From contig NZ_JAGSYA010000004.1 in the NCBI RefSeq assembly GCF_025685395.1, forward strand, positions 1-64,000: a stretch of DNA of 64,000 nucleotides, read 5' to 3'. Positions 1 through 64,000 of the stretch are shown one piece after another; within the stretch, counting starts at the first letter, position 1; every line of letters begins with the position of its first letter. This DNA is from Terriglobus tenax (GTDB lineage Bacteria; Acidobacteriota; Terriglobia; Terriglobales; Acidobacteriaceae). Under the pieces are notes generated by a model, which saw nothing but the letters and a program-made list of their open reading frames with translations, ran no database searches and was not told the DNA's origin. A program made the translations under genes and the position numbers.

Positions 1-125
1 GCGATAACGTTCAGCTGGAAGTTACGCTGCACACGCCGGTAGCCATGGAGAAGGGTCTCCGCTTCGCTATCCGCGAAGGCGGACGTACCGTCGGCGCTGG
101 CGCCATCTCCGAGATCATCAAGTAA
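1..125 (+). CDS. tuf: Elongation factor Tu, C-terminal end (partial)
   Basis: The window opens inside a gene whose reading frame starts at base 3 and ends at the TAA at 123-125. The 40 visible residues carry the end of EF-Tu domain 3, including the run [18 protein letters not shown] and the ending [10 protein letters not shown], which is nearly invariant in bacterial EF-Tu. EF-Tu delivers aminoacyl-tRNA to the ribosome as a GTP complex. Its place directly before rpsJ is the common str-to-S10 arrangement. The GTPase domain lies outside the window. Confidence 0.96.
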
Positions 126-136
126 ACGAAGTACGG

Positions 137-166
137 GCGGCTGGTGGGTCAAAGATCACCAGCCGC
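137..166 (+). repeat. Hairpin in the tuf-rpsJ gap
   Basis: Ten-base arms GCGGCTGGTG (137-146) and CACCAGCCGC (157-166) are perfect reverse complements around a 10-base loop. No T-tract follows, so this is not a classical terminator. It may mark an RNA processing or attenuation point between tuf and the ribosomal operon. It is the first of many hairpins in the gaps of this operon. Confidence 0.6.
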
Positions 167-203
167 ACCTCAACCAGATCTTTGAAGCAGGAAAGAGAAG
201 AAC

Positions 204-524
204 ATGGCTGGACAACAGAGAATCCGGATTCGCCTGAAGGCTTATGACTATCGCGTGCTCGACACGTCGACTGGCGAAATCGTTGAGACGGCAAAGCGCA
301 CCGGCGCGCAGGTTGCGGGACCGATTCCCCTTCCGACGCTGAAGAACAAGTACTGCGTTCTGCGTTCGCCCCACGTCGACAAGAAGTCGCGCGAGGCCTT
401 CGAGATCCGTACGCACAAGCGCCTGATCGACATCCTGGAGCCGACGCAGCAGACAGTAGACGCGCTGATGAAGCTGGATCTGCCCGCGGGCGTAGACGTC
501 GAGATCAAGACGGTCACCAAGTAA
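204..524 (+). CDS. rpsJ: 30S ribosomal protein S10
   Basis: The 106-residue protein matches the length and pattern of bacterial S10: an early [13 protein letters not shown] segment, the central [12 protein letters not shown] loop and the [12 protein letters not shown] strand. S10 sits in the head of the 30S subunit and also acts as NusE in transcription antitermination. The ATG is preceded by GGAAAGAGAAGAAC, a purine-rich ribosome binding site. It is the first gene of the S10 cluster and lies 78 bases after tuf. The assignment is secure. Confidence 0.98.
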
Positions 525-531
525 AGCTTTA

Positions 532-559
532 GGAATTTCAGCTAAGTTGCTGAAATTCC
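532..559 (+). repeat. Perfect 11-bp hairpin in the rpsJ-rplC gap
   Basis: GGAATTTCAGC (532-542) and GCTGAAATTCC (549-559) are exact reverse complements with a six-base loop TAAGTT. No T run follows, so a processing or stability element is more likely than a terminator. A symmetrical 11-bp AT/GC-mixed stem in so short a gap is unlikely by chance. Confidence 0.6.
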
Positions 560-619
560 GAGACAACAACCTACAGTGCGACAGGGAACCAAGCCTGCGC
601 ATGATGAGGAGAGAAGACA

Positions 620-1366
620 ATGGCAGTAACTGGAATTCTGGGCAAGAAGATTGGCATGACGCAGGTATTCGATGATCGCGGTGAGGTTCACCCGATTACC
701 GTGCTGAAGGCTGGCCCGTGCGTGATTACACAGCTCAAGACCCTGGCGAAGGACGGCTACGATGCCGCCCAGATCGGCCTGGTGGAGTTTGTGAAGGCGA
801 GCAAGGTGAACAAGCCGATGACCGGCCACTTTGCCAAGAACAATGTCCCCCCGGTCAAGGTCGTGCGTGAAGTAGCGATTGAGACGGTGAAGGGAACCGT
901 GGACGGCAACGAGGCGATCGAGGGCGTAAAGGCCGGTGATCGTATCCTGGTTGACCTGTTCAACGACGAGAAGTTTGTGGATGTGATCGGAACCTCGAAG
1001 GGCCGTGGATTCGCGGGCGTTGTCCGCCGCCATAACTTCGGTGGTGGTCCCAAGTCGCACGGCCACATGTTCCAGATTCAGGGTTCGATCGGTGCATCGT
1101 CCTTCCCCAGCCGTGTTTTCCCGGGCCAGCGTATGCCGGGTCACTATGGAGTGGACCAGGTGACGGTTCGTAACCTGCGTATTCGTGGAATCGACGTGGA
1201 AGAGAACCTGATCATGGTTGAGGGCGCTGTCCCTGGACCGCGTGATGGCTATGTTCTGATCTCGAAGGCCAAGGCTCCGCCGCGTGAGCGTCGTGGCTTC
1301 GGCGGCGAGGCGACCAAGGACGCTCTGAAGGCTTCGAAGAAGGCTTCGGCCGGTAAGAAGAAGTAG
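620..1366 (+). CDS. rplC: 50S ribosomal protein L3
   Basis: The 248-residue protein begins with the L3 signature GILGKKIGMTQVFDDRG and contains the conserved loop GRGFAGVVRRHNFGGGPKSHG (read in two parts), whose tip reaches the peptidyl transferase centre. L3 is one of the first proteins to bind 23S rRNA during 50S assembly. It is longer than the usual ~210 residues because of a lysine/alanine-rich C-terminal tail ending KKASAGKKK. The start has a GAGGAGAGAAGAC ribosome binding site. Similar tails occur on L22 and L29 in this operon. Confidence 0.98.
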   Translation: MAVTGILGKKIGMTQVFDDRGEVHPITVLKAGPCVITQLKTLAKDGYDAAQIGLVEFVKASKVNKPMTGHFAKNNVPPVKVVREVAIETVKGTVDGNEAIEGVKAGDRILVDLFNDEKFVDVIGTSKGRGFAGVVRRHNFGGGPKSHGHMFQIQGSIGASSFPSRVFPGQRMPGHYGVDQVTVRNLRIRGIDVEENLIMVEGAVPGPRDGYVLISKAKAPPRERRGFGGEATKDALKASKKASAGKKK

Positions 1367-1373
1367 GCTCTAG

Positions 1374-1417
1374 CCGCGCCGGGAGGACGTGACCTTCGGT
1401 CGACACTCCCGGCGCGG
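1374..1417 (+). repeat. Long GC hairpin between rplC and rplD
   Basis: CCGCGCCGGGAG (1374-1385) pairs perfectly with CTCCCGGCGCGG (1406-1417). The 20-base interior can form a further small stem with a TTC loop (ACC/GGT). No T-tract follows. The 169-base gap to rplD is long for this operon, so a regulatory or processing role is possible. L4 represses the S10 operon through an RNA hairpin in Escherichia coli, but this element shows no recognisable similarity to that leader. Confidence 0.6.
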
Positions 1418-1535
1418 TGAATGCAAAGAAGCAACAAGCATTGGCTGCAGGGCAGGAAGTTAGGCCGGCTGCGGGATGAGATAGAGACAGTAAGTTACGG
1501 TCCTCGCAATGGAACGAGGCCAAAAGGAAAAGACG

Positions 1536-2207
1536 ATGGCAAACATCAAGGTTTTGAATCTGAGCGGAGAGCAGGTCGGTGATTTTCAGCTGGCCGATGA
1601 AGTCTTCGGCGCAGAAGTGAATGAGGCGTTGCTCTGGGAGGCCGTGAAGCACTACCGTGCTTCGATCCGCCAGGGAACGGCCGCGACGAAGAATAAGAAG
1701 CTTGTTTCTGGTTCCGGCAAGAAGCTGTGGAAGCAGAAGGGCACGGGCCGCGCCCGCGTTGGTTCGGTGCGTTCACCGATCTGGCGTCATGGCGGCACGG
1801 TACACGGACCTCAGCCGCGCAGCTACGAGTACCAGTTCCCGAAGAAGAAGCTGATGGGCGCTCTACGTTCGGCTCTTGCGGCGAAGCTGGCGGACGGTAA
1901 GCTGACAGTGGTTGACACGCTTGAGGCGAAGGAAGCCAAGACCAAGCTGTATCGCCAGGCTCTGGACAAGCTGGATGCCAAGAAGACCGCTCTTCTGGTC
2001 GAGGCCGGCCAGAAGCTGTCCGAGACGGTGTACCTCGGCTCCCGCAACCTGGATGGTGTCGAGCTGGTTCTGAGCTCCGAGGTCCATCCCTATGATCTGC
2101 TGCGCTACGAGCATGCAGTGTTCTCGAAGGATGCCCTTGAGGCTCTGCAGGAGACGCTGAAGAAGACCGTATCCAAGCGCAAGCCTGCTGTGAAGGAGGT
2201 CGCATAA
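1536..2207 (+). CDS. rplD: 50S ribosomal protein L4
   Basis: The 223-residue product starts MANIKVLNLSGEQVG and contains the L4 extended-loop signature KKLWKQKGTGRARVGS followed by RSPIWRHGGTVHGP, which lines the exit tunnel. An in-frame ATG 27 bases upstream would add MERGQKEKT, but AAAAGGAAAAGACG sits directly before the chosen ATG and the family starts here. L4 binds 23S rRNA early and in some bacteria feeds back on its own operon. The stop is followed with no gap by the rplW start, so the two are probably translationally coupled. Confidence 0.97.
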   Translation: MANIKVLNLSGEQVGDFQLADEVFGAEVNEALLWEAVKHYRASIRQGTAATKNKKLVSGSGKKLWKQKGTGRARVGSVRSPIWRHGGTVHGPQPRSYEYQFPKKKLMGALRSALAAKLADGKLTVVDTLEAKEAKTKLYRQALDKLDAKKTALLVEAGQKLSETVYLGSRNLDGVELVLSSEVHPYDLLRYEHAVFSKDALEALQETLKKTVSKRKPAVKEVA

Positions 2208-2501
2208 ATGCCGACCCTGTATACGACGATTCGCCGCCCTCTGATTACCGAGAAGGGCATGGGCGTGAAGGAGACCGAGGGGACGCTGGTATTTGACGTG
2301 GCCCCGGAGGCGACCAAGACCGAAGTGAAGCAGGCCGTTGAGGCACTGTTCAAGGTGAAGGTTGCCGCTGTACGTACGAGCAATGTTGCAGGCAAGGAGC
2401 GCCGCCGCGGCAAGTTTACCGGCTACCGCCCTGACTGGAAGAAGGCGTACGTGAAGCTGAAGGCCGGCGAGAAGATGCCGGACTATATCGACAACCTGTA
2501 A
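2208..2501 (+). CDS. rplW: 50S ribosomal protein L23
   Basis: The 97-residue protein shows the L23 pattern: an N-terminal IRRPLITEKG segment, a central FDVAPEATKTEVKQAVE helix region and the ending DWKKAYVKLKAGEK. L23 stands at the polypeptide exit site, where trigger factor and SRP dock. The ATG abuts the rplD stop, and the GAAGGAGGTCGCATAA of the rplD end provides the ribosome binding site. Order rplC-rplD-rplW-rplB is standard. Confidence 0.97.
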   Translation: MPTLYTTIRRPLITEKGMGVKETEGTLVFDVAPEATKTEVKQAVEALFKVKVAAVRTSNVAGKERRRGKFTGYRPDWKKAYVKLKAGEKMPDYIDNL

Positions 2502-2599
2502 GGCGGGCTGAGCCCGGCAGGGAAGAAGTCAACCGAACGATTCTAGACGCCAGTCGCGAAAACAATATGCGGCTGGCTTAAGGCAAGGAAACAGAGACA

Positions 2600-3424
2600 A
2601 TGCCGATCAAGACATTTCGACCGATTACGCCGACACTGCGCTTCCAGACGAAGCTGGTGAACGACGACATCACGACCAACGAGCCGTACAAGCCGCTTCT
2701 GGCGACCAAGAAGCGCACCGGTGGCCGCAACAATACGGGTATGCTGAGCGTGCGCCACATTGGCGGCGGTCACAAGAAGAAGATCCGTATCATCGACTTC
2801 AAGCGCGACAAGTTCGGAGTTCCGGGCACGGTTGCGACCATCGAATACGATCCGAACCGCAGCTCGCGCATCGCGCTGATCAGCTATGCGGACGGTGAGA
2901 AGCGTTACATTATCCAGCCGCTTGGCCTGAAGGTTGGCCAGAAGGTCATGAGCGGACCGGATGCCGACATTCTGATCGGCAACGCTCTTCCGCTGAAGAA
3001 CATTCCTGCCGGTACGACGGTGCACAACGTTGAGCTTCGCCCAGGCAAGGGTGCGCAGATGGTGCGCTCTGCCGGTTCGAGCGCCCAGCTGGTGGCCAAG
3101 GAAGGCGAGTATGCCCTGCTGAAGCTGCCCTCCGGCGAAACCCGCAAGGTTCTGGTGGAGTGCATGGCGACGGTAGGCCAGGTGGGCAACACCGATCACG
3201 AGAACGTGACGATCGGTAAGGCCGGTGCGAACCGCTGGCGCGGTATCCGTCCGACCAACCGTGGTGTGTCGATGAACCCCGTCGATCACCCGCACGGTGG
3301 TGGTGAGGGTAAGACCTCCGGTGGCCGTCATCCTGTAACGCCGTGGGGTCAGCCGACCCGTGGTTACAAGACCCGTAACAACAAGCGGACCGATGCCTTC
3401 ATCGTGAACCGCCGGACCAAGTAA
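2600..3424 (+). CDS. rplB: 50S ribosomal protein L2
   Basis: The 274-residue protein has the full L2 length. Visible signatures are the N-terminal [31 protein letters not shown], and the C-terminal [18 protein letters not shown] loop that contains the conserved histidine close to the peptidyl transferase centre. L2 is needed for subunit association. The 98-base gap before it contains a weak GGGCTGAGCCC dyad. The ribosome binding site is AAGGAAACAGAGACA before the ATG. Assignment is secure. Confidence 0.98.
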
Positions 3425-3441
3425 AGGCGAGGATTAGAGAT

Positions 3442-3723
3442 ATGGCACGTTCGATGAAGAAGGGCCCGTTTATCGATGCCCACCTTATGACGAAGGTTGA
3501 AAGCCAGAACCAGGCGAATGACAAGAAGGTCATCCGCACCTGGTCTCGCCGTTCGACCATCTACCCGGAGTTTGTCGGCCACACGATTGCTGTGCACAAC
3601 GGAAAGAAGTTCATTCCTGTGTATGTGAGCGAGAACATGGTCGGTCACAAGCTGGGTGAGTTTGCTGCGACACGTACCTTCAAGGGCCACGTGGCGAAGT
3701 CTGAGTCGTCAGCGAAGAAGTAG
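3442..3723 (+). CDS. rpsS: 30S ribosomal protein S19
   Basis: The 93-residue protein starts [15 protein letters not shown] and contains the S19 signature [22 protein letters not shown] and the segment [18 protein letters not shown]19 forms a complex with S13 in the 30S head and contacts the A-site tRNA region. It follows rplB by 17 bases. A short GGAGCG/CGCTCC dyad lies in the gap after it (3731-3751). Confidence 0.98.
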
Positions 3724-3776
3724 CGATCAGCGGAGCGTCTTCAAGGCGCTCCCGACAGAGATAAGAGAGAAGAGTT

Positions 3777-4277
3777 ATGGCACAGGCAGCAGAACAGACC
3801 CGCGAGTTTCGCGCAGAAGCGAAGTTCCAGCGGACCAGCCCGCAGAAGGCCAAGCTGGTGCTGGATCTGATCAAGGGCAAGCGTGTTGAGGCGGCATTGA
3901 CGACCGTGATGTTCACCAAGAAGCGCGTCGCTCCGCTGGTGGAGAAGGTACTGCGTTCGGCAGTACAGAACGCCAACTACCTCAGCCAGGAGCATGGCTT
4001 TGACCTGGACGTCGACAACCTGTACGTGAAGTCGGCTGTGGCGAACGAAGGTCCTCGCATGAAGCGTATCCGTCCTGCCCCGATGGGCCGTGCGTATCGC
4101 TACCAGCGTCGCATCGCGCACATCATCGTGACGGTAGCGGAGAAGAAGTCTGCGGCTTCGGCAGCAGCTTCCGAGGCTCCGGCGGTGAAGGCAGCAGCCC
4201 CGAAGAAGGCAGCCAAGAAGACGGCCGCCAAGAAGGCTCCGGCGAAGAAGGCCGCGGCCAAGAAGGCTGCGAAGTAG
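3777..4277 (+). CDS. rplV: 50S ribosomal protein L22 with lysine/alanine tail
   Basis: Residues 1 to about 120 form a normal L22: FQRTSPQKAKLVLDLIKGK, then the extended hairpin ending in RIRPAPMGRAYRYQRR and HIIVTVAEKK. L22 lines the exit tunnel with L4. The remaining 45 residues are an alanine/lysine low-complexity tail built from repeats such as KKAAKKTAAKKAPAKK, like the tails of bacterial histone H1-like proteins. At 166 residues the protein is about 50 longer than the typical L22. A shorter tail of the same kind occurs on L29 nearby. Confidence 0.97.
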   Translation: MAQAAEQTREFRAEAKFQRTSPQKAKLVLDLIKGKRVEAALTTVMFTKKRVAPLVEKVLRSAVQNANYLSQEHGFDLDVDNLYVKSAVANEGPRMKRIRPAPMGRAYRYQRRIAHIIVTVAEKKSAASAAASEAPAVKAAAPKKAAKKTAAKKAPAKKAAAKKAAK

Positions 4278-4353
4278 TCAGGGATCGATTTACCGATTTG
4301 AACGCGACCGGCCGAATAGATGGACCGGCGCGCATGGAGTGAAGGGATAGCTT

Positions 4354-5022
<669 letters not shown>

Positions 5023-5030
5023 AGACAGCC

Positions 5031-5057
5031 GCTAGCGGCTAGCTGTTAGCCGCTAGC
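5031..5057 (+). repeat. Word-repeat hairpin after rpsC
   Basis: GCTAGCGGCTA (5031-5041) and TAGCCGCTAGC (5047-5057) are exact reverse complements with loop GCTGT. The sequence is made of repeated TAGC words. The 10-mer TAGCTGTTAG at 5040-5049 recurs at 15528-15537 in the rpsK-rpsD gap, about 10.5 kb away. A second dyad GCTGGC/GCCAGC (5083-5088, 5108-5113) follows. This is best read as a member of a family of intergenic hairpin repeats. Confidence 0.65.
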
Positions 5058-5134
5058 GAAGAACGAATTTGAAACAAGTATTGCTGGCTGACAGCGAAAA
5101 GCTAAGGGCCAGCAGCTAAGAAGAGGGTTTCACT

Positions 5135-5566
5135 ATGTTGATGCCAAAGAAGGTTAAGTTCCGGAAACAGCAAAAGGGCAAGATGCGCGGTAAGGCATGG
5201 CGCGGCTCTACGCTGAGCTTCGGAGATTTCGGCCTGAAGGTCATGGAGTGCGGTTACATTACGGACCGCCAGATTGAGGCCAGCCGTATTGCAATGACGC
5301 GTTTCATCAAGCGCGGTGGCAAGGTATGGCTGCGTCTGTTCCCGGATAAGCCGATCACCAAGAAGCCGGCCGAAGTCCGAATGGGCTCCGGTAAGGGTGC
5401 TTTGGATCACTGGGTCGCGGTTGTTCGCCCCGGCAAGATCCTGTTCGAGATGGAGGGCGTAGCGCCCGAGATCGCGAAGGAAGCCATGCGCCTGGCGGCC
5501 AACAAGCTGCCTCTGAAGACCAGCTTCGTGCAGCGCCACGACGTGAAGGTTGTCGCCGCCAAGTAA
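5135..5566 (+). CDS. rplP: 50S ribosomal protein L16
   Basis: The 143-residue protein begins [20 protein letters not shown], the usual L16 start, and includes the conserved [21 protein letters not shown] (read in two parts), RRGGK-like [19 protein letters not shown] and [15 protein letters not shown]16 positions A-site tRNA and is added late in 50S assembly. The ATG at 5135 was preferred to the in-frame ATG six bases later because M-L-M/x-P-K is the family pattern and AAGAGGGTTTCACT precedes it. Confidence 0.97.
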
Positions 5567-5594
5567 GCGGACGACGGGATAAGAGAGAAGAGTT

Positions 5595-5873
5595 ATGGAA
5601 CTGAACAAGATTCGGAATCTGAGCGATGCGGAGCTGAAGACCGAGGCCGACAAGGCCGCCGAGCAGCTGTTCCGCCTGAATTTTCAGCGCTCGCTGGGCA
5701 ATAACGAGGGCGTAAAGAAGCTGAAGGTGTTGAAGCAGGACATCGCTCGCATGAAGACGATTGCTCGTGAGCGCCAGCTGGGCGTCCGTGGCGCCGCAAC
5801 GGTCGAGGTTTCGGCCGAGCCGGCGAAGAAGACCGCCAAGAAGGCAACCAAGAAAGCAGCGAAGAAGGACTAA
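5595..5873 (+). CDS. rpmC: 50S ribosomal protein L29 with lysine/alanine tail
   Basis: Residues 1 to about 65 form the helical hairpin of L29: MELNKIRNLSDAELKTE, FRLNFQRSLG and VLKQDIARMKTIARER. L29 sits beside L23 at the tunnel exit. About 27 extra residues form a tail rich in lysine and alanine (AEPAKKTAKKATKKAAKKD), making 92 residues against a usual 60-70. The tail resembles that of L22 upstream. The gene sits 28 bases after rplP and 3 bases before rpsQ. Confidence 0.96.
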   Translation: MELNKIRNLSDAELKTEADKAAEQLFRLNFQRSLGNNEGVKKLKVLKQDIARMKTIARERQLGVRGAATVEVSAEPAKKTAKKATKKAAKKD

Positions 5874-5876
5874 CCC

Positions 5877-6197
5877 ATGGCAGAGACCCAAGTACAGCAG
5901 AACGAGCAGGCGACGCGCCGCAATGAGAAGGTCGGCCAGGTAGTTTCGACCAAGATGCAGAAGACCATCGTGGTTTCGGTTGAGATGCGTAAGGCTCACC
6001 CGAAGTACAAGCGCGTTGTGAAGTCCAACAAGAAGTTCTACGCGCACGATGAGCAGAATTCAGCCCGCGTGGGTGACGTGGTTCGCATCCGCGAGACTCG
6101 TCCTACGAGCAAGCTGAAGCGCTGGGCGCTGGAAGAGATTGTCCGCCGCTCGGCCCTGGCCCAGCTGCCCGACGCCAAGGAATCCGCGGCTGAGTAA
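5877..6197 (+). CDS. rpsQ: 30S ribosomal protein S17
   Basis: The 106-residue protein contains the S17 OB-fold signature: [56 protein letters not shown]17 binds 16S rRNA early at the base of the body. The N-terminus ([17 protein letters not shown]) and the C-terminus are somewhat longer than the usual ~85 residues. Only CCC separates the start from the L29 stop, so translation is probably coupled. Confidence 0.97.
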
Positions 6198-6217
6198 TTC
6201 CGGCCCGAACGACAAGA

Positions 6218-6243
6218 AGCCCGTGGCAAACGGCCAGCGGGCT
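6218..6243 (+). repeat. Bulged hairpin between rpsQ and rplN
   Basis: AGCCCGTGGC (6218-6227) pairs with GCCAGCGGGCT (6233-6243) with one bulged base and a five-base loop. The rplN ribosome binding site GAGGAGAACGAAG follows at once. No T-tract is present. Confidence 0.45.
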
Positions 6244-6260
6244 GACTGAGGAGAACGAAG

Positions 6261-6632
6261 ATGTCCGTTCAGATGAGAACGATTCTTGATGTGGCCGATA
6301 ACTCCGGCGCACGCCGTCTGCAGGTAATCCTGCCGCTCGGCGGTGGCCTGGGGAAGAAGGCCGGCCTTGGCGACGTGGTCACGGCAGCGGTGAAGGAAGC
6401 CGCTCCGGATGGCACCGTGAAGAAGGGCAAGGTTGTAAAGTGCGTGATCGTGCGTCTGCGCAAGGAATCGCGCCGCAAGGATGGCACCTACATCCGCTTT
6501 GACCAGAATGCCGCAGTGGTGATCAACGATGCAGGCGAGCCGGTAGGCACCCGCGTCTTTGGACCGGTGGCACGTGAACTGCGTGACAAGAAGTACCTGA
6601 AGATTGTCTCGCTGGCTCCAGAGGTCATCTAG
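6261..6632 (+). CDS. rplN: 50S ribosomal protein L14
   Basis: The 123-residue protein has the canonical L14 length and motifs: [42 protein letters not shown] (read in parts), [28 protein letters not shown] at the end. L14 lies at the subunit interface and binds the RsfS silencing factor. The start has a strong GAGGAGAACGAAG site. The longest gap inside this operon, 291 bases, follows it. Confidence 0.98.
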
Positions 6633-6642
6633 CTTTTGGAAG

Positions 6643-6691
6643 CGGCTGGTTCGGGAGCTCGAGGGCTCTTGAATCAGCCGATGACTTTTTT
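6643..6691 (+). terminator. Terminator-like hairpin between rplN and rplX
   Basis: CGGCTGGTTC (6643-6652) and GAATCAGCCG (6671-6680) pair with one G-U wobble. The interior holds a GAGC/GCTC inner stem. The hairpin is followed, after ATGAC, by six T residues (6686-6691) and then TTTT at 6696-6699. The rest of the 6633-6923 gap holds an AT-rich stretch with TATACA at 6709-6714, which could be a weak -10, and no open reading frame I would support. It may act as an attenuator that lowers expression of the distal genes. Confidence 0.4.
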
Positions 6692-6923
6692 CGCGTTTTA
6701 GGGTAACCTATACAAGGTTTTTCGCAGTACCTCTTATCGTTTGGTTTTGGTGACCACTGACCCCCAAAGGGGACCCAGCTGCGACCAGGGCTTTCGGACA
6801 AACCAGGGCGTGCAAGTGCCTGATGTTTCCCGTCAAAACAAACTAAGAAATTAAACTGACCGGCGCAGTTCATCGCCGAGGCCTGTCATGCGCAGCAGCG
6901 CGTACGGGACAAGGAGCAAGGGT

Positions 6924-7247
6924 ATGGCAAATATTCAGCGCAACGATACGGTGATCGTGATCGCCGGCAAGAGCAAGGGCAAGAAGGGTCGCGTCCTGCG
7001 CATCATCAACGAGAAGAATCGCGTTCTGGTTGAGGGCGTTGGCATGATCAAGAAGCACGTCAAGCCGAACCCGCAGCGCAATATCAAGGGTGGCATCGCC
7101 GAGCAGGAAGCTCCGATCCACATCTCGAATGTGATGCTGGTAGACGGCAAGGGCAACCCGACCCGCGTTGGTTTCCGTCTTGTCGACGGCAAGCGTGAGC
7201 GCTATGCCAAGACCACCGGCGAGACCCTGGCGCCGAAGAAGAAGTAA
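6924..7247 (+). CDS. rplX: 50S ribosomal protein L24
   Basis: The 107-residue protein starts MANIQRNDTVIVIAGKSKGK, the KOW-domain pattern of L24, followed by KGRVLRIINEKNRVLVEGV and KKHVKPNPQRNIKGGI. L24 initiates 50S assembly. An in-frame ATG 36 bases upstream (MRSSAYGTRSKG) is unlikely to be used: AAGGAGCAAGGGT lies just before the chosen ATG and the family begins here. It is preceded by the long 291-base gap with a terminator-like hairpin. Confidence 0.97.
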   Translation: MANIQRNDTVIVIAGKSKGKKGRVLRIINEKNRVLVEGVGMIKKHVKPNPQRNIKGGIAEQEAPIHISNVMLVDGKGNPTRVGFRLVDGKRERYAKTTGETLAPKKK

Positions 7248-7250
7248 ATG

Positions 7251-7318
7251 AGTTGTGAGTTGCGTGTTCTGGTCTTGTGAGTGAAAACGCAGAACACGCA
7301 ACTTAATAACGTACAACT
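7251..7318 (+). repeat. Word-repeat hairpin between rplX and rplE
   Basis: AGTTGCGTGTTCTG (7258-7271) and CAGAACACGCAACT (7290-7303) form a perfect 14-bp stem with an 18-base loop. Flanking AGTTGT (7251-7256) and ACAACT (7313-7318) extend the symmetry. The 10-mer AGTTGTGAGT (7251-7260) recurs at 14375-14384 in the infA-rpmJ gap. The element has no T-tract and no protein-coding potential. It belongs to the same hairpin-repeat class as those at 14361 and 15522. Confidence 0.65.
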
Positions 7319-7385
7319 GGTTCACCCCACGCAACGGTAAACGGGCTTCGGCCCACCCCGGGACCGTGAGAAAGAGAAGAGCACA

Positions 7386-7931
7386 ATGGCAGCACGTCTG
7401 AAAGAGAAGTACGTCAAAGAGCTGAAGTCGGCGGTTCAGAAGGATCTGGGCATCACCAACGTGATGGCCGTGCCGAAGCTCGACAAGATTGTTATCAACA
7501 TGGGTCTGGGCGAAGCGACCCAGAACTCGAAGATCATGGATCCGCTGGTCTCCGACCTGGCGCAGATCACCGGCCAGAAGCCGGTTCTGACCAAGGCTAA
7601 GAAGTCCATCGCGGCCTTCAAGGTTCGCGAGGGCCAGGCCATCGGTGCGATGGTGACTCTGCGCGGCGACTCGATGTACGAGTTTCTGGACCGCCTGATC
7701 ACGATCGCTCTCCCGCGCGTGCGCGACTTCAAGGGTGTTTCGGCCAAGAGCTTTGACGGCCGTGGCAACTACACGCTCGGTCTGCGTGACCAGTTGATCT
7801 TCCCCGAAATCGACTACTCCAAGGTGGAGCGCCTGAAGGGCATGAACGTCACCATTGTGACGACGGCCAAGGATGACAACGGCGCACGTACGCTGCTGAA
7901 GCACTTCGGCATGCCCTTCCGGCAGAACTAA
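7386..7931 (+). CDS. rplE: 50S ribosomal protein L5
   Basis: The 181-residue protein contains the L5 signature [16 protein letters not shown], the segment [22 protein letters not shown] and [21 protein letters not shown]5 binds 5S rRNA in the central protuberance and contacts P-site tRNA. The ATG follows AAAGAGAAGAGCACA. The preceding 138-base gap carries a 14-bp perfect hairpin. Confidence 0.98.
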
Positions 7932-7955
7932 GGGACAGAGGAATAGGAAAAGATT

Positions 7956-8141
7956 ATGTCAACGACTGCAAAGGCTGTAAAAGACGCTCGTAAGCCCAAG
8001 TTCAAGTGCCGCAAGCACAACCGCTGCCAGCTGTGCGGACGCCCCCGGGCGTTCCTGCGCAAGTTCGGTATCTGCCGTCTGTGCTTCCGCGCTCTGGCTC
8101 TGAAGGGTGAGATTCCAGGCGTCGTCAAGTCCAGCTGGTAA
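7956..8141 (+). CDS. rpsN: 30S ribosomal protein S14, zinc-binding (type Z)
   Basis: The 61-residue protein is the short zinc form of S14: two CxxC pairs appear as RCQLCGRP and [11 protein letters not shown], separated by 15 residues (PRAFLRKFG between them). S14 is in the 30S head. The short C+ form differs from the ~100-residue C- form, and no second copy is seen here. The start has GAGGAATAGGAAAAGATT upstream. Confidence 0.97.
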
Positions 8142-8275
8142 GGACTGGCCGTCCAGGCAAACGCGCCCACAGGGCGTAAGACAAGATTCGGCTGGAGTGA
8201 GAGACCTTACCCAGCCATAACATCTCCGCTGGTTCTGCCTGCAGAAGGCAGCGAACGGGGGATGAAGGAGAAACG

Positions 8276-8674
8276 ATGAACCTGACTGACCCAGTAGCAG
8301 ACTTCCTGACGCGTATTCGCAATGCGATCCGCGCCCGTCACCAGAAGCTGGACGTTCCCGCCTCGAAGCTGAAGGCCGAGATTGCCCGCATCCTGAAGGA
8401 AGAGGGCTACATCGCCAACTACAAGACCTCGGAAGAAGAGGGCAAGGCTATTCTGCGCGTGTATCTGAAGTACGGCGCGAATAACGAGGCTGCCATTCTG
8501 GATCTGCAGCGCGTTTCGCGTCCCGGTTGCCGCGTGTATGTGGGCCGTGACGAGATCCGCCGCGTTCAGGGTGGTCTGGGCATCTGCATCATCACGACCC
8601 CGAAGGGTCTGATGACCGGTCGTCAGGCGCGCAAGGAAGGCGTCGGCGGCGAGCTGCTCTGCAACGTCTGGTAA
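8276..8674 (+). CDS. rpsH: 30S ribosomal protein S8
   Basis: The 132-residue protein begins MNLTDPVADFLTRIRNA and ends with the S8 signature GLMTGRQARKEGVGGELLCNVW. S8 binds 16S helix 21 and in Escherichia coli represses the spc operon by binding mRNA near rplE. The 134-base gap before it holds small dyads, CTGCCT/AGGCAG (8239-8255 region), just ahead of the GAAGGAGAAACG ribosome binding site. Confidence 0.98.
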   Translation: MNLTDPVADFLTRIRNAIRARHQKLDVPASKLKAEIARILKEEGYIANYKTSEEEGKAILRVYLKYGANNEAAILDLQRVSRPGCRVYVGRDEIRRVQGGLGICIITTPKGLMTGRQARKEGVGGELLCNVW

Positions 8675-8733
8675 GGCTGTGCGCACGGCGGCTGAGCGCT
8701 TTGCGCCGGTCGCAGTGACGCAAAAAGTTCAGG

Positions 8734-8750
8734 CCGGGGCCGTGCCCCGG
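8734..8750 (+). repeat. GC hairpin between rpsH and rplF
   Basis: CCGGGGC (8734-8740) and GCCCCGG (8744-8750) form a perfect seven-pair stem with a three-base loop. No T-tract follows. The whole 8675-8848 gap is non-coding. Confidence 0.45.
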
Positions 8751-8848
8751 AGAGAAGTCTGAGTACGACGGCGACGAAAGTAGCCGGGCTGCAGTGGAAC
8801 GGATCACGTATGTGCTCCGCGACTCGCAAGCCGCTAAAGGGAATTGAA

Positions 8849-9388
8849 ATGTCTCGTATTGGAAAGAAGCCGATTGCTCTCGCTTCCGGCGTGAAGTACA
8901 AGGTGAACGGCAATGTTGTGGAAGTGACCGGCCCGAAGGGCACGGTCAATGCGCTTCTGCCTGGGGGCATCAAGCTGGTGGAAAAGGACGGAGTCCTGAC
9001 CGCCGAGCGTGAGAGCGACTCGCAGGCAGCGTTCCATGGTCTGGCCCGCGCTCTTGTGTTCAACGCTGTTGAGGGCGTGACCAATGGCTGGAAGAAGGAA
9101 CTGGACATCGTCGGCATCGGTTACCGCGCCGAGATGAAGGGCAAGGACATGGTGGTGTTCACGCTGGGTTACTCGCATCCGATCGAGTTCCCCCTGCCGA
9201 TCGGCATCGAGGTTACGATTGACCCGAAGCAGACGCATATCACCGTTGCCGGCATCGACCGCCAGAAGGTTGGCCAGGTTGCGGCGGACATGCGCTCGCT
9301 GCGCAAGCCGGATCCGTACAAGAACAAGGGCGTCCGTTACACGGGCGAAAAGCTGAAGAAGAAGGTCGGCAAGACCGGCGCTAAGTAA
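8849..9388 (+). CDS. rplF: 50S ribosomal protein L6
   Basis: The 179-residue protein starts [21 protein letters not shown] and contains the two L6 repeats with [14 protein letters not shown], and the C-terminal signature [23 protein letters not shown] (read in parts). L6 contacts the sarcin-ricin loop region. An upstream in-frame start would add 13 residues, but AAAGGGAATTGAA directly precedes the chosen ATG and SRIGKKPI is the family start. Confidence 0.97.
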
Positions 9389-9394
9389 ACCGAA

Positions 9395-9415
9395 CGGGGG
9401 TGCAGGGCGCCCCCG
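9395..9415 (+). repeat. Small hairpin between rplF and rplR
   Basis: CGGGGG (9395-9400) pairs with CCCCCG (9410-9415) around a nine-base loop. It lies a few bases before the rplR ribosome binding site AGGAGATAAAAAG and fills the 45-base gap. Confidence 0.4.
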
Positions 9416-9433
9416 CCATTAGGAGATAAAAAG

Positions 9434-9799
9434 ATGATTCAACTGAGAGAGCGCAATGTCATCCGCAAGCGGGTTCACACCCGCATCCGCGAGAAGATTT
9501 CGGGTACAACGGTTCGTCCGCGCCTGAATGTTTACCGTTCGCTGGACCACATCTACACCCAGCTGATCGACGACAGCACCGGCGTCACGATTGCTTCGGC
9601 TTCGACGGTCACCAAGAAGGGTGAAGAGAAGAAGTCCGGCGGCAATGTTGAGGCAGCCAAGGCTGTTGGCAAGCTGATCGCTGAGCGTGCCCAGGAGAAG
9701 GGCATCAAGAAGGTGGTCTTCGACCGTGGCGGTTACCTGTATCACGGCCGCATCAAGGCTCTGGCCGATGCTGCCCGTGAAGCGGGCCTCGAGTTCTAA
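9434..9799 (+). CDS. rplR: 50S ribosomal protein L18
   Basis: The 121-residue protein shows the L18 pattern: [43 protein letters not shown], and the C-terminal [23 protein letters not shown] (read in parts). L18 binds 5S rRNA along with L5. A strong AGGAGATAAAAAG site precedes the ATG. Gene order rplF-rplR-rpsE is standard for the spc operon. Confidence 0.98.
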
Positions 9800-9849
9800 A
9801 CAAGGTTTAGGGCTCATAACGAAGCCCGGAAGGAATTGAAGGAAAACTA

Positions 9850-10359
9850 ATGGCAACTCTGAAGAAGAAGATTGATGCCAATAAGCTGAACCTGAAGGAC
9901 CAGGTCGTCGCGATCAACCGCGTGACCAAGGTCGTCAAGGGTGGTAAGAACATGTCCTTCGCCGCTCTCGTAGTTGTAGGCGACCCCGCCGAAGGCGTGG
10001 TTGGCTACGGCTCGGGCAAGGCCAAGGAAGTTCCCCAGGCTATCCGCAAGGGTATCGAGGCAGCGAAGAAGAACCTGGTCCGTATCAACCTGACGCAGAC
10101 GACGATTCCGCACCAGGTGCTGGGCCGCTTTGGTTCGGGCCACGTGCTGCTGAAGCCGGCTCCCGAAGGTACCGGTGTTATCGCCGGCGGCGCGGTTCGC
10201 GCTGTGATGACCTCGGCTGGCGTGCAGAACGTTCTGACCAAGTCGCTTGGTACTGCCAACCCGCACAACGTGATCAAGGCGACGTTTGATGCCCTGACGC
10301 AACTGCGCGACAAGCAGGAAGTGGCCGCCCTCCGTGGCAAGGCCGTTGAGGAGCTCTAA
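9850..10359 (+). CDS. rpsE: 30S ribosomal protein S5
   Basis: The 169-residue protein carries the S5 double-stranded RNA-binding domain ([21 protein letters not shown]) and the C-terminal domain with [22 protein letters not shown] and [19 protein letters not shown]5 helps maintain decoding accuracy and the mRNA helicase function. The ATG follows GGAAGGAATTGAAGGAAAACTA. Only three bases separate its stop from rpmD. Confidence 0.98.
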
Positions 10360-10362
10360 ACC

Positions 10363-10548
10363 ATGGCAAACACCATCAAGATCCAGTACTACCGTTCCAA
10401 GATTGCCACGCCGGTCAAGCACAAGCTCGTTGTGAAGGGCCTGGGTTTCACCCGTCTGAACCAGATCGTTGAGCGCGAGGACACCCCCTCGATCCGCGGT
10501 ATGGTCAAGGCGATTCCGCACCTGGTGCGGATCGTGGAAGAGAACTAA
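10363..10548 (+). CDS. rpmD: 50S ribosomal protein L30
   Basis: This 61-residue protein has the L30 pattern IKIQYYRSKIATPVKHK, LGFTRLNQIVEREDTPSIRG, GMVKAIPHLVRIVEE. L30 is a small peripheral 50S protein and is absent in some phyla. The start is coupled to rpsE by a three-base gap. The 134-base gap after it contains the hairpins described separately. Confidence 0.96.
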   Translation: MANTIKIQYYRSKIATPVKHKLVVKGLGFTRLNQIVEREDTPSIRGMVKAIPHLVRIVEEN

Positions 10549-10556
10549 CGAATTAA

Positions 10557-10652
10557 GCACGCTTCGCGTGCCAACCCGGGGCAAGGTAGAATTTCACCAT
10601 CGCCCCGAATTAAATGCGAGTCATCCGGGAGAACTTCATGTTTCGGCATGAA
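10557..10652 (+). repeat. Cluster of small hairpins between rpmD and rplO
   Basis: Three dyads fill this gap: GCACGC-TTC-GCGTGC (10557-10571), a wider CGGGGC/GCCCCG pair downstream of it, and TTCATG-TTTCGG-CATGAA (10635-10652). None is followed by a T-tract. The last one lies about 30 bases before the rplO start. Confidence 0.4.
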
Positions 10653-10682
10653 AGCTTCCAGGTGGCGTTGAGCGAGGACATC

Positions 10683-11126
10683 ATGGCAAAGAATCTTTCG
10701 AATCTGCATGCACCGAAGGGTGCCAATAGCAACAAGAAGCGCGTCGGCCGCGGTATGGGCTCGGGTATGGGCAAGACCTCGACCCGCGGTCACAAGGGGC
10801 AGCGTTCGCGTTCGGGTTCGCGCTCCATGCGCGGCTTTGAAGGCGGCCAGATGCCGCTGCACCGCCGTCTCCCGAAGCGTGGCTTCACCAACATCTTCCG
10901 CGTGGAGTACACGGTTCTTGGCCTGGATCGCATTGCCGAGCTGAACGAGACCGAGCTGACCATCGAAAAGCTGCAGGCGCTTGGCATTGCCAAGAAGAAC
11001 GGCCTTGTGAAGGTGCTGGCCAACGGTGAGATCACCACTGCGGTCACGGTCCATGCGCACAAGTTCTCCAAGGCCGCGCAGGAAGCTATCGAGAAGGCCG
11101 GCGGTAAGGCCATCGTCCTGGGCTAG
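10683..11126 (+). CDS. rplO: 50S ribosomal protein L15
   Basis: The 147-residue protein starts MAKNLSNLHAPKGANSNKKR and continues VGRGMGSGMGKTSTRGHKGQ, the glycine-rich L15 signature, followed by FEGGQMPLHRRLPKRGF. L15 is assembled late around domain II of 23S rRNA. A longer in-frame start would add 23 residues unlike the family. GAGCGAGGACATC precedes the ATG. A perfect intrinsic terminator follows within ten bases of the stop. Confidence 0.97.
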   Translation: MAKNLSNLHAPKGANSNKKRVGRGMGSGMGKTSTRGHKGQRSRSGSRSMRGFEGGQMPLHRRLPKRGFTNIFRVEYTVLGLDRIAELNETELTIEKLQALGIAKKNGLVKVLANGEITTAVTVHAHKFSKAAQEAIEKAGGKAIVLG

Positions 11127-11135
11127 TGTTTACGG

Positions 11136-11159
11136 GCCCGGCCATTGGCCGGGCTTTTT
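11136..11159 (+). terminator. Intrinsic terminator between rplO and secY
   Basis: GCCCGGCC (11136-11143), loop ATT, GGCCGGGC (11147-11154), then TTTTT (11155-11159): a textbook rho-independent terminator. It lies inside what is normally one transcript, 36 bases before the secY ATG. No convincing promoter is visible in the remaining gap, so secY probably depends on read-through, which would lower its level relative to the ribosomal proteins. Confidence 0.75.
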
Positions 11160-11195
11160 CTCTCACCCGTACTATTTTCGAGGCCTCACTCTCTG

Positions 11196-12593
11196 ATGCT
11201 GGATAAGTTCCTCAACATCTTCCGTATCCCTGACCTGCGTAAGCGTGTGATGTTTACGCTTGGCCTGCTCGCGGTGTACCGTCTGGGTGCGCATATCCCC
11301 ACGCCGGGCATCAATGCCGACCTGCTGCAGCAGTACTTCCAGCAGAACTCCGGCTCCGCGCTTGGTCTGGTCGACCTGTTTTCGGGCGGCAATCTCCGCA
11401 AGCTGACAATCTTCGCCCTGGGCATCATGCCGTACATCACGGCATCGATCATCTTCCAGTTGCTGACGGTGATCTATGAGCCGCTGGCCAAGCTGCAGAA
11501 GGAAGGTGAAGTTGGCCGCCGCAAGATTACCCAGTGGACCCGCTACCTCACGGTACTGCTGGCCATTGTGCAGTCGTTCTTCATCGGCCTGACACTGACC
11601 AGCACGCAGACCGGCGCTCCGATGGTGACGATCGGCAAGTGGCCCTTCATTCTGATGGCGGTTCTAACGCTGACCACCGGTACCGCCTTTATCATGTGGC
11701 TTGGTGAGCAGATTACCGAGCGTGGTATCGGCAACGGTATGTCGCTGCTGATCTTCACGGGTATTGTTGTCGGCCTGCCGCGCGGCATTCAGGACCTGTG
11801 GGAGAAGGCACAGACCCGCGCCTGGGGTGCCTTCACTCCGGTCGCCCTGCTGATCCTGGTCGCCGGCATGATCGCCGTGGTTGCCTTCATCGTGTGGGTC
11901 GAGCGTTCTGAGCGTCGCATCCCGGTGCAGTACGCCAAGCGTATCGTCGGCCGCCGCCTGATGGGCGGACAGTCGACGCATCTGCCGCTGAAGGTGAACT
12001 CCGGCGGCGTGATGCCGGTCATCTTCGCCAGCTCCATCCTGTCGGCTCCGCTGCTGTTTGCCAATGCCGCATGGGTGCAGAACACCAAGTTCCTGCGCAT
12101 TCTGACCGAAGGTCTGAAGCCGGGCGAGCCGTGGTACGAGATTCTGTTCTTTGCCGCGATCATCTTCTTCGCCTACTTCTACATCTCGATCGTCTTCCGT
12201 CCGGACGACATTGCGGACAACATGCGCAAGTACGGTGGCTTTATTCCGGGTATTCGTCCGGGCCGCCGCACCAGCGACTACCTGAACGACATTCTGACCC
12301 GCATCACGCTGGTCGGCGCTCTGTACCTGATCATCATCACCATCATTCCGCAGTTCCTGATCTCGGGTATTCACCTGAATCACCTGTGGCTGATAGGCAG
12401 TGTTTTCGATAAGCTGCCGACCTGGGTAACGAACGGTATGGGCGTGCAGTTCTACTTCGGTGGAACCTCGCTGCTGATCGTTGTCGGTGTGGCGATGGAT
12501 ACGGTCAACCAGATCGAATCGCAACTGATCATGCGTCACTACGATGGCTTTACGCCGAAGAGTGGCCGCATCCGCGGACGCCGGAGCTGGTAA
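11196..12593 (+). CDS. secY: Protein translocase channel subunit SecY
   Basis: The 465-residue protein has ten predicted membrane segments and SecY signatures: LLAVYRLGAHIPTPGI near the start (TM1/plug region), LGIMPYITASIIFQLL, and the cytoplasmic loops GQSTHLPLKVNSGGVMPVIFA and ADNMRKYGGFIPGIRPGRRT. It forms the SecYEG channel for protein export and insertion. The ATG at 11196 (MLDKFLNIF) was chosen over an upstream TTG lying inside the terminator. The stop is four bases before the adk ATG. Confidence 0.97.
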   Translation: MLDKFLNIFRIPDLRKRVMFTLGLLAVYRLGAHIPTPGINADLLQQYFQQNSGSALGLVDLFSGGNLRKLTIFALGIMPYITASIIFQLLTVIYEPLAKLQKEGEVGRRKITQWTRYLTVLLAIVQSFFIGLTLTSTQTGAPMVTIGKWPFILMAVLTLTTGTAFIMWLGEQITERGIGNGMSLLIFTGIVVGLPRGIQDLWEKAQTRAWGAFTPVALLILVAGMIAVVAFIVWVERSERRIPVQYAKRIVGRRLMGGQSTHLPLKVNSGGVMPVIFASSILSAPLLFANAAWVQNTKFLRILTEGLKPGEPWYEILFFAAIIFFAYFYISIVFRPDDIADNMRKYGGFIPGIRPGRRTSDYLNDILTRITLVGALYLIIITIIPQFLISGIHLNHLWLIGSVFDKLPTWVTNGMGVQFYFGGTSLLIVVGVAMDTVNQIESQLIMRHYDGFTPKSGRIRGRRSW

Positions 12594-12597
12594 CGAG

Positions 12598-13308
12598 ATG
12601 GAATGCGTGACCTCTCCGGGACAGCCGGAGTTTGTATCCGGCCCCGTTCTGCTGCTAGGCGCGCCGGGAGTTGGAAAGGGAACCCAGGCCCAGGTTCTGA
12701 TGCAGGCCTGGGGTGTCCCCCAAATCTCGACCGGTGACATCATCCGGGCCAACATCAAGGGCGGCTCGGAGATGGGCAAGGAGTTCCAGAAGCTGGTTTC
12801 GGCCGGCCACCTGGTTCCCGATGAGCTAGTCAACCAGATGGTTGCGGACCGCCTGGCTCAGCCGGATACGAAGCGCGGATATCTGCTGGATGGTTTCCCC
12901 CGGACTCTGCCGCAGGCCAAGTGGCTGGACGAGTACCTGGGGAAGGACGAGTCTGGGCTTCCGGTCGTTGCCGTCAGTATCGAAGTTGGGTATACTCAAT
13001 TACTGGGCCGTATTACGGGCAGAAGGACTTGTCCTGTATGTCAGACCATCTATAACGTTCATTTCAATCCGCCATTGGTGGAGGGGAAGTGCGACAAGGA
13101 TGGTGCGGCTCTCGAACAGCGGGCAGACGACACGGAAGAGAAGTTTGCCGAGCGCATGCGGGTTTTCGATGCGCAGACGGCTCCGGTGATCGAACACTAC
13201 CGCGCTCTCGGGCGATTTGAAGCAGTAGACGGTGACCAGCCAGTCGAAGTGGTTACCGAGAAGATTGTGGCTGCGCTTGCGCGGCTAAGAGGAAGCGAAG
13301 GGCAGTAA
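12598..13308 (+). CDS. adk: Adenylate kinase, zinc-LID type
   Basis: Adenylate kinase converts ATP + AMP to 2 ADP. The P-loop GAPGVGKGT lies at residues 21-29, and the NMP-binding region has the DGFPRT motif. The LID domain carries Cys145, Cys148, Cys165 and Asp168, the usual Cys3-Asp zinc set of long bacterial adenylate kinases. The product is 236 residues, with a ~15-residue N-terminal extension before the core. An overlapping ATG at 12544 inside secY would be longer but has no family support. The secY-adk-map-infA order is conserved. Confidence 0.95.
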   Translation: MECVTSPGQPEFVSGPVLLLGAPGVGKGTQAQVLMQAWGVPQISTGDIIRANIKGGSEMGKEFQKLVSAGHLVPDELVNQMVADRLAQPDTKRGYLLDGFPRTLPQAKWLDEYLGKDESGLPVVAVSIEVGYTQLLGRITGRRTCPVCQTIYNVHFNPPLVEGKCDKDGAALEQRADDTEEKFAERMRVFDAQTAPVIEHYRALGRFEAVDGDQPVEVVTEKIVAALARLRGSEGQ

Positions 13309-13315
13309 CGGAACG

Positions 13316-14065
13316 ATGGCAATCATGATCAAAACGCCGCAAGAGATTGAAAAGATGCGGCAGGCGGGGATTATCCTTCGCCAGGTACATGAAGTGATCC
13401 GTCAGACGGTGAAGCCCGGCGTCTCGACGCTGGATCTGGAGCGTGTGGCGGAAGCAAAGATTGCGGAGCTTGGAGCCAAGCCCGCGTTTAAGGGCTACCA
13501 CGACTATCCGTGGTGCCTGTGCACCTCGGTCAACGAGCAGGTCGTGCACGGAATGCCGTCGCCCAAGACGGTGCTGAAGGACGGCGATATCGTCAGCGTG
13601 GATTGTGGCGTGATCGTCGATGGATTTTATTCCGATGCGGCGGAGACCTACCCGGTAGGGAAGCTCTCCTTGAGCGCGCGGAAGCTGCTGGATGTAACCA
13701 AGGCTTCCCTGGAGCAGGCGATCCAGGAGGCCCAGGTTGGCGCAACGCTGGGTGATATCGGCGCGGCGGTGCAGGAGATGTGCGAAGCCGAAGGATATGG
13801 CGTCGTACGGGATTTTGTGGGACACGGCATCGGCAAAAGCATGCACGAAGAGCCGCAGGTTCCAAATTACGGTAAGCGCGGCAAGGGAACCAAGCTGCGG
13901 GCCGGTATGGTTCTGGCGATTGAACCGATGATCAACGCCGGAACGCACGAAGTGAAGGTGCTGAAGGACGGATGGACCGCGGTCACCGTCGACGGCAGCC
14001 TGAGCGCGCATTTTGAGCACACGGTGGCCATTACGGAAAGCGGCCCCCTGGTGTTGACGCGGTAG
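13316..14065 (+). CDS. map: Methionine aminopeptidase, type I
   Basis: This protein removes the initiator methionine from nascent chains. It is 249 residues and shows the type I metal-binding pattern: [19 protein letters not shown] (two aspartates), [18 protein letters not shown] (histidine), LAIEPMIN (glutamate) and the ending [12 protein letters not shown] (glutamate). An N-terminal zinc-finger or SH3 extension is absent. The start ATG at 13316 gives [15 protein letters not shown]; the in-frame ATG at 13325 is also possible. The gene is seven bases after adk. Confidence 0.96.
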
Positions 14066-14075
14066 ATCAAGGTTT

Positions 14076-14091
14076 TGGACCATATGGTCCA
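14076..14091. promoter_or_regulatory. 16-bp perfect palindrome before infA
   Basis: TGGACCATATGGTCCA is a perfect palindrome with no loop, centred in the 70-base gap between map and infA. It contains an NdeI-like CATATG core. Such loop-free symmetry is more like a protein operator than an RNA hairpin, but no regulator is identified. Confidence 0.35.
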
Positions 14092-14135
14092 GGAACGCCG
14101 GGGGAGACTCCGGTAGCAGTTGTAAAGGAGACGGT

Positions 14136-14354
14136 TTGTCGAAGGAAGACGCGATTGAAGTCATGGCAGTGGTCGTAGAGACGCTGCCCAATGCCATGTT
14201 CAAGGTCGAGCTGGAGAATAAGCACCAGGTGCTGGCTCATGTCTCGGGCCGCATGCGCAAGAACTTCATCCGCATCCTGCCTGGCGACCGTGTTGCGGTA
14301 GAGCTGAGCCCGTATGATCTGACCCGCGGGCGCATCGTCTACCGGTACAAGTAG
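14136..14354 (+). CDS. infA: Translation initiation factor IF-1
   Basis: The 72-residue protein is a single OB-fold IF-1: [27 protein letters not shown] (read in parts), [35 protein letters not shown]-1 binds the 30S A site during initiation. The start codon is TTG: AAAGGAG (14124-14130) lies five bases ahead of it, and the family length agrees. A weak start codon could limit IF-1 made from a highly transcribed operon. Position between map and rpmJ is conserved. Confidence 0.96.
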
Positions 14355-14360
14355 TAAGGC

Positions 14361-14430
14361 AGTTGTTGGTGGTTAGTTGTGAGTTGTGAGTAACGCGCAA
14401 CGAGCGACTAAGAGCTGATAACTAACAACT
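14361..14430 (+). repeat. Word-repeat hairpin between infA and rpmJ
   Basis: AGTTGTTGGT (14361-14370) pairs with ACTAACAACT (14421-14430) with one G-U wobble. The interior contains repeated AGTTGTGAG words. The 10-mer AGTTGTGAGT at 14375-14384 also occurs at 7251-7260, and TAAGAGCT at 14409-14416 also occurs at 15567-15574. It therefore links the two word families seen in other gaps. Confidence 0.6.
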
Positions 14431-14441
14431 AGGGAGCTGCA

Positions 14442-14555
14442 ATGAAGGTTCGTGCATCCGTAAAGAAGATTTGTGACAAGTGCAAGATCGTTCACCGCCG
14501 TGGTGTGGTGCGCGTGATTTGCGAAAACGCCAAGCATAAGCAGCGCCAGGGCTAA
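14442..14555 (+). CDS. rpmJ: 50S ribosomal protein L36
   Basis: This 37-residue protein was read directly from the DNA: it starts [16 protein letters not shown], then [18 protein letters not shown] and ends RQG. Cys11, Cys14, Cys27 and His32 form the L36 zinc ribbon. AGGGAGCTGCA precedes the ATG. It occupies its usual place between infA and rpsM. The following 157 bases (14556-14712) contain no gene, only distant complementary arms TCGCCCGG and CCGGGCGA at the two ends. Confidence 0.97.
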
Positions 14556-14712
14556 TCGCCCGGGACACTGCCGCAGGGCAAAGAAACTGTAGCTTTCCCA
14601 CTATGGGGCGAGTTCGCCGAAGTCAAGGCGTGCGATGAACCCCGGGAACAAGCTGCCATAACCGCTTCTCCGGGCGAAGTCGTCCAGAAGCACATGAAGA
14701 GAAGGAAACCAG

Positions 14713-15093
14713 ATGGCACGTATTGCTGGCGTAGATCTTCCTCCTAACAAGCAGGTTCGGATCTCGCTTACTTACATCTTTGGCATCGGTGACTCTCGTG
14801 CGATCAGCATTCTGAAGTCTGCGGAAATCGATCCCCTCCGCAAGCTGAAGGACCTGAGCGAAGATGAGTTGAACCGCATCCGTCAGACCATTGAGCAGGG
14901 CAGCCCGGTTGAGGGCGATCTCCGCAAGGAAGTCTCGCTCAACATCAAGCGCCTGATGGAGATCCAGTCATTCCGTGGTATTCGCCACCGCCGCAACCTG
15001 CCGGTTCGCGGTCAGCGTACCCACACCAACGCCCGCACCCGTAAGGGCCCCCGCAAGGGCACGGTTGCCGGCAAGAAGAAAGCGACCAAGTAA
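14713..15093 (+). CDS. rpsM: 30S ribosomal protein S13
   Basis: The 126-residue protein starts [20 protein letters not shown] and has the S13 helix-two-turn-helix, [16 protein letters not shown], and the basic C-terminal [25 protein letters not shown] (read in parts). S13 contacts tRNAs in the P and A sites and bridges to the 50S. GAGAAGGAAACCAG precedes the ATG. The stop is three bases before rpsK. Confidence 0.98.
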
Positions 15094-15096
15094 GCC

Positions 15097-15513
15097 ATGG
15101 CAAAGCAGCAGAGCGCAGCCGGCAAGGCCGGTAAGAATAAGAAGTTCAAGAAGCGCGAACGCAAGAATGTGCCGTACGGCTTGGTCCACATTCAGGCTTC
15201 GTTCAACAACACTATCGTCACCATCACCGACCAGCAGGGCAACACGCTTAGCTGGAAGAGCTCGGGTTCGCTGGGCTTCCGTGGTTCGCGTAAGGGAACC
15301 CCGTTTGCCGCACAGCAGGCCGCTGTGAACGCTGCCAATATGGCGCGCGATCATGGTCTCCGCTCGGTTGATGTCCGCGTCGCCGGCCCGGGTTCGGGTC
15401 GTGAGTCGGCTGTTCGTGCACTGGCTGCCGCTGGCCTTGAGGTCCGCAGCATCCGTGACGTCACGCCGATCCCGCACAACGGCTGCCGTCCGCCGAAGCG
15501 CCGCCGCGTATAA
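15097..15513 (+). CDS. rpsK: 30S ribosomal protein S11
   Basis: The 138-residue protein contains the S11 signatures [36 protein letters not shown] and the ending [20 protein letters not shown]11 forms part of the platform near the E site. The N-terminal 25 residues are lysine-rich ([14 protein letters not shown]). Start is coupled to rpsM by a GCC gap. The 142-base gap after it carries a long word-repeat hairpin. Confidence 0.98.
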
Positions 15514-15521
15514 GAAATCAC

Positions 15522-15574
15522 AGCTCTTAGCTGTTAGTCTCCGGCTTTTAGCTGGTGGCTAATAGCTAAGAGCT
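15522..15574 (+). repeat. Word-repeat hairpin between rpsK and rpsD
   Basis: AGCTCTTAGCTGTTAG (15522-15537) pairs with CTAATAGCTAAGAGCT (15559-15574) over 16 positions with a single G-U wobble. The loop of 21 bases again contains TTTTAGCTGG. The 10-mer TAGCTGTTAG is shared with the element at 5031-5057, and TAAGAGCT with that at 14361-14430. No T-tract follows. It is the clearest member of the family. Confidence 0.7.
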
Positions 15575-15655
15575 AGAAGCTGTATCACTGGATCGTGATT
15601 GAAGCGCTCTGAGCAGCGTGTAAAACGATCGACACCCGAAGTCTGGAGATCAGAA

Positions 15656-16285
15656 ATGGCTCGTTATACTGGACCCGTCTGCCGCCTTTGCCGCCGCGAC
15701 GGAATGAAACTTTTCCTCAAGGGACCGAAGTGCTTCACCGAGAAGTGCCCGATCGAGAAGCGCAACTTTGCTCCTGGCCAGCATGGCCGCGACCGCAAGG
15801 CCAAGATTGTTGGCTACGGTCTGCAGCTGCGTGAAAAGCAGAAGGCAAAGCGTATCTACTTCACCCTCGAAGGCCAGTTCCGCGCTTACTACGAGAAGGC
15901 CAGCCGCAAGACCGGTGTTACCGGCGAGCTGCTGCTGCAGCAGCTTGAGACCCGCCTGGACAACGTGGCTTACCGCCTTGGCTTTGCGATCTCGCGCCGC
16001 CAGGCCCGCCAGGTTGTTCGTCACGGTCATGTGACCGTCAACGGCCGCAAGGTGAACATTCCTTCCTTCCAGGTGAAGGTAGGCGATGTGATCGAGATCC
16101 GCGAGAAGGCCAAGAAGCTTGTTCTGCTGGAGACGGCAAAGGACTTTGCTTCGGGTCAGTCGCAGGTCAGCTGGCTTGAGATCAACCGCGACAACCTCTC
16201 CGGCAAGGTGATTGCTCTGCCGAAGCGCGAGGACATCCAGCTGCCGGTCAACGAGCAGCTGATCGTCGAACTTTACTCGAAGTAA
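15656..16285 (+). CDS. rpsD: 30S ribosomal protein S4, zinc-binding form
   Basis: The 209-residue protein starts [20 protein letters not shown] and has four N-terminal cysteines (Cys9, Cys12, Cys26 and Cys31 by count) that match the zinc form of S4. The S4 RNA-binding domain is visible as [21 protein letters not shown] and [16 protein letters not shown]4 starts 16S assembly and in Escherichia coli represses the alpha operon. A longer in-frame start adds 19 residues unlike the family. GTCTGGAGATCAGAA lies before the ATG. Confidence 0.97.
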
Positions 16286-16291
16286 TAGTTG

Positions 16292-16325
16292 AGGAGCTGC
16301 GCTGCGCGATTGCGGCGTAGCTCCT
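16292..16325 (+). repeat. Hairpin between rpsD and rpoA
   Basis: AGGAGCTGCGCTGC (16292-16305) and GCGGCGTAGCTCCT (16312-16325) pair over 14 positions with two G-U wobbles, around the loop GCGATT. No T run follows. The remaining ~90 bases before rpoA show no gene. Confidence 0.55.
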
Positions 16326-16417
16326 TCGCTGAACTTCACAACTGAATACCTCAACCGCAACACCCGCCCGGACCGCAGAATGCTTCGCGGACGGCAGCCG
16401 GAAGAAAGGATAAACAC

Positions 16418-17503
16418 ATGCTTTGGAGAGGTTTCCAAAAGCCCAAGCGTCTTGCAGTCGATAGCGAGACCCTGACAGAGAAGTACGGTAAGTTCAGCGC
16501 ACAGCCTTTTGAACGCGGCTTCGGTACGACCATTGGCAATGCGCTGCGCCGCACGCTGCTGTCCTCCATTGAGGGCGCGGCCGTGACCGCTGTTCGCATT
16601 GAAGGTGTTCTGCACGAGTTCCAGTCGATCACCGGTGTGGTCGAGGATGCGACGGACATCATTCTGAACCTGAAGCAGATCCCGTTCAAGTTGAACGGCG
16701 ACGGCCCGAAGGCTCTGTACCTGCATGTGGACCAGCCGGGCGTTGTTACCTCCGGCATGATTGAAGCTGATGGCGACGTTGAGATCCTGGACAAGGATGT
16801 CTACATCGCGACGGTCTCCGAGGGCGGCAAGCTCGACATGGAGATGCGTCTGAAGCGCGGCCGTGGCTATGTCTCGGCTGACAAGAACTTCGACTCCGAT
16901 CTGGGTCTTGGATTTATCCCGGTTGACTCGATTCATTCCCCGGTTCGCAAGGTGAACTACGCGGTGGATGCTGCCCGTCTGGGCCAGATCACCGACTACG
17001 ATCGCCTGACCCTCGAGGTTTGGACCAACGGAACCGTGCTTCCGGCGGACGCCGTAGGCCTGGCTGCCAAGCTGCTGAAGGACCACCTGACGATCTTCAT
17101 CAACTTTGAAGAAGAGCTGGAGACGGGTCTGGATAGCGGTGTGGATGGGCCTGCGATCCGCAACGAGAACCTGAACCGTTCGGTTGAGGAGCTGGAGCTT
17201 TCGGTCCGCAGCTACAACTGCCTGAAGAACGCGGGTATTCAGACGATCGGCGAGCTGATCCAGAAGACAGAAGCCGAGATGCTGAAGACCAAGAACTTCG
17301 GTCGCAAGTCGCTGAACGAGATCAAGGAAATTCTGGCTCAGATGGGCCTGTCGCTGGGCATGAAGATCGACGAGAATGGCAATCCTGTTCCCGGACCGAC
17401 TTCTGTTCTGCCGGCAGCCACGCTGGCGGCCAGCTATGGCTCCTTTGACGACGACGAAGACGACGACTTCTCGCTGCCGGGCAACGAGACAGAGAACTTC
17501 TAA
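16418..17503 (+). CDS. rpoA: RNA polymerase subunit alpha
   Basis: The 361-residue protein has the two alpha domains: N-terminal assembly domain ([26 protein letters not shown] read in parts, and the GHVTAD-like [20 protein letters not shown]) and the C-terminal domain with [35 protein letters not shown]. The C-terminal domain binds UP elements and activators. The chain ends in a 45-residue extension with an acidic patch (FDDDEDDDF), longer than the ~330-residue norm. GAAGAAAGGATAAACAC precedes the ATG. Confidence 0.98.
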
Positions 17504-17515
17504 CTGCAGGGAAAA

Positions 17516-17608
17516 GGGAGTAGGGAAACAACCTACTCCCCCCTTGCAGAGGCTTTGAGTACGACCGGAATCAGAGGCAGGGACCTGTTCCCTGTGCCCT
17601 GTTCCCTG
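17516..17608 (+). repeat. Hairpin plus CCTGTTCCCTG direct repeats before rplQ
   Basis: GGGAGTAGG (17516-17524), loop GAAACAA, CCTACTCCC (17532-17540) is a perfect stem; outer bases around CTGCAGGG/CCCTTGCAG can extend it. Downstream the 11-mer CCTGTTCCCTG occurs twice with a 14-base period (17584-17594 and 17598-17608), followed by further CCCTGA copies. Low-complexity CCCTG words resemble the word-built repeats in other gaps of this operon. Confidence 0.6.
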
Positions 17609-17636
17609 ATCCCTGATTTGAGAGAGAGATACTGAT

Positions 17637-18110
17637 ATGCGCCATCGTAAGGGTGGATTCAAACTCGGACGGAACACCAGCCACCGCCGCGCCCTGCTGC
17701 GGAACCTGACGACGTCCATCATTGTTGAGGACCGCGTCGAGACCACGGTCGTAAAGGCCAAGGCTGTCCGTCCCCTTGTTGAGAAGATGATTACCCTGGG
17801 CAAGCGTGGCGATGTTCATGCCCGCCGCCAGGCTGCTGCTTTCCTGATGACGCCGGAGTCTGTGGATCGTCTGTTCGCCACCGTGGCCCCGCGCTACGGC
17901 GACCGTAACGGCGGTTACCTGCGCATCATCAAGACCGGCTTCCGCAAGGGAGACGGTGGCGAGAAGGCGTTTATCGAACTGCTGGGCGCCGAAGCCGAGC
18001 TGGGCGAGAAGCGTGAGAAGCGCGAAGCTGCCAAGGCCAAGAAGCGCGAAGAGCTGCAGAAGCAGCTTGAAGAGCAGCAGCAGGCCGAGGGTGGCGAGAA
18101 CGCCGCCTAA
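17637..18110 (+). CDS. rplQ: 50S ribosomal protein L17
   Basis: The 157-residue protein starts [20 protein letters not shown] and continues [17 protein letters not shown], the L17 signature; the body has [24 protein letters not shown]17 lies near the tunnel exit. The last ~40 residues are a charged helical tail rich in lysine, glutamate and glutamine ([15 protein letters not shown]), which makes it longer than the usual ~120. It is the last gene of the operon and is followed by a strong terminator. Confidence 0.98.
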
Positions 18111-18128
18111 CCCGTTGCATCCTGTAAT

Positions 18129-18158
18129 ACAAAAGCGCGCCAAACGGCGCGCTTTTGT
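18129..18158. terminator. Bidirectional terminator closing the ribosomal operon
   Basis: ACAAAAGCGCGCC (18129-18141), loop AAAC, GGCGCGCTTTTGT (18146-18158): a perfect 13-pair stem whose outer part supplies the T-tract on either strand. It lies between convergent rplQ and the GGDEF remnant and can serve both. Confidence 0.85.
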
Positions 18159-18176
18159 GCGTTTTGCCTGTGATTT

Positions 18177-18524
18177 TTAAGTGCAGACGACGCAGTTCTT
18201 ACCCTGCCGTTTTGCCGGGTACAGAGCTTCATCCGCGGCACGCACCAAGTCGCCGAAATCGAACATAGGGCGGCCGAAGGTCGCAACGCCGACACTTACC
18301 GTGGGATAGAGATTCGCAATTTTGCTGGCGGCTATGGTGGTGCAGATCCGCTTGCCGAGCGCGTCTGCATCTTCCAGCCAGGCGCCGGGCATCAACACGG
18401 CGAACTCTTCGCCGCCATACCGGGCCACCAGGTCAGAAGCACGAACGGTTGCTGTCAGCACGAGCGCAATACCGCGAAGAATCTCGTCGCCCGTCAGGTG
18501 TCCGCAGGTATCGTTCCCCCTCAT
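18177..18524 (-). pseudogene. GGDEF domain remnant (truncated diguanylate cyclase)
   Basis: The minus-strand frame encodes 115 residues of a GGDEF domain: NDTCGHLTGDEILRGIA, an RASD inhibitory-site motif five residues before the GGEEF active motif (ARYGGEEFAVLMPG), then VSVGVATF and ADEALYPAKRQGKN. Diguanylate cyclases make cyclic di-GMP. The first part of the domain (metal-binding DxDxFKxxN segment) is missing. In-frame TGA lies four codons before the only ATG, and the upstream 190 bases contain no sensor domain. A 5' deletion seems likely; expression of a shorter product cannot be excluded. Confidence 0.6.
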
Positions 18525-18712
18525 AAACGGCGTTCAGGCGGTCGAGTTAATTTTCTGGGAGTTCAGCAGCGGGCATCCCCTTCGTTTTACCGAAAGACAT
18601 CAAAAAATTGAAAGGGCGGTCTGCAAAAGTTGTCATGAGATAAAAGTGCCACTGGCCGGGACAGAATCCTGTGCGGTTGCTGTATCGTGTTTGCGATGGA
18701 GGGCTGGCACAG

Positions 18713-19828
18713 ATGAAGCAGGTCAGACTACTTGTGGGGACGAGGAAAGGCGGTTTTGTGCTGACCTCGGACGGTGCGCGTAAGGACTGGAAGGTGGAGG
18801 GCCCGTTCTTTGCCGGATGGGAGATCTACCACATGAAGGGTTCTCCTGTAGATCCGGACCGGATCTGGGCCTCGCAGAGTTCAGGCTGGTTTGGACAGGT
18901 CTTGCAACGCTCCGATGATGGCGGTAAGAGCTGGGCCGCAGCAGGGAACAAGTTTCTGTACGAGGGCGAAGCCGGGACGCACCAGTGGTACGACGGCACG
19001 CCGCACCCATGGGAGTTTAAGCGGGTGTGGCATATTGAGCCTTCTCTGACCTGCGCCGATACCGTATACGCCGGAGTCGAAGACGCGGCCATGTTCAAGA
19101 CCACCGATGGTGGTGCAACCTGGACCGAGTTGCCAGGGCTTCGCAACCACGGTACAGGCAAGGACTGGCAGCCTGGCGCGGGTGGTATGTGCCTGCACTC
19201 GATCGTGATCAATCCTGAGGACGAGAAGCAGATGTTCATTGCAATTTCCGCTGCCGGAGCGTTTCGCACGGATGACGGCGGGGCGAGCTGGAAGCCGATC
19301 AACAAGGGGCTTTCTTCGAAGTTTCTGCCGGTTCCGACGGCCGAGGTAGGTCACTGTGTCCATCACATCGCCATGCATCCGTCGAAGCCGAAAACGCTGT
19401 TCATGCAGAAGCATTGGGATGTGATGCGCACGGACGACTCCGGCGAGAACTGGACGAAGGTGAGCGGCAACCTGCCGACGGACTTCGGTTTCGTGATCGA
19501 CGTGCACGCGCATGAGCCGGAGACGGTCTTCGTGGTGCCGATCAAGAGTGACTCAGAACATTTCCCGATGGACGGACAGCTCAAGGTCTTCCGCAGCAAG
19601 AGTGGAGGCAATGACTGGGAGCCGCTGAGCCGGGGCTTGCCGCAGAAGGAGTGTTATGTGAACGTGCTGCGTGACGCGATGTGCGTGGACCGCATGGACG
19701 AATGCGGTGTCTACTTTGGCACGACAGGCGGCCAGGTATATGCGTCGCCCGACGGTGGTGACAACTGGAACGCGATTGTGCGTGACCTGCCGGCGGTGCT
19801 GAGCGTCGAGGTACAGACACTGCCGTGA
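18713..19828 (+). CDS. Asp-box (BNR/sialidase-like) beta-propeller protein
   Basis: The 371-residue protein starts [20 protein letters not shown] and carries at least five Asp-box motifs of the S/T-x-D-x-G-x-x-W type: [32 protein letters not shown] and SPDGGDNW. These mark the blades of a beta-propeller as in sialidases and Vps10. No signal peptide is visible, so it is probably cytoplasmic. No catalytic set of a sialidase (arginine triad, tyrosine) was recognised, so enzyme function is uncertain. The ATG follows GGAGGGCTGGCACAG. Its stop overlaps the next start, a MoaD/ThiS-like gene. Confidence 0.85.
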
Positions 19829-20130
19829 GGATTCGCGTGGAGCTGCCCTTGCACCTGGTGCGGCTGGCGGGAGTGAGTGGCCATGAGGTTGTGCTCGAGG
19901 TGAATGCCGCACCGGTGACGGTTGCCACGGTACTGGACGCCCTCGACGCTGCATATCCCATGCTGGAAGGCACGATTCGCGAGCATGGCACGCAGCAGCG
20001 CAGAGCGTGGCTGCGGTTCTTCGTGTGCGAGGAGGACTGGTCGCATCATGGTATGGATGCGGTGCTTCCGGAGGCTGTCGTCAACGGCAAAGAACCGCTG
20101 ATCGTGCTGGGTGCGATTGCCGGGGGTTAG
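19825..20130 (+). CDS. MoaD/ThiS-family small protein
   Basis: This 101-residue protein looks like a ubiquitin-fold sulfur carrier: a beta-strand start [11 protein letters not shown], the central [18 protein letters not shown] helix, and a C-terminus ending GAIAGG. In MoaD and ThiS the terminal Gly-Gly is adenylated and thiocarboxylated. Here it ends with GG exactly. The GTG start overlaps the previous stop by four bases (GTGA), so the Asp-box protein and this protein are probably made together. No E1-like MoeB/ThiF, MoaE or ThiG gene is nearby. The carried sulfur or the target is unknown. Its stop overlaps the convergent acetyltransferase stop by four bases. Confidence 0.8.
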
Positions 20131-20678
20131 AGCTTCGGAGTGACTGGCCGGGCGGGGTTGCCGATGACGGTCTGGCCCGGTTGTACATCGCGCGTGACCA
20201 CCGCTCCAGCACCGATGATTGCATCGTCTCCGACGGTCACTCCCGGAAGAAGGATGGCTCCGCCGCCGATCCAGACATTCCTGCCGATGGTGACTGGCTT
20301 GCCGCACTCCAGGCCCTGCAGGCGTGTCTCGCGGTCGCGCGGATGGTCAGCGGCGTACATCTGCACGGCAGGGCCGACCTGTGTGCCTTCGCCGATGCGG
20401 ATAGGCATAACGTCGAGCAGCACACAGTTGAAGTTCAGGAAGACACCCCTCTCCAGGTGGATGTTGTAGCCGTAATCGCAGGCGAAGCCCGGGCGCACGA
20501 CGACGCCTTCACCGCAGGTGCCGAGCAGGGAACGCAGGATGCCGTCGCGTGCTTCCGGGATAGCGAGGTTGTAGTTGATCAGCAGTGTCTGCGCACGCTC
20601 CAACTCGGCCTGCAACTCCGGATCGTTGGCCGTATAGAGCTCCCCGGCGAGCATCTTCTGTTTTTCGGACTTTGGCAT
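20127..20678 (-). CDS. Maltose/galactoside-type O-acetyltransferase
   Basis: The 183-residue protein is a LacA/Maa-type left-handed beta-helix acetyltransferase: an N-terminal MLAGELYTANDPELQAE segment, the hexapeptide-repeat coil with GRNVWIGGGAILLPGVTVGDDAIIGAGAVVT and the end VIGNPARPV. The likely catalytic histidine lies in MYAADHPRDRETR. Such enzymes transfer acetyl from acetyl-CoA to sugars. It is transcribed toward, and overlaps the stop of, the MoaD-like gene. No nearby sugar-uptake genes fix the substrate, so the specific sugar is unknown. Confidence 0.9.
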   Translation of the reverse strand: MPKSEKQKMLAGELYTANDPELQAELERAQTLLINYNLAIPEARDGILRSLLGTCGEGVVVRPGFACDYGYNIHLERGVFLNFNCVLLDVMPIRIGEGTQVGPAVQMYAADHPRDRETRLQGLECGKPVTIGRNVWIGGGAILLPGVTVGDDAIIGAGAVVTRDVQPGQTVIGNPARPVTPKL

Positions 20679-20700
20679 GTTCGTCTCTCCTGAAGGAAGA

Positions 20701-20726
20701 AAGGCACGGCGTTTGAGCCGTGCCTT
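20701..20726 (-). terminator. Hairpin downstream of murA
   Basis: AAGGCACGGC (20701-20710) and GCCGTGCCTT (20717-20726) form a perfect ten-pair stem with a six-base loop. On the minus strand it is followed by TCTTCCTTC, a weak pyrimidine tract. It lies 50 bases after the murA stop and before the acetyltransferase start. Confidence 0.55.
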
Positions 20727-20779
20727 GTAGAATCGAACCCACCCCGGCGTTGCGAGAGTGGGGCACCCGGGTAAGAAAG

Positions 20780-22060
20780 TTATTTCTTGCCGAAGACGTC
20801 GCCCATGCGGCGGATCTGTGCACCGACGCCGCGGAGTTTCTCCTCAATGCGTTCGTAGCCGCGATCCATGTGATAGACGCGGTCGAGGATCGATTCGCCG
20901 TCCGCAACCAGGGCGGCCAGCACCAGCGAAGCTGAGGCGCGCAGGTCAGAGCACATGACGGCAGCGGCCTGCAGTGGGGTCTTTCCAACGACGGTGGCGA
21001 CGCGGCCATCGGTGCGGATGTTGGCGCCCATGCGGTTCAGCTCCTGCACGTGCATGAAGCGGTTCTCGAAGATGTTCTCTTTGACGAGAGTGGTGCCTTC
21101 GCACTGGGTGGCCAGGGCCATGTACTGCGCCTGCATATCGGTGGGGAAGCCGGGGTACTCTTCCGTGGAGATGTCGACGGGCTTCAGATTCCCTTCGCTG
21201 CGCACGCGGACGCTCTCGCGGCCGATGTCGATGCGGGCGCCTGCGGACTCCAGCTTGGAAATTACCGCGCCCAGGTGCTCGGGATTGCAGCAGTCCACGT
21301 TCAGGTCTCCGCCGGTGATGGCTCCGGCCACCAGGAAGGTGCCGGCCTCGATGCGGTCCGGGTTGATGCGGTGGCGTGCTCCGTGGAGCTTGCTGACACC
21401 ATGAACCTTGATGATGGAGGTCCCGGCGCCTTCGATCTTTGCGCCCATGGCATTCAGCAGAGCGGCGAGATCGGTGACTTCAGGCTCGAGGGCGCAGTTT
21501 TCGAGGATGGTTTCGCCGTCGGCAAGGGTGGCGGCCATCAGGATGTCTTCGGTACCGGTGACGGTGATCTTGTCGAAGACGATGTGTGCGCCCTTCAGGC
21601 GGTCGGTCCTGGCTTCCAGGTAGCCGTGGTCATAGGTGATGACGGCGCCCATCTTCTCAAGCGCGGCAAGGTGGAGATCGATCGGGCGACCTCCGATGGC
21701 GCATCCGCCGGGCATGGCGACGCGGGCCATGCCGGTGCGAGCGACCAGCGGCCCGAGGACGAGCGAGCTGGCGCGCATGGTCTTGACGATCTCGTACTTG
21801 GCGACGGGGTCAGAGAGCACGGCACACTGGATGCTGGTACGGTGCTGGGCTCGGCCGTAGCCGAGTTCGACGGTGGCGCCCATGGACTCGAGGAGCTTGC
21901 GCTCGGTCTCAATGTCGCGGACCTGGGGGATGTTCTCGAGGATGATCTCGTCCTCGGTCAGGATGGCGGCGGCCATGCAGGGAAGAGCGGAGTTCTTGGC
22001 TCCGGAGACTTTGATGGTGCCGAGGAGCGGGTTACCGCCGCGAACTACGAATTTGTCCAT
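20780..22060 (-). CDS. murA: UDP-N-acetylglucosamine 1-carboxyvinyltransferase
   Basis: MurA adds enolpyruvate to UDP-GlcNAc, the first committed step of peptidoglycan synthesis. The 426-residue protein has Lys22-Asn23 in SGAKNSALPCMAA, and the loop PGGCAIGGRPIDLHL with the active cysteine at residue 120, equivalent to Cys115, so it is expected to be fosfomycin-sensitive. The C-terminal part has DLRASASLVLAALVA and the family ending VYHMDRGYERIEEKLRGVGAQI (read in parts). It is the last gene of a murQ - small protein - murA run. Its start is 95 bases after the stop of the small gene. Confidence 0.97.
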   Translation of the reverse strand: MDKFVVRGGNPLLGTIKVSGAKNSALPCMAAAILTEDEIILENIPQVRDIETERKLLESMGATVELGYGRAQHRTSIQCAVLSDPVAKYEIVKTMRASSLVLGPLVARTGMARVAMPGGCAIGGRPIDLHLAALEKMGAVITYDHGYLEARTDRLKGAHIVFDKITVTGTEDILMAATLADGETILENCALEPEVTDLAALLNAMGAKIEGAGTSIIKVHGVSKLHGARHRINPDRIEAGTFLVAGAITGGDLNVDCCNPEHLGAVISKLESAGARIDIGRESVRVRSEGNLKPVDISTEEYPGFPTDMQAQYMALATQCEGTTLVKENIFENRFMHVQELNRMGANIRTDGRVATVVGKTPLQAAAVMCSDLRASASLVLAALVADGESILDRVYHMDRGYERIEEKLRGVGAQIRRMGDVFGKK

Positions 22061-22155
22061 GAGGGATCGAGGTACCTTAACGAATCAGTAAATGCCTGCT
22101 CTGATTGTACGAAGTACGGGTGTGGAAGGGAGTGCTTTGGCTGGTTCGCTGCGGG

Positions 22156-22407
22156 TTACAGGCCGGCGGCAGGAAATGTTCGCGAGCGGAAAGTGGAGAC
22201 GATACGGATCATTTCCATGGCGAGCCAGCTAGAGCAAAGCAGAAAGAGGATGCCGCACTTGTGCTGCAGCATGACCAGCCAGGTGGACGGATGCCCCGGA
22301 GAAAGAACGAAATGCCGTTGATGAAGGCAGATGAGAATGGCTGTGCAAGTGGCGGCGAGGGCGAGCGTGAAGCGGAGCCGCTGGGCGCGCAGGGTGGGCT
22401 GCTTCAT
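22156..22407 (-). CDS. Small two-helix membrane protein, unknown
   Basis: An 83-residue protein of unknown function. It has a basic N-terminus (MKQPTLRAQRLRF) and two likely membrane helices, TLALAATCTAILICL and WLVMLQHKCGILFLLCSSWLAM. The ATG overlaps the murQ stop as TAATG, a strong hint of translational coupling. It is followed by murA on the same strand. I do not recognise the family. The context points to cell-wall turnover or envelope assembly, but that is inference. Confidence 0.65.
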   Translation of the reverse strand: MKQPTLRAQRLRFTLALAATCTAILICLHQRHFVLSPGHPSTWLVMLQHKCGILFLLCSSWLAMEMIRIVSTFRSRTFPAAGL

Positions 22408-23378
22408 TACAGTTCGAGGCGGCTGTCTTCGATCGCCAGGCGGACGTTGCCGTCGGACTTGCCGAGGCGCCGGACGGCTTCCATCTTGTCGACATTAGCC
22501 TTCAGCATGACCACGGCGATGGGGATGGACTTGCCGGCGGACTTGATGGCGCGGATGGCGGTGTCGCGGTCCACTCCGGTGACGCGCTGCAGCACGTTGA
22601 TGCCGCGTTCCACCAGCTTGGCGTTCTTCATGTGCACGTTCACCATCAGGTTTTCGTACACGTAGCCCAGGCGTGTCATGGCGCCGGTGGTGATCATATT
22701 CAGGATCATCTTCTGGGCGGTGCCGGCCTTCAGGCGGGTGGAGCCGGAGATGACCTCGGGGCCGACGTCGGCGACGATGCAGATGTCGGAGACCTCGGCG
22801 AGATTGCTCTGCGGGTTACAGACCACGGCTGCGGTGCGGGCACCCTGCTGGCGGGCGTACTTGACCGCTCCGACGACATAGGGGGTGTGCCCGGAGGCGG
22901 AGATGCCGATGACGATGTCCTTGCGGGTGGGACGGCGCTTGGCGATGTCGCGCTGGCCCATCTCCGGCGAGTCCTCATTGACGTCTGCGGCGGAGGCAAG
23001 TGCCTTGGGGCCGCCGCACATCAGGTACTGGATCTGCTGCGGCTGGGTGGAGAAGGTGGCAGGACACTCCTGCGAATCGAGCGAGGCGATGCGGCCCGAG
23101 GAGCCGGCGCCGACATAGATCAGGCGTCCGCCGTCGCGCAGGGCGCGAGCCACCTGGTCGATGACCAAGGCGATTTCCGGCAGAGCCTTTTTCACCGCCA
23201 GGTGAACCTTGGCGTCTTCATGATTGATGATGCGCGCGATTTCAAGCGCACTCTTGGTATCGAAACCTTCAGAGGCTTCGTTCGGCCGCTCCGTAATCAG
23301 AGCCTGCAGGTCGAACTGGTCACGTTCAGTGTTCTTGGCTGCGGGAGCTGCGAGGGGTTCGGTCATGAGCGCTGGCAT
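22407..23378 (-). CDS. murQ: N-acetylmuramic acid 6-phosphate etherase
   Basis: MurQ cleaves the lactyl ether of MurNAc-6-phosphate to give GlcNAc-6-phosphate and D-lactate during wall recycling. The 323-residue protein has the SIS fold and MurQ signatures: IYVGAGSSGRIASLDSQE, CGGPKALASAAD, IGISASGHTPYVVGA and GPEVISGSTRLKAGTAQK. The conserved glutamate lies in the DSQECPATF / NEDSPEMG region. An upstream ATG gives MPALMTEPL; the in-frame ATG four codons later is also possible. It overlaps the small membrane protein gene by one base. Confidence 0.95.
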   Translation of the reverse strand: MPALMTEPLAAPAAKNTERDQFDLQALITERPNEASEGFDTKSALEIARIINHEDAKVHLAVKKALPEIALVIDQVARALRDGGRLIYVGAGSSGRIASLDSQECPATFSTQPQQIQYLMCGGPKALASAADVNEDSPEMGQRDIAKRRPTRKDIVIGISASGHTPYVVGAVKYARQQGARTAAVVCNPQSNLAEVSDICIVADVGPEVISGSTRLKAGTAQKMILNMITTGAMTRLGYVYENLMVNVHMKNAKLVERGINVLQRVTGVDRDTAIRAIKSAGKSIPIAVVMLKANVDKMEAVRRLGKSDGNVRLAIEDSRLEL

Positions 23379-23557
23379 AAGGGTATAGATACGGGCGGAA
23401 CCATTCTAGTCCTAAGTTGCTAGGATGCGACAGATGTGTCTTCTGGATGGCCGTATCGCAGGTGATTCGTGCTGTCTTAGGGACAGATAAAATGGTTGGA
23501 GAGTCAAAACCAAGGAAGAGTTCTGGTGTGGACCAGAATCGAGGACTATAGCTGAGC

Positions 23558-24649
23558 ATGACGCAGGAAAACCGACCGATTTTGGTGACTGGCGGAGCTG
23601 GATTTATTGGGAGCAATTTTGTTCTGGACTGGTTTGCGCTGGAACCGTCTCCTGTCATCAACCTGGACAAGCTGACCTATGCGGGAAACCCGCTCACCCT
23701 GTCCTCCCTGGAAGGGAATCCGGGGTACACCTTCGTCCATGGGGACATCTGTGACGGTGATCTGGTCGCAAATCTCCTTACGAAATACCGTCCCCGGGCG
23801 ATCGTTCATTTCGCTGCCGAAAGCCACGTCGATCGCTCCATCCTGGGGCCGGAAGCCTTTCTGAAGACCAACATCGACGGTACTTTCACTCTGCTCCGCG
23901 CGGCACAGGCCTATTACCAGACGCTGGAGGGTGTGGAGAAGGAGGGTTTCCGTTTTCACCATGTCTCGACCGATGAGGTTTTCGGAACGCTGAAGCCGGA
24001 GGATCCTGCCTTTCACGAGGAGACGCCCTACGCTCCGAACTCGCCCTATGCGGCCAGCAAGGCGGCCAGCGATCACCTGGTACGTGCCTGGCACCATACT
24101 TACGGTCTGCCGACCCTGATGACTAACTGTTCCAACAACTATGGTCCGTATCACTTCCCGGAGAAGCTGATTCCATTGATGATTACGCATGCTCTGGAAG
24201 GTAAGCCGCTGCCGGTGTATGGTGATGGACTGCAGGTGCGGGACTGGTTGTATGTGAAGGATCATTGTTCGGCGATCCGCACCGTGCTGGCGAAGGGAAC
24301 TGTGGGTGAGACCTATAACGTGGGCGGGTGCAACCAGCGGACGAACCTGGAGGTCGTGAATCTTTTGTGCGAGTTGCTGGATGAGTTGGTGCCTGAGTCG
24401 AAGTTCCGGCCGCACAAACAGTTGATCCAATTTGTCACCGACCGTCCTGGACATGACCGCAGGTACGCGATTGATGCTCGCAAAATTGAGCGCGAACTGG
24501 GCTGGAAGCCGGCGGAGAGTTTTGATACTGGCCTGCGGAAGACAGTGAAGTGGTATCTGTCCAACACGGCATGGGTAGAGGGTGTAACCAGTGGCGCGTA
24601 CAAGCAGTGGATTGAAAAGAATTACGGTTCTCGGAAGGCGGAGCAGTAA
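23558..24649 (+). CDS. rfbB: dTDP-glucose 4,6-dehydratase
   Basis: RfbB (RmlB) converts dTDP-glucose to dTDP-4-keto-6-deoxyglucose, step two of dTDP-L-rhamnose synthesis. The 363-residue SDR enzyme shows the NAD motif [10 protein letters not shown] near residue 11, the [12 protein letters not shown] motif, and YxxxK in [24 protein letters not shown] and [14 protein letters not shown] are family signatures. The rfbB-rfbA-rfbD genes are tightly packed. A 179-base gap separates it from divergent murQ and must hold promoters for both. Confidence 0.96.
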
Positions 24650-25525
24650 ATGAAGGGAATTATCCTGGCCGGAGGCTCGGGCACGCGACTTTATCCGGTC
24701 ACGCAGGCGGTTTCAAAGCAGTTGTTGCCCGTCTACGACAAGCCGATGATCTATTACCCTCTGTCGGTGCTGATGCTGGCCGATATCCGGGAAATCCTCG
24801 TCATCTCGACACCGCAGGATACGCCGCGGTTTCAGCAACTCTTAGGCGATGGCAGCCAGTGGGGACTTTCGCTGCAGTATGCGGTACAGCCCAGCCCGGA
24901 CGGCCTGGCACAGGCATTTCTGATCGGTCGTGACTTTCTTGCTGGCGAGCCCTGCTGCCTGGTGTTGGGGGACAACATCTTCTTCGGCACCGAATTGCCA
25001 AAGAAGCTGCAGGCGGCTTCGCAGAAGTCCAGCGGAGCGACGGTGTTTGCATATCGCGTCAGCGATCCGGAACGCTATGGCGTAGTGGAGTTTGATGCGG
25101 CCGGAAACGCCATTTCGCTGGAAGAAAAGCCTGCCGAACCGAAGTCTTCCTATGCGGTGACAGGAGTTTATTTCTACGACGCGCAGATTGTGCAGGTAGC
25201 GGAGAGCATTCAGCCCTCACCGCGCGGCGAACTGGAAATTACCGATGTGAACCGCTGGTACCTGGAACGCGGACAGCTTTCGGTGCAGAACCTTGGCCGT
25301 GGAACGGCATGGCTCGACACCGGTACCCATGACTCCTTGCTGGAGGCGGGTACCTTTATCCATGCCATCGAGCACCGGCAGGGGCTCAAGGTCGCGTGTC
25401 CCGAGGAGATTGCGTATCGCAAGAAGTGGATTTCGTCGGCGCAGTTGGAAGCGCAGGCGAAGAAGATTGGCAAGAGCAGCTATGCCAACTATCTGAACCA
25501 CATTCTGAAGGAGCGGATTCTCTGA
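24650..25525 (+). CDS. rfbA: Glucose-1-phosphate thymidylyltransferase
   Basis: RfbA (RmlA) makes dTDP-glucose from dTTP and glucose-1-phosphate, the first step of the rhamnose pathway. The 291-residue protein has the nucleotidyltransferase signature [13 protein letters not shown], then [28 protein letters not shown] and the [18 protein letters not shown] catalytic-domain end. Its ATG follows the rfbB TAA directly and its TGA overlaps the rfbD ATG. Confidence 0.97.
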
Positions 25526-26418
25526 TGGGGCCGGTGCTGCTAACCGGTGCAAGCGGACAGGTAGGCGGAGAACTGGAACCTATGCTGAAGAGCATAGGCG
25601 GGGTGATAGCTCCCAGGCGTGAAGAGCTTGATTTGAGTGATCTGGATGCGGTACGGCACGCTATCCGTTCGCTGAAGCCGCGTTGGATTATCAATCCTGC
25701 GGCGTACACCTCTGTAGATAAGGCTGAGCAGGAGCCGAACGCCGCGTATCGCCTGAATGCGGAACTGCCGGGAGTTCTGGGAGAAGAGGCGGCTGCACTG
25801 GGTGCGGTTGTCCTCCATTTCTCGACCGACTATGTCTTTGCAGGTGAAGGCAATACCCCGTACGTTGAATCGGATGAAACCGGCCCGATGGGTGTTTATG
25901 GCGCCAGCAAGCTGGCAGGGGAGCATGCTCTGGCGGCAACTGGAGCCGCCCATTTCATTTTCCGCACCAGCTGGGTCTATAACGCGACCGGGAAGAACTT
26001 TCTGCGTACGATCCTGCGATTTGCGCGAGAGAGGGAAGAACTCAAAATTGTTGCCGATCAGCATGGGGCACCGACATGGGCACGCGACCTTGCCCGGCTC
26101 GCCATACATACCGTGGAAAGCTGCGAATCCGCGGGGAATGCAGAAGAAAAGGCGGCTGAGTTTTCCGGGGTGTACCACTCCTGTAATGCAGGGGAGACCA
26201 CCTGGTATGGCTTTGCGCAGGAGTTTTTGTCGCTCGCTGCGGCAAAGGAGCCAACACAGCATTGGGCCACGCTGATTCCGATCCGGACCACAGAGTATCT
26301 AACGCCAGCCCGCAGACCTGCAAACTCCCGGCTTAATTGCAGCAAGCTGGAGAAGAAGCTGAATTTCAGGATGCCTTTATGGCAGGATTCCCTGCGTAGG
26401 GTGATGGCGGAACTCTAA
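25525..26418 (+). CDS. rfbD: dTDP-4-dehydrorhamnose reductase
   Basis: RfbD (RmlD) performs the last step, NAD(P)H-dependent reduction to dTDP-L-rhamnose. The 297-residue protein starts [20 protein letters not shown] with the Rossmann motif at residues 6-13, has FSTDYVFAGEGNTPY, the YGASKLAGEHAL catalytic Tyr-Lys pair and RTSWVYN. The ATG overlaps the rfbA stop by one base; a longer upstream frame runs inside rfbA and was not used. Its stop overlaps the convergent rfbC stop by four bases. Confidence 0.95.
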   Translation: MGPVLLTGASGQVGGELEPMLKSIGGVIAPRREELDLSDLDAVRHAIRSLKPRWIINPAAYTSVDKAEQEPNAAYRLNAELPGVLGEEAAALGAVVLHFSTDYVFAGEGNTPYVESDETGPMGVYGASKLAGEHALAATGAAHFIFRTSWVYNATGKNFLRTILRFAREREELKIVADQHGAPTWARDLARLAIHTVESCESAGNAEEKAAEFSGVYHSCNAGETTWYGFAQEFLSLAAAKEPTQHWATLIPIRTTEYLTPARRPANSRLNCSKLEKKLNFRMPLWQDSLRRVMAEL

Positions 26419-26987
26419 CGGCGGGATACGGCTTCTGGAACCGGTGGGAGGTCGGCGTGGAGAAAGCTGGTTCCACGCTGATCCTTTCCCGACAGTGAGA
26501 TCTTGCCTACAAGATCCAGGGGCCACTCAATGGCCAGCGTTGGGTCATCCCAGCGGATGCAGCGTTCTCCTTCAGGGAAATAGAAGTTCGTGGTTTTGTA
26601 GAGCACATTCGCGCTCTCCGAAAGGACCACAAAACCGTGTGCGAAACCTTCCGGAATCCAGAGATACTCGACCGTATCTTCGCTCAGATGGAAACCTGCC
26701 CATTTGCCGAAGTCCGTTGAGTCACGCCGAAGATCTACAGCTACGTCCCAGATATGGCCTGTAAACGCACGGACCAGCTTGCCTTGCGGCCTGCCGAGCT
26801 GGTAGTGCAGGCCACGGAGTACACCCTTGAGCGAAAGAGACTGATTGTCCTGAACGAACTGTCCCGGAAGACCCAGTTGGGTGAAGGTTCGCTGCGAAAA
26901 GGTTTCCGCGAACCATCCGCGTTCATCACCATAAACATCGGGGAGAAGGCGCTTGACGTCATTGAGAGGGGTATCAATCAGCTGCAT
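26415..26987 (-). CDS. rfbC: dTDP-4-dehydrorhamnose 3,5-epimerase
   Basis: RfbC (RmlC) is the cupin that epimerises dTDP-4-keto-6-deoxyglucose at C3 and C5. The 190-residue protein contains FVQDNQSLS, the active-site LRGLHYQLGRPQGKLVRA (His61, Lys70 region) and YLWIPEGFAHGFVVLSE. It is the fourth rhamnose gene but lies convergent to rfbBAD, so it must use its own promoter in the 26988-27059 gap. The two stops overlap by four bases. Confidence 0.96.
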   Translation of the reverse strand: MQLIDTPLNDVKRLLPDVYGDERGWFAETFSQRTFTQLGLPGQFVQDNQSLSLKGVLRGLHYQLGRPQGKLVRAFTGHIWDVAVDLRRDSTDFGKWAGFHLSEDTVEYLWIPEGFAHGFVVLSESANVLYKTTNFYFPEGERCIRWDDPTLAIEWPLDLVGKISLSGKDQRGTSFLHADLPPVPEAVSRR

Positions 26988-27059
26988 CAGGTATCAACGT
27001 CTGCTTTCTCTATTTTAGACACGGATTGAATTCTTTGTTACTCGAAGATGCCCCATTCT

Positions 27060-27743
27060 TTATGCAAATAAAGTAGCCCAATCCTGGGGTGAATCGCAGG
27101 TAAGACTGGGAACGTCCATTGCGAGGGTGACCGATGATAGCCCAAAGGTGCAGCCCAGGGACCAAGCTCCGGCGTTTTGCGCCGTAAGAATGTCGACAAT
27201 GGAATCACCGATCATTACGGTCTGGCCGGGTGAGGCGGAGGCCTCCTGCATCAGGGTTTGCAGGCCATGCGGGTCGGGCTTCTTGCTGTGGAAGCTGTTA
27301 CCTCCATAGTTCTGAAAGAAAAAGGGTTCCAGGCCAAGTGCACGGCAGATGTCGCGAGAAGGGTTCACGGGCTTGTTGGTCAACACGGCCATCTTCAAAT
27401 GGGGTTGAGCCGCGCGGATGGCTTCCAGAGACTGCAGGACGCCATCATAGGCATACGTAAAGTCAAGCTTATGGATCCGGTAGTAGTCCAGAAAGAAAGT
27501 TAGAGCATTCTGCAGGTACTCTTCGTCGTGAATGTCCCCTTCGGGGTCGCCCAGGGCGCGGCGGACCAGCATGGAGGCTCCATCGCCGATGTACGAGGCG
27601 ATGACTGCGTCCGGCAGGTGCGGCTTTCCCAGGTGGTCCAGGGTGGCGTTGACGGAGTTACAGAGGTCTTGTCGGGAGTCGATCAGTGTGCCGTCCAGAT
27701 CGAAGACAAGAAGGCGGAGGTCAGCGGAATGCGGAAGAGCCAT
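27060..27743 (-). CDS. gph: HAD phosphatase, phosphoglycolate phosphatase-like
   Basis: The 227-residue protein is a HAD-superfamily phosphatase. The nucleophile motif VFDLDGTLIDS (Asp15, Asp17), motif II VLTNKP, and motif III lysine plus motif IV PDPHGLQTLM and MIGDSIVDILTAQNAG are all present. Gph-type enzymes hydrolyse 2-phosphoglycolate; close relatives act on MurNAc-6-phosphate or other sugar phosphates, so substrate is uncertain. An upstream in-frame start adds 20 residues but overlaps a region close to the neighbouring terminator. GAGAAG precedes the chosen ATG. Confidence 0.85.
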   Translation of the reverse strand: MALPHSADLRLLVFDLDGTLIDSRQDLCNSVNATLDHLGKPHLPDAVIASYIGDGASMLVRRALGDPEGDIHDEEYLQNALTFFLDYYRIHKLDFTYAYDGVLQSLEAIRAAQPHLKMAVLTNKPVNPSRDICRALGLEPFFFQNYGGNSFHSKKPDPHGLQTLMQEASASPGQTVMIGDSIVDILTAQNAGAWSLGCTFGLSSVTLAMDVPSLTCDSPQDWATLFA

Positions 27744-27801
27744 CTTCTCTAGGGTGCAGTGGAGAGAGGGGAGGGTGCAAGTATCTGAAACGCTTCCATA
27801 C

Positions 27802-27835
27802 AAAAAAGAGCGGCGGAGTCTGCACTCTCCGCCGC
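27802..27835 (-). terminator. Intrinsic terminator of the TGSG-repeat gene
   Basis: Read on the minus strand, GCGGCGGAG and CTCCGCCGC (27827-27835 with 27810-27818) pair perfectly with an eight-base loop and are followed by TCTTTTTT (27809-27802). It sits 20 bases beyond the stop of the gene at 27855. This separates that gene from gph. Confidence 0.8.
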
Positions 27836-27854
27836 GGTAAGGATGGTGTGATTT

Positions 27855-28760
27855 TTAGCGGATTTCGATATCGCCCGAGCCTGTTTCAGCCTTGATGACC
27901 GGGCCACCGCCATTGACCGCACCAAGAACATGGTGGCGGTTCAGTGTGCCCTGCATCAGGATGGGCTGGGCCACACGGACGGTTCCGGAGCCGGTCGAGG
28001 CGTTCAGGGAAAATTTGGCATTGCCTACGGTCAGACGAACGGAACCGGAGCCTGTTTCCAGCTTCCAGTCCGAAGACGGATTGCCTTCAATTTCAATGTC
28101 GCCTGAGCCGGTTCCTGCACGCAGGCCGCCATTGAAGCCGCGGATGCGAAGGGAACCGGAGCCGGTTTGTGCGCGAACATCGCCGGCGGCGGACTGGCGC
28201 AACTCAATGTCACCGGAACCGGTCTGGAGCATGGCCGAGCCGTGAATGCCATCGGCCCGAATCGAACCGGAGCCGGTCTCAAGCCGTGCCTCGGATCCGA
28301 TGTTGGAGACCTGGACATCCCCCGAACCTGTGCTGGCCGTAACCGAGCCCATGACGCCTCCAACCATGACATTGCCGGAACCGGAGGTGGCGTGCAGCAT
28401 GGTATTGGCCGGGACATTGATGTCGTAGTCGATGACGATATTGCGGTAGAGATCGTTGCCGCGCGTCTGGCCGATGGTGACGCTGGAGCCCGACTGCACG
28501 ACAGGCGGGTTTGAGACGATCTGCCGGATGCGGTCATCGGAGTTGCCCGACAGCCATCCGCCGGAGCCGGCGCGGACATGGCCGACAACACGGACCTCGG
28601 AGCCCGAGCCGGGAACGACCTTCACGTAACCGGAGCCGGTCGAAACACTGACGTTCGCCGTTCCTGAGACGGAAAGGGTACGGGTGAAGTCCTCTGCCGA
28701 GGCCAGCACGGCGACGGCGGCAAGTGCGGTGGCGGTAAGTACGGTACGAAGAATGTTCAT
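27855..28760 (-). CDS. Exported DUF4097-like TGSG-repeat protein
   Basis: The 301-residue protein starts with a Sec signal peptide (MNILRTVLTATALAAVAVLA, likely cut after ASA) and then consists of short beta strands spaced by about ten xTGSGxhxh motifs (for example STGSGDVQV, ETGSGSIRA, QTGSGDIEL, GTGSGDIEI). This pattern is typical of DUF4097 / head-GIN-like putative adhesin domains, which probably form a right-handed beta-helix or stacked sheet in the envelope. Function is unknown. It is 36 bases downstream of an RND-type adaptor gene on the same strand, and a terminator follows it. Confidence 0.85.
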   Translation of the reverse strand: MNILRTVLTATALAAVAVLASAEDFTRTLSVSGTANVSVSTGSGYVKVVPGSGSEVRVVGHVRAGSGGWLSGNSDDRIRQIVSNPPVVQSGSSVTIGQTRGNDLYRNIVIDYDINVPANTMLHATSGSGNVMVGGVMGSVTASTGSGDVQVSNIGSEARLETGSGSIRADGIHGSAMLQTGSGDIELRQSAAGDVRAQTGSGSLRIRGFNGGLRAGTGSGDIEIEGNPSSDWKLETGSGSVRLTVGNAKFSLNASTGSGTVRVAQPILMQGTLNRHHVLGAVNGGGPVIKAETGSGDIEIR

Positions 28761-28796
28761 GGTGGCTCCTCCTATCTTTTCATGCTGAGGGACTGG

Positions 28797-30005
28797 CTAC
28801 TGCTGCAGAATGACCTGATCGTTCTGGCTGATTCCGCTGAGCACTTCGGTGCGTGTGCCGTTGGAGATGCCAACCTTCACGGCAACCTTGCGGCGGCCCT
28901 TGTCGGCCTTGGCATCGGGAACCTCGACGCTGGCATTGCGCTGTTTGTCGTAGATCACAGCCTGCTCCGGCACCGTGAGCACATTCTTGTGTTCTTCCAG
29001 GATGATTTCCGCGTTGGCGGTCATGTTGGCCTTCAGCTCGCCGCCGGGGTTGTCGATGGAAACGCGCACCTCGAAGGTGGTGACGTTATCTTTTTCGACG
29101 CCGAGCGGAGCGATCTTGGTGACCTTACCGTTGAAGACCTTGTCCTTGAAGCTCTCTACGCGGATACGGGCCGGCTGGCCCATGTAGACCTTGCCGATAT
29201 CGCTCTCGTCGACCTTGCCCTGAACGTAGACCTGCGATGTGTCGCCGAGGGTCATGACCAGGGTTGCGGTTGATCCCATCACGAGAATGGAGCTGACAGC
29301 ATTGCCAAGCTCAACATCGCGGGAGAGCACGACACCGTCCATAGGAGAGACGATGTTGGTGTAGCTGAGCTGCTCTTCGAGCTGCCGAAGCGATGCCTGC
29401 GCCTGGGCTACCTGGGCCTGCGCCTGGTGTAACTTGGCGGTATCAACGGTGATCTGTGCCAGGGCCTTATCGCGGGCGTTGGCGGCGGCGGCGTACTTCT
29501 GCTGCGCATCATCCAGGGCCTGCTGGCTTACAACGCCTTCCTTGGACATGGCCAGCGCACGCTCAAAGGTGTGCTTGAAGTTCGGCAGATCGGGAGCCTC
29601 TGCGTTTACTTTGTCGAACTCGATGGCAGCCTGTGCGGCGTGCGCGTTGGACTCGGCCGCGGTGAGTTGTGCCTTTTGCGCGGCAACCTGATCCAGCAGC
29701 TCCTGCTGATCGAGCTGGGCCAGCGGCTGGCCAGTCTTGACCGGCTGATTGATGTCAGTAAACAGCTTGGTGACGATGCCCGAAGCCTTGGACTTAACCT
29801 CGACCTTCAGAATGGGCTGAACCTTGCCGGTTGCGACAACGGAGCGGGCGATGTCGCCACGCTCGACCTTGGAAAGCTGCGAGGCTTCAATCTTTGAGCT
29901 GGAGCCGGAGGCCTTGATGGCAAAGGTGAGCCCAACGGCCAGAACGACGACGGCAATTCCGCCCCAGATGTAGAGTTTGCGCTTGGATTTGCGGGCTGCG
30001 GCCAT
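28797..30005 (-). CDS. RND/ABC-type periplasmic adaptor (HlyD/MacA family)
   Basis: The 402-residue protein has a single N-terminal anchor (KLYIWGGIAVVVLAVGLTFAI), a biotinyl-lipoyl-like segment KVEVKSKASGIVTKLFTDIN, a long coiled coil rich in alanine and glutamine (about residues 90-210) and a beta-barrel segment. This is the adaptor architecture of MacA/HlyD efflux systems, with the MacA-type pattern SSSPMDGVVLSRDVELGNAV-like run present as SPMDGVVLSRDVELGN. No transporter or outer-membrane channel gene is adjacent; the next gene is the TGSG-repeat protein, so the partner is unknown. Confidence 0.9.
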   Translation of the reverse strand: MAAARKSKRKLYIWGGIAVVVLAVGLTFAIKASGSSSKIEASQLSKVERGDIARSVVATGKVQPILKVEVKSKASGIVTKLFTDINQPVKTGQPLAQLDQQELLDQVAAQKAQLTAAESNAHAAQAAIEFDKVNAEAPDLPNFKHTFERALAMSKEGVVSQQALDDAQQKYAAAANARDKALAQITVDTAKLHQAQAQVAQAQASLRQLEEQLSYTNIVSPMDGVVLSRDVELGNAVSSILVMGSTATLVMTLGDTSQVYVQGKVDESDIGKVYMGQPARIRVESFKDKVFNGKVTKIAPLGVEKDNVTTFEVRVSIDNPGGELKANMTANAEIILEEHKNVLTVPEQAVIYDKQRNASVEVPDAKADKGRRKVAVKVGISNGTRTEVLSGISQNDQVILQQ

Positions 30006-30103
30006 GGTACAGGTCCCTCCGGGAATCTTGATGACGGAGAGAGGTACGCAGTTCCTACGGGGTTGGTTCCGTAAAAATTAAAACTTGCAGGTTCAACCTG
30101 GGA

Positions 30104-30703
30104 CTAATACCTGCGCAGGACGCCGAGCACCTTGCCCTGGATGGTGACGGCGGCGGCGGGAGCGAAGATCGGAGCCATCTCGGAGTTTGAGGGCTGAAGG
30201 CGGATCATGCTGCCTTCACGGTAGAAGCGTTTCAGGGTGGCATCGGTGCCATCCACCAGGGCAACGACGATCTCGCCCTCCCGTGCGGTGCGCGTGCGCT
30301 CCACCAGCACGTAATCTCCGGAGACGATGTGTTCATCGCGCATGGAGTCTCCCCGGACCTCGAGAGCAAAGACCTCACGGTTACCCAGGATGTCGCCCAA
30401 CGAGATGGTCTCCGCAGTTTCAATGGCTTCTACTGGCCGGCCGGCGGCGATGCGGCCAAGCAGGGGAAGACGATCAGCTCCCTTTTTGGAACGAGCCGGA
30501 AGCACATCAATCGATCGGCTGCGGTTGTGCGCCCGCTGCAGAAGCCCTTTGTTCTGCAGATTGGTGATGTGCTTATGTACGGTGGCGAGCGAATTGACTC
30601 CCAGTCCGGTGGCGATCTCCTCATAGGACGGCGAGTAGCCGCAACGCTGCGTAAATGAGGAAAGGAAGTCGAGAACGTCTTTTTGCCGCCGTGTAATCGC
30701 CAT
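30104..30703 (-). CDS. lexA: SOS repressor LexA
   Basis: LexA represses SOS genes and self-cleaves with RecA. The 199-residue protein begins MAITRRQKDVLDFLSSFT; its winged helix is YEEIATGLGVNSLATVHKH. The cleavage site Ala87-Gly88 (IAAGRPVEA), Ser120 (VRGDSM) and Lys158 (TLKRF) form the S24 protease set. The ATG at 30703 gives the family-like N-terminus; an ATG three codons earlier is also possible. The gene is divergent from the response regulator gene. Direct repeats described at 30716-30733 lie just before it. Confidence 0.96.
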   Translation of the reverse strand: MAITRRQKDVLDFLSSFTQRCGYSPSYEEIATGLGVNSLATVHKHITNLQNKGLLQRAHNRSRSIDVLPARSKKGADRLPLLGRIAAGRPVEAIETAETISLGDILGNREVFALEVRGDSMRDEHIVSGDYVLVERTRTAREGEIVVALVDGTDATLKRFYREGSMIRLQPSNSEMAPIFAPAAAVTIQGKVLGVLRRY

Positions 30704-30715
30704 GGATGACATTGT

Positions 30716-30733
30716 AGCGAATAAAAAGCGAAT
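30716..30733 (-). promoter_or_regulatory. Direct repeat before lexA, possible operator
   Basis: AGCGAAT occurs twice with an 11-base period, one turn of the helix (30716-30722 and 30727-30733), 13 to 30 bases upstream of the lexA ATG. On the coding strand this reads ATTCGCT-N4-ATTCGCT. Direct-repeat operators are known for LexA in some groups. No classical palindromic SOS box was seen, so an operator role is inference. Confidence 0.3.
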
Positions 30734-30921
30734 CACAAGAAAAGAGATTGTTAGAGGTTCTCATTTTGCTTCCTGCTCCATTCCTGTTTTGGGCACGTTA
30801 CCTAAAACATTGGCGCATGGGGGATTGCCGGTCGGCTTCTTCCGACTCAAGGTAGATACGTACCCGCAGAATGGTTGCGAGGTATGAGTACGGGCCGGTT
30901 TGTTGAGAAGTGGAGAGGTCT

Positions 30922-31683
30922 ATGGGCATTTTGCTGGTGGAAGACGACAAGGCGCTGGGGATGTTGCTGAAGCAGGGGCTGGAGCGGGAAGGCTACGCTG
31001 TTGAGTGGTTGCAGGATGGAGAGACCGCTCTAAACCACGTTGAGGAAGAAGGCCCGGATCTGGTGGTCCTGGATTTGAGTCTTCCGAAGATGGATGGCGC
31101 ACAGTTGCTGGAAGAGGTGCATCGCAGGCTGCCGCAGACCTCGGTGTTGGTTCTGACGGGCCGTACGAAGGTGGAGGAGCGAGTCCGCTGCCTGGACCTT
31201 GGCGCCGATGACTACCTGTTAAAACCGTTTAGTTTTCATGAACTGACGGCCCGCTGCCGCGCGGTCATGCGGCGCAAGGAACAGGCTGGCCCTGAGCAGG
31301 TGCTTAAATACGGTCTTGTGGAGATCAATCGTGTGCTTCGCCAGGTCCTGGTTGGAGGCGTGGAGGTTGAACTGACCGCCAAGGAGTATGCGCTGCTGGA
31401 GTATCTGCTGCAGCACAAGGGAAAGGCCGTTTGCCGGGCGCAGTTGCTGAAAGAGGTGTGGCACACGACCTCGCATACCGGTACCAATGTGGTGGATGTG
31501 TATATCAACTACCTGCGCCGCAAGCTGACGGTCCAGGGAGTCGCCGACGGTGTCGCACTGATTGAGACAGTGCGTGGCGAAGGCTACCGGTTGAGCAACG
31601 TTCCCTTTCGGAAGCTCACGCAGCAGAGAAACGGCCAGGGGACGGGAGCCGGACATTCCCCTCTGATGCTGCAGCGCGCCTGA
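30922..31683 (+). CDS. OmpR-type response regulator
   Basis: The 253-residue protein has a receiver domain with acidic pair Asp8-Asp9, phospho-acceptor Asp51 (VVLDLSLPKMDG), Thr79 and Lys101, followed by a winged-helix domain: VELTAKEYALLEYLLQHKGK, VCRAQLLKEVWHTTSHTGTNVVDVYINYLRRK (read in parts). It is a two-component DNA-binding regulator. The ATG at 30922 follows GGAGAGG by three bases; a GTG 12 bases earlier is possible. No sensor kinase is beside it except for the small HisKA-like protein next door. It precedes the sigma-54 activator and flagellar genes. Confidence 0.92.
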   Translation: MGILLVEDDKALGMLLKQGLEREGYAVEWLQDGETALNHVEEEGPDLVVLDLSLPKMDGAQLLEEVHRRLPQTSVLVLTGRTKVEERVRCLDLGADDYLLKPFSFHELTARCRAVMRRKEQAGPEQVLKYGLVEINRVLRQVLVGGVEVELTAKEYALLEYLLQHKGKAVCRAQLLKEVWHTTSHTGTNVVDVYINYLRRKLTVQGVADGVALIETVRGEGYRLSNVPFRKLTQQRNGQGTGAGHSPLMLQRA

Positions 31684-31688
31684 GCCCC

Positions 31689-31922
31689 ATGGAGAGTGCT
31701 CGCGTAGAACTGGTGCAGGAACTGAGTGGGATGCTGCATGACCTTTGCCAGCCGTTGACGGCTCTGCAATGCCGCCTCGAACTGGCGGAGCTTGGCGAAG
31801 ATGAGACGGGGCTGCGTCGTGCCATATCCGAAGGTCTGGTGGAGTGTGAACGGCTGAACAGTATTGCCGCCCGCATGCGCGAGCACCTGCGGGGGGCGAT
31901 GCAATGCGCCCCCAGGGGATAG
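31689..31922 (+). CDS. Stand-alone histidine-kinase dimerization (HisKA-like) protein
   Basis: The 77-residue protein contains an H-box [21 protein letters not shown], the dimerization-and-phosphotransfer pattern His-Asp/Glu-x-x-x-Pro of HisKA kinases, followed by a second helix ([17 protein letters not shown]). It has no ATPase domain, sensor or membrane segment, so it cannot autophosphorylate and may be a phosphotransfer protein or a regulator of a kinase. The ATG is 5 bases after the response-regulator stop and its stop is four bases before the sigma-54 activator ATG. The tight packing suggests one phosphorelay unit. Confidence 0.7.
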
Positions 31923-31926
31923 AACG

Positions 31927-33135
31927 ATGCCGTTTGAAACAAGATCTTCGGATGCTCCCATTGCTGTCCGTTGCGCGGTAGTAGTAAGTCCGGATGGAGA
32001 CCGTAGACTTCGCTGGGCTGAGGCATTGACCGGGCTACGCTGGCAGGTTGAGGTGGCCCAGGGCGGGGCCGAGGCGATGACCTGCATGGAGCGTCGCATT
32101 CCCGAGGCGCTGGTTGTGGATCACTGGTTGCCGGACTTAGAGGTCGAGGGTTTTATCTCCTGGGTCCGCGAGGCGTTTCCAGGTGTCGATATCGTTCGTG
32201 CAGATGGTATGGCAACCGGAGATGGGCCGCGCAGTCCGCGGCGGCATGAATTGCTTCACGCACTACGATCGGCGGAAGACGAGAGTTTCAACCTTCCGGA
32301 AGCTGCGCCTGTAGCTGCGGTGCCGAGAGTGGTTCCCATGCCGGTCGCGGCTGCCGAGCTTTCGACCGATGCCGTGTTGTTGCCGGGGCTGATCGGAGCC
32401 AGTGTCGGGATGCGGACTCTGGCGCGGATGGTACGCCTGGTTGCTCCGCGCAGCGCAACCGTGCTGATCGAAGGCGAAACCGGAACAGGAAAAGAAGTGG
32501 TGGCGCGTGCGATTCACCGTTTGAGTCCGCGTGTGCAGAAGCCGTTTGTGACGCTGAACTGCGCAGCAATCCCGGAGGCATTGCTGGAGGCCGAGTTGTT
32601 TGGTCACACGCGGGGAGCCTTTACCGGAGCGGTGCAGTCACGCACCGGACGCATTGAGGCGGCCCACGGCGGAACCCTGTTTCTGGATGAGATCGGGGAG
32701 ATGCCCCTGACGCTGCAGGCCAAGATGCTGCGCTTCCTTGAAAATGGTGAGCTGCAGAGGGTCGGCGATAACGAGACGATCCGCGTGGATGTACGCGTGG
32801 TTGGGGCTACGCATCGAGACCTGGAGAGAATGAGCGGGGAGCGGAGTTTTCGTTTGGACCTTTACCATCGCCTGGCGGTTTTTCCGGTTACGATTCCGCC
32901 GCTACGCGAGCGCAAGGAGGATATCCCGCTGCTGGTGGCATACTTCCTGGACAAACTGGGCGAGGAGATGCCGCAGAAGCGTCTGCGACCGGAAGCCATG
33001 GATGGTCTGCTGTCGTATGAATGGCCGGGCAATGTCCGCGAACTGGGACACGTATTGGAGCGTGCCGCAATTCTTGCCGAGGAGCGTCCGGAGATTGGAC
33101 CGGAAGAGATTGTGCTGCGCCGCAAGCGCCTTTGA
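31927..33135 (+). CDS. Sigma-54 activator (NtrC-type) lacking DNA-binding domain
   Basis: The 402-residue protein has a degenerate receiver (Asp65 in [10 protein letters not shown] remains, the acidic pair and lysine are not clear) and a full AAA+ domain: Walker A GETGTGKE (183-190), the GAFTGA sigma-54 contact loop (230-235), Walker [11 protein letters not shown] and the ending [16 protein letters not shown]. It then stops at RRKRL, without the C-terminal Fis-type helix-turn-helix. Helicobacter pylori FlgR is built in this way and activates flagellar genes without a DNA site. A -24/-12 promoter and flgB follow 70-130 bases downstream. Confidence 0.9.
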
Positions 33136-33201
33136 TCCGCGATAAGTTACCCGGCTCTAATCTTTGCCGCTGAGAGTCTTCTTAGATGAAGCCTTTTGTT
33201 G

Positions 33202-33217
33202 TGGCGCGCAACCTGCA
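33202..33217 (+). promoter_or_regulatory. Sigma-54 (-24/-12) promoter before flgB
   Basis: TGGCGCG-CAAC-CTGCA matches the sigma-54 consensus TGGCACG-N4-TTGCW, with GG and GC the correct ten bases apart (GG at 33203-33204, GC at 33215-33216). Expected start of transcription is about 33228, 33 bases before the flgB ATG. Position directly after a sigma-54 activator supports it. Confidence 0.7.
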
Positions 33218-33260
33218 TTCTCTATCGGCGTAGACAGCCATTGCTTGAGAGGGAAGTGCG

Positions 33261-33614
33261 ATGCAGACAAGTGCGATGAGTGATGCGTTGGTGCGGTATC
33301 TTGACCTGGCCAGCACGCAGATGAAGCTGACGGCCAGCAACATAGCAAATGCCGACACCCCGGGCTATCGCACACAGGGGTTCAGCTTTGAAGAGCAGAT
33401 GCGGCAGGCGATGTCCGGGAGTGCGAGTGGAGCGTTCTCCCCGGAAGTGCAGGATGTTGACGGTCTGGTCGCGCGTACTGACGGCAACAACGTCTCCCTG
33501 GAGCGCGAGGGGCTGGAGATGGCGAAATCGCAGCTTACTTTCCGCACGGGAGTCGATCTGCTGCGACATGAATACTCGCGCATGACGGACGCAATCAAAT
33601 CGGACGGTAAGTGA
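33261..33614 (+). CDS. flgB: Flagellar basal-body rod protein FlgB
   Basis: FlgB is a proximal rod subunit. The 117-residue protein has the rod N-terminal signature LTASNIANADTPGYRTQGF followed by FEEQMRQAM and the C-terminal LTFRTGVDLLRHEYSRMTDAI, the usual length. GAGAGGGAAGTGCG precedes the ATG. It is the first gene downstream of the -24/-12 promoter. The stop overlaps the flgC ATG by one base (TGATG). Confidence 0.95.
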   Translation: MQTSAMSDALVRYLDLASTQMKLTASNIANADTPGYRTQGFSFEEQMRQAMSGSASGAFSPEVQDVDGLVARTDGNNVSLEREGLEMAKSQLTFRTGVDLLRHEYSRMTDAIKSDGK

Positions 33615-34054
33615 TGAATCTCTTTGGCGTGATGGACATTAGCGCATCGGCTTTGCAGGCAGAGCGGGTACGGGCCGAGGTCACAGCCAGCAACATGGCC
33701 AATGCTGAGACGACGAGGACGGCTGAAGGCGGCCCGTATCGCCGCCAGCAGGTCGTCTTTCAGACGCAGGGCCAGGAGACGAACTTCGGCTCGTCCTTGA
33801 TGGCGCACCTGGGTTCAAACACCATCGGCGGTGTGGAGATCGCAGGTGTACAGGATGATGCGAAAGCTCCTGTGATGCGTTTCGATCCCGGGCATCCGGA
33901 TGCGAACGCGAATGGATATGTTGCGTATCCGGACATCGATCCATTGACGGAAATGGTGGACCTGATGAGTGCACAACGCAGCTACGGCATGAATGCCTCG
34001 GCGGTGCAGGCGGAGAAGAACATGATTACCAGTTCACTGGACATTCTGAAGTAG
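33614..34054 (+). CDS. flgC: Flagellar basal-body rod protein FlgC
   Basis: FlgC is a proximal rod subunit. The 146-residue protein begins MNLFGVMDISASALQAERVR and has VTASNMANAETTRTAEGGPYRRQQV plus the C-terminal YPDIDPLTEMVDLMSAQRSYGMNASA (read in parts), all typical of FlgC. The ATG overlaps the flgB stop; a GTG three bases earlier exists. The gap to fliE is ten bases. Confidence 0.95.
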   Translation: MNLFGVMDISASALQAERVRAEVTASNMANAETTRTAEGGPYRRQQVVFQTQGQETNFGSSLMAHLGSNTIGGVEIAGVQDDAKAPVMRFDPGHPDANANGYVAYPDIDPLTEMVDLMSAQRSYGMNASAVQAEKNMITSSLDILK

Positions 34055-34064
34055 AGAGGCTGCG

Positions 34065-34361
34065 ATGGACGCAATTCAGCTGACAGGAAGCATTCCCCAA
34101 ATCGCGAGTACCCCGGCAGTGGGCCGTACGGAGCAGGCGGTTTCGCCTTTCGCCAATGTGCTGGCCAGCGCCATGCAGGACGCCACAGCTTTGGAGAAGC
34201 AGGCGCAGATGACGGTGAAGGGGCTGATGGACGGTAGCGGCGTGGAGGTGCACCAGGCAATGATCGCCACCCAGAAGGCCGACATGGCTTTTGAACTGGC
34301 GCTTCAGGTGCGCAACAAGGCTGTGGCGGCCTACCAGCAGATGATGCAGATGCAGTTTTAG
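34065..34361 (+). CDS. fliE: Flagellar hook-basal body protein FliE
   Basis: FliE joins the MS ring to the rod. The 98-residue protein shows FANVLASAMQDATALEKQAQ and the conserved C-terminal VHQAMIATQKADMAFELALQVRNK followed by AYQQMMQMQF. GAGAGGCTGCG precedes the ATG. It sits between flgC and fliF in the standard flgBC-fliEFGHI order. Confidence 0.95.
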   Translation: MDAIQLTGSIPQIASTPAVGRTEQAVSPFANVLASAMQDATALEKQAQMTVKGLMDGSGVEVHQAMIATQKADMAFELALQVRNKAVAAYQQMMQMQF

Positions 34362-34373
34362 GGTGGCGCGGTA

Positions 34374-36149
34374 ATGGCAGAGAAGAAGACTGATCTACAG
34401 AGAGCAGGAGGAGCGGCTTCCATGGCGGAGGGCAGCGCACCGTGGCAGCGGCTGGCGAGCAATGCAGGCAGCCGCTGGAACGGGATGCCGAAGGCGCAAC
34501 GCTCCCGCTGGATGATGCTTGCAGCGATGGCGATTGCCGCGGTTGCAGCCATCAGTTGGTATGGCTCGCGCACGGAGTGGAAGACACTGTTCAGCGGGCT
34601 TGATCCGAAGGATGTTCAGGTGGTGAGCCAGGAGCTGACGGCCGCCGGCATCAATGCAAAGATTTCGAGCGACGGCGGCGAGGTGATGGTGCCGGATGAT
34701 CTGCTGGACAAGGCCCGCATGGAGGTTGCCAGCAAGGGCATGCCGCAGAGCGGCCGGATGGGATTTGAGATCTTCGACAAGCCCAACTGGGTCGGCTCAG
34801 AGTTTGATGAAAAGGTGAACTTCCAGCGGGCCCTGGAGGGGGAACTGGAACACACGATTGGAACGCTGGGCGCCGTACGTTCGGCGCGGGTGCATCTCGC
34901 GCTGGCCAGGCAGGGGCTGTTTTCAGGCGAAGACCGCCCCGCAAAGGCCACGGTGGTATTGAAGTTGCGTCGCTCCACTCTGGACCGTGGTGAGGTGGAG
35001 TCGATTCGCAACCTGGTAGCAGGCGCCGTGGAGAATCTTCAGCCGGAGCAGGTGACGCTGGTGGATGCGGATGGGCATATGAATCTTGGGGCCCCAAGCC
35101 AAACCGCACAGCAGAGCGATCTGGCGCGACAGATGGAACAGCAGCTGGTCGCGATGCTGGAGCCGGTCGCGGGACGCGAGAATGTGCACGCGACGGTCCA
35201 TGCGGACTACGAGCAGGGCTCGGAGGAGAAGACGGACGAGGTGTACGATCCCGCACTGTCGGCTACGGTCAGCATGCAACGGACCGAGCAGGTGCAGGGA
35301 TCGCAGCGCGCCGCCGCTGGCGTTCCGGGAACGCAGAGCAATGCAGCCGGTGGCCAGCAAGTGAATACACCGCCCTCGAACACTTCCGCATCGCAGCAGA
35401 CCAATGTGCCTCCGCTGATGCAGAACAGCAATGTCCCGGTCTATCCGCAGGGAGCCAGCGGCACCAGCAACAATGCGCGGCAGGAGAGCGCCAGCTATGC
35501 GGTGACGCGTCACCTGTCGCACAGCGAAGAGGGGCCCGGCCGTCTGAAGCGGCTTACGGTAGCGGTGCTGGTCAATGATCGTCCGCAGACAGAGGGTTCG
35601 GGCAAAACGATGCACTCGGTCTGGCATCCGCGCAGCGGTGAAGAGATGCGCCGGCTGGAACAGTTAGCGCAGGCGGCAACCGGGTTTGATGCCAAACGTG
35701 GCGATCAGCTGGTTCTCGAAAATATCAGCTTTGAAAGCAATGGCCATGATGTACCTGTTACGCCGATGCAACGTGTGACAGAGCAGGCGCAGGACATTGT
35801 GCGTATGCCAGGTTTTCTGCGGACAGCAGGTTTGGTTGTGCTTGGCATGCTGCTTGTGATGTTTGTGCTGCGCCCCATGGTGAAGCAGACGGCCGATCTG
35901 ATACACGCTCCGCAACAGGCTGCGCTCGCAGCACCGGGGCAGGTTGCCGCTGCGACACTTTCTGGAACCGAGCCTGCGGCTTTGCTGACAGAAGGGTCTA
36001 TGGATACACCCATGCTGAGTAGTCAGCAAGCGGAGCAGAAGGGCGAAGAGCATGCGATCTTTGAGCAGGTCAAGAAGAACATCCGCCAGGAGCCCAAGCA
36101 GAGTACACGTCTGCTGGAGCACTGGATGGGTGTGGACATGGATGAGTAA
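34374..36149 (+). CDS. fliF: Flagellar M-ring protein FliF
   Basis: FliF forms the MS ring, the base of the flagellum. The 591-residue protein has an N-terminal membrane segment (about 46-63), the YscJ-like domain (FSGLDPKDVQVVSQELTAAGI, ARVHLALARQGLFSGEDRPAKA read in parts), a serine/glutamine/asparagine-rich linker (about 310-370), a C-terminal membrane segment (LVVLGMLLVMFVLRPMV) and the FliG-binding tail ending EHWMGVDMDE. The gene is followed two bases later by fliG. No truncation is seen. Confidence 0.95.
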   Translation: MAEKKTDLQRAGGAASMAEGSAPWQRLASNAGSRWNGMPKAQRSRWMMLAAMAIAAVAAISWYGSRTEWKTLFSGLDPKDVQVVSQELTAAGINAKISSDGGEVMVPDDLLDKARMEVASKGMPQSGRMGFEIFDKPNWVGSEFDEKVNFQRALEGELEHTIGTLGAVRSARVHLALARQGLFSGEDRPAKATVVLKLRRSTLDRGEVESIRNLVAGAVENLQPEQVTLVDADGHMNLGAPSQTAQQSDLARQMEQQLVAMLEPVAGRENVHATVHADYEQGSEEKTDEVYDPALSATVSMQRTEQVQGSQRAAAGVPGTQSNAAGGQQVNTPPSNTSASQQTNVPPLMQNSNVPVYPQGASGTSNNARQESASYAVTRHLSHSEEGPGRLKRLTVAVLVNDRPQTEGSGKTMHSVWHPRSGEEMRRLEQLAQAATGFDAKRGDQLVLENISFESNGHDVPVTPMQRVTEQAQDIVRMPGFLRTAGLVVLGMLLVMFVLRPMVKQTADLIHAPQQAALAAPGQVAAATLSGTEPAALLTEGSMDTPMLSSQQAEQKGEEHAIFEQVKKNIRQEPKQSTRLLEHWMGVDMDE

Positions 36150-36151
36150 GG

Positions 36152-37183
36152 ATGGCAACACAGAATAATTCGCCACTGACACGGGCGGCAGGCCTTCGCA
36201 AGGCAGCGATCTTTATGGTCGCGGTTGGTGATGACCTGGCCAAGGAGATGTTTCAGTATCTTTCGGAGACAGATGTACAGCGCGTGACGGAAGAGATCAT
36301 GCGGCTGGGAAATATCGCTAAGGAAGAGTTGTCGCAGGTGGTGGGGGAATACTATGCGTTGCAGGAGACGCAGAAGTACGTAACCCGTGGAGGCGTGGAT
36401 TATGCCAGGCGCTTGTTGCAGAAGGCTTTTGGCGAGAACCGTGCTGAGGAGTTATTGAACGAGGTGTGGCGACTGCGGGAACGCTCGATGAGCGACCTGA
36501 CCATGCTGCAAAAGATCGACCCCTCGCAGCTGGCGAAGTTTCTGGATGGAGAACATCCGCAGACCGTGGCCCTGGTGCTGGCGCATCTGGAAGGCGGCCG
36601 TGCGGCGCTGGTGTTGATGGCGTTGAACGATACGCTACGTATTGAGGTGGTAAAGCGGTTGGCTGAAATGCGGCAGTTCTCTCCCGAGATGGCGCAAAAG
36701 GTCGCGTTGATGCTCTATCGCCGGTCGGAGTCGATTGGGCAGAACAAGCGGCACTCGTATGCGGGCTTCAAGGCGGTGGCCGAAATGCTGAACCGTGTCG
36801 ACCAGACGGTGAGCAAGAAAATCCTGGAAGGGATTGAAGAGAATCAGCCGGAGATCGCGCTTGGTATCCGCAACCTGATGTTCACCTTTGATGATCTGCT
36901 GACAGTACCACAGACGGGGATTCGCGAGATTGTGGGTGCGGCCGACAAGCGTGTGCTGGCCACTGCTATGCGCGGCTGCAAGGATACGCTGCGGGCTCAC
37001 CTGTTCCAGGCGATGAGCTCGCGCGCTGCCGAGATGCTGCGCGAAGACATGGAAGTGATGGGGCCGGTGCGATCGCGTGATGTGGCCCAGGCACAGCAGG
37101 AGTTGCTGGCGCTGGCGCGGCGGCTTGAGTCCGAAGGCAAGATTATGCTGCGGCTGGAGACTGAGAATGACCTTTCCGTTTGA
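36152..37183 (+). CDS. fliG: Flagellar motor switch protein FliG
   Basis: FliG is the rotor part of the switch. The 343-residue protein has all three domains: RKAAIFMVAVGDDLAKEMFQ at the start, the EHPQT motif in DGEHPQTVALVLAHL, and the C-terminal charge-bearing helix region MSSRAAEMLREDMEVMGPVRSRDV. Usual length ~330-345. It overlaps the fliH ATG by 17 bases. It appears intact, unlike fliI downstream. Confidence 0.95.
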   Translation: MATQNNSPLTRAAGLRKAAIFMVAVGDDLAKEMFQYLSETDVQRVTEEIMRLGNIAKEELSQVVGEYYALQETQKYVTRGGVDYARRLLQKAFGENRAEELLNEVWRLRERSMSDLTMLQKIDPSQLAKFLDGEHPQTVALVLAHLEGGRAALVLMALNDTLRIEVVKRLAEMRQFSPEMAQKVALMLYRRSESIGQNKRHSYAGFKAVAEMLNRVDQTVSKKILEGIEENQPEIALGIRNLMFTFDDLLTVPQTGIREIVGAADKRVLATAMRGCKDTLRAHLFQAMSSRAAEMLREDMEVMGPVRSRDVAQAQQELLALARRLESEGKIMLRLETENDLSV

Positions 37184-37826
37184 GTGCGTTCGTCGTGAAG
37201 ACCCCGCGGGACCTCTGCGGTTTCGTTCCCATGACCGAGTTCTGCAACCGGGCACATCGGCCTCCGTGGCAAGGGATCTGTCTGCCGAAGTGGAGCAGAT
37301 GCGTGCGACTATGCTGCTTGCCGAACAGCAACACATGGCCGAACTCTCCTTGGCACGGGAGCAGGCCGTAGCGCAAACGCGCGCTGCGATGCAGGAAGAG
37401 TTTGAACAACGGTGTGCGGAGATAGGAGCGAGGGTGGAACAGGCCCTGGAGGCTTTTGATGACCAGCGCAAGCGTTACTTTGCCGATGCAGAGGCGGAAG
37501 TGGTGAAACTGGCCCTGGCTGTGGCTCGCAGAGTATTGCATCGCGAGGCGAAGCTCGATCCGTTACTGCTGCGTGGCGTAGTGCGCGTTGCCGTGGAGCA
37601 GATGAATGCCGACGATGAGGTGCGTCTGCGTGTACCACTAACGGATGCCGCACTTTGGAAGGAAACGCTGCATGATGAGCAGGTCCAGGTAGAAGGAGAT
37701 GCTGCCATGAAGCCCGGCTCCTGCGAGTTACTGGCGCGGTGTGGATCGGTGGATCTTGGGGTGGAAGCCCAGCTTACAGAGATTGAGACGAGCTTTTGTG
37801 AATTGCTCGGGAAGCGTCCGCAATGA
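37167..37826 (+). CDS. fliH: Flagellar assembly protein FliH
   Basis: FliH regulates the FliI ATPase in type III export. The 219-residue protein has an alanine/glutamate-rich coiled coil (about residues 35-115, e.g. MLLAEQQHMAELSLAREQAV) and the FliH/YscL C-terminal domain with VKLALAVARRVLHREAKLDP and the ending LGVEAQLTEIETSFCELL. The ATG at 37167 begins inside fliG; other earlier starts have no support. It overlaps fliI by four bases. Confidence 0.85.
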   Translation: MTFPFECVRREDPAGPLRFRSHDRVLQPGTSASVARDLSAEVEQMRATMLLAEQQHMAELSLAREQAVAQTRAAMQEEFEQRCAEIGARVEQALEAFDDQRKRYFADAEAEVVKLALAVARRVLHREAKLDPLLLRGVVRVAVEQMNADDEVRLRVPLTDAALWKETLHDEQVQVEGDAAMKPGSCELLARCGSVDLGVEAQLTEIETSFCELLGKRPQ

Positions 37827-38350
37827 AGCTGCAACGTTTTCATGCACGGCTGGATGCTTCTCAAAGCTGGCGCTGGAGCGGGCGTGTGGCCGAAGCGGAA
37901 GGGCAGTTGATTGAGGCGGATGGACCGCCGTGTTCTGTGGGAGAGTGCTGCGAGATCGTGGCCAATGATGGACGGATTGAGGCAGAGGTTGTTGGTATTC
38001 GCAACAGCCGAACGCTGCTGACACCGGTGAATGCGGTGGCGGGGGTACGCTTTGGCGCAAAGGTATTTGCTATGCGACGCAGGCCTTCACTTGCGGTCAG
38101 CAAGCAGATGCTGGGTCGCGTGTTCGATGCCAGTGGTATCCCGATCGATGGTGGCGCGCCGTTGGATGCAATCGAGCGCTGGCCACTCGATGTAAATCCG
38201 CCAGGACCGATGGAACGTATGCCGATCCGGGAGCCGCTGGGTACCGGACTCCGTGTCATTGATGGCGTGCTGGCCGTAGGCCGCGGCCAACGCATCGGCA
38301 TCTTCGGTGGATCGGGTGTGGGTAAGTCCAGTCTGTTTGACTACCTGTAA
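37823..38350 (+). pseudogene. fliI: FliI export ATPase, cut off after Walker A
   Basis: The 175-residue frame aligns with the N-terminal 170 residues of FliI: barrel domain, then LGRVFDASGIPIDGGAPL, PIREPLGTGLRVIDGVLAVGRGQR and Walker A FGGSGVGKSSL (GGSGVGKS at 162-169). It ends four residues later (FDYL), so the catalytic glutamate, Walker B and the C-terminal two thirds of a ~440-residue ATPase are absent. The product cannot work as an export ATPase. The break point lies close to base 38336. No fliJ, fliK, flgD or fliM follows. The rest of the operon upstream is intact, so the loss may be recent. Confidence 0.85.
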
Positions 38351-38368
38351 GCCCTATACTGACAGGGC

Positions 38369-38599
38369 ATGTTTGGTGGGCTGCTGTTTCTTTGGAATGC
38401 GACGAAGGGCCACAGGCTGACGCCGTGGAACTCCCCCTATCTGCGCTGGCGACTTGAGACCTACTCCGGTCTGAAGGCTGAGCAGATTACGGCGAAGGAT
38501 TTTTTCCGTTTTGGCTGGCGCGAGCGTTGGCAGCTTCTGCGCTTTCTGCGCTGGACCGGCGAGATCCGTGACCTGGCCGGCAAGCGGGGAGCGGAATGA
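38369..38599 (+). CDS. Small basic protein, unknown
   Basis: A 76-residue protein of unknown function, rich in tryptophan and arginine: it starts MFGGLLFLWNATKGHRLTPW and contains SPYLRWRLETYSGLKAEQIT and FRFGWRERWQLLRFLRW. A hydrophobic N-terminus (residues 2-10) is short for a membrane segment. Its stop overlaps the GH10 ATG by four bases (ATGA), so the two are probably made together. TATACT at 38355-38360 lies just ahead and may be a -10. I do not recognise the family. Confidence 0.7.
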   Translation: MFGGLLFLWNATKGHRLTPWNSPYLRWRLETYSGLKAEQITAKDFFRFGWRERWQLLRFLRWTGEIRDLAGKRGAE

Positions 38600-39744
38600 G
38601 TTTCGACCGCCGCGAACTGCTGCGGTACGGCCTTCTCTCCGCCGCCGGTGCGGGCCTCACTTCACTCCTCGGATGCGGGCCGAAGGTCTCCGCTCCCGCT
38701 TCAAAGCTGGCTCCTGTCCGCGATATCAGCGGGCAGTGGTCGTTGCGTGCGGTCGCCGCCGAGCATCGCCTGCTTACTGGCTTCGCGGTCGATCCGGAAC
38801 GCCTGAAAGACCATCGCTGCGCCAGCCTGGTGAAGCAGCAGGCCAGCATCATCGTTCCGGAAAACGCAATGAAGTGGGGTGCTCTGCGTCCGGCGCGTGG
38901 CCGTTTTCGCTTTGACCAGGCCGATACGCTGCTTACCTTTGCCGAGGAGAATCACATCCGCCTGCGCGGGCACACGCTCTGCTGGCATCGCGATCTTCCT
39001 GCATGGGTTACGGCGATTAACTCGGCGGATGATGCGCGGAATCAACTGGTCGAGCACATTCAGACCGTCGTCAGCCGCTATGCCGGCCGTATGCACTCCT
39101 GGGATGTGGTGAACGAGGCGGTTGAGGTAAAGGACAATCGCCCGGACGGACTCAGGAACTCGCCCTGGTTGCAAACCATCGGCCCGGACTATATTGAGCT
39201 GGCCTTTCAGACTGCGCGGATGGCTGATCCTGCCGCGCTTTTGAGCTACAACGACTACGGCATGGAAGACGAGACTTACGACGCCGAGCAGAAACGCAGC
39301 GCCGTGCTTCTTTTGCTGCGCCGCCTGAAGGCGCGCAATGTGCCCATCGACGCGGTCGGCATCCAGAGCCACATCTGTGCCTGTGCACAATACGGTGCGG
39401 GACTGCAGAGGTTCATGGCCCGTGTGCGCGAGATGGGGCTGCAGATTTTTTTGAGCGAAATGGATGTGAAGGACCGCGAGGTCAACCGGCAGGACCCTCG
39501 CCGGGATACTGTGGTGGCACAGACTTACAGCCAATACCTGAACCTTGCGCTGGCGGAACCGGCGGTTTCAGCGGTGCTTTTCTGGGGCGTGGACGACGGC
39601 CAGAGCTGGCTGCGGTATGAGCAGGGAAGCGATGAACAGGCACGTCCTCTGCTGTTTGACCGGCTGTTCCTGCCGAAGGAGGCATTCTACGCGGTACGGG
39701 CCGCCATGGAGGCCCGTTCCGAAATAGTACGAACCAGCCTGTAG
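38596..39744 (+). CDS. GH10 endo-1,4-beta-xylanase, lipoprotein
   Basis: This 382-residue glycoside hydrolase family 10 enzyme cuts xylan backbones. The N-terminus combines a twin-arginine-like RRELLRYGLL start with a lipobox LLGC (Cys27), so it is probably a lipid-anchored exported enzyme. GH10 signatures are MKWGALRPARGRFRF, GHTLCWHRDLP, WDVVNEAVE with the acid/base Glu174, and FLSEMDV with the nucleophile Glu288. The family often has ITELD at that place; here it is SEMD. It overlaps the small basic protein gene by four bases. No sugar transporters are adjacent. Confidence 0.92.
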   Translation: MSFDRRELLRYGLLSAAGAGLTSLLGCGPKVSAPASKLAPVRDISGQWSLRAVAAEHRLLTGFAVDPERLKDHRCASLVKQQASIIVPENAMKWGALRPARGRFRFDQADTLLTFAEENHIRLRGHTLCWHRDLPAWVTAINSADDARNQLVEHIQTVVSRYAGRMHSWDVVNEAVEVKDNRPDGLRNSPWLQTIGPDYIELAFQTARMADPAALLSYNDYGMEDETYDAEQKRSAVLLLLRRLKARNVPIDAVGIQSHICACAQYGAGLQRFMARVREMGLQIFLSEMDVKDREVNRQDPRRDTVVAQTYSQYLNLALAEPAVSAVLFWGVDDGQSWLRYEQGSDEQARPLLFDRLFLPKEAFYAVRAAMEARSEIVRTSL

Positions 39745-39849
39745 TCCAGGGGCGGGTTTGATTGCCGGGCAGAGCCAGTGATGCTATCCTACTCAGGACA
39801 CTAGACGAGTGAATTTAAGAGAAGAGAAGTAGAGGAGCAACGTAATCCC

Positions 39850-40116
39850 GTGTTAGCACCTGCCAAGAAGACCGAAATTATCAGCAAATTCCGCACGCAC
39901 GATTCGGACACCGGCAGCCCGGAGGTCCAGATCGCCATTCTGAGCGAGCGGATCGGCGAGCTGACGGAGCACTTCAAGACCCATAAGAAGGATCATGGCT
40001 CCCGCCGTGGCCTGCTGATGCTGGTCAGCAAGCGTCGCCGCCTGCTGGACTACCTGAAGAAGAACGACTCTGACCGCTACCGCGAAGTGATCGGCAAGCT
40101 GGGTATCCGTAAGTAA
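39850..40116 (+). CDS. rpsO: 30S ribosomal protein S15
   Basis: The 88-residue protein contains the S15 signatures [40 protein letters not shown] and [14 protein letters not shown]15 binds 16S helices 20-22. The start is GTG; AGTAGAGGAGCAACGTAATCCC precedes it with a somewhat long spacing. S15 is often autoregulated through its mRNA leader. The pair rpsO-pnp is the common arrangement in bacteria. Confidence 0.96.
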
Positions 40117-40443
40117 ACCGTTTCTGGTTTTACGATCCAGTTGAGCTTTACGCGGCACGAGTAACTATGCCCAGGCGCACGAAGTTTCCATATACGGCTG
40201 CGGGGTCCGCAATGCGGGCTTCAGCAGCCGTTTATGCTTTCCGGCACCTCCGGAGCGCGAAGTAATGACGGGCGCGATGGTGGCATATCAACCAGGCGCG
40301 CCTATGTCAGGGCATTCCCAACCACAGATTTTTTTGAGCGCATGGCCAGTGCTTAAGGCTCGCCATGCTGCCGCACCCGTGCACCTGAATGGCGCACGAT
40401 CATAAGTTTCGATAAGAAGACAGAGAGAAAGAGAGATACACAC
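40117..40443 (+). other. rpsO-pnp intergenic leader with hairpins
   Basis: This 327-base gap has no protein gene I can support. It holds a branched hairpin: ACGGCTGC (40194-40201) pairs with GCAGCCGT (40224-40231), enclosing CCGC-AAT-GCGG (40207-40217). A second stem is GCATGGC (40340-40346) with GCCATGC (40362-40368). In other bacteria the pnp leader has an RNase III-processed stem through which PNPase controls its own synthesis; these hairpins are candidates. A purine-rich AAGACAGAGAGAAAGAGAG site precedes the pnp ATG. Confidence 0.45.
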
Positions 40444-42870
40444 ATGAAACAGGAAGTGAGTGTAGAGCTTGCCGGTGGCAAGCGGATCACATTTGAGACG
40501 GGACGCATGGCCAAGCAGGCCTCCGGCGCCGCGCTGACCACCAGCGGCGACACCGTCGTTCTCGGCACTGCAGTTGCCAGCGCCGAGCCCAAGGAAGGCA
40601 TCGACTTCTTCCCGCTGACGGTCGAGTACCGTGAGTTCACCTACGCCGGCGGACGCATCCCCGGCGGCTTCATCAAGCGCGAAGGCCGTCCCTCCGAAAA
40701 GGAGATCCTGACCGCTCGCCAGATCGACCGTCCCATTCGTCCTCTCTTCCCGGAGGCCTTCCGCAATGAGACCCAGGTTGTCGGCTTCGTTTACTCCGCT
40801 GACAAGGAAAACGATCCGGACGTCATCGCGATCAACGCCGCTTCGTGCGCCCTGGCCCTGTCGGATATTCCGTTCAACGGCCCGGTTGGCGCGGTTCGCG
40901 TCGGCATGATTAATGGTGAGTTTGTCGTGAACCCCACCTACGCCGAGAAGGCCGAGAGCACCATGAACATCATGGTCGTCGGCACGAAGGACGGCATCGT
41001 GATGATCGAGTCCGGCGCGAAGGAAGTTGCCGAAGACAAGGTCGTCGATGCCATCGAGTTTGGCCACGGTGAGATCAAGAAGATTGTTGCTGTGATCGAG
41101 GAGCTCGTCTCCAAGGCCGGCAAGACCAAGCGCCACGTCAATCCTGTCGAAAAGGATGAAATCTACTACAACGAGCTGAAGGCTCAGGTAGGTGAGCGCC
41201 TGAAGGATGCCCTCGACACGCAGAAGTATGCCAAGGTCGACAGCTATGCCAAGGTCAAGGAGCTGAAGGACGAGCTGAAGGCCGCTCTTCCGGCCGACGA
41301 TGCCGCCGCTCCGAAGAAGCTGAGCAAGTATTACGAGCTGCTGCGTGAAGACATCTTCCGCGAGCAGGTCCTCAACGATCGCATCCGCCCTGATCGCCGC
41401 GCCTTTGACCAGGTCCGCAAGATTGACATCGAGATTGGTGTTCTGCCCCGCACCCATGGTTCGGCTCTGTTCACCCGCGGTGAGACCCAGGCCCTGGTAA
41501 CGACCACCCTCGGCACCACCGACGATGCGCAGCGCATTGAAACCTACACCGGCGAGCAGAAGAAGACCTTCATGCTGCACTACAACTTCCCGCCGTTCTC
41601 GGTTGGTGAAGTCGGCCGTATGTCGGGCGTTGGCCGCCGCGAAATCGGCCACGGTGCTCTGGCATCGCGCGCTATTGAAGCTGTTCTGCCCGGTGAAGAG
41701 TCGCCCTACGTCATGCGCGTGGTCTCGGACATCCTGGAGTCGAACGGCTCCTCGTCCATGGCCACCGTCTGCGGAGCTTCGCTCTCGCTGATGCAGGCTG
41801 GCATCAAGCTGAAGGCCGCTGTAGCCGGCATCGCAATGGGTCTGGTGAAGGAAGGCGACAAGTACGCCATCCTGACCGACATCGCCGGCGCGGAAGATCA
41901 CTACGGCGACATGGACTTCAAGGTTGCCGGAACCCGCAATGGCATCACCGCACTGCAGATGGACATCAAGATCATGGGCATCACCGCCCAGATCATGCGT
42001 GAGGCGCTTGAGCAGGCCCGCGTTGCCCGCATCTTCCTGCTGGACAAGATGGATGCTGTGATTGCCGGAGCCAACGAGACTCCGTCGCAGTTTGCCCCGC
42101 GCATTCACACCCTGCAGATCCCGACCGACAAGATCCGTGACCTGATCGGACCTGGCGGAAAGGTCATCCGCGGCATCATCGATGCCACGGGCGTGAAGAT
42201 TGATGTGGACGATTCGGGTCGCGTCAACGTTGCTTCCAGCGACGCGGACGGTCTTGAGCGCGCCATCCAGATGATCAGCGACCTCACTGCCGTTCCCGAG
42301 ATTGGCAAGACCTACCTCGGTAAGGTTGTCCGCCTGGCTGAGTTCGGCGCATTCGTCGAGATCTTCCCCGGCACCGACGGCCTGCTGCACGTCTCCGAGA
42401 TTGCAGAGCATCGCGTCAAGGACGTGAAGGACGAGCTGCGCGAGGGCGATCAGGTTCTGGTCAAGGTCCTCGGCATCGAAGGCAACCGCATCAAGCTCTC
42501 GCGCAAGGCTGTTATCCGCGAGCAGCGTGAGAAGCTTGGTCTGCCTCCGGTTGCTCCGCAGGAAGGCGGCAGCAACGACAAGCGTGATCGCGGTCCGCGT
42601 CCTCCCCGCCCGGAGCGCCCGGCATCGAGCGAGCCGACCATCACCATCGAAGGAGGAGACGACTTCGAAGACGGTGATGAGGATCTCGAGGATGATTTCG
42701 AGGGCGAAGGAGAAGAAGGGGAAGGCACCGATGCTCCCGCAGGTGAGGCTACTGGCAACGGGCAGGATCAGGCGCGTGCTGGCGATGCCAACCGTCGCCG
42801 TCGCCGCCGTCGTGGCGGACGCCGTCCTGGCGGACCGGGTCAGGGTGGCGGTGGCAATCGCCCCGCGTAA
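40444..42870 (+). CDS. pnp: Polynucleotide phosphorylase with acidic-arginine tail
   Basis: PNPase degrades RNA from the 3' end with phosphate. The protein is 808 residues, against the usual ~700. Two RNase PH domains are visible (GRIPGGFIKREGRPSEKEIL; GTRNGITALQMDIKIMGIT), then KH (IRDLIGPGGKVIRGI) and S1 (YLGKVVRLAEFGAFVEIFPGTDG) domains. The last ~100 residues are low-complexity: a proline-rich linker, an acidic block (about 725-765) and an arginine run followed by glycine (RRRRRRRGGRRPGG). It sits downstream of rpsO. Confidence 0.97.
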   Translation: MKQEVSVELAGGKRITFETGRMAKQASGAALTTSGDTVVLGTAVASAEPKEGIDFFPLTVEYREFTYAGGRIPGGFIKREGRPSEKEILTARQIDRPIRPLFPEAFRNETQVVGFVYSADKENDPDVIAINAASCALALSDIPFNGPVGAVRVGMINGEFVVNPTYAEKAESTMNIMVVGTKDGIVMIESGAKEVAEDKVVDAIEFGHGEIKKIVAVIEELVSKAGKTKRHVNPVEKDEIYYNELKAQVGERLKDALDTQKYAKVDSYAKVKELKDELKAALPADDAAAPKKLSKYYELLREDIFREQVLNDRIRPDRRAFDQVRKIDIEIGVLPRTHGSALFTRGETQALVTTTLGTTDDAQRIETYTGEQKKTFMLHYNFPPFSVGEVGRMSGVGRREIGHGALASRAIEAVLPGEESPYVMRVVSDILESNGSSSMATVCGASLSLMQAGIKLKAAVAGIAMGLVKEGDKYAILTDIAGAEDHYGDMDFKVAGTRNGITALQMDIKIMGITAQIMREALEQARVARIFLLDKMDAVIAGANETPSQFAPRIHTLQIPTDKIRDLIGPGGKVIRGIIDATGVKIDVDDSGRVNVASSDADGLERAIQMISDLTAVPEIGKTYLGKVVRLAEFGAFVEIFPGTDGLLHVSEIAEHRVKDVKDELREGDQVLVKVLGIEGNRIKLSRKAVIREQREKLGLPPVAPQEGGSNDKRDRGPRPPRPERPASSEPTITIEGGDDFEDGDEDLEDDFEGEGEEGEGTDAPAGEATGNGQDQARAGDANRRRRRRRGGRRPGGPGQGGGGNRPA

Positions 42871-42889
42871 CCACCTTGCAACGCTAATC

Positions 42890-42924
42890 GAAACCGGGCT
42901 GCTTCGGCAGTCCGGTTTCTTTTT
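42890..42924 (+). terminator. Intrinsic terminator after pnp
   Basis: GAAACCGG-G-CTGC (42890-42902), loop TTCG, GCAG-T-CCGGTTTC (42907-42919) with one G-U pair, then TTTTT (42920-42924). It lies 20 bases after the pnp stop. The TTCG tetraloop and T-tract make it a strong rho-independent terminator. It overlaps the end of the convergent gene at 42923. Confidence 0.88.
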
Positions 42925-43720
42925 AAACCTTGTGGCGCGACAAAAGAAGGAGTCCTGTCGAAGATGCGGCCAGCAGCATCACACCCCCCGCGAAGCGCAG
43001 GGAAATCTGCGGATGGAGCGCGAGCCAGCTTGTCAGAATCGTCACAACGACAGGTAGCAGGTAACGGGTGCTCAGCTCTTCAGGCTTCATCTGCTGCAGC
43101 AGCCACAATAGCAGCAACAGTGCGGGCAAATCGACACCGGCAATCCAGAGAAGCTCCGGAGTGCTGATCGACAACGCTCCACTTACTGCCGTGGCTATCC
43201 AGAGGAGGACAGCCGCTCCCAGCATCCCCGTCGTTTTCAGTCCGGGAGTCTCCTTTGCAAACACAGACGCCGTTGCGGCGCTGGCTATCCCAGCGATCAG
43301 GATCAGCCAATGGACTCCCTCGCGGAGCGATGCAGGGAACTGCACGGGAAAGATAAGCAACGCTCCGGCAACTCCCGCCAATGCTGTCATCAGCAGATCC
43401 TGCCTCAACCCCTGTAGCTTCGCTCCGCACACAACGACGATGAAGACCGGAGCCAGTGTCCAGAGTGCGGCGTTGGTATAGCCGGGGAGATATGCCAGGC
43501 GTTGCAGCAACAGAGGCACTGCAAAGAGCCCGATGCCGACCATGAGGCTTCTTCCATTGGCTTGCCGCTCCGAGGGAGCGATCGCAAAGATGGCCGCTGC
43601 AAGGGTACAGACGATTGCCGATCGCAGGGCCGGAGGCGTTCCGGGAATCACCAGCAGCTCGCGCAGCCACTCCACGCCCCACAACACCGAGAGCAGCAAC
43701 AGAGCGGCGACGGTTCGCAT
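42923..43720 (-). CDS. Membrane protein of the EamA/DMT type
   Basis: A 265-residue membrane protein with eight to ten hydrophobic segments such as VAALLLLSVLWGVEWL, GIGLFAVPLLLQRLAYLPG and LLMTALAGVAGALLIFPVQF. The layout and the second-half segment ATASVFAKETPG resemble the drug/metabolite (EamA) transporter superfamily, but I cannot name a substrate. The ATG overlaps the stop of the upstream unknown gene as TAATG, so the two are probably coupled. The 3' end shares the pnp terminator. Confidence 0.7.
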   Translation of the reverse strand: MRTVAALLLLSVLWGVEWLRELLVIPGTPPALRSAIVCTLAAAIFAIAPSERQANGRSLMVGIGLFAVPLLLQRLAYLPGYTNAALWTLAPVFIVVVCGAKLQGLRQDLLMTALAGVAGALLIFPVQFPASLREGVHWLILIAGIASAATASVFAKETPGLKTTGMLGAAVLLWIATAVSGALSISTPELLWIAGVDLPALLLLLWLLQQMKPEELSTRYLLPVVVTILTSWLALHPQISLRFAGGVMLLAASSTGLLLLSRHKV

Positions 43721-44130
43721 TACCGCCAGCTTACGGCAACATGCCAGCGATGGCCCCGTGCAGCAGCTTTCATCAGCACGGTCTCGTACTCTTCCAGCTC
43801 GGCGAGGACGATGGGGGTTTCTGAGCCGAGCAGTTGCGGCTCTTTTCGCAGGTCATCGAGCAATGTCTGCACGGTGGCAAGGCCATCGGCCGCGGCATAC
43901 CATTGCGGCGGCGGCATGCGCTTCAGCAGTTCAGGATTGCCCGCGCCTTCTTCAATCAGGAGGGCCATGGAGTTTTCGTCGGCGGAGAAAAACTCGATCA
44001 AGGGCTTTACATTCAGCCGCAAGGCCAGCCGTTCCAGCGAATCCTCATGCCGGGCCAGGGCACGTCCATTCACAAAGATGTCGTAGCCGGGATCTTCACC
44101 TTCCACGACGATGTACATGCTTGCAGCCAT
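43720..44130 (-). CDS. Unknown protein, coupled to the DMT-like gene
   Basis: A 136-residue hypothetical protein, MAASMYIVVEGEDPGYDIFV at the start, with a mixed alpha/beta composition and no membrane segment or signal. It contains GRALARHEDSLERLALRL and a tryptophan-rich HRWHVAVSW end. The TAA overlaps the ATG of the membrane protein gene (TAATG). The start could also be at 44118 or 44139. It is divergent from the dienelactone hydrolase gene. I do not recognise the family. Confidence 0.65.
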   Translation of the reverse strand: MAASMYIVVEGEDPGYDIFVNGRALARHEDSLERLALRLNVKPLIEFFSADENSMALLIEEGAGNPELLKRMPPPQWYAAADGLATVQTLLDDLRKEPQLLGSETPIVLAELEEYETVLMKAAARGHRWHVAVSWR

Positions 44131-44208
44131 CTTGCACATCAGTGTAGCGGAGGTAGAGCCGAGATACACATTTCCTCTCTCGATACCGTGCTTGGCTATA
44201 GTGATTGC

Positions 44209-44955
44209 ATGACGATTCTCGAAAATGAGCACGTAGAACTCTCCACGCCGACCGGCCCCATGCGGGTCCACATCTTTCGTCCCGCCGGAGAGGGCAAGTA
44301 TCCCGGCATCCTGTTCTACACCGAGATTTTTCAGGTGACCGGCCCCATCCGCCGCACCGCCGCCATGATCGCCGGCCACGGCTACATCGTCGCCATCCCG
44401 GAGATCTATCACGAGTTTGAAGAACCTGGCACCGTTCTGGCTTATGACCAGGAAGGCAGTGACCGTGGCAACGCGTTGAAGACCACCAAGACCCTTGCCG
44501 GTTACGATGGTGACGCACGTGCCGTGCTCGATCACCTGGCTGCACGGCCGGACTGCACCGGGGCGCTGGGTGTCATGGGTATCTGCATTGGCGGGCACCT
44601 CGCCTTCCGCGCCGCTTTCAACCAGGACGTAAAGGCCACCGCCTGTTTTTATGGCACGGACATCCACAAGGGGTCGCTCAGCGCCGGTGGGGACGATTCA
44701 CTCGTTCGTGCCGAAGAGATCAAGGGCGAGTTGATGATGATCTGGGGACGCCAGGATCCTCATGTTCCGCTCGAAGGCCGTCGCAAGATTCTTGCCCGCC
44801 TGGATGAGCTGAACCTGCACTTTACCTGGCACGAGGTCAACGCGGCACATGCCTTTTTGCGGGATGAGGGCGTCCGTTATGACCCGGAGCTGGCCCGCTG
44901 GGGCTACGGCATGGCGCTGGAGCTCTTTCACCGCCGTCTGACCGTTGGAGTCTAA
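44209..44955 (+). CDS. Dienelactone hydrolase family protein
   Basis: The 248-residue alpha/beta hydrolase has the dienelactone-hydrolase triad: Cys126 in GVMGICIGGH, Asp183 in WGRQDPHVP and His214 in NAAHAFLRD. These enzymes hydrolyse lactones or esters; true dienelactone hydrolases act in chloroaromatic breakdown, and the actual substrate here is unknown. The ATG at 44209 is the family-like start (MTILENEHVEL). It is divergent from the unknown gene upstream and convergent with the TIGR01777 gene, with stops overlapping by four bases. Confidence 0.88.
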   Translation: MTILENEHVELSTPTGPMRVHIFRPAGEGKYPGILFYTEIFQVTGPIRRTAAMIAGHGYIVAIPEIYHEFEEPGTVLAYDQEGSDRGNALKTTKTLAGYDGDARAVLDHLAARPDCTGALGVMGICIGGHLAFRAAFNQDVKATACFYGTDIHKGSLSAGGDDSLVRAEEIKGELMMIWGRQDPHVPLEGRRKILARLDELNLHFTWHEVNAAHAFLRDEGVRYDPELARWGYGMALELFHRRLTVGV

Positions 44956-45926
44956 CGCATGTGCTCGACGAGGTCGCGTGCAGCCGCGGCCCAGTCGGGA
45001 AACATCCAGGTAAATCCGTGCTGGTGCAGAACTGCAGGCACGCTGCGCCGCGACTTCAGCACCAGCACGGGCTCCGTGCGCAGCAGCAGGGCACTCAGGT
45101 GAATACCGAAGGCCGGTGCTGGCAGACCGATAGGCATGTGGACCGCCTGCCGAAGGGCCACCATAAACTCACGATTCGGCAGCGGGTGTGGACTGGTGAT
45201 GTTTACCGGCCCGCTGATCGTGTCCTGTGCGATCAGGAACTCCACGGCGCGGGCGTAGTCCTGGTGGTGCATCCACGACATCCACTGGTGGCCTGAACCC
45301 TGGGGCCCGCCCAGGCCAAACTTTGCCAGTGTGGCCAGCAAGCGGAAGACACCACCTTTGTCTGGCGACAGCATCAGCGTGGTGCGCAGTGCAATCTTGC
45401 GGGTAGAGGGCGTTTTCTCCGCTTGCAGCGCCTGCTCCCATTGCCACACCACGTCGGAGATGAAACGCCACGAGTCCGGCGTGGTGGCATCTACGGCTCC
45501 CGTGTCGTGGTAACCCTCGATGTCCGCTTCGGTGCAGGGAGTCATCGTATGCGGATACAGGTCGACCGCGGAGGCATTGATCCACACGCGTGATGGCTGC
45601 TTGCAGGCACGAATAGCCTGCCCGGTCAGATGTGTCGCATCCAGCCGGCTGGCGAGAATGAGCTTGCGGTTTTCCGGGGTAAAACGTGTGTTGATCGTCG
45701 AGCCGGCCAGGTTGATGACCGCGTCCACACCCTCAAGATGTGCCGCCCAGGGGCCGAGCGTCCTTCCATCCCATAGGGCGGTCGTCCATGGCGCCGGTTT
45801 CGCTGAGCGGGAGACCGTCACCACGCGTGTTCCACCGGCATGGAAATATGCGGCGAGCGTATGGCCTATCTGGCCCGAGCCGCCCAGAATCACGATGCTG
45901 TTTACGCTAGATACTCTTTGATCCAT
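44952..45926 (-). CDS. TIGR01777-family epimerase
   Basis: This 324-residue extended SDR protein resembles the YfcH/SDR39U1 (TIGR01777) family: VNSIVILGGSGQIGHTLAA Rossmann start, INLAGSTINTRFTPENRKLI, and the C-terminal DUF1731-like region with PALHQH-type RSVPAVLHQHGFTW. Function is unknown; family members bind NAD(P). The ATG at 45926 lies inside the mlaF end (25-base overlap), with no better start. It is downstream of mlaE-mlaF. Confidence 0.8.
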   Translation of the reverse strand: MDQRVSSVNSIVILGGSGQIGHTLAAYFHAGGTRVVTVSRSAKPAPWTTALWDGRTLGPWAAHLEGVDAVINLAGSTINTRFTPENRKLILASRLDATHLTGQAIRACKQPSRVWINASAVDLYPHTMTPCTEADIEGYHDTGAVDATTPDSWRFISDVVWQWEQALQAEKTPSTRKIALRTTLMLSPDKGGVFRLLATLAKFGLGGPQGSGHQWMSWMHHQDYARAVEFLIAQDTISGPVNITSPHPLPNREFMVALRQAVHMPIGLPAPAFGIHLSALLLRTEPVLVLKSRRSVPAVLHQHGFTWMFPDWAAAARDLVEHMR

Positions 45927-46735
45927 GGATCGTCCGAATGAGTCAGCTCCAGCGTGCTGCCATCAAAGACCACGTGGCCTTCATTCAGGATGAGGAATTT
46001 TGTATTTTCCTCCACCGTCCCGTTCGCCAATGGTTCCAACCTCTGTTCTTTCTGGTTGTAACAATGCGTCGCCAGCATAAAAGCGTCCTGCAGGCGATGC
46101 GTTATTAGCAGAGACGTCGTGTGCGAGACATCCCGTTGCTTGGCCACAAGGGAGATGATGGTGGTCGATGTGATGGGATCAAGACCACCCGTCGGAGAAT
46201 CGTACAGGATCAAATCCGGCCCGGTGATGATGGCGCGGGCAATCGAAACGCGGCGTCGCATGCCGCCGGAAAGCTCGGACGGGAACTTGGCAATGGCGTG
46301 GCCTAGTTCCACGAAGTCCAACGCTTCCACCACGCGTTGGTGTGCCTCATCGGGTGGGATGCCTTCTTCATTCAGACGATAGGCCACGTTATCTTCCACA
46401 TTGAGGGAGTCAAACAGCGCCGACTCTTGGAAGACCATGCCAATGCGGCGTCGCAGGGCGAACAGGTCACGCTCTTTCATCGCGCTGACCTCTTCTCCAA
46501 AGACGAAAATCTTTCCGCTGTCAGGCCTCAACAGGCCATCGACCAGCTTCATCAGCACGGACTTGCCGCCACCAGCTGGTCCCAGCAGCATCTTCGTTTC
46601 GCCAGGCATCACCGTAAACGAGATGTCGCGCAAAACTTCATTGCCATCGAAGCTGATGGAGACATTTTCAAACTTAACTACCGGCTCATCCGGTGGGAGC
46701 GTGTGCTGCAGGGCGATCTGTTCGGTAGACGGCAT
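45902..46735 (-). CDS. MlaF-type ABC transporter ATPase
   Basis: The 277-residue protein is an ABC ATPase of the MlaF type, the motor of a phospholipid-trafficking complex that works with the MlaE permease encoded directly before it. Walker A is GPAGGGKS (52-59), the signature LSGGMRRRVS (155-164) and the D-loop GGLDP. The Walker B aspartate is followed by serine: LILYDSPTGGLDP has Ser180 where the catalytic glutamate is expected. The stop overlaps the TIGR01777 start; its ATG abuts the mlaE stop. Confidence 0.9.
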   Translation of the reverse strand: MPSTEQIALQHTLPPDEPVVKFENVSISFDGNEVLRDISFTVMPGETKMLLGPAGGGKSVLMKLVDGLLRPDSGKIFVFGEEVSAMKERDLFALRRRIGMVFQESALFDSLNVEDNVAYRLNEEGIPPDEAHQRVVEALDFVELGHAIAKFPSELSGGMRRRVSIARAIITGPDLILYDSPTGGLDPITSTTIISLVAKQRDVSHTTSLLITHRLQDAFMLATHCYNQKEQRLEPLANGTVEENTKFLILNEGHVVFDGSTLELTHSDDPWIKEYLA

Positions 46736-47521
46736 CTAGCGTCCCAGAATTCCGATCATCAACCGGGTCAGGATGAAGTCGGAGACGATGATCAGGATGG
46801 AAGAGGCCACCACGGCCTCGGTTGTCGCACGTCCTACGCCCTGGGTGCCGCCCTTGGTCTGCATGCCGTAGTAGCAGCCGACCGACGAGATGATAAAGCC
46901 GAAGAAGATCGGCTTGGTCAGTCCCTGCCACAGGTCAGCCCATACCAGGGCGGAGTAGGTCGAAGTAAAGTACGCGTGGCCATCCAGGCCCAGCATGAAG
47001 ACAGCCACCAGGCCGCCACCGAGGATGCCCATGCACATGGACAGAATCGACAGCCAGAACAGCATGAAGACCGTGGCCGAGATGCGCGGAGCCACCAGCT
47101 TGCGGATTGGATCGACGCCCAGTGCCCGCATGGCGTCAATCTGCTCGGTCACCTTCATGGAGCCAAGCTCGGATGCCATACCGGAGGCATTGCGGCCGGA
47201 GACCATCAGGCCGGTAAGCACCGGGCCAAGTTCCTTCACCATCGAAAGAGCGACCAGGTTACCGGTCTTGCTCACAGCGCCAAACTGCTTCAGCGCCGTA
47301 GCTGCCTGCAGGGCAAGCACGCACCCGGTAAAAAAGCCCGTGAGAACGACAATCGGCAGGGAACCGACACCGATCATGTCCATCTGCTGCGCAACATCCC
47401 CCCAATAGATAGGTGGAGAAAACATTGAGCGAAAGGCTCGGCCAGCGAGCAGGGAATACTCCTGCAAGGCCAGAACCTTGGACTTTACCCACGCTGTAGG
47501 AGACGGTAGCTGAATCGGCAT
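46736..47521 (-). CDS. MlaE-type lipid ABC permease
   Basis: The 261-residue permease has the MlaE signatures GVGSLPIVVLTGFFTGCVLALQ, VKELGPVLTGLMVSGRNASGMASELGSMKVTEQIDAM (read in parts) and a C-terminal YYGMQTKGGTQGVGRATTEAV. It has about five membrane segments and likely moves phospholipids between the membranes. mlaF follows with no gap. MlaD, MlaC and MlaB are not in the window, so the complex is incomplete here. It is divergent from the dehydrogenase gene. Confidence 0.92.
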   Translation of the reverse strand: MPIQLPSPTAWVKSKVLALQEYSLLAGRAFRSMFSPPIYWGDVAQQMDMIGVGSLPIVVLTGFFTGCVLALQAATALKQFGAVSKTGNLVALSMVKELGPVLTGLMVSGRNASGMASELGSMKVTEQIDAMRALGVDPIRKLVAPRISATVFMLFWLSILSMCMGILGGGLVAVFMLGLDGHAYFTSTYSALVWADLWQGLTKPIFFGFIISSVGCYYGMQTKGGTQGVGRATTEAVVASSILIIVSDFILTRLMIGILGR

Positions 47522-47617
47522 GCTCTTGCTGAAGATTATCTCGTATTGCTCTCCAGAGGTTAGATGCAGAATGCAACGAATCGGCTTAAGAGATGAGAAA
47601 ATAAGGAGATGGCTGAC

Positions 47618-48667
47618 ATGCAGGCTGCCGTGCTGTACGGCAAGGAAGATTTACGTCTGGAGATGGTGGAGCGCCCCACGGCTGCTCCCGGAGAGATCAT
47701 CGTTCGTGTTGGCGCGGCCCTGACCTGCGGTACGGACCTGAAGGTTTATCGCCGTGGCTACCACGCCATGATGCTGAAGCCGCCCATGCCTTTTGGCCAT
47801 GAACTGGCCGGTACGGTGGCGGAAGCCGGTGATGGCGCAAAGTTTAAGTTAGGCGACCGGGTGGTCGCGCTGAACTCCGCCCCATGTGACCAGTGCTACT
47901 GGTGCAACAAAAATCAGCAGAACCTTTGCGAGGATCTGTTGTTCAACAACGGAGCTTACGCCGACTACATTCGCATTCCGGCTCGGATTGTCGAAAAAAA
48001 TACCCTGACCGTTCCCGAAGACCTTCCTTTCGAATACGCTGCTCTCACGGAGCCTCTGGCCTGCGTAATCCGCGGCCTCGAAGAATCGAATGCGCAGCCG
48101 GGCGATTTGATGGTGGTCATCGGCGCCGGGCCCATCGGCCTGATGTTCATGCACGCGGCGGAACTGGCTGGTGTGGAAGTGATCGCCGTCGTCAAGCGTG
48201 ATGACCAGATTGAGACCGCGAGGATCTTCGGAGCAAAGCACGTTGTTCAGATCGCCGACGGCGTTGATACCGTGGCTGAGGTGCGCAAGCTGACCCCTGG
48301 CAGCCGTGGCGTCGATATTGCCATTGAAGCCGTCGCAACTCCTATGACCTGGGAGTGGGCAGTCGATATGGTGCGCAAGGGCGGCATGGTCAACTTCTTC
48401 GGAGGCCCGCCCAGTGGGACCAGGGTGCAACTGGATACCAACCGCCTGCACTACGGCGACATTACGCTGAAAGCAAGCTTCCATCACACGCCGGCTACCT
48501 CGCGCACCGCCTTTGAGCTGATCAAAAGCGGACGTTTCAAATGCGCCGAGTACATTACCGGTCGAGCCGGATTGGCCGATGTTCCGGCAATCTTCAAGAA
48601 GATGATGGTGCGCTCAGCCGAGGGCGTGAAAGATATTAAGACAGCCGTTTTTCCGGCAGGTATGTGA
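47618..48667 (+). CDS. Zinc-dependent medium-chain alcohol dehydrogenase
   Basis: The 349-residue enzyme has catalytic-zinc ligands Cys37 and His61-Glu62 (FGHELAGTV), the structural-zinc cysteines 90, 93, 96 and 104 (CDQCYWCNKNQQNLC), and the cofactor fold VIGAGPIGLMFMHAAE. It resembles threonine/sorbitol dehydrogenases. AAGGAG lies nine bases before the chosen ATG, so the ATG nine bases earlier (inside the spacing) was rejected. It is coupled to hpnC by a one-base overlap (TGATG), so it is expressed with the squalene genes. The substrate is unknown. Confidence 0.9.
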   Translation: MQAAVLYGKEDLRLEMVERPTAAPGEIIVRVGAALTCGTDLKVYRRGYHAMMLKPPMPFGHELAGTVAEAGDGAKFKLGDRVVALNSAPCDQCYWCNKNQQNLCEDLLFNNGAYADYIRIPARIVEKNTLTVPEDLPFEYAALTEPLACVIRGLEESNAQPGDLMVVIGAGPIGLMFMHAAELAGVEVIAVVKRDDQIETARIFGAKHVVQIADGVDTVAEVRKLTPGSRGVDIAIEAVATPMTWEWAVDMVRKGGMVNFFGGPPSGTRVQLDTNRLHYGDITLKASFHHTPATSRTAFELIKSGRFKCAEYITGRAGLADVPAIFKKMMVRSAEGVKDIKTAVFPAGM

Positions 48668-49569
48668 TGTTAGAAGGCGCTCCGAGTCAGTACGCAATGC
48701 CCGTTGCCCGTCCCACGCTGGACGAGGCACGCGCGTGGTGCCATGAGCTGGCCACCGGCCACTATGAGAACTTCCACGTCGTCACGTGGTTCCTGCCGAA
48801 AGCGTATAAGACCGATTTTGAGGCGCTGTACTCCTACTGCCGCGCCTCCGACGACCTTGGAGACGAGGTTGCCACGCCGGAGATCGGCATGCGCCTGCTG
48901 GAAGAGTGGGACGTATTGTTGCGTGAGTGCTACGAGACTCCGGAGAAGTCGCAGCATCCCATCTTTGTAGCGCTGGGCGAAACGGTACGCACACGGCGGA
49001 TTCCGATGCAGCCGTTTGTCGATTTGCTGCAGGCCTTCAAGGCCGACCAGGTGAAGACGCGTCACGCCTCCATTGCGGAACTGGAAGAGTACTCGGTCTA
49101 CTCGGCCAATCCTGTAGGCCGCATGATTCTGCATACATGTGGCTATCACGAGGAAGCGCTGAACCTGCTCTCGGACAAGATCTGCACGGCACTGCAGTTG
49201 GCGAACTTCTGGCAGGACGTAGGCGAAGACTGGGACCGCGGCCGTGTGTACCTGCCGCAGGACTGGATGGCACGCTACGGTGTTACCGAAGAGCAGATCG
49301 CCGCGCGCCAGGCTACGCCCGCCTTTCGCGAGATGATGAAGGGACTGGTTGCGGAGACCCGCGCCATGTTCGCCGAAGGCTCTGCACTGGAACGTGGCGT
49401 GCAGAAGCAACTGGCTGTGACGCTACGCCTGTTCCGTCGCGGCGGCGAAACCATTCTGGATGCGATTGAGGCCCAGGGATACGACACATTGACGCGCCGT
49501 CCCGTCGTGACCAAGGCCGCCAAGGTAAAGCTGCTGGGCCGCGCGCTCGTGGAGAAGATGGTTGCGTGA
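48667..49569 (+). CDS. hpnC: Squalene synthase HpnC
   Basis: HpnC, with HpnD and HpnE, converts farnesyl diphosphate to squalene in hopanoid producers (established for Zymomonas and others); HpnC hydrolyses presqualene diphosphate to hydroxysqualene. The 300-residue protein shows NFHVVTWFLPKAYKTDF, the aspartate motif CRASDDLGDE and ANFWQDVGEDWDRGRVYLP. The ATG overlaps the dehydrogenase stop. The stop overlaps hpnD by four bases (GTGA). Confidence 0.93.
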   Translation: MLEGAPSQYAMPVARPTLDEARAWCHELATGHYENFHVVTWFLPKAYKTDFEALYSYCRASDDLGDEVATPEIGMRLLEEWDVLLRECYETPEKSQHPIFVALGETVRTRRIPMQPFVDLLQAFKADQVKTRHASIAELEEYSVYSANPVGRMILHTCGYHEEALNLLSDKICTALQLANFWQDVGEDWDRGRVYLPQDWMARYGVTEEQIAARQATPAFREMMKGLVAETRAMFAEGSALERGVQKQLAVTLRLFRRGGETILDAIEAQGYDTLTRRPVVTKAAKVKLLGRALVEKMVA

Positions 49570-50486
49570 GTAGAACCGTTGAGCAAGCCTACGCTGAATG
49601 CCGCGCCATCGCGAAGCGTGAGGCGAAGAACTTCTATTACTCGTTTGTCGCGTTGCCGGCGCATAAGTCGGACGCCATGTGTGCCGTCTATGCCTTCATG
49701 CGCAAGGCCGATGATCTTGCGGATGACGAGAGTCTGGCCATTCCCCAGCGCCGCGAGCAGATGGCAGCGTGGCTGGACGCATGGCGCAGCGCACGCGCTG
49801 GTGCTCCGACCGAGGACGCTGTCTTCATCGCTTTGAATGACACGCAACGCCGCTTTCAGATTCCTGATGATCTGCTGGAGAAGCTGGTGCAGGGCACCAC
49901 ACTCGACATTCAGGAAGCTAAGCCCGGCGTGCAGTTTATTGAGATCGGTGGCCGCACCTTCGAGGTCTACGAATCGCTTAGTGCGCTGTATGACTACTGT
50001 TACCTGGTTGCCAGTGTTGTGGGGTTAGTCTGCATCCGCATCTTCGGATACCACAGCACAGAAGCAGAGAGGCTCGCGGAGGAAACCGGTCTCGCCTTCC
50101 AGGTCACCAATATTCTGCGCGACGTGAAGGAAGACGCCGAACGCGGCCGCATCTATCTGCCTCTGGATGAACTCAGGATCGCCGGGCTTGAACCGTGTGA
50201 TGTGCTGTCGAACGATCCCATCCGTCTGCGCCCCGTTCTGCTCAGTCTTGCGGTCAAGGCGAACGCAATGTATCAGGCTGCAGACACGCTCACTCCCATG
50301 CTGGACCGCGACAGCCGTGCGGCCATGTGGGTTTTGGCGAAGATCTATCGCATGCTGCTTGAACGCATCGAGCATGCAAACTTCGATGTCTTCTCAAAAC
50401 GTGCCTCTGTCCCCACTGCAACCAAGCTCCGGGTTCTTGGCCAGGGAATGTTGATGACCGCGTGGAACCGGATGGTGACGCGGTGA
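49566..50486 (+). CDS. hpnD: Presqualene diphosphate synthase HpnD
   Basis: HpnD condenses two farnesyl diphosphates to presqualene diphosphate. The 306-residue protein has NFYYSFVALPAHKSDAMCAVY, first aspartate motif FMRKADDLADDE and second ILRDVKEDAERGRIYLP. The start is GTG overlapping the hpnC stop. It overlaps hpnE by four bases (GTGA). Squalene-hopene cyclase (shc) is not in the window. Confidence 0.94.
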   Translation: MSRTVEQAYAECRAIAKREAKNFYYSFVALPAHKSDAMCAVYAFMRKADDLADDESLAIPQRREQMAAWLDAWRSARAGAPTEDAVFIALNDTQRRFQIPDDLLEKLVQGTTLDIQEAKPGVQFIEIGGRTFEVYESLSALYDYCYLVASVVGLVCIRIFGYHSTEAERLAEETGLAFQVTNILRDVKEDAERGRIYLPLDELRIAGLEPCDVLSNDPIRLRPVLLSLAVKANAMYQAADTLTPMLDRDSRAAMWVLAKIYRMLLERIEHANFDVFSKRASVPTATKLRVLGQGMLMTAWNRMVTR

Positions 50487-51847
50487 AGGATGTCGTCATT
50501 GTCGGTGGAGGCCTCGCCGGCCTGGCTGCGGCCCACGCGCTTTCGGCGCAAGGTCTCAGCGTGCAGGTACTCGAGCGCCGTCCCTATATTGGTGGCCGCG
50601 CCTATTCGTATGAGCATCCAGCGCTGCACGAAGTCGTGGATTGCCAGCACGTCATGCTTGGCTGCTGCACCAACCTCGTCGGGATCTGCAATGCGGTTGG
50701 CCTTGGCGACAAGATCCACTGGTACGACGAACTGACCTTCCTGGAGCCCGGTGGCCGCGCCAGCCGCATTGGCCCTAGTGGCCTGCCTGCTCCGGGGCAC
50801 AATACCCTCAGCTTCCTTCAGGCTCCTATGCTGGGAGTTGCAGATAAGGTGGCCATTGCGCGGGGTCTACTTGAGTTCTTCCGCGGATACCCGCAAGACG
50901 ACACCGAGAGCTTCTCCAATTGGCTGAAACGCACCGGCCAGACCGAGCGCGCCATCAAACATTTCTGGGCTCCCGTAATCATCGGCGCCCTGAATGACCG
51001 CTTTGAGAACTGTTCGCTGAAGTACGCCGGGCAGGTCTTCCACGAGTCCTTCCTGAAGTCTTCGCAGGGAGGCCGTCTTGGCATCCCCATGCTTCCGCTC
51101 AGCGAGTTCTACGGAGAGATTGCGCGTGCAGCGGAACAGCAGGGAACTGAGTTCGTGCTTCGCGCCAGCGTGGAGAACATCTCCGGTGACGCAACTTCGG
51201 GCTTTACCCTCCACACGACGGCAGGCACATTTCAGGGCAAACAGGTCATTGTTGCGCTTCCATTTGAGCAGTCGGTCAAGCTGCTTCCCAACCTCGCGTT
51301 ATCGATTACGCAGTTTGTGCATGCACCTATCACCACAGTCCATCTGTGGTGGGAAAAAGAGATCACAGATCGGCACCATGCGGTACTGCTGGACACCACG
51401 ATCGAGTGGATCTTCAACAAGACCCGAATCCGTGGAAACGACCCCGCAAAGGGCAGCTACACCGAGCTGGTTATCAGTGCATCGCATCGTCAGTTGAAGC
51501 AAGATAGGGAAGAGATTATCCGCAATGCAATCAACGAATTAGCTCTGTTCTTCCCCCAGGTCAGGACCACAAACCTGCTGAAAACCGGCGTATTGAAGGA
51601 AGCCAGAGCTACCTTCTCGGTACTGCCGGGGCTGGATCGCCACCGGCCTTCCCAGGCCGAAAGCGGGCACAAAGGAATATTTCTTGCGGGAGACTGGACG
51701 AAGACAGGTTGGCCCTCTACTATGGAGGGCGCTATTCGTAGCGGTTTATTGGCAGCGACATCGATTACGGGGGAGCCGGCACTGGCGCCAGAGCTTCCAG
51801 CAGATGGGCTGATGCCTTGGATTGTCCAAAAGATAGAACGTTTTTGA
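50483..51847 (+). CDS. hpnE: Hydroxysqualene dehydroxylase HpnE
   Basis: HpnE is the FAD-dependent enzyme that reduces hydroxysqualene to squalene. The 454-residue protein starts with the FAD-binding VVIVGGGLAGLAAAHALSAQ, then LEPGGRASRIGPSGLPAPGH region, and ends with GIFLAGDWTKTGWPSTMEGAIRSG, the flavin-binding C-terminal signature of amine-oxidase-like enzymes. The start is GTG overlapping the hpnD stop (a GTG 21 bases earlier also exists). It ends the four-gene operon. Confidence 0.92.
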   Translation: MKDVVIVGGGLAGLAAAHALSAQGLSVQVLERRPYIGGRAYSYEHPALHEVVDCQHVMLGCCTNLVGICNAVGLGDKIHWYDELTFLEPGGRASRIGPSGLPAPGHNTLSFLQAPMLGVADKVAIARGLLEFFRGYPQDDTESFSNWLKRTGQTERAIKHFWAPVIIGALNDRFENCSLKYAGQVFHESFLKSSQGGRLGIPMLPLSEFYGEIARAAEQQGTEFVLRASVENISGDATSGFTLHTTAGTFQGKQVIVALPFEQSVKLLPNLALSITQFVHAPITTVHLWWEKEITDRHHAVLLDTTIEWIFNKTRIRGNDPAKGSYTELVISASHRQLKQDREEIIRNAINELALFFPQVRTTNLLKTGVLKEARATFSVLPGLDRHRPSQAESGHKGIFLAGDWTKTGWPSTMEGAIRSGLLAATSITGEPALAPELPADGLMPWIVQKIERF

Positions 51848-51925
51848 CACTCCATTCACATTCCAGCAACCGTACTGAAATCGTAAACGGTGACGCTACT
51901 AGAAACACAAAAGGAGTGTTCTTCC

Positions 51926-54900
51926 ATGCGCAAACGGATCGAATCCGTGCGATTGATGTGCTTCTACCTGCTTCTTGTTCTTGGCCTCGTGATTCTCAGT
52001 CCAGTTGCTGGATGGGCGCAGTTTGAAAATGCGTCTGTTCTTGGCTATGTGCGAGATAAATCCGGTGCTGCTCTTCCGGCAGCTACGGTGACGCTGACCA
52101 ATACAGGAACGAATGTCTCGCAGACGGCGAAGACAGACGGTGAAGGCAAGTTCGAATTTAACTCTGTCAACATCGGTACCTACGTTGTGACGGCGGAATC
52201 CGCCGGCTTCCAGACAACCAAAACAGCTCCTTTTCAGTTGACGGTCAATGCCCGTCAGCGCGTCGACGTGAGTGTGGCCCCCGGCTCCGTCAGTGACACG
52301 GTGGAAGTAACCGCCGCCGCCCAGATTCTGGATACCGAAACCAGCTCCCGTTCGACCGTTGTCGGCACGCGTGAAGTCGAAAACCTTCCCCTGAACGGCC
52401 GCAGCTATGCTGACCTCGCACTGCTTGTTCCAGGTACCCGTAAGTCTGCCCTGCAGAATCAGTCGACTTCAAGCCGCGAAGCTTCGTTCAACGTGAATGG
52501 ACAGCGTTCGGCTTTCAATAACTTCCTGCTCGACGGTCTGGACAACAACAACTACGGCACCTCGAACCAGGGCTTTGCCAACGAGAACATTCCTCCTTCG
52601 CCTGATGCTGTCAGCGAGTTCCGTGTCGAAGTTAACAATTACTCGGCAGAGTACGGTCGTACCACCGGTGCTGTGATCAACGCAGCGATCCGCCGTGGAA
52701 CCAACCAGATTCACGGTCGCGTATGGGACTACCACCGCAATGGCGCATTCAATGCCATCGGACCCTTCCTGGCTGTCGGCGCAACCAAGCCGAAGTTCGT
52801 TCGTAATCAGTTCGGCGGAACCTTTGGCGCTCCCATCTGGAAAGACCACACCTTCTTCTTCGGAGATTACGAAGGTGTTCGTCTGATCTTCAACAATCCC
52901 AGCACTCCTTCAACCCTTCCGACTGCAAATCAGCGCTCAGGATTGTTCTACCTCAACGATCAAACCTCTGATCCTTCTAGTGCAATTCCCCTGCGCAATC
53001 CCATTACGGGTCGCTTGTACAACGGAAGCATCCCGGTTTCTGACCAGACACAGTTTGCACGTGCGGTCCTGGCCGCTTTGCCTGCAACGAATGTCTCGAA
53101 TGCGCTTTCCAACAACCTCACGATCTCGCCGCGCGGCATTATCACCGACAACAAGGGCGACGGACGTGTCGACCATACCTTCAACAGCCGTTGGACTATC
53201 TTTGGCCGCTACAGCGAGCACCGCGGATACATCTTCGATCCGCCGGGAATCACGGGTCGTGCAGGTGGTAACTCGAACGGCAACGTCAACATCAAAAACC
53301 GTGCGGTTGCTGGCGGTGTCACCTGGACAATTTCGACCAACAAGCTGTTGGACATCCGCTTTGGCTACTCGAAGAACGAGGGCGGCAAGTTTCCGGTAGG
53401 TACCGGTCAGCCTTCCATGCTGGTTGAGAATGGCATCACCAACGGCCTGCCGACTGATCCCATCGTTGTCCGTTCGCTCAATGCGCAGTCGGTTACAGGC
53501 TACTCGCAGTTTGGCGCACAGAGCTCGAATCCACAATTCCAGAACCCCACCATCTATAACCCGAAGGCGAACTACACCTGGATACTCGGAAAGCACAGCG
53601 TGAAGCTCGGCTATGAGTTCCAGAAGGTCAACACCCAGTTGAACGACTTCAACCCGAGCTACGGAGCCGATACCTACGCCGGTGTTTTCTCAAGCAATGG
53701 TGAGCCGACGAATAAGACGGTCACGACTGCATCTGCCACGACTTACGCTGCGCAGCTCCAGCAGGCCCGTAACCTTGCCGACTTCATGTTCGGCAATCGT
53801 TCGCAGTATCAACTCACCACCTATGCCATCGTCAACCTGCGCCAGATGTTCAACTTTATGTACATCCAGGACGATATCAAACTGTCGCCCAAGCTGACGA
53901 TGAACGCGGGTCTGCGGTACGAGATCGCCACTCCGCAGTATGAGCGTGATAACCGTCTTGCCAACTTCAACCCGGTTACCGCAACCACTGGGGCACTGGT
54001 CCAGGCGACTAACGATGGTATCTCTGGCCGCGCTCAGGTCAACACTCCGATGACCAACATCGGACCGCGCTTTGGTCTCAGCTATGGAGCTACTGACAAG
54101 CTTGTGCTTCGTACTGGTTATGGCATTGGCTTCACGCAGTGGAATCGTGCCGGTGGTGAAAATAATCTCACCTACAATGGCCCGAACGTCGTAAACGCCA
54201 GCATCACACAGTCCATTGCGAACCCGCTCTGCACCACTGACACGCAGTTGCAGTCCTCCTGCTTCCGTCAGACGCAGCAGGGATACGCTGTCGGTTTGAC
54301 GACGGCAGCCTACTTCAACCCGCTCAACGTACTCAGCCGCTACATCCCCAAGAATTTCAAGACGGGCTATGTGCAGAGCTACCACGCCGGCATCCAGTAC
54401 CAGCTCCCTGGTGGAATCGTTGCTGACCTTGCCTACGTAGGCAATAAGGCTACCCACCTGCAGGTACTTGCTGACTATAACCAGGCCACACCTTGCACCG
54501 GCACCTGCGGTAACCTGCAGGCACGTCGCCCGATTACCAACTTCGCCGGCATCGAGATCGCATACGGTGCGGGATCGGCAAATTACAACTCGTTGCAGTT
54601 CAAGGTACAGAAGCGCGCCCAGATGGGCTTGTTCTTCATGAACTCCTTTACCTGGGGTCGCGTTTTTGATATCTCCTCCGGTCACCTCGAGACCGCAGGT
54701 GGCGATAACTCACGCATCAACTACGCAAATCCTCGTGGTGACTACGGTCCGGGCGGGTACGACCAGCCGCTCACCGATGTTTTCTCCACCGTGTATGACC
54801 TGCCGTATGGTCATGGCCGTCATTGGGGTGGTAGCTCGAACTACTTCATGAACGCTGTCTTCGGCGGATGGCAGATGAACATCATCAACAACATGAGCAG

Positions 54901-55345
54901 CGGTCTTCCCATCAACGTCAACTACTCGCTCTCATCGTCCTCCTCGCTTTACGTCAGTGATCTGGTGACCTACCGTCCTAGCCATTCGGCTGCGGGCGGT
55001 CCAATCACCAGCTCTGCTTCTACACGTACAAAATCGTCAACGGCTCTGAGCGGCTACTTTAACTCAGCAGCTCTCGCCAACCCGACGACCAGTGCGTGGG
55101 GCAATGTCTCGCGTAATTCTGAGCGTGGCTATGCCATCTTCTCCACGGACTTCGGTCTGCATAAGGCGTTCCCCCTGTGGAGCGACTCATCGAACCTCGA
55201 CCTCCGTGCAGAAGCCTTCAATGTGCTGAACAAAACCAACTATGCTCAGCCCAACAGCACGTTCGGTAGCTCCAGCTTCGGCCAGATCACGAGCGTGTTT
55301 GGCAACCCACGTCAGCTGCAGCTTGCGGCGAAGATCATCTTCTAA
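51926..55345 (+). CDS. Oar-like TonB-dependent receptor
   Basis: The 1,139-residue outer-membrane protein begins with a signal peptide (LMCFYLLLVLGLVILSPVA, cut near GWAQF), then a carboxypeptidase-regulatory-like beta sandwich (YVRDKSGAALPAATVTLTNTGT) and a plug domain (NLPLNGRSYADLALLVPGTR; NVNGQRSAFNNFLLDGLDNN). The rest forms a large beta barrel ending LAAKIIF with a terminal aromatic. Such receptors are very numerous in Acidobacteriota and may take up glycans or peptides. AAAGGAG lies nine bases before the ATG. A 17-bp perfect hairpin follows the stop. Confidence 0.93.
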   Translation: MRKRIESVRLMCFYLLLVLGLVILSPVAGWAQFENASVLGYVRDKSGAALPAATVTLTNTGTNVSQTAKTDGEGKFEFNSVNIGTYVVTAESAGFQTTKTAPFQLTVNARQRVDVSVAPGSVSDTVEVTAAAQILDTETSSRSTVVGTREVENLPLNGRSYADLALLVPGTRKSALQNQSTSSREASFNVNGQRSAFNNFLLDGLDNNNYGTSNQGFANENIPPSPDAVSEFRVEVNNYSAEYGRTTGAVINAAIRRGTNQIHGRVWDYHRNGAFNAIGPFLAVGATKPKFVRNQFGGTFGAPIWKDHTFFFGDYEGVRLIFNNPSTPSTLPTANQRSGLFYLNDQTSDPSSAIPLRNPITGRLYNGSIPVSDQTQFARAVLAALPATNVSNALSNNLTISPRGIITDNKGDGRVDHTFNSRWTIFGRYSEHRGYIFDPPGITGRAGGNSNGNVNIKNRAVAGGVTWTISTNKLLDIRFGYSKNEGGKFPVGTGQPSMLVENGITNGLPTDPIVVRSLNAQSVTGYSQFGAQSSNPQFQNPTIYNPKANYTWILGKHSVKLGYEFQKVNTQLNDFNPSYGADTYAGVFSSNGEPTNKTVTTASATTYAAQLQQARNLADFMFGNRSQYQLTTYAIVNLRQMFNFMYIQDDIKLSPKLTMNAGLRYEIATPQYERDNRLANFNPVTATTGALVQATNDGISGRAQVNTPMTNIGPRFGLSYGATDKLVLRTGYGIGFTQWNRAGGENNLTYNGPNVVNASITQSIANPLCTTDTQLQSSCFRQTQQGYAVGLTTAAYFNPLNVLSRYIPKNFKTGYVQSYHAGIQYQLPGGIVADLAYVGNKATHLQVLADYNQATPCTGTCGNLQARRPITNFAGIEIAYGAGSANYNSLQFKVQKRAQMGLFFMNSFTWGRVFDISSGHLETAGGDNSRINYANPRGDYGPGGYDQPLTDVFSTVYDLPYGHGRHWGGSSNYFMNAVFGGWQMNIINNMSSGLPINVNYSLSSSSSLYVSDLVTYRPSHSAAGGPITSSASTRTKSSTALSGYFNSAALANPTTSAWGNVSRNSERGYAIFSTDFGLHKAFPLWSDSSNLDLRAEAFNVLNKTNYAQPNSTFGSSSFGQITSVFGNPRQLQLAAKIIF

Positions 55346-55359
55346 GCAACCACTCACCA

Positions 55360-55396
55360 ACACATAAGGGCGGCCCGATGGGCCGCCCTTATGTGT
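55360..55396. terminator. Perfect 17-bp hairpin between convergent genes
   Basis: ACACATAAGGGCGGCCC (55360-55376), loop GAT, GGGCCGCCCTTATGTGT (55380-55396): a perfect 17-pair stem placed between the TonB receptor and the convergent glycosyltransferase. The T-tract is weak on both strands. It is probably a shared terminator. Confidence 0.6.
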
Positions 55397-55412
55397 TCAG
55401 AAAAAGAACGCG

Positions 55413-56162
55413 TTACTGTTGTTCCGCTTCGCTGGGATTTTCCCAGTAGCGATGGTCATTTTCGAAGTACGAATCATTCCACGTGTTCAGCATCGTACGG
55501 AAGAAAAGGAAGACCATCCGGAAGCGCCCCGTCCGCAAAAAACGGCGGTTGGAGGTTAGGATGTGTCCGCGCAGGATGCCAAAGCGACGTGGAGAGATCT
55601 GCCGCGTCAGGTGATAATCCTCGGCAAACAGGGCTGACTCATCAAACCCGCCCAGGCGTTGAAATGCCGCTGTTTCAAACAGCAGGAACATCCCCGTTCC
55701 AAACGGCTTGGTGAACGACCCGATGCGCTGCATCAGATTATTCGCAAAATACAACGCATGGTCGAACGGATTGCGGCTGATGCAGCGGATGGAAGTCGTC
55801 AGGCAGTGGAGACGTCTGCGGCGGAGCAGGCGGAGAGCACGGCGTATCAGCGTCGTATCGTCCAGCTCAATATCGGCATCGAGAAAGAGCAGGTAAGGTG
55901 TCGCAGCCGCCCGCGCGCCGGCATTTCTGCCAACCGAAGGAAGTCCACCGGGAATCACCTTGACCTGCAGGCTATCTGCAAAAGCCAGTGCCGCTTCGGC
56001 TGTGCCATCGGTCGATCCGGCATCGGCGACAATGACCGGCACGGAGCGCATCGCAGGATAGTCCTGCCGCGCCAGGCAGTTCAGAAGCCTTGGCAGATAA
56101 GTAATCTCATTCTTGGCTGGAATGACGATGGTCAGTTCGGGGCTTGGGCACACAGCGTCCAT
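55413..56162 (-). CDS. Glycosyltransferase, family 2
   Basis: The 249-residue GT-A fold enzyme begins near the motif LTIVIPAKNEITYLPRLLN, then VIVADAGSTDGTAEAA and the DxD-type LLFLDADIELDD, with GGFDESALFAEDYHL for the acceptor side. A hydrophobic segment is weak, so it is probably a soluble or peripheral transferase of envelope sugars. The ATG at 56162 is preferred; an in-frame TTG at 56186 gives eight more residues. It faces the TonB receptor gene. Confidence 0.85.
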   Translation of the reverse strand: MDAVCPSPELTIVIPAKNEITYLPRLLNCLARQDYPAMRSVPVIVADAGSTDGTAEAALAFADSLQVKVIPGGLPSVGRNAGARAAATPYLLFLDADIELDDTTLIRRALRLLRRRRLHCLTTSIRCISRNPFDHALYFANNLMQRIGSFTKPFGTGMFLLFETAAFQRLGGFDESALFAEDYHLTRQISPRRFGILRGHILTSNRRFLRTGRFRMVFLFFRTMLNTWNDSYFENDHRYWENPSEAEQQ

Positions 56163-56232
56163 GCTCAAGCATGCGTAGAAGGGCAATGCTGGCAGGTGAA
56201 ACCTTCGTGAAATCCCGGTAAACAGTGGCAGG

Positions 56233-57969
56233 TTACCGCTCCAGGTACCCTACAGGGAGCAACCCTCGGACCGAATTGCCAAGGTAGAGGCGGTCATCTG
56301 GCAACAAATCCGCCAGAGTCACTGACCGCTCCTCGGGAGCAAGATGCGCACGAAGAATCCCCGGCAGCACGCCATCCGCTAATGGGGGCGTAAGCAAATG
56401 CCCATTGCGTTCCACAAAGAAATTTGTGATGCAGCCTTCCGTGAGGTGGCCTTGCTCATTGACGAAAAGTACCTCGTCGAAGCCGCGCGTACGAGCCATT
56501 GCAAGCTCATCGTCGTAAAGAGTACGGCGCGTGGTCTTGTGATGCAGAAAGACATCCAGCGAATTCGTACGCTGTGGCGACAGTAAAACCCGCAGAGGGC
56601 GGTTCTCAAGAACAATGACCACGGACGTTATGGAGCAAGCTCCCGAGCGCTCTAGCAGTAGGCGGATGCGATGTGTTCCTTCCAGTTTCTGTGCCGCAAC
56701 CAGCAGCTCTTTCTCCATTGCGGTGGGATCGAAGCGGAATCCGAAGTACTCCGCTGACTGCTGCAGCCGCGCAAGATGCTCTGTAAGAAAGTGGACACGG
56801 TTGCCATCCCACAGCATTGTTTCAATTAGCTGGAATGGCTGCGAGTCCTGTTGCAGGAACGATCCCTTCAGGCGCGTCTCTTCATACTCGGCTGCCGCAT
56901 CCGAGTCATACGTGATGCCTGCACCTACCCCCATGTTTGCCGTCCCGTCCTGCAGAGTGATAGTGCGAATGGCTACCGAGAAGCATGCTTCGTTGTCCGG
57001 CGCGATAAAGCCGATGCATCCTGTGTACACTCCCCGCGGCCTGTCCTCGAGCGAATGAATCAGTTCCATCGTCTTAATCTTGGGAGCCCCAACGATGGAC
57101 CCGGAAGGGAAAAGCGCACGGAAGATATCGGCGTATCCCGTTTCCGGCTTCAAATCAGCACAGATGGTTGAGGTCATCTGGTGCAGCGTAGGATAGCGCT
57201 CCACCTGGAAAAGCCCGCGGACATGAACAGAACCCGTTGCGCAGATACGGCCAAGATCATTACGAAGCAGGTCAACAATCATCAGGTTCTCGGCGCGGTT
57301 CTTCTCATCGTTTGCCAGCCATTGCATCCGCTGCTGGTCTTCGCTCAGATTACGCCCGCGCTGCGCGGTGCCTTTCATCGGGCGTGTTGTGATGCGGGCC
57401 TCTTCACGTTGAAAAAACAACTCGGGCGAAGCTGACAGAATCTGCGCCTCACCGGTATTCACAAAAGCGCCAAACTCGACCGGCTGCACGGCCAGGATGT
57501 GATGCAGCAAATCTTCGGGGGAACAGCCATACTTCCATTCCAGTTGTGTTGTCAGATTGACCTGGTACGTATCTCCTCTTTCAATATGCTGCTTGATGCG
57601 AGCGACTTTGTGTGCAAATTGATCCTTTGTCATCAGGATGGACGCGTGTTCCAACTCGAGGGGCGGAACAGCCCCCTGGTAGCGGAATGTCTCACGCTGT
57701 GTATACAGACCAAACCATGCCAGCGGTTTTCCCTCGCCGGGCATCAAGTGACGGAGCGAGGGCTCCAGCGCATAGCCGGCCTCATAGGCCATGTATCCTG
57801 CGGCGTAGAGCCCGCTCCTGGTTGCGTCATCCAACGTCTGCAACAACCGTTCAAGCTCTTCAGCGTTGAAAGCCATAAGTGTCTCAACGGGGTTTTGAAA
57901 CAGATAGCTCGGTGCTCCCGTCTGTGCGTTGACGAGCATGACCGTGCCGGGCTGGTCGTAGGCAGACAT
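56233..57969 (-). CDS. pabB: PabB-PabC fusion: aminodeoxychorismate synthase / lyase
   Basis: The 578-residue protein joins two folate enzymes. Residues 1 to about 350 are component I of 4-amino-4-deoxychorismate synthase, with TTRPMKGTAQRGRN, VDLLRNDLGRI and FPSGSIVGAPKIKTMELIHS. The C-terminal ~220 residues are the PLP-dependent 4-amino-4-deoxychorismate lyase with HKTTRRTLYDDELA (PLP lysine) and LTEGCITNFFVERNG. Together they make p-aminobenzoate. The frame stays open upstream well past the family start, so the ATG at 57969 (MSAYDQPGTVML) was taken. PabA is not in the window. Confidence 0.9.
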   Translation of the reverse strand: MSAYDQPGTVMLVNAQTGAPSYLFQNPVETLMAFNAEELERLLQTLDDATRSGLYAAGYMAYEAGYALEPSLRHLMPGEGKPLAWFGLYTQRETFRYQGAVPPLELEHASILMTKDQFAHKVARIKQHIERGDTYQVNLTTQLEWKYGCSPEDLLHHILAVQPVEFGAFVNTGEAQILSASPELFFQREEARITTRPMKGTAQRGRNLSEDQQRMQWLANDEKNRAENLMIVDLLRNDLGRICATGSVHVRGLFQVERYPTLHQMTSTICADLKPETGYADIFRALFPSGSIVGAPKIKTMELIHSLEDRPRGVYTGCIGFIAPDNEACFSVAIRTITLQDGTANMGVGAGITYDSDAAAEYEETRLKGSFLQQDSQPFQLIETMLWDGNRVHFLTEHLARLQQSAEYFGFRFDPTAMEKELLVAAQKLEGTHRIRLLLERSGACSITSVVIVLENRPLRVLLSPQRTNSLDVFLHHKTTRRTLYDDELAMARTRGFDEVLFVNEQGHLTEGCITNFFVERNGHLLTPPLADGVLPGILRAHLAPEERSVTLADLLPDDRLYLGNSVRGLLPVGYLER

Positions 57970-58071
57970 ACTCTGTCTAGGATAAAGTGCGCCGCGCGTG
58001 GCATGATCTGGTAACGTCACATCATGCCCTCGCAACCGCAAGGGCGATCTCAAACAAGTCAGAGGCCAGCC

Positions 58072-58536
58072 GTGAAGAAGTTCCTTCTCTCCGTCGCATT
58101 TGCCATGTGTGCATTGCCCGCCGTTGTCCATGCCCAGGAGGCCCCGAAGACAGGTGTTGATGTCTCGAAGCTGCCCTTTAGCCCAGGCCTTCCCATCGGC
58201 GACACGGTTTACGTCAGCGGACATCTTGGTGTGGACCCCGCGGTCGACAAGGCTCCGCCAGCCGATCCAGAGGCGGAGGTCCGCAAGCTGCTCGACGGCA
58301 TCCAGGCCACACTCAAGACCTCCGGTCTGACGATGGACGACATGGTCTATGTGGAGGTCTTCTGCACTGACCTCAAGCTCTATCCCGCGTTCAATAAAGT
58401 TTATTCCAGCTACTTCAGCAAGCCATATCCGGCGCGCGCCTTTATCGGTGTAAAGGATCTGCTCTTTGGCGCCCACTTTGAAGTGATGGGGCTTGCCGTG
58501 AAGAATGGAGCGCAGCAGAAGAAGGGAACCAGATAA
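58072..58536 (+). CDS. Exported RidA-family protein
   Basis: The 154-residue protein has a Sec signal peptide (KKFLLSVAFAMCALPAVVHA) followed by a RidA/YjgF fold: FSPGLPIGDTVYVSGHLGVD, TLKTSGLTMDDMVYVEVFCTDL, FNKVYSSYF and ARAFIGVKDLLFGAHFEVMG with the conserved arginine. RidA enzymes hydrolyse reactive enamine/imine products of PLP enzymes. The start is read as GTG 58072; an ATG at 58024 would put 16 residues before the signal peptide. The gene is three bases before a PLP-enzyme gene. An exported RidA is unusual. Confidence 0.85.
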   Translation: MKKFLLSVAFAMCALPAVVHAQEAPKTGVDVSKLPFSPGLPIGDTVYVSGHLGVDPAVDKAPPADPEAEVRKLLDGIQATLKTSGLTMDDMVYVEVFCTDLKLYPAFNKVYSSYFSKPYPARAFIGVKDLLFGAHFEVMGLAVKNGAQQKKGTR

Positions 58537-58539
58537 CCC

Positions 58540-59763
58540 ATGCAACCTACGCGGCGCAGTGTGATGAAGTCGGCTCTTGGCCTGCATCTTTCCATGGCTG
58601 TCTCCAGGGCCTGGGCCGTCGCTGCTGCGCCGCAGTTTCCTGACCGGCAGAACTTCCAGTTCTCCGGCACTTTTCTCGATGCGGCCTACACGCATCCCAT
58701 GTGTCTTGCTGCGTACAATGCGGGGAAAGCCTTTCTTGAAAGCCGCGTGCATCAGCCAGCTATCTCCTGGCCTCGGACCAATCCGCGCAACGCCGCGGTG
58801 CAGGCCTTTGCGGAGTTGATCAATGCTGCGCCGGCGGAGGTCGCCGTCGTCCCCAGCACCATGGGTGGCGAGAACATGCTCTGCGCAGCGCTTGGACTTG
58901 GGCCGCAGGCGGGTGTAGTTACGGATGCCTATCATTACGACGCATCGCTGGCTATGTATGGTGAAATGGAGCGCGCCGGCATCCCGGTCACCGTATTGGA
59001 AGCGAAGAACAACCGCGTCGATCTTGCCGACCTGGATCGAGCCATCACAAAAAATACGCGCCTGGTGGCCATCTCGCAGATTGCGAGCCTCACAGGCTTT
59101 CAGCATGACCTGAAAGCTGTGTGTGAGATTGCCCACTCAAAGGGAACTCTGGTCTACGCCGACATCGTACAGGCCGCAGGAGCAGTCCCCATCGATGTGA
59201 AGCAGAGCGGTGTCGACTTTGCCTGCGCGGGAACCTATAAGTGGCTGATGGGTGACTTCGGTATCGGCTTTCTGTATGTGCGGCCAGACCGGCTCGCACA
59301 ACTCCGCCGTGTGCAGTGGGGCTGGCGCTCGTTTTCAAACGAAGCGCATCACATTTTACCCTTTGACGATCCCGGCCCTGCCATCGGGACATGGACCGAA
59401 GCCGCCAGCACCGCTGCACATTTCGAAGCCGGTAGCCCGGCCTGGGGAGCGCTTGCATCGGCTGCTGCATCCATCGGGTTCGTCCGCTCCATCGGTGTCG
59501 AAAATATCCAGCGCTATCGCCAACCGATGATCGACCGGCTGCAGCAGGAACTTCCTGCGTTCGGCTTCCTGCCTCTAACTCCCGCTCCAACCACCGGACC
59601 GACCGTCGCTTTTGCTTATAAAGGTGCGCAGGCAAAGTTTGCCGCTGCGCTGGAGGCAGAAAAGATAAAGATCACCCTGCGCGAACACCACGTCCGCATC
59701 TCCGTGTCGATCTACAACGACATGGAAGATATTGATCGGCTGCTGCGTGTCTTGAAGGCGTAG
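58540..59763 (+). CDS. Tat-exported class V PLP enzyme (aminotransferase/epimerase-like)
   Basis: The 407-residue protein starts with a twin-arginine-like signal (TRRSVMKSALGLH, then AVSRAWAVAA), as expected for a protein folded around PLP before export. It has the class V aminotransferase fold of the isopenicillin N epimerase/NifS type: VVPSTMGGENMLCAALG, VYADIVQAAGAVPID (Asp208) and the PLP lysine Lys234 in AGTYKWLMGDFG. The reaction is not fixed: epimerase, lyase or aminotransferase are possible. It lies three bases after the exported RidA and 12 before an L,D-transpeptidase gene. Confidence 0.88.
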   Translation: MQPTRRSVMKSALGLHLSMAVSRAWAVAAAPQFPDRQNFQFSGTFLDAAYTHPMCLAAYNAGKAFLESRVHQPAISWPRTNPRNAAVQAFAELINAAPAEVAVVPSTMGGENMLCAALGLGPQAGVVTDAYHYDASLAMYGEMERAGIPVTVLEAKNNRVDLADLDRAITKNTRLVAISQIASLTGFQHDLKAVCEIAHSKGTLVYADIVQAAGAVPIDVKQSGVDFACAGTYKWLMGDFGIGFLYVRPDRLAQLRRVQWGWRSFSNEAHHILPFDDPGPAIGTWTEAASTAAHFEAGSPAWGALASAAASIGFVRSIGVENIQRYRQPMIDRLQQELPAFGFLPLTPAPTTGPTVAFAYKGAQAKFAAALEAEKIKITLREHHVRISVSIYNDMEDIDRLLRVLKA

Positions 59764-59775
59764 CAGGAAAAAAGT

Positions 59776-60303
59776 ATGAGCAGTTTGCGCTGGCTTCGAC
59801 TGTTGCTCGTGATCACAGTTCTACTGACAGTTTTTTCTTTTCTCACAACCATGCCGAGGCAGTCTTTGCCCATCGGCACACGCGCGGATCGCATTGTTGT
59901 GATGAAGCACAGTCACACTCTGTACCTGCTATCAAAGGGAACCGTGCTTAAGAGCTACCAGGTCGCGCTCGGTCGCGGTGGTCTAGCGCCCAAACGGAAG
60001 CGTGACGACAATCTTGTTCCCGAAGGAATTTACAGCCTTACCGGGCGGAACGAGTACAGCGCATTCCATCGCTCACTGCGAATCGGTTATCCTACGCCGG
60101 TGCAGAACGCTGAAGCACGTGCAGCGGGCGTCGATCCCGGCAGCGACGTTATGCTTCATGGCATTTGCAATGGACTTGGCTGGCTAGGAAGAGTTCATCG
60201 CACTGTCGATTGGACACGAGGCTGCATCGCCGTGACAGATGATGAGATTGAAGAAATATGGCGGGCGGTGCCGAATGGTACCCCCATCGACATCCGCCCA
60301 TGA
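59776..60303 (+). CDS. L,D-transpeptidase (YkuD domain)
   Basis: The 175-residue protein has a single N-terminal membrane anchor (residues 6-25) and a YkuD domain: IVVMKHSHTLYLLSKGTVLK, VPEGIYSLTGRN, His128-Gly in MLHGICNG and Cys150 in DWTRGCIAVTDDEIEE. L,D-transpeptidases make 3-3 peptidoglycan cross-links, attach lipoproteins, or add free D-amino acids to stem peptides. The gene follows the PLP-enzyme gene by 12 bases on the same strand and is probably in one transcript. It faces uvrB. Confidence 0.92.
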   Translation: MSSLRWLRLLLVITVLLTVFSFLTTMPRQSLPIGTRADRIVVMKHSHTLYLLSKGTVLKSYQVALGRGGLAPKRKRDDNLVPEGIYSLTGRNEYSAFHRSLRIGYPTPVQNAEARAAGVDPGSDVMLHGICNGLGWLGRVHRTVDWTRGCIAVTDDEIEEIWRAVPNGTPIDIRP

Positions 60304-60315
60304 TGCGGAAATCTC

Positions 60316-62304
<1,989 letters not shown>

Positions 62305-62358
62305 CTATCTAGAATAGCAGGAGAATGAAAAGCGAATATACTGACCTCTTCTTCACTG

Positions 62359-62395
62359 TGTCATCTCGACCGAAGCGAAGAGACCTGCGTTTGAC
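62359..62395 (+). repeat. Degenerate copy of an intergenic element (GTCATCTCGACC...)
   Basis: The stretch TGTCATCTCGACCGAAGCGA followed by AGAGACCTGCGTTTG resembles a scattered intergenic sequence recalled from Acidobacteriaceae genomes, which often begins GTCATCTCGACC-GAAGCGAAG. Only one copy was found in this window, between uvrB and the reductase gene. Its nature is unknown and the recall is from memory. Confidence 0.4.
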
Positions 62396-62400
62396 CAACA

Positions 62401-63399
62401 CTACGCCAACCCAGCAATCTTCCGCGTCTCTTCCCAAATGTTCTCATCCACCGGAACGCCCTTCTCCATGTTCTCGCCGCGTATCGCCGGAAGCTTTTCG
62501 CCCGGGTAACGCGCCTTCGATCCCGATTCGGTGTGCAGCGACGCAATAATCTGATCGCCGATACGCGATACATCTCCCAGCGCCGACGGATTGATCGCCA
62601 CAAACACCTGGGAAACACCGGCCTCCTTCAGGGGGTCTTCATCGATCTGGCAGGTCGCCTGCCCAAACGAAAGCGTCGCTGCCACCACATCCAGCATCAT
62701 GGACAGCGCGGAGCCCTTCCAATAGCCGATCGGCATGGGATGCCTGGCTTCCAGAATCGCCTTCGGGTCAGACGAGATGTTGCCCTCCTTATCGAATCCG
62801 CCAGGGACGGGAAGCTGCTCGCCACGCGCAGCATAGCCATCTAGGGCGCCATAAGAAAATTGCGACATCGCAAGGTCCACCAGGAAGTGCGCTCCATTCG
62901 TACGCGGTACCGCAATCACCAGCGGATTGTTGCCCAGCACGGGCTGTTTGCCGCCCCACGGCGCCATATTGGGCATCGTGTTTGTAAAGCACAGCCCCAT
63001 CATGCCGCTCTCCGCGGCCTGCAGACCGTAGGTGCCTGCCCTCATCCAGTGGTTGGTGTGGCGTACCGCGACGCAGCCAATGCCATGCTGCGCCGCCAGC
63101 GCAATCGCGCGGCCCATGGAGTGCCATGCATTCAGGTTGCCCGGACCGTAGTTCCCGTCCCAGCGCTCCAGGGCGCCAAAGCCGGAAACGAAGGTTGGCG
63201 AAGCTTCCGGCTTCACGCAGCCATTGCCTACCAGTTTTGCCAGTCGAGGGAAACGGGCAATGCCGTGGGTATAGACACCGTCGCGTGTCGTTTCCGCAAA
63301 CAGCGTGGCAGACTCCTGCGCGCGGGCAGGTGCATAGCCAAGGTTACGGTGAGCCAGAACAAGAGTACGGACCAGTTCGTCATACGGAATGCGCAGCAT
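62401..63399 (-). CDS. DlgD/YiaK-type 2,3-diketo-L-gulonate reductase-like protein
   Basis: The 332-residue protein belongs to the Ldh_2 (malate/L-lactate dehydrogenase-like) family. It shares the length and pattern of E. coli YiaK: TRDGVYTHGIARFPRL with the catalytic histidine, HGIGCVAVRHTNHWMRAGTYG, NMAPWGGKQPVLGNNPLVIAVP and LPVPGGFDKEGN, MPIGYWKGSALSMMLD. Ldh_2 enzymes use NAD(P)H on 2-oxoacids or diketo sugars. No sugar operon surrounds it, so the physiological substrate is uncertain. It is divergent from the MFS gene. Confidence 0.88.
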   Translation of the reverse strand: MLRIPYDELVRTLVLAHRNLGYAPARAQESATLFAETTRDGVYTHGIARFPRLAKLVGNGCVKPEASPTFVSGFGALERWDGNYGPGNLNAWHSMGRAIALAAQHGIGCVAVRHTNHWMRAGTYGLQAAESGMMGLCFTNTMPNMAPWGGKQPVLGNNPLVIAVPRTNGAHFLVDLAMSQFSYGALDGYAARGEQLPVPGGFDKEGNISSDPKAILEARHPMPIGYWKGSALSMMLDVVAATLSFGQATCQIDEDPLKEAGVSQVFVAINPSALGDVSRIGDQIIASLHTESGSKARYPGEKLPAIRGENMEKGVPVDENIWEETRKIAGLA

Positions 63400-63440
63400 C
63401 CTTCCAGCTTAGCGAACCGGAGTCCTGAGAAAATAGAGAG

Positions 63441-64000
63441 ATGGAAGAGTTTTCAACCAGCTCGCGCCGATCTTTGATGGTGGCGCTTCTGGTAGCGGGC
63501 GCCCTGTTCATGGAGAACCTGGACGGCACGATCATCGCGACCGGCCTGCCGAAGATCGGCGAGACCTTTCGTGTTGCCGCTGTCGATGTAAATGTCGGCA
63601 TGACGGCCTATCTGCTGGCTGTTGCCGTTTTTATCCCGATCAGCGGATGGGTGGCTGACCGCTGGGGTTCGCGCACCGTCTTCGGCTCAGCGATTGTCGT
63701 CTTCACCATTGCCTCGGTACTTTGCGGCATCAGCCAGAACCTGTGGGAGTTCACCCTGGCCCGCGTGCTGCAGGGAATTGGCGGAGCTATGATGGTTCCT
63801 GTCGGCCGGCTCATGGTCGTCAAAGTCACGCCCAAAGATCAGATCATGATGGCCATTGCCTGGACCATCTGGCCGGCGCTGGTGGCGCCTATCCTTGGCC
63901 CGCCGCTCGGCGGCTTTATCGTCACCTACTGGTCCTGGCGCTGGATCTTTCTGCTCAATGTCCCCATTGGCATTGCCTGCCTCATCGCCAACGGCATCCT
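63441..64000 (+). CDS. MFS drug/proton antiporter, EmrB/QacA type (partial)
   Basis: The window ends inside this gene. The 186 visible residues form the N-terminal part of a DHA2-family MFS exporter: FMENLDGTIIATGLPKI in TM1, motif A WVADRWGSRTVFGSA, ARVLQGIGGAMMVPVGRLM (motif C-like region) and GPPLGGFIVTYWSWRWIFLLNVP. Such proteins usually have 14 membrane segments. ATG 63441 follows GAGAAAATAGAGAG. Substrate unknown. Confidence 0.9.
   Translation, partial: MEEFSTSSRRSLMVALLVAGALFMENLDGTIIATGLPKIGETFRVAAVDVNVGMTAYLLAVAVFIPISGWVADRWGSRTVFGSAIVVFTIASVLCGISQNLWEFTLARVLQGIGGAMMVPVGRLMVVKVTPKDQIMMAIAWTIWPALVAPILGPPLGGFIVTYWSWRWIFLLNVPIGIACLIANGI

Follow-up and report, generated by a model that had tools for sequence, protein, structure and literature searches.

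A predicted exported RidA protein encoded beside a Tat-type class V PLP enzyme: a recurrent gene pair with a possible role in the conversion of amino acids in the bacterial envelope

There is prior evidence of RidA proteins associated with PLP enzymes. (Niehaus et al., 2015) found RidA genes clustered with those of PLP enzymes and of FAD amine oxidases, the imines coming from both kinds of enzyme being hydrolysed (PMC4433059). The locus described here resembles those clusters in that a RidA with the catalytic arginine is found beside a PLP enzyme. However, periplasm and signal peptide do not appear in the available text of that paper, and export or secret only in its references, whereas both partners at our locus carry export signals. 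RidA proteins have also been placed outside the cytoplasm. In Chlamydomonas, LAO1 is drawn with LAO2/RidA in the periplasm, in what is given as a scheme (PMC10805672), and in Gluconacetobacter diazotrophicus the lao-cccA-ridA cluster comprises a cytochrome c and an L-amino acid oxidase that has a Tat signal and for which a periplasmic location was proposed (PMC5053998). As is predicted for our locus, these systems place a RidA and an amino-acid-deaminating enzyme outside the cytoplasm (a proposal in the case of the bacterium), but RidA accompanies a flavin L-amino acid oxidase there and a PLP enzyme here; besides, in the accessible part of PMC5053998 the Tat signal is given for the oxidase whereas the export of RidA is not stated.

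Exported PLP enzymes are known as well. PvdN and PtaA are periplasmic enzymes of pyoverdine tailoring that are exported by Tat with PLP bound (PMC6206403; also PMC7497351, PMC11794154). In the same way, the enzyme studied here is a PLP enzyme predicted to be routed in the folded state via Tat, but it has an adjoining RidA, a partner that the portions of PMC6206403 at hand do not mention. Cytoplasmic Rid6 is treated in PMC7688666, and the available parts of this paper, of PMC9537276 and of PMC3827258 contained nothing relevant to exported RidA. In the open-access literature searched we came upon no exported PLP enzyme that has an exported RidA as its partner. It seems that the parts are known separately, that the version with an oxidase is known, and that the version with a PLP enzyme is a new variant.

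We have analyzed a stretch of 64,000 nucleotides of Terriglobus tenax (the window). The genes ridA, the PLP gene and ykuD follow each other head to tail on the plus strand with intergenic gaps of 3 and 12 bases (Table 1), as an earlier, sequence-only reading of the region had described. The export signals that it had assigned to the three products, Sec-like in RidA, a Tat motif in the PLP enzyme and a membrane anchor in YkuD, were also recovered as predictions when scored by motif and hydropathy. All three Pfam matches (PF01042, PF00266, PF03734) exceed the gathering cut-offs. Between 57700 and 60700 there were no matches to a sigma-70-like promoter (1.3 expected), so that the operon status of the three genes is a matter of their spacing; nothing in a promoter and terminator scan of the locus exceeded shuffled sequence. 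A foreign origin of the RidA-PLP pair is not marked by its GC content (0.572 and 0.594, against 0.588 for the whole window).

Table 1. Positions in the window of the three genes and of the features identified in and beside them
Feature	Position	Strand	Basis
RidA-family protein, 154 aa, GTG start	58072..58536	+	PF01042, 8.4e-24; best solved relatives RidA/YjgF
Class V (fold-type I) PLP enzyme, 407 aa	58540..59763	+	PF00266, 3.6e-40
YkuD-domain protein, N-terminally anchored	59776..60303	+	PF03734, 1e-15; older neighbour of pabB/uvrB
RidA residues 1-21, ending in VHA, predicted signal peptide of the Sec type	58072..58134	+	Sequence and hydropathy heuristic
RidA Arg122, catalytic arginine of the family by motif	58435..58437	+	Column kept in 20/22 distinct RidA
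Twin-arginine motif of the PLP enzyme, TRRSVMK	58549..58569	+	Motif family-wide
Lys234 of the PLP enzyme, predicted Schiff-base lysine	59239..59241	+	Invariant in 48/48 aligned members; role by homology
25-bp leader beside the pabB start	58005..58029	+	blastn of gaps; 88% identical to the ykuD leader of G016

The N-terminus of RidA, VKKFLLSVAFAMCALPAVVHA followed by QE, has the shape of a Sec signal (hydropathy heuristic 2.52), and the cut after VHA is the one predicted by the signal-peptide cleavage rule. An alternative start exists for this gene, an in-frame ATG at 58024 that would add 16 residues. The protein scored 84.3 bits against PF01042 (gathering 27.3) and 80.9 bits against TIGR00004 of NCBIfam, below the cut-off of 106.25, and we have therefore filed it as a divergent member under PF01042 only. 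It retains Arg122 (PAR motif), equivalent by motif to the catalytic arginine of the family, and Glu137. Judged in this way, the protein keeps the arginine that is essential for imine hydrolysis (PMC4433059).

The PLP enzyme starts with MQPTRRSVMK. Of the best 80 of 211 homologous loci from other genomes, 73 showed the twin arginine by script, a count that takes in L067 and L071, without signals on reading, and misses L087 and L094 (SRRTF). Among 30 loci of the class it was present in 29, the exception (L242) being at a contig edge. The twin arginine is therefore a trait of the family, and the enzyme is a predicted Tat substrate. The relatives among these best 80 loci belong to Acidobacteriota, Pseudomonadota, Bacteroidota and Gemmatimonadota. 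The tree sister of the window enzyme is L031 (support 96/87) and not the same-genus enzymes L112-L115, which does not support the idea of a vertically inherited copy of the genus.

The match of the PLP enzyme to PF00266 amounts to 138.5 bits, and neither this enzyme nor the YkuD protein reaches the cut-off of any NCBIfam equivalog model. Six residues, K234, D208, H132, H52, D239 and R386, are invariant in the 48 aligned members. By homology, K234 is the predicted Schiff-base lysine, D208 the aspartate facing the pyridine nitrogen and R386 the arginine that would bind the substrate. In the alignment, the counterpart of Arg386 in 8d8s, a solved cysteine desulfurase, is also an arginine, and we take an arginine of this type to be the binder of the substrate carboxylate; the alignment thus fits an alpha-amino acid as substrate. 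The AlphaFold model (pLDDT 92.4) has SufS/CsdA as nearest solved folds, with TM values of 0.74-0.80 and about 20% identity. The fold search gave only this general fold. In spite of the common fold, the window enzyme differs from SufS and CsdA in lacking the catalytic cysteine and in having the Tat motif. The C-terminal active-site cysteine is Cys364 in E. coli SufS; with no such cysteine in our enzyme, a cysteine desulfurase was ruled out. No column rich in cysteine appears towards the end of the family alignment, and the SufS model of NCBIfam gave 112.6 bits against a cut-off of 475.1.

To describe the linkage of the two genes we examined the homologous loci of other genomes, with gene calls from our own ORF scoring, which is weak for GC-rich DNA. 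Of the best 80 of 211 loci, of which 27 span less than 20 kb, 21 had a RidA of the PF01042 or PF14588 type no more than 10 kb away from the PLP gene. In a tree comprising 85 rows, in which the window row was set by hand and L059, L061, L083 and L106 (shorter than 370 aa) were omitted, RidA was within 300 bp of the PLP gene in 15 rows, 12 of the PF01042 type and three of the PF14588 type only. At least eight changes of state in this adjacency appear on the tree, gains and losses not being told apart. The arrangements are diverse: RidA is upstream in the window and in four genomes of the same genus, whereas in Duganella and at four loci of Nitrospirillum it is downstream. The PLP gene has RidA on both sides in Shewanella mangrovi and in Xanthomonas bonasiae, and at L032 the two genes are divergent and 437 bp apart. 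Among the matches listed for 41 related genomes, RidA was found within 1.5 kb of five of the nine genes of the family versus one of 141 other class V matches; the five are the window and four same-genus genes and are therefore not independent, and the single case among the 141 (L144) is itself Tat-type. This count is based on 150 PLP rows and 124 RidA rows, and weaker rows and second copies are outside it, none of which, by eye, came as near as 5 kb to any PLP gene in the list.

On the other hand, most members of the family have no nearby RidA. In the 30 loci of the class, four of which have a cut flank, it appeared within 1.5 kb in just four, all of them in the family of the window. No RidA was found in the stretches around the closest homologue (L031, 60% in the tree alignment) or the paralogue of the same genome (L111), nor was one visible at L083 and L106, close relatives in which the contig breaks off within the PLP gene. 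The link is recurrent, not obligatory.

Of the 19 loci with a PF01042-type RidA within 5 kb, 13 had it with a signal-like N-terminus or as a fusion with a protein that bears a signal, and two close groups account for seven of these 13. Those without signal were L043 and L051 (in the latter the PLP enzyme also lacks one) and the four same-genus pairs L112-L115, in which the PLP enzyme has the Tat motif. At the same distance, none of eight loci with a PF14588-type RidA had a signal on it. In two Hyphomonas loci and one of Henriciella, a RidA domain and a signal-bearing amidohydrolase share one ORF (Pfam-checked for L093 only), the distance between the RidA domain and the PLP gene being about 3.85 kb. 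The arginine column was kept in 22 of 24 RidA rows near the family, that is, in 20 of 22 distinct proteins once two repeats are set apart, and the glutamate in all. The two without arginine (L043 and L097) have no signal, and their distances to the PLP gene are 2.6 and 7 kb.

The neighbours of the PLP genes also provide hints about the substrate. After 15 of 88 loci had been set aside (redundant, truncated or divergent) together with one without a gene call, 72 were surveyed; operonic neighbours, up to four per locus, were present in 54 of them. The 127 neighbour proteins (four long ones were dropped before the Pfam count) included 20 S10 peptidases, 12 Lrp/AsnC regulators, eight M61, six S9, five S15 and three M28 peptidases and four amidohydrolases, as well as 15 PF01042 and six PF14588 proteins, two sets that may overlap. 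An M28 peptidase also follows the PLP gene at L031. Those N-termini of neighbouring peptidases that were read were mostly signal-like. This context of peptidases and Lrp suits the conversion of amino acids freed by envelope peptidases, and it gives no hint of peptidoglycan.

Exported RidA proteins are not restricted to this locus. Five of the six RidA genes found in the window genome code for proteins that look exported by their N-termini, so that one exported RidA tells little alone. Two of them (L166 and L168) have no evident partner. Another, with a Tat motif, is found between two Tat-type PLP lyases of the DgaE family (L169), and a Sec-type one comes after a flavin amine oxidase of the Tat type, at a distance of 51 bases. 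The same associations appear elsewhere. Among the best 30 of 69 loci with DgaE-like lyases (121 genomes), 29 carried a Tat-like motif. A RidA was present within 300 bp in 13, every one of these RidA having by eye a signal-like start, 11 with a twin arginine. The Tat motif was present in all 22 loci of the flavin amine oxidase, with RidA directly downstream in 11. The catalytic arginine is kept in all the lyase-adjacent (13/13) and oxidase-adjacent (11/11) RidA.

The third gene of the locus appears to have a different history. The YkuD protein has a hydrophobic stretch at about residues 5-24 (by eye) and scored 59 bits against PF03734 (gathering 23.4), with HG at 128 and GC at 149; we take HG...(S/T)xGC to be the motif of YkuD L,D-transpeptidases. 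With proteins of the DpaA/YafK type it has in common the YkuD domain with the TRGC motif, but it is far under the cut-off of the amidase equivalog NF040599 (42 versus 365 bits), which was rejected. In the window, 2346 bases separate pabB and uvrB and enclose ridA, the PLP gene and ykuD. In G016, whose UvrB is 93% identical, ykuD is the only one of them in a gap of 603 bases, two bases from uvrB, while in G009, G002 and G013 (UvrB 93-94%) the gaps of 362, 259 and 294 bases contain none of the three genes. The 25-base leader beside pabB, which in the window precedes RidA, matches the ykuD leader of G016 in both place and sequence (blastn E=5e-4 and 0.001), and a relic is found in G009 with 84% identity (E=0.012). 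The simplest reading of this relic before RidA is that the pair was inserted upstream of ykuD, probably between the leader and the coding sequence of ykuD in the lineage of the window; alternatively, the pair may have been lost from the other relatives.

These comparisons bear on the sequence-only reading, which had taken the three genes for a wall module, with a PLP enzyme producing D-amino acids in the periplasm, a RidA for the clean-up and a YkuD that inserts the products into peptidoglycan. The small gaps and the three export signals would fit it, and periplasmic racemases feeding transpeptidases exist elsewhere. However, matches to the window YkuD occur in six of the 41 related genomes, and around the other five (L160, which is that of G016, and L161-L164) no RidA or PLP match was found in the surrounding stretch. 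Conversely, G003, G005, G012 and G014 have the pair and no match to the window YkuD, and G269 has the pair with no YkuD within 1.5 kb. YkuD flanks the PLP gene in one of the 30 class loci, the window itself, and a profile of six YkuD found none near the 80 PLP loci of other genomes (best 80 of 211; 27 of them span less than 20 kb). Separation in relatives is what that reading had itself set against a three-gene module. What survives of it is the association of RidA with a Tat-type PLP enzyme in separate lineages, YkuD being a bystander, an older neighbour of pabB and uvrB outside the unit. Nothing was found pointing to D-amino acids or wall editing, the operonic neighbours being mainly peptidases, RidA and Lrp. 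As a conserved three-gene unit the wall module was rejected on gene order and counts, and we regard it as highly improbable.

An unlikely explanation, although one to be taken seriously, is that the PLP enzyme acts like PvdN in the tailoring of a secreted peptide or a siderophore instead of degrading amino acids, with RidA as an accessory. PvdN and PtaA are themselves Tat-exported PLP enzymes, the window enzyme has a weak match (1.1e-10) to the PvdN model and some members of the family are found near TonB receptors. Against this, the score with the PvdN equivalog (NF051467), rejected as an assignment, was 40.8 bits for a cut-off of 650, the neighbours elsewhere are peptidases and Lrp, and pabB, uvrB and a dehydrogenase beside the window pair do not make a biosynthetic cluster. 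We also doubt that there is no functional link at all, RidA and the PLP gene being chance neighbours in genomes where exported RidA is common. The abundance of exported-looking RidA in the window genome, two without evident partner, and the 26 of 30 class loci without RidA within 1.5 kb would be expected then. What argues for a link is the five of nine versus one of 141 among the matches listed, the repeated changes on the tree with differing gene orders, and three loci in which, not far from the PLP gene, RidA is fused to an amidohydrolase of the secreted type.

The reading that we prefer, to which we give somewhat better than an even chance, is that of an envelope PLP enzyme converting amino acids whose enamine or imine product is hydrolysed by the exported RidA, with YkuD outside the unit. 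The PLP enzyme would fold around its cofactor before leaving the cytoplasm by Tat. Once outside, it would convert an alpha-amino acid, either free or at the end of a short peptide and probably set free by envelope peptidases, giving off an enamine or imine. The RidA exported by Sec would then hydrolyse this product to a 2-oxo acid and ammonia, which may spare the proteins of the envelope and the PLP enzyme itself.

A wider proposal, on which we are evenly divided, is that Rid proteins act as a general damage control of the envelope, with each of the exported enzymes that form enamines or imines accompanied by an exported RidA. If so, exported RidA would serve oxidases and two unrelated kinds of Tat-type PLP enzymes (class V and DgaE-like), the phenomenon would occur in Acidobacteriota, with the class V version also in Proteobacteria, and the window genome would have three such enzyme/RidA units. 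RidA is a model of how metabolite damage is pre-empted, and its partners in the literature searched are mostly cytosolic PLP enzymes. If exported RidA follows exported PLP enzymes, reactive enamines would be a hazard in the bacterial envelope too, and Acidobacteriota and some Proteobacteria would carry out part of their amino-acid conversion there. The pairing with RidA would also offer a handle on a family of Tat-type PLP enzymes that is claimed by no NCBIfam equivalog.

In the window's own genome (G000), Sec-type RidA follows a Tat-type flavin amine oxidase after 51 bases, and 11 of the 22 flavin amine oxidase loci have a downstream RidA. The lyase-RidA-lyase order of L169 is repeated in four further loci (L173-L175 and L183). 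For the Tat-type RidA of L166, which adjoins a GFO/IDH/MocA oxidoreductase, no PLP partner was in view within G000:C4:1202000-1207500.

Features at loci with RidA (positions within each locus)
Locus	Feature	Positions	Strand	Basis
L166 (G000:C4:1202000-1207500)	Tat-type RidA	2558-2995		
L169 (G000:C4:1426000-1431500)	Tat-type RidA flanked by two Tat-type DgaE-family PLP ammonia lyases	964-4380	-	
L167 (G000:C4:2884000-2890500)	Tat-type flavin amine oxidase, Sec-type RidA	1632-3833	+	
L093	Signal-bearing amidohydrolase ORF with C-terminal RidA domain	5690-8191		Pfam
L096	same	5595-8171		
L101	same	22-2517		
L074	Shewanella mangrovi operon-like run	5865-14819		

In other genomes, the amidohydrolase-RidA ORFs (Pfam check on L093, among the three) place the RidA domain about 3.85 kb from the Tat-type relative of the window's PLP enzyme. 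The L074 run reads S10 peptidase, amidohydrolase, PF14588-type RidA, Tat PLP enzyme, Sec RidA, M61-like peptidase and S10 peptidase. At L144 (G039:C62), two RidA genes lie directly upstream of another, different Tat-type class V PLP enzyme.

The empty pabB-uvrB gaps of relatives L224-L226 share a palindrome-like stretch (GGGACATGGGCCCGGCCT), which may be a dispersed repeat.
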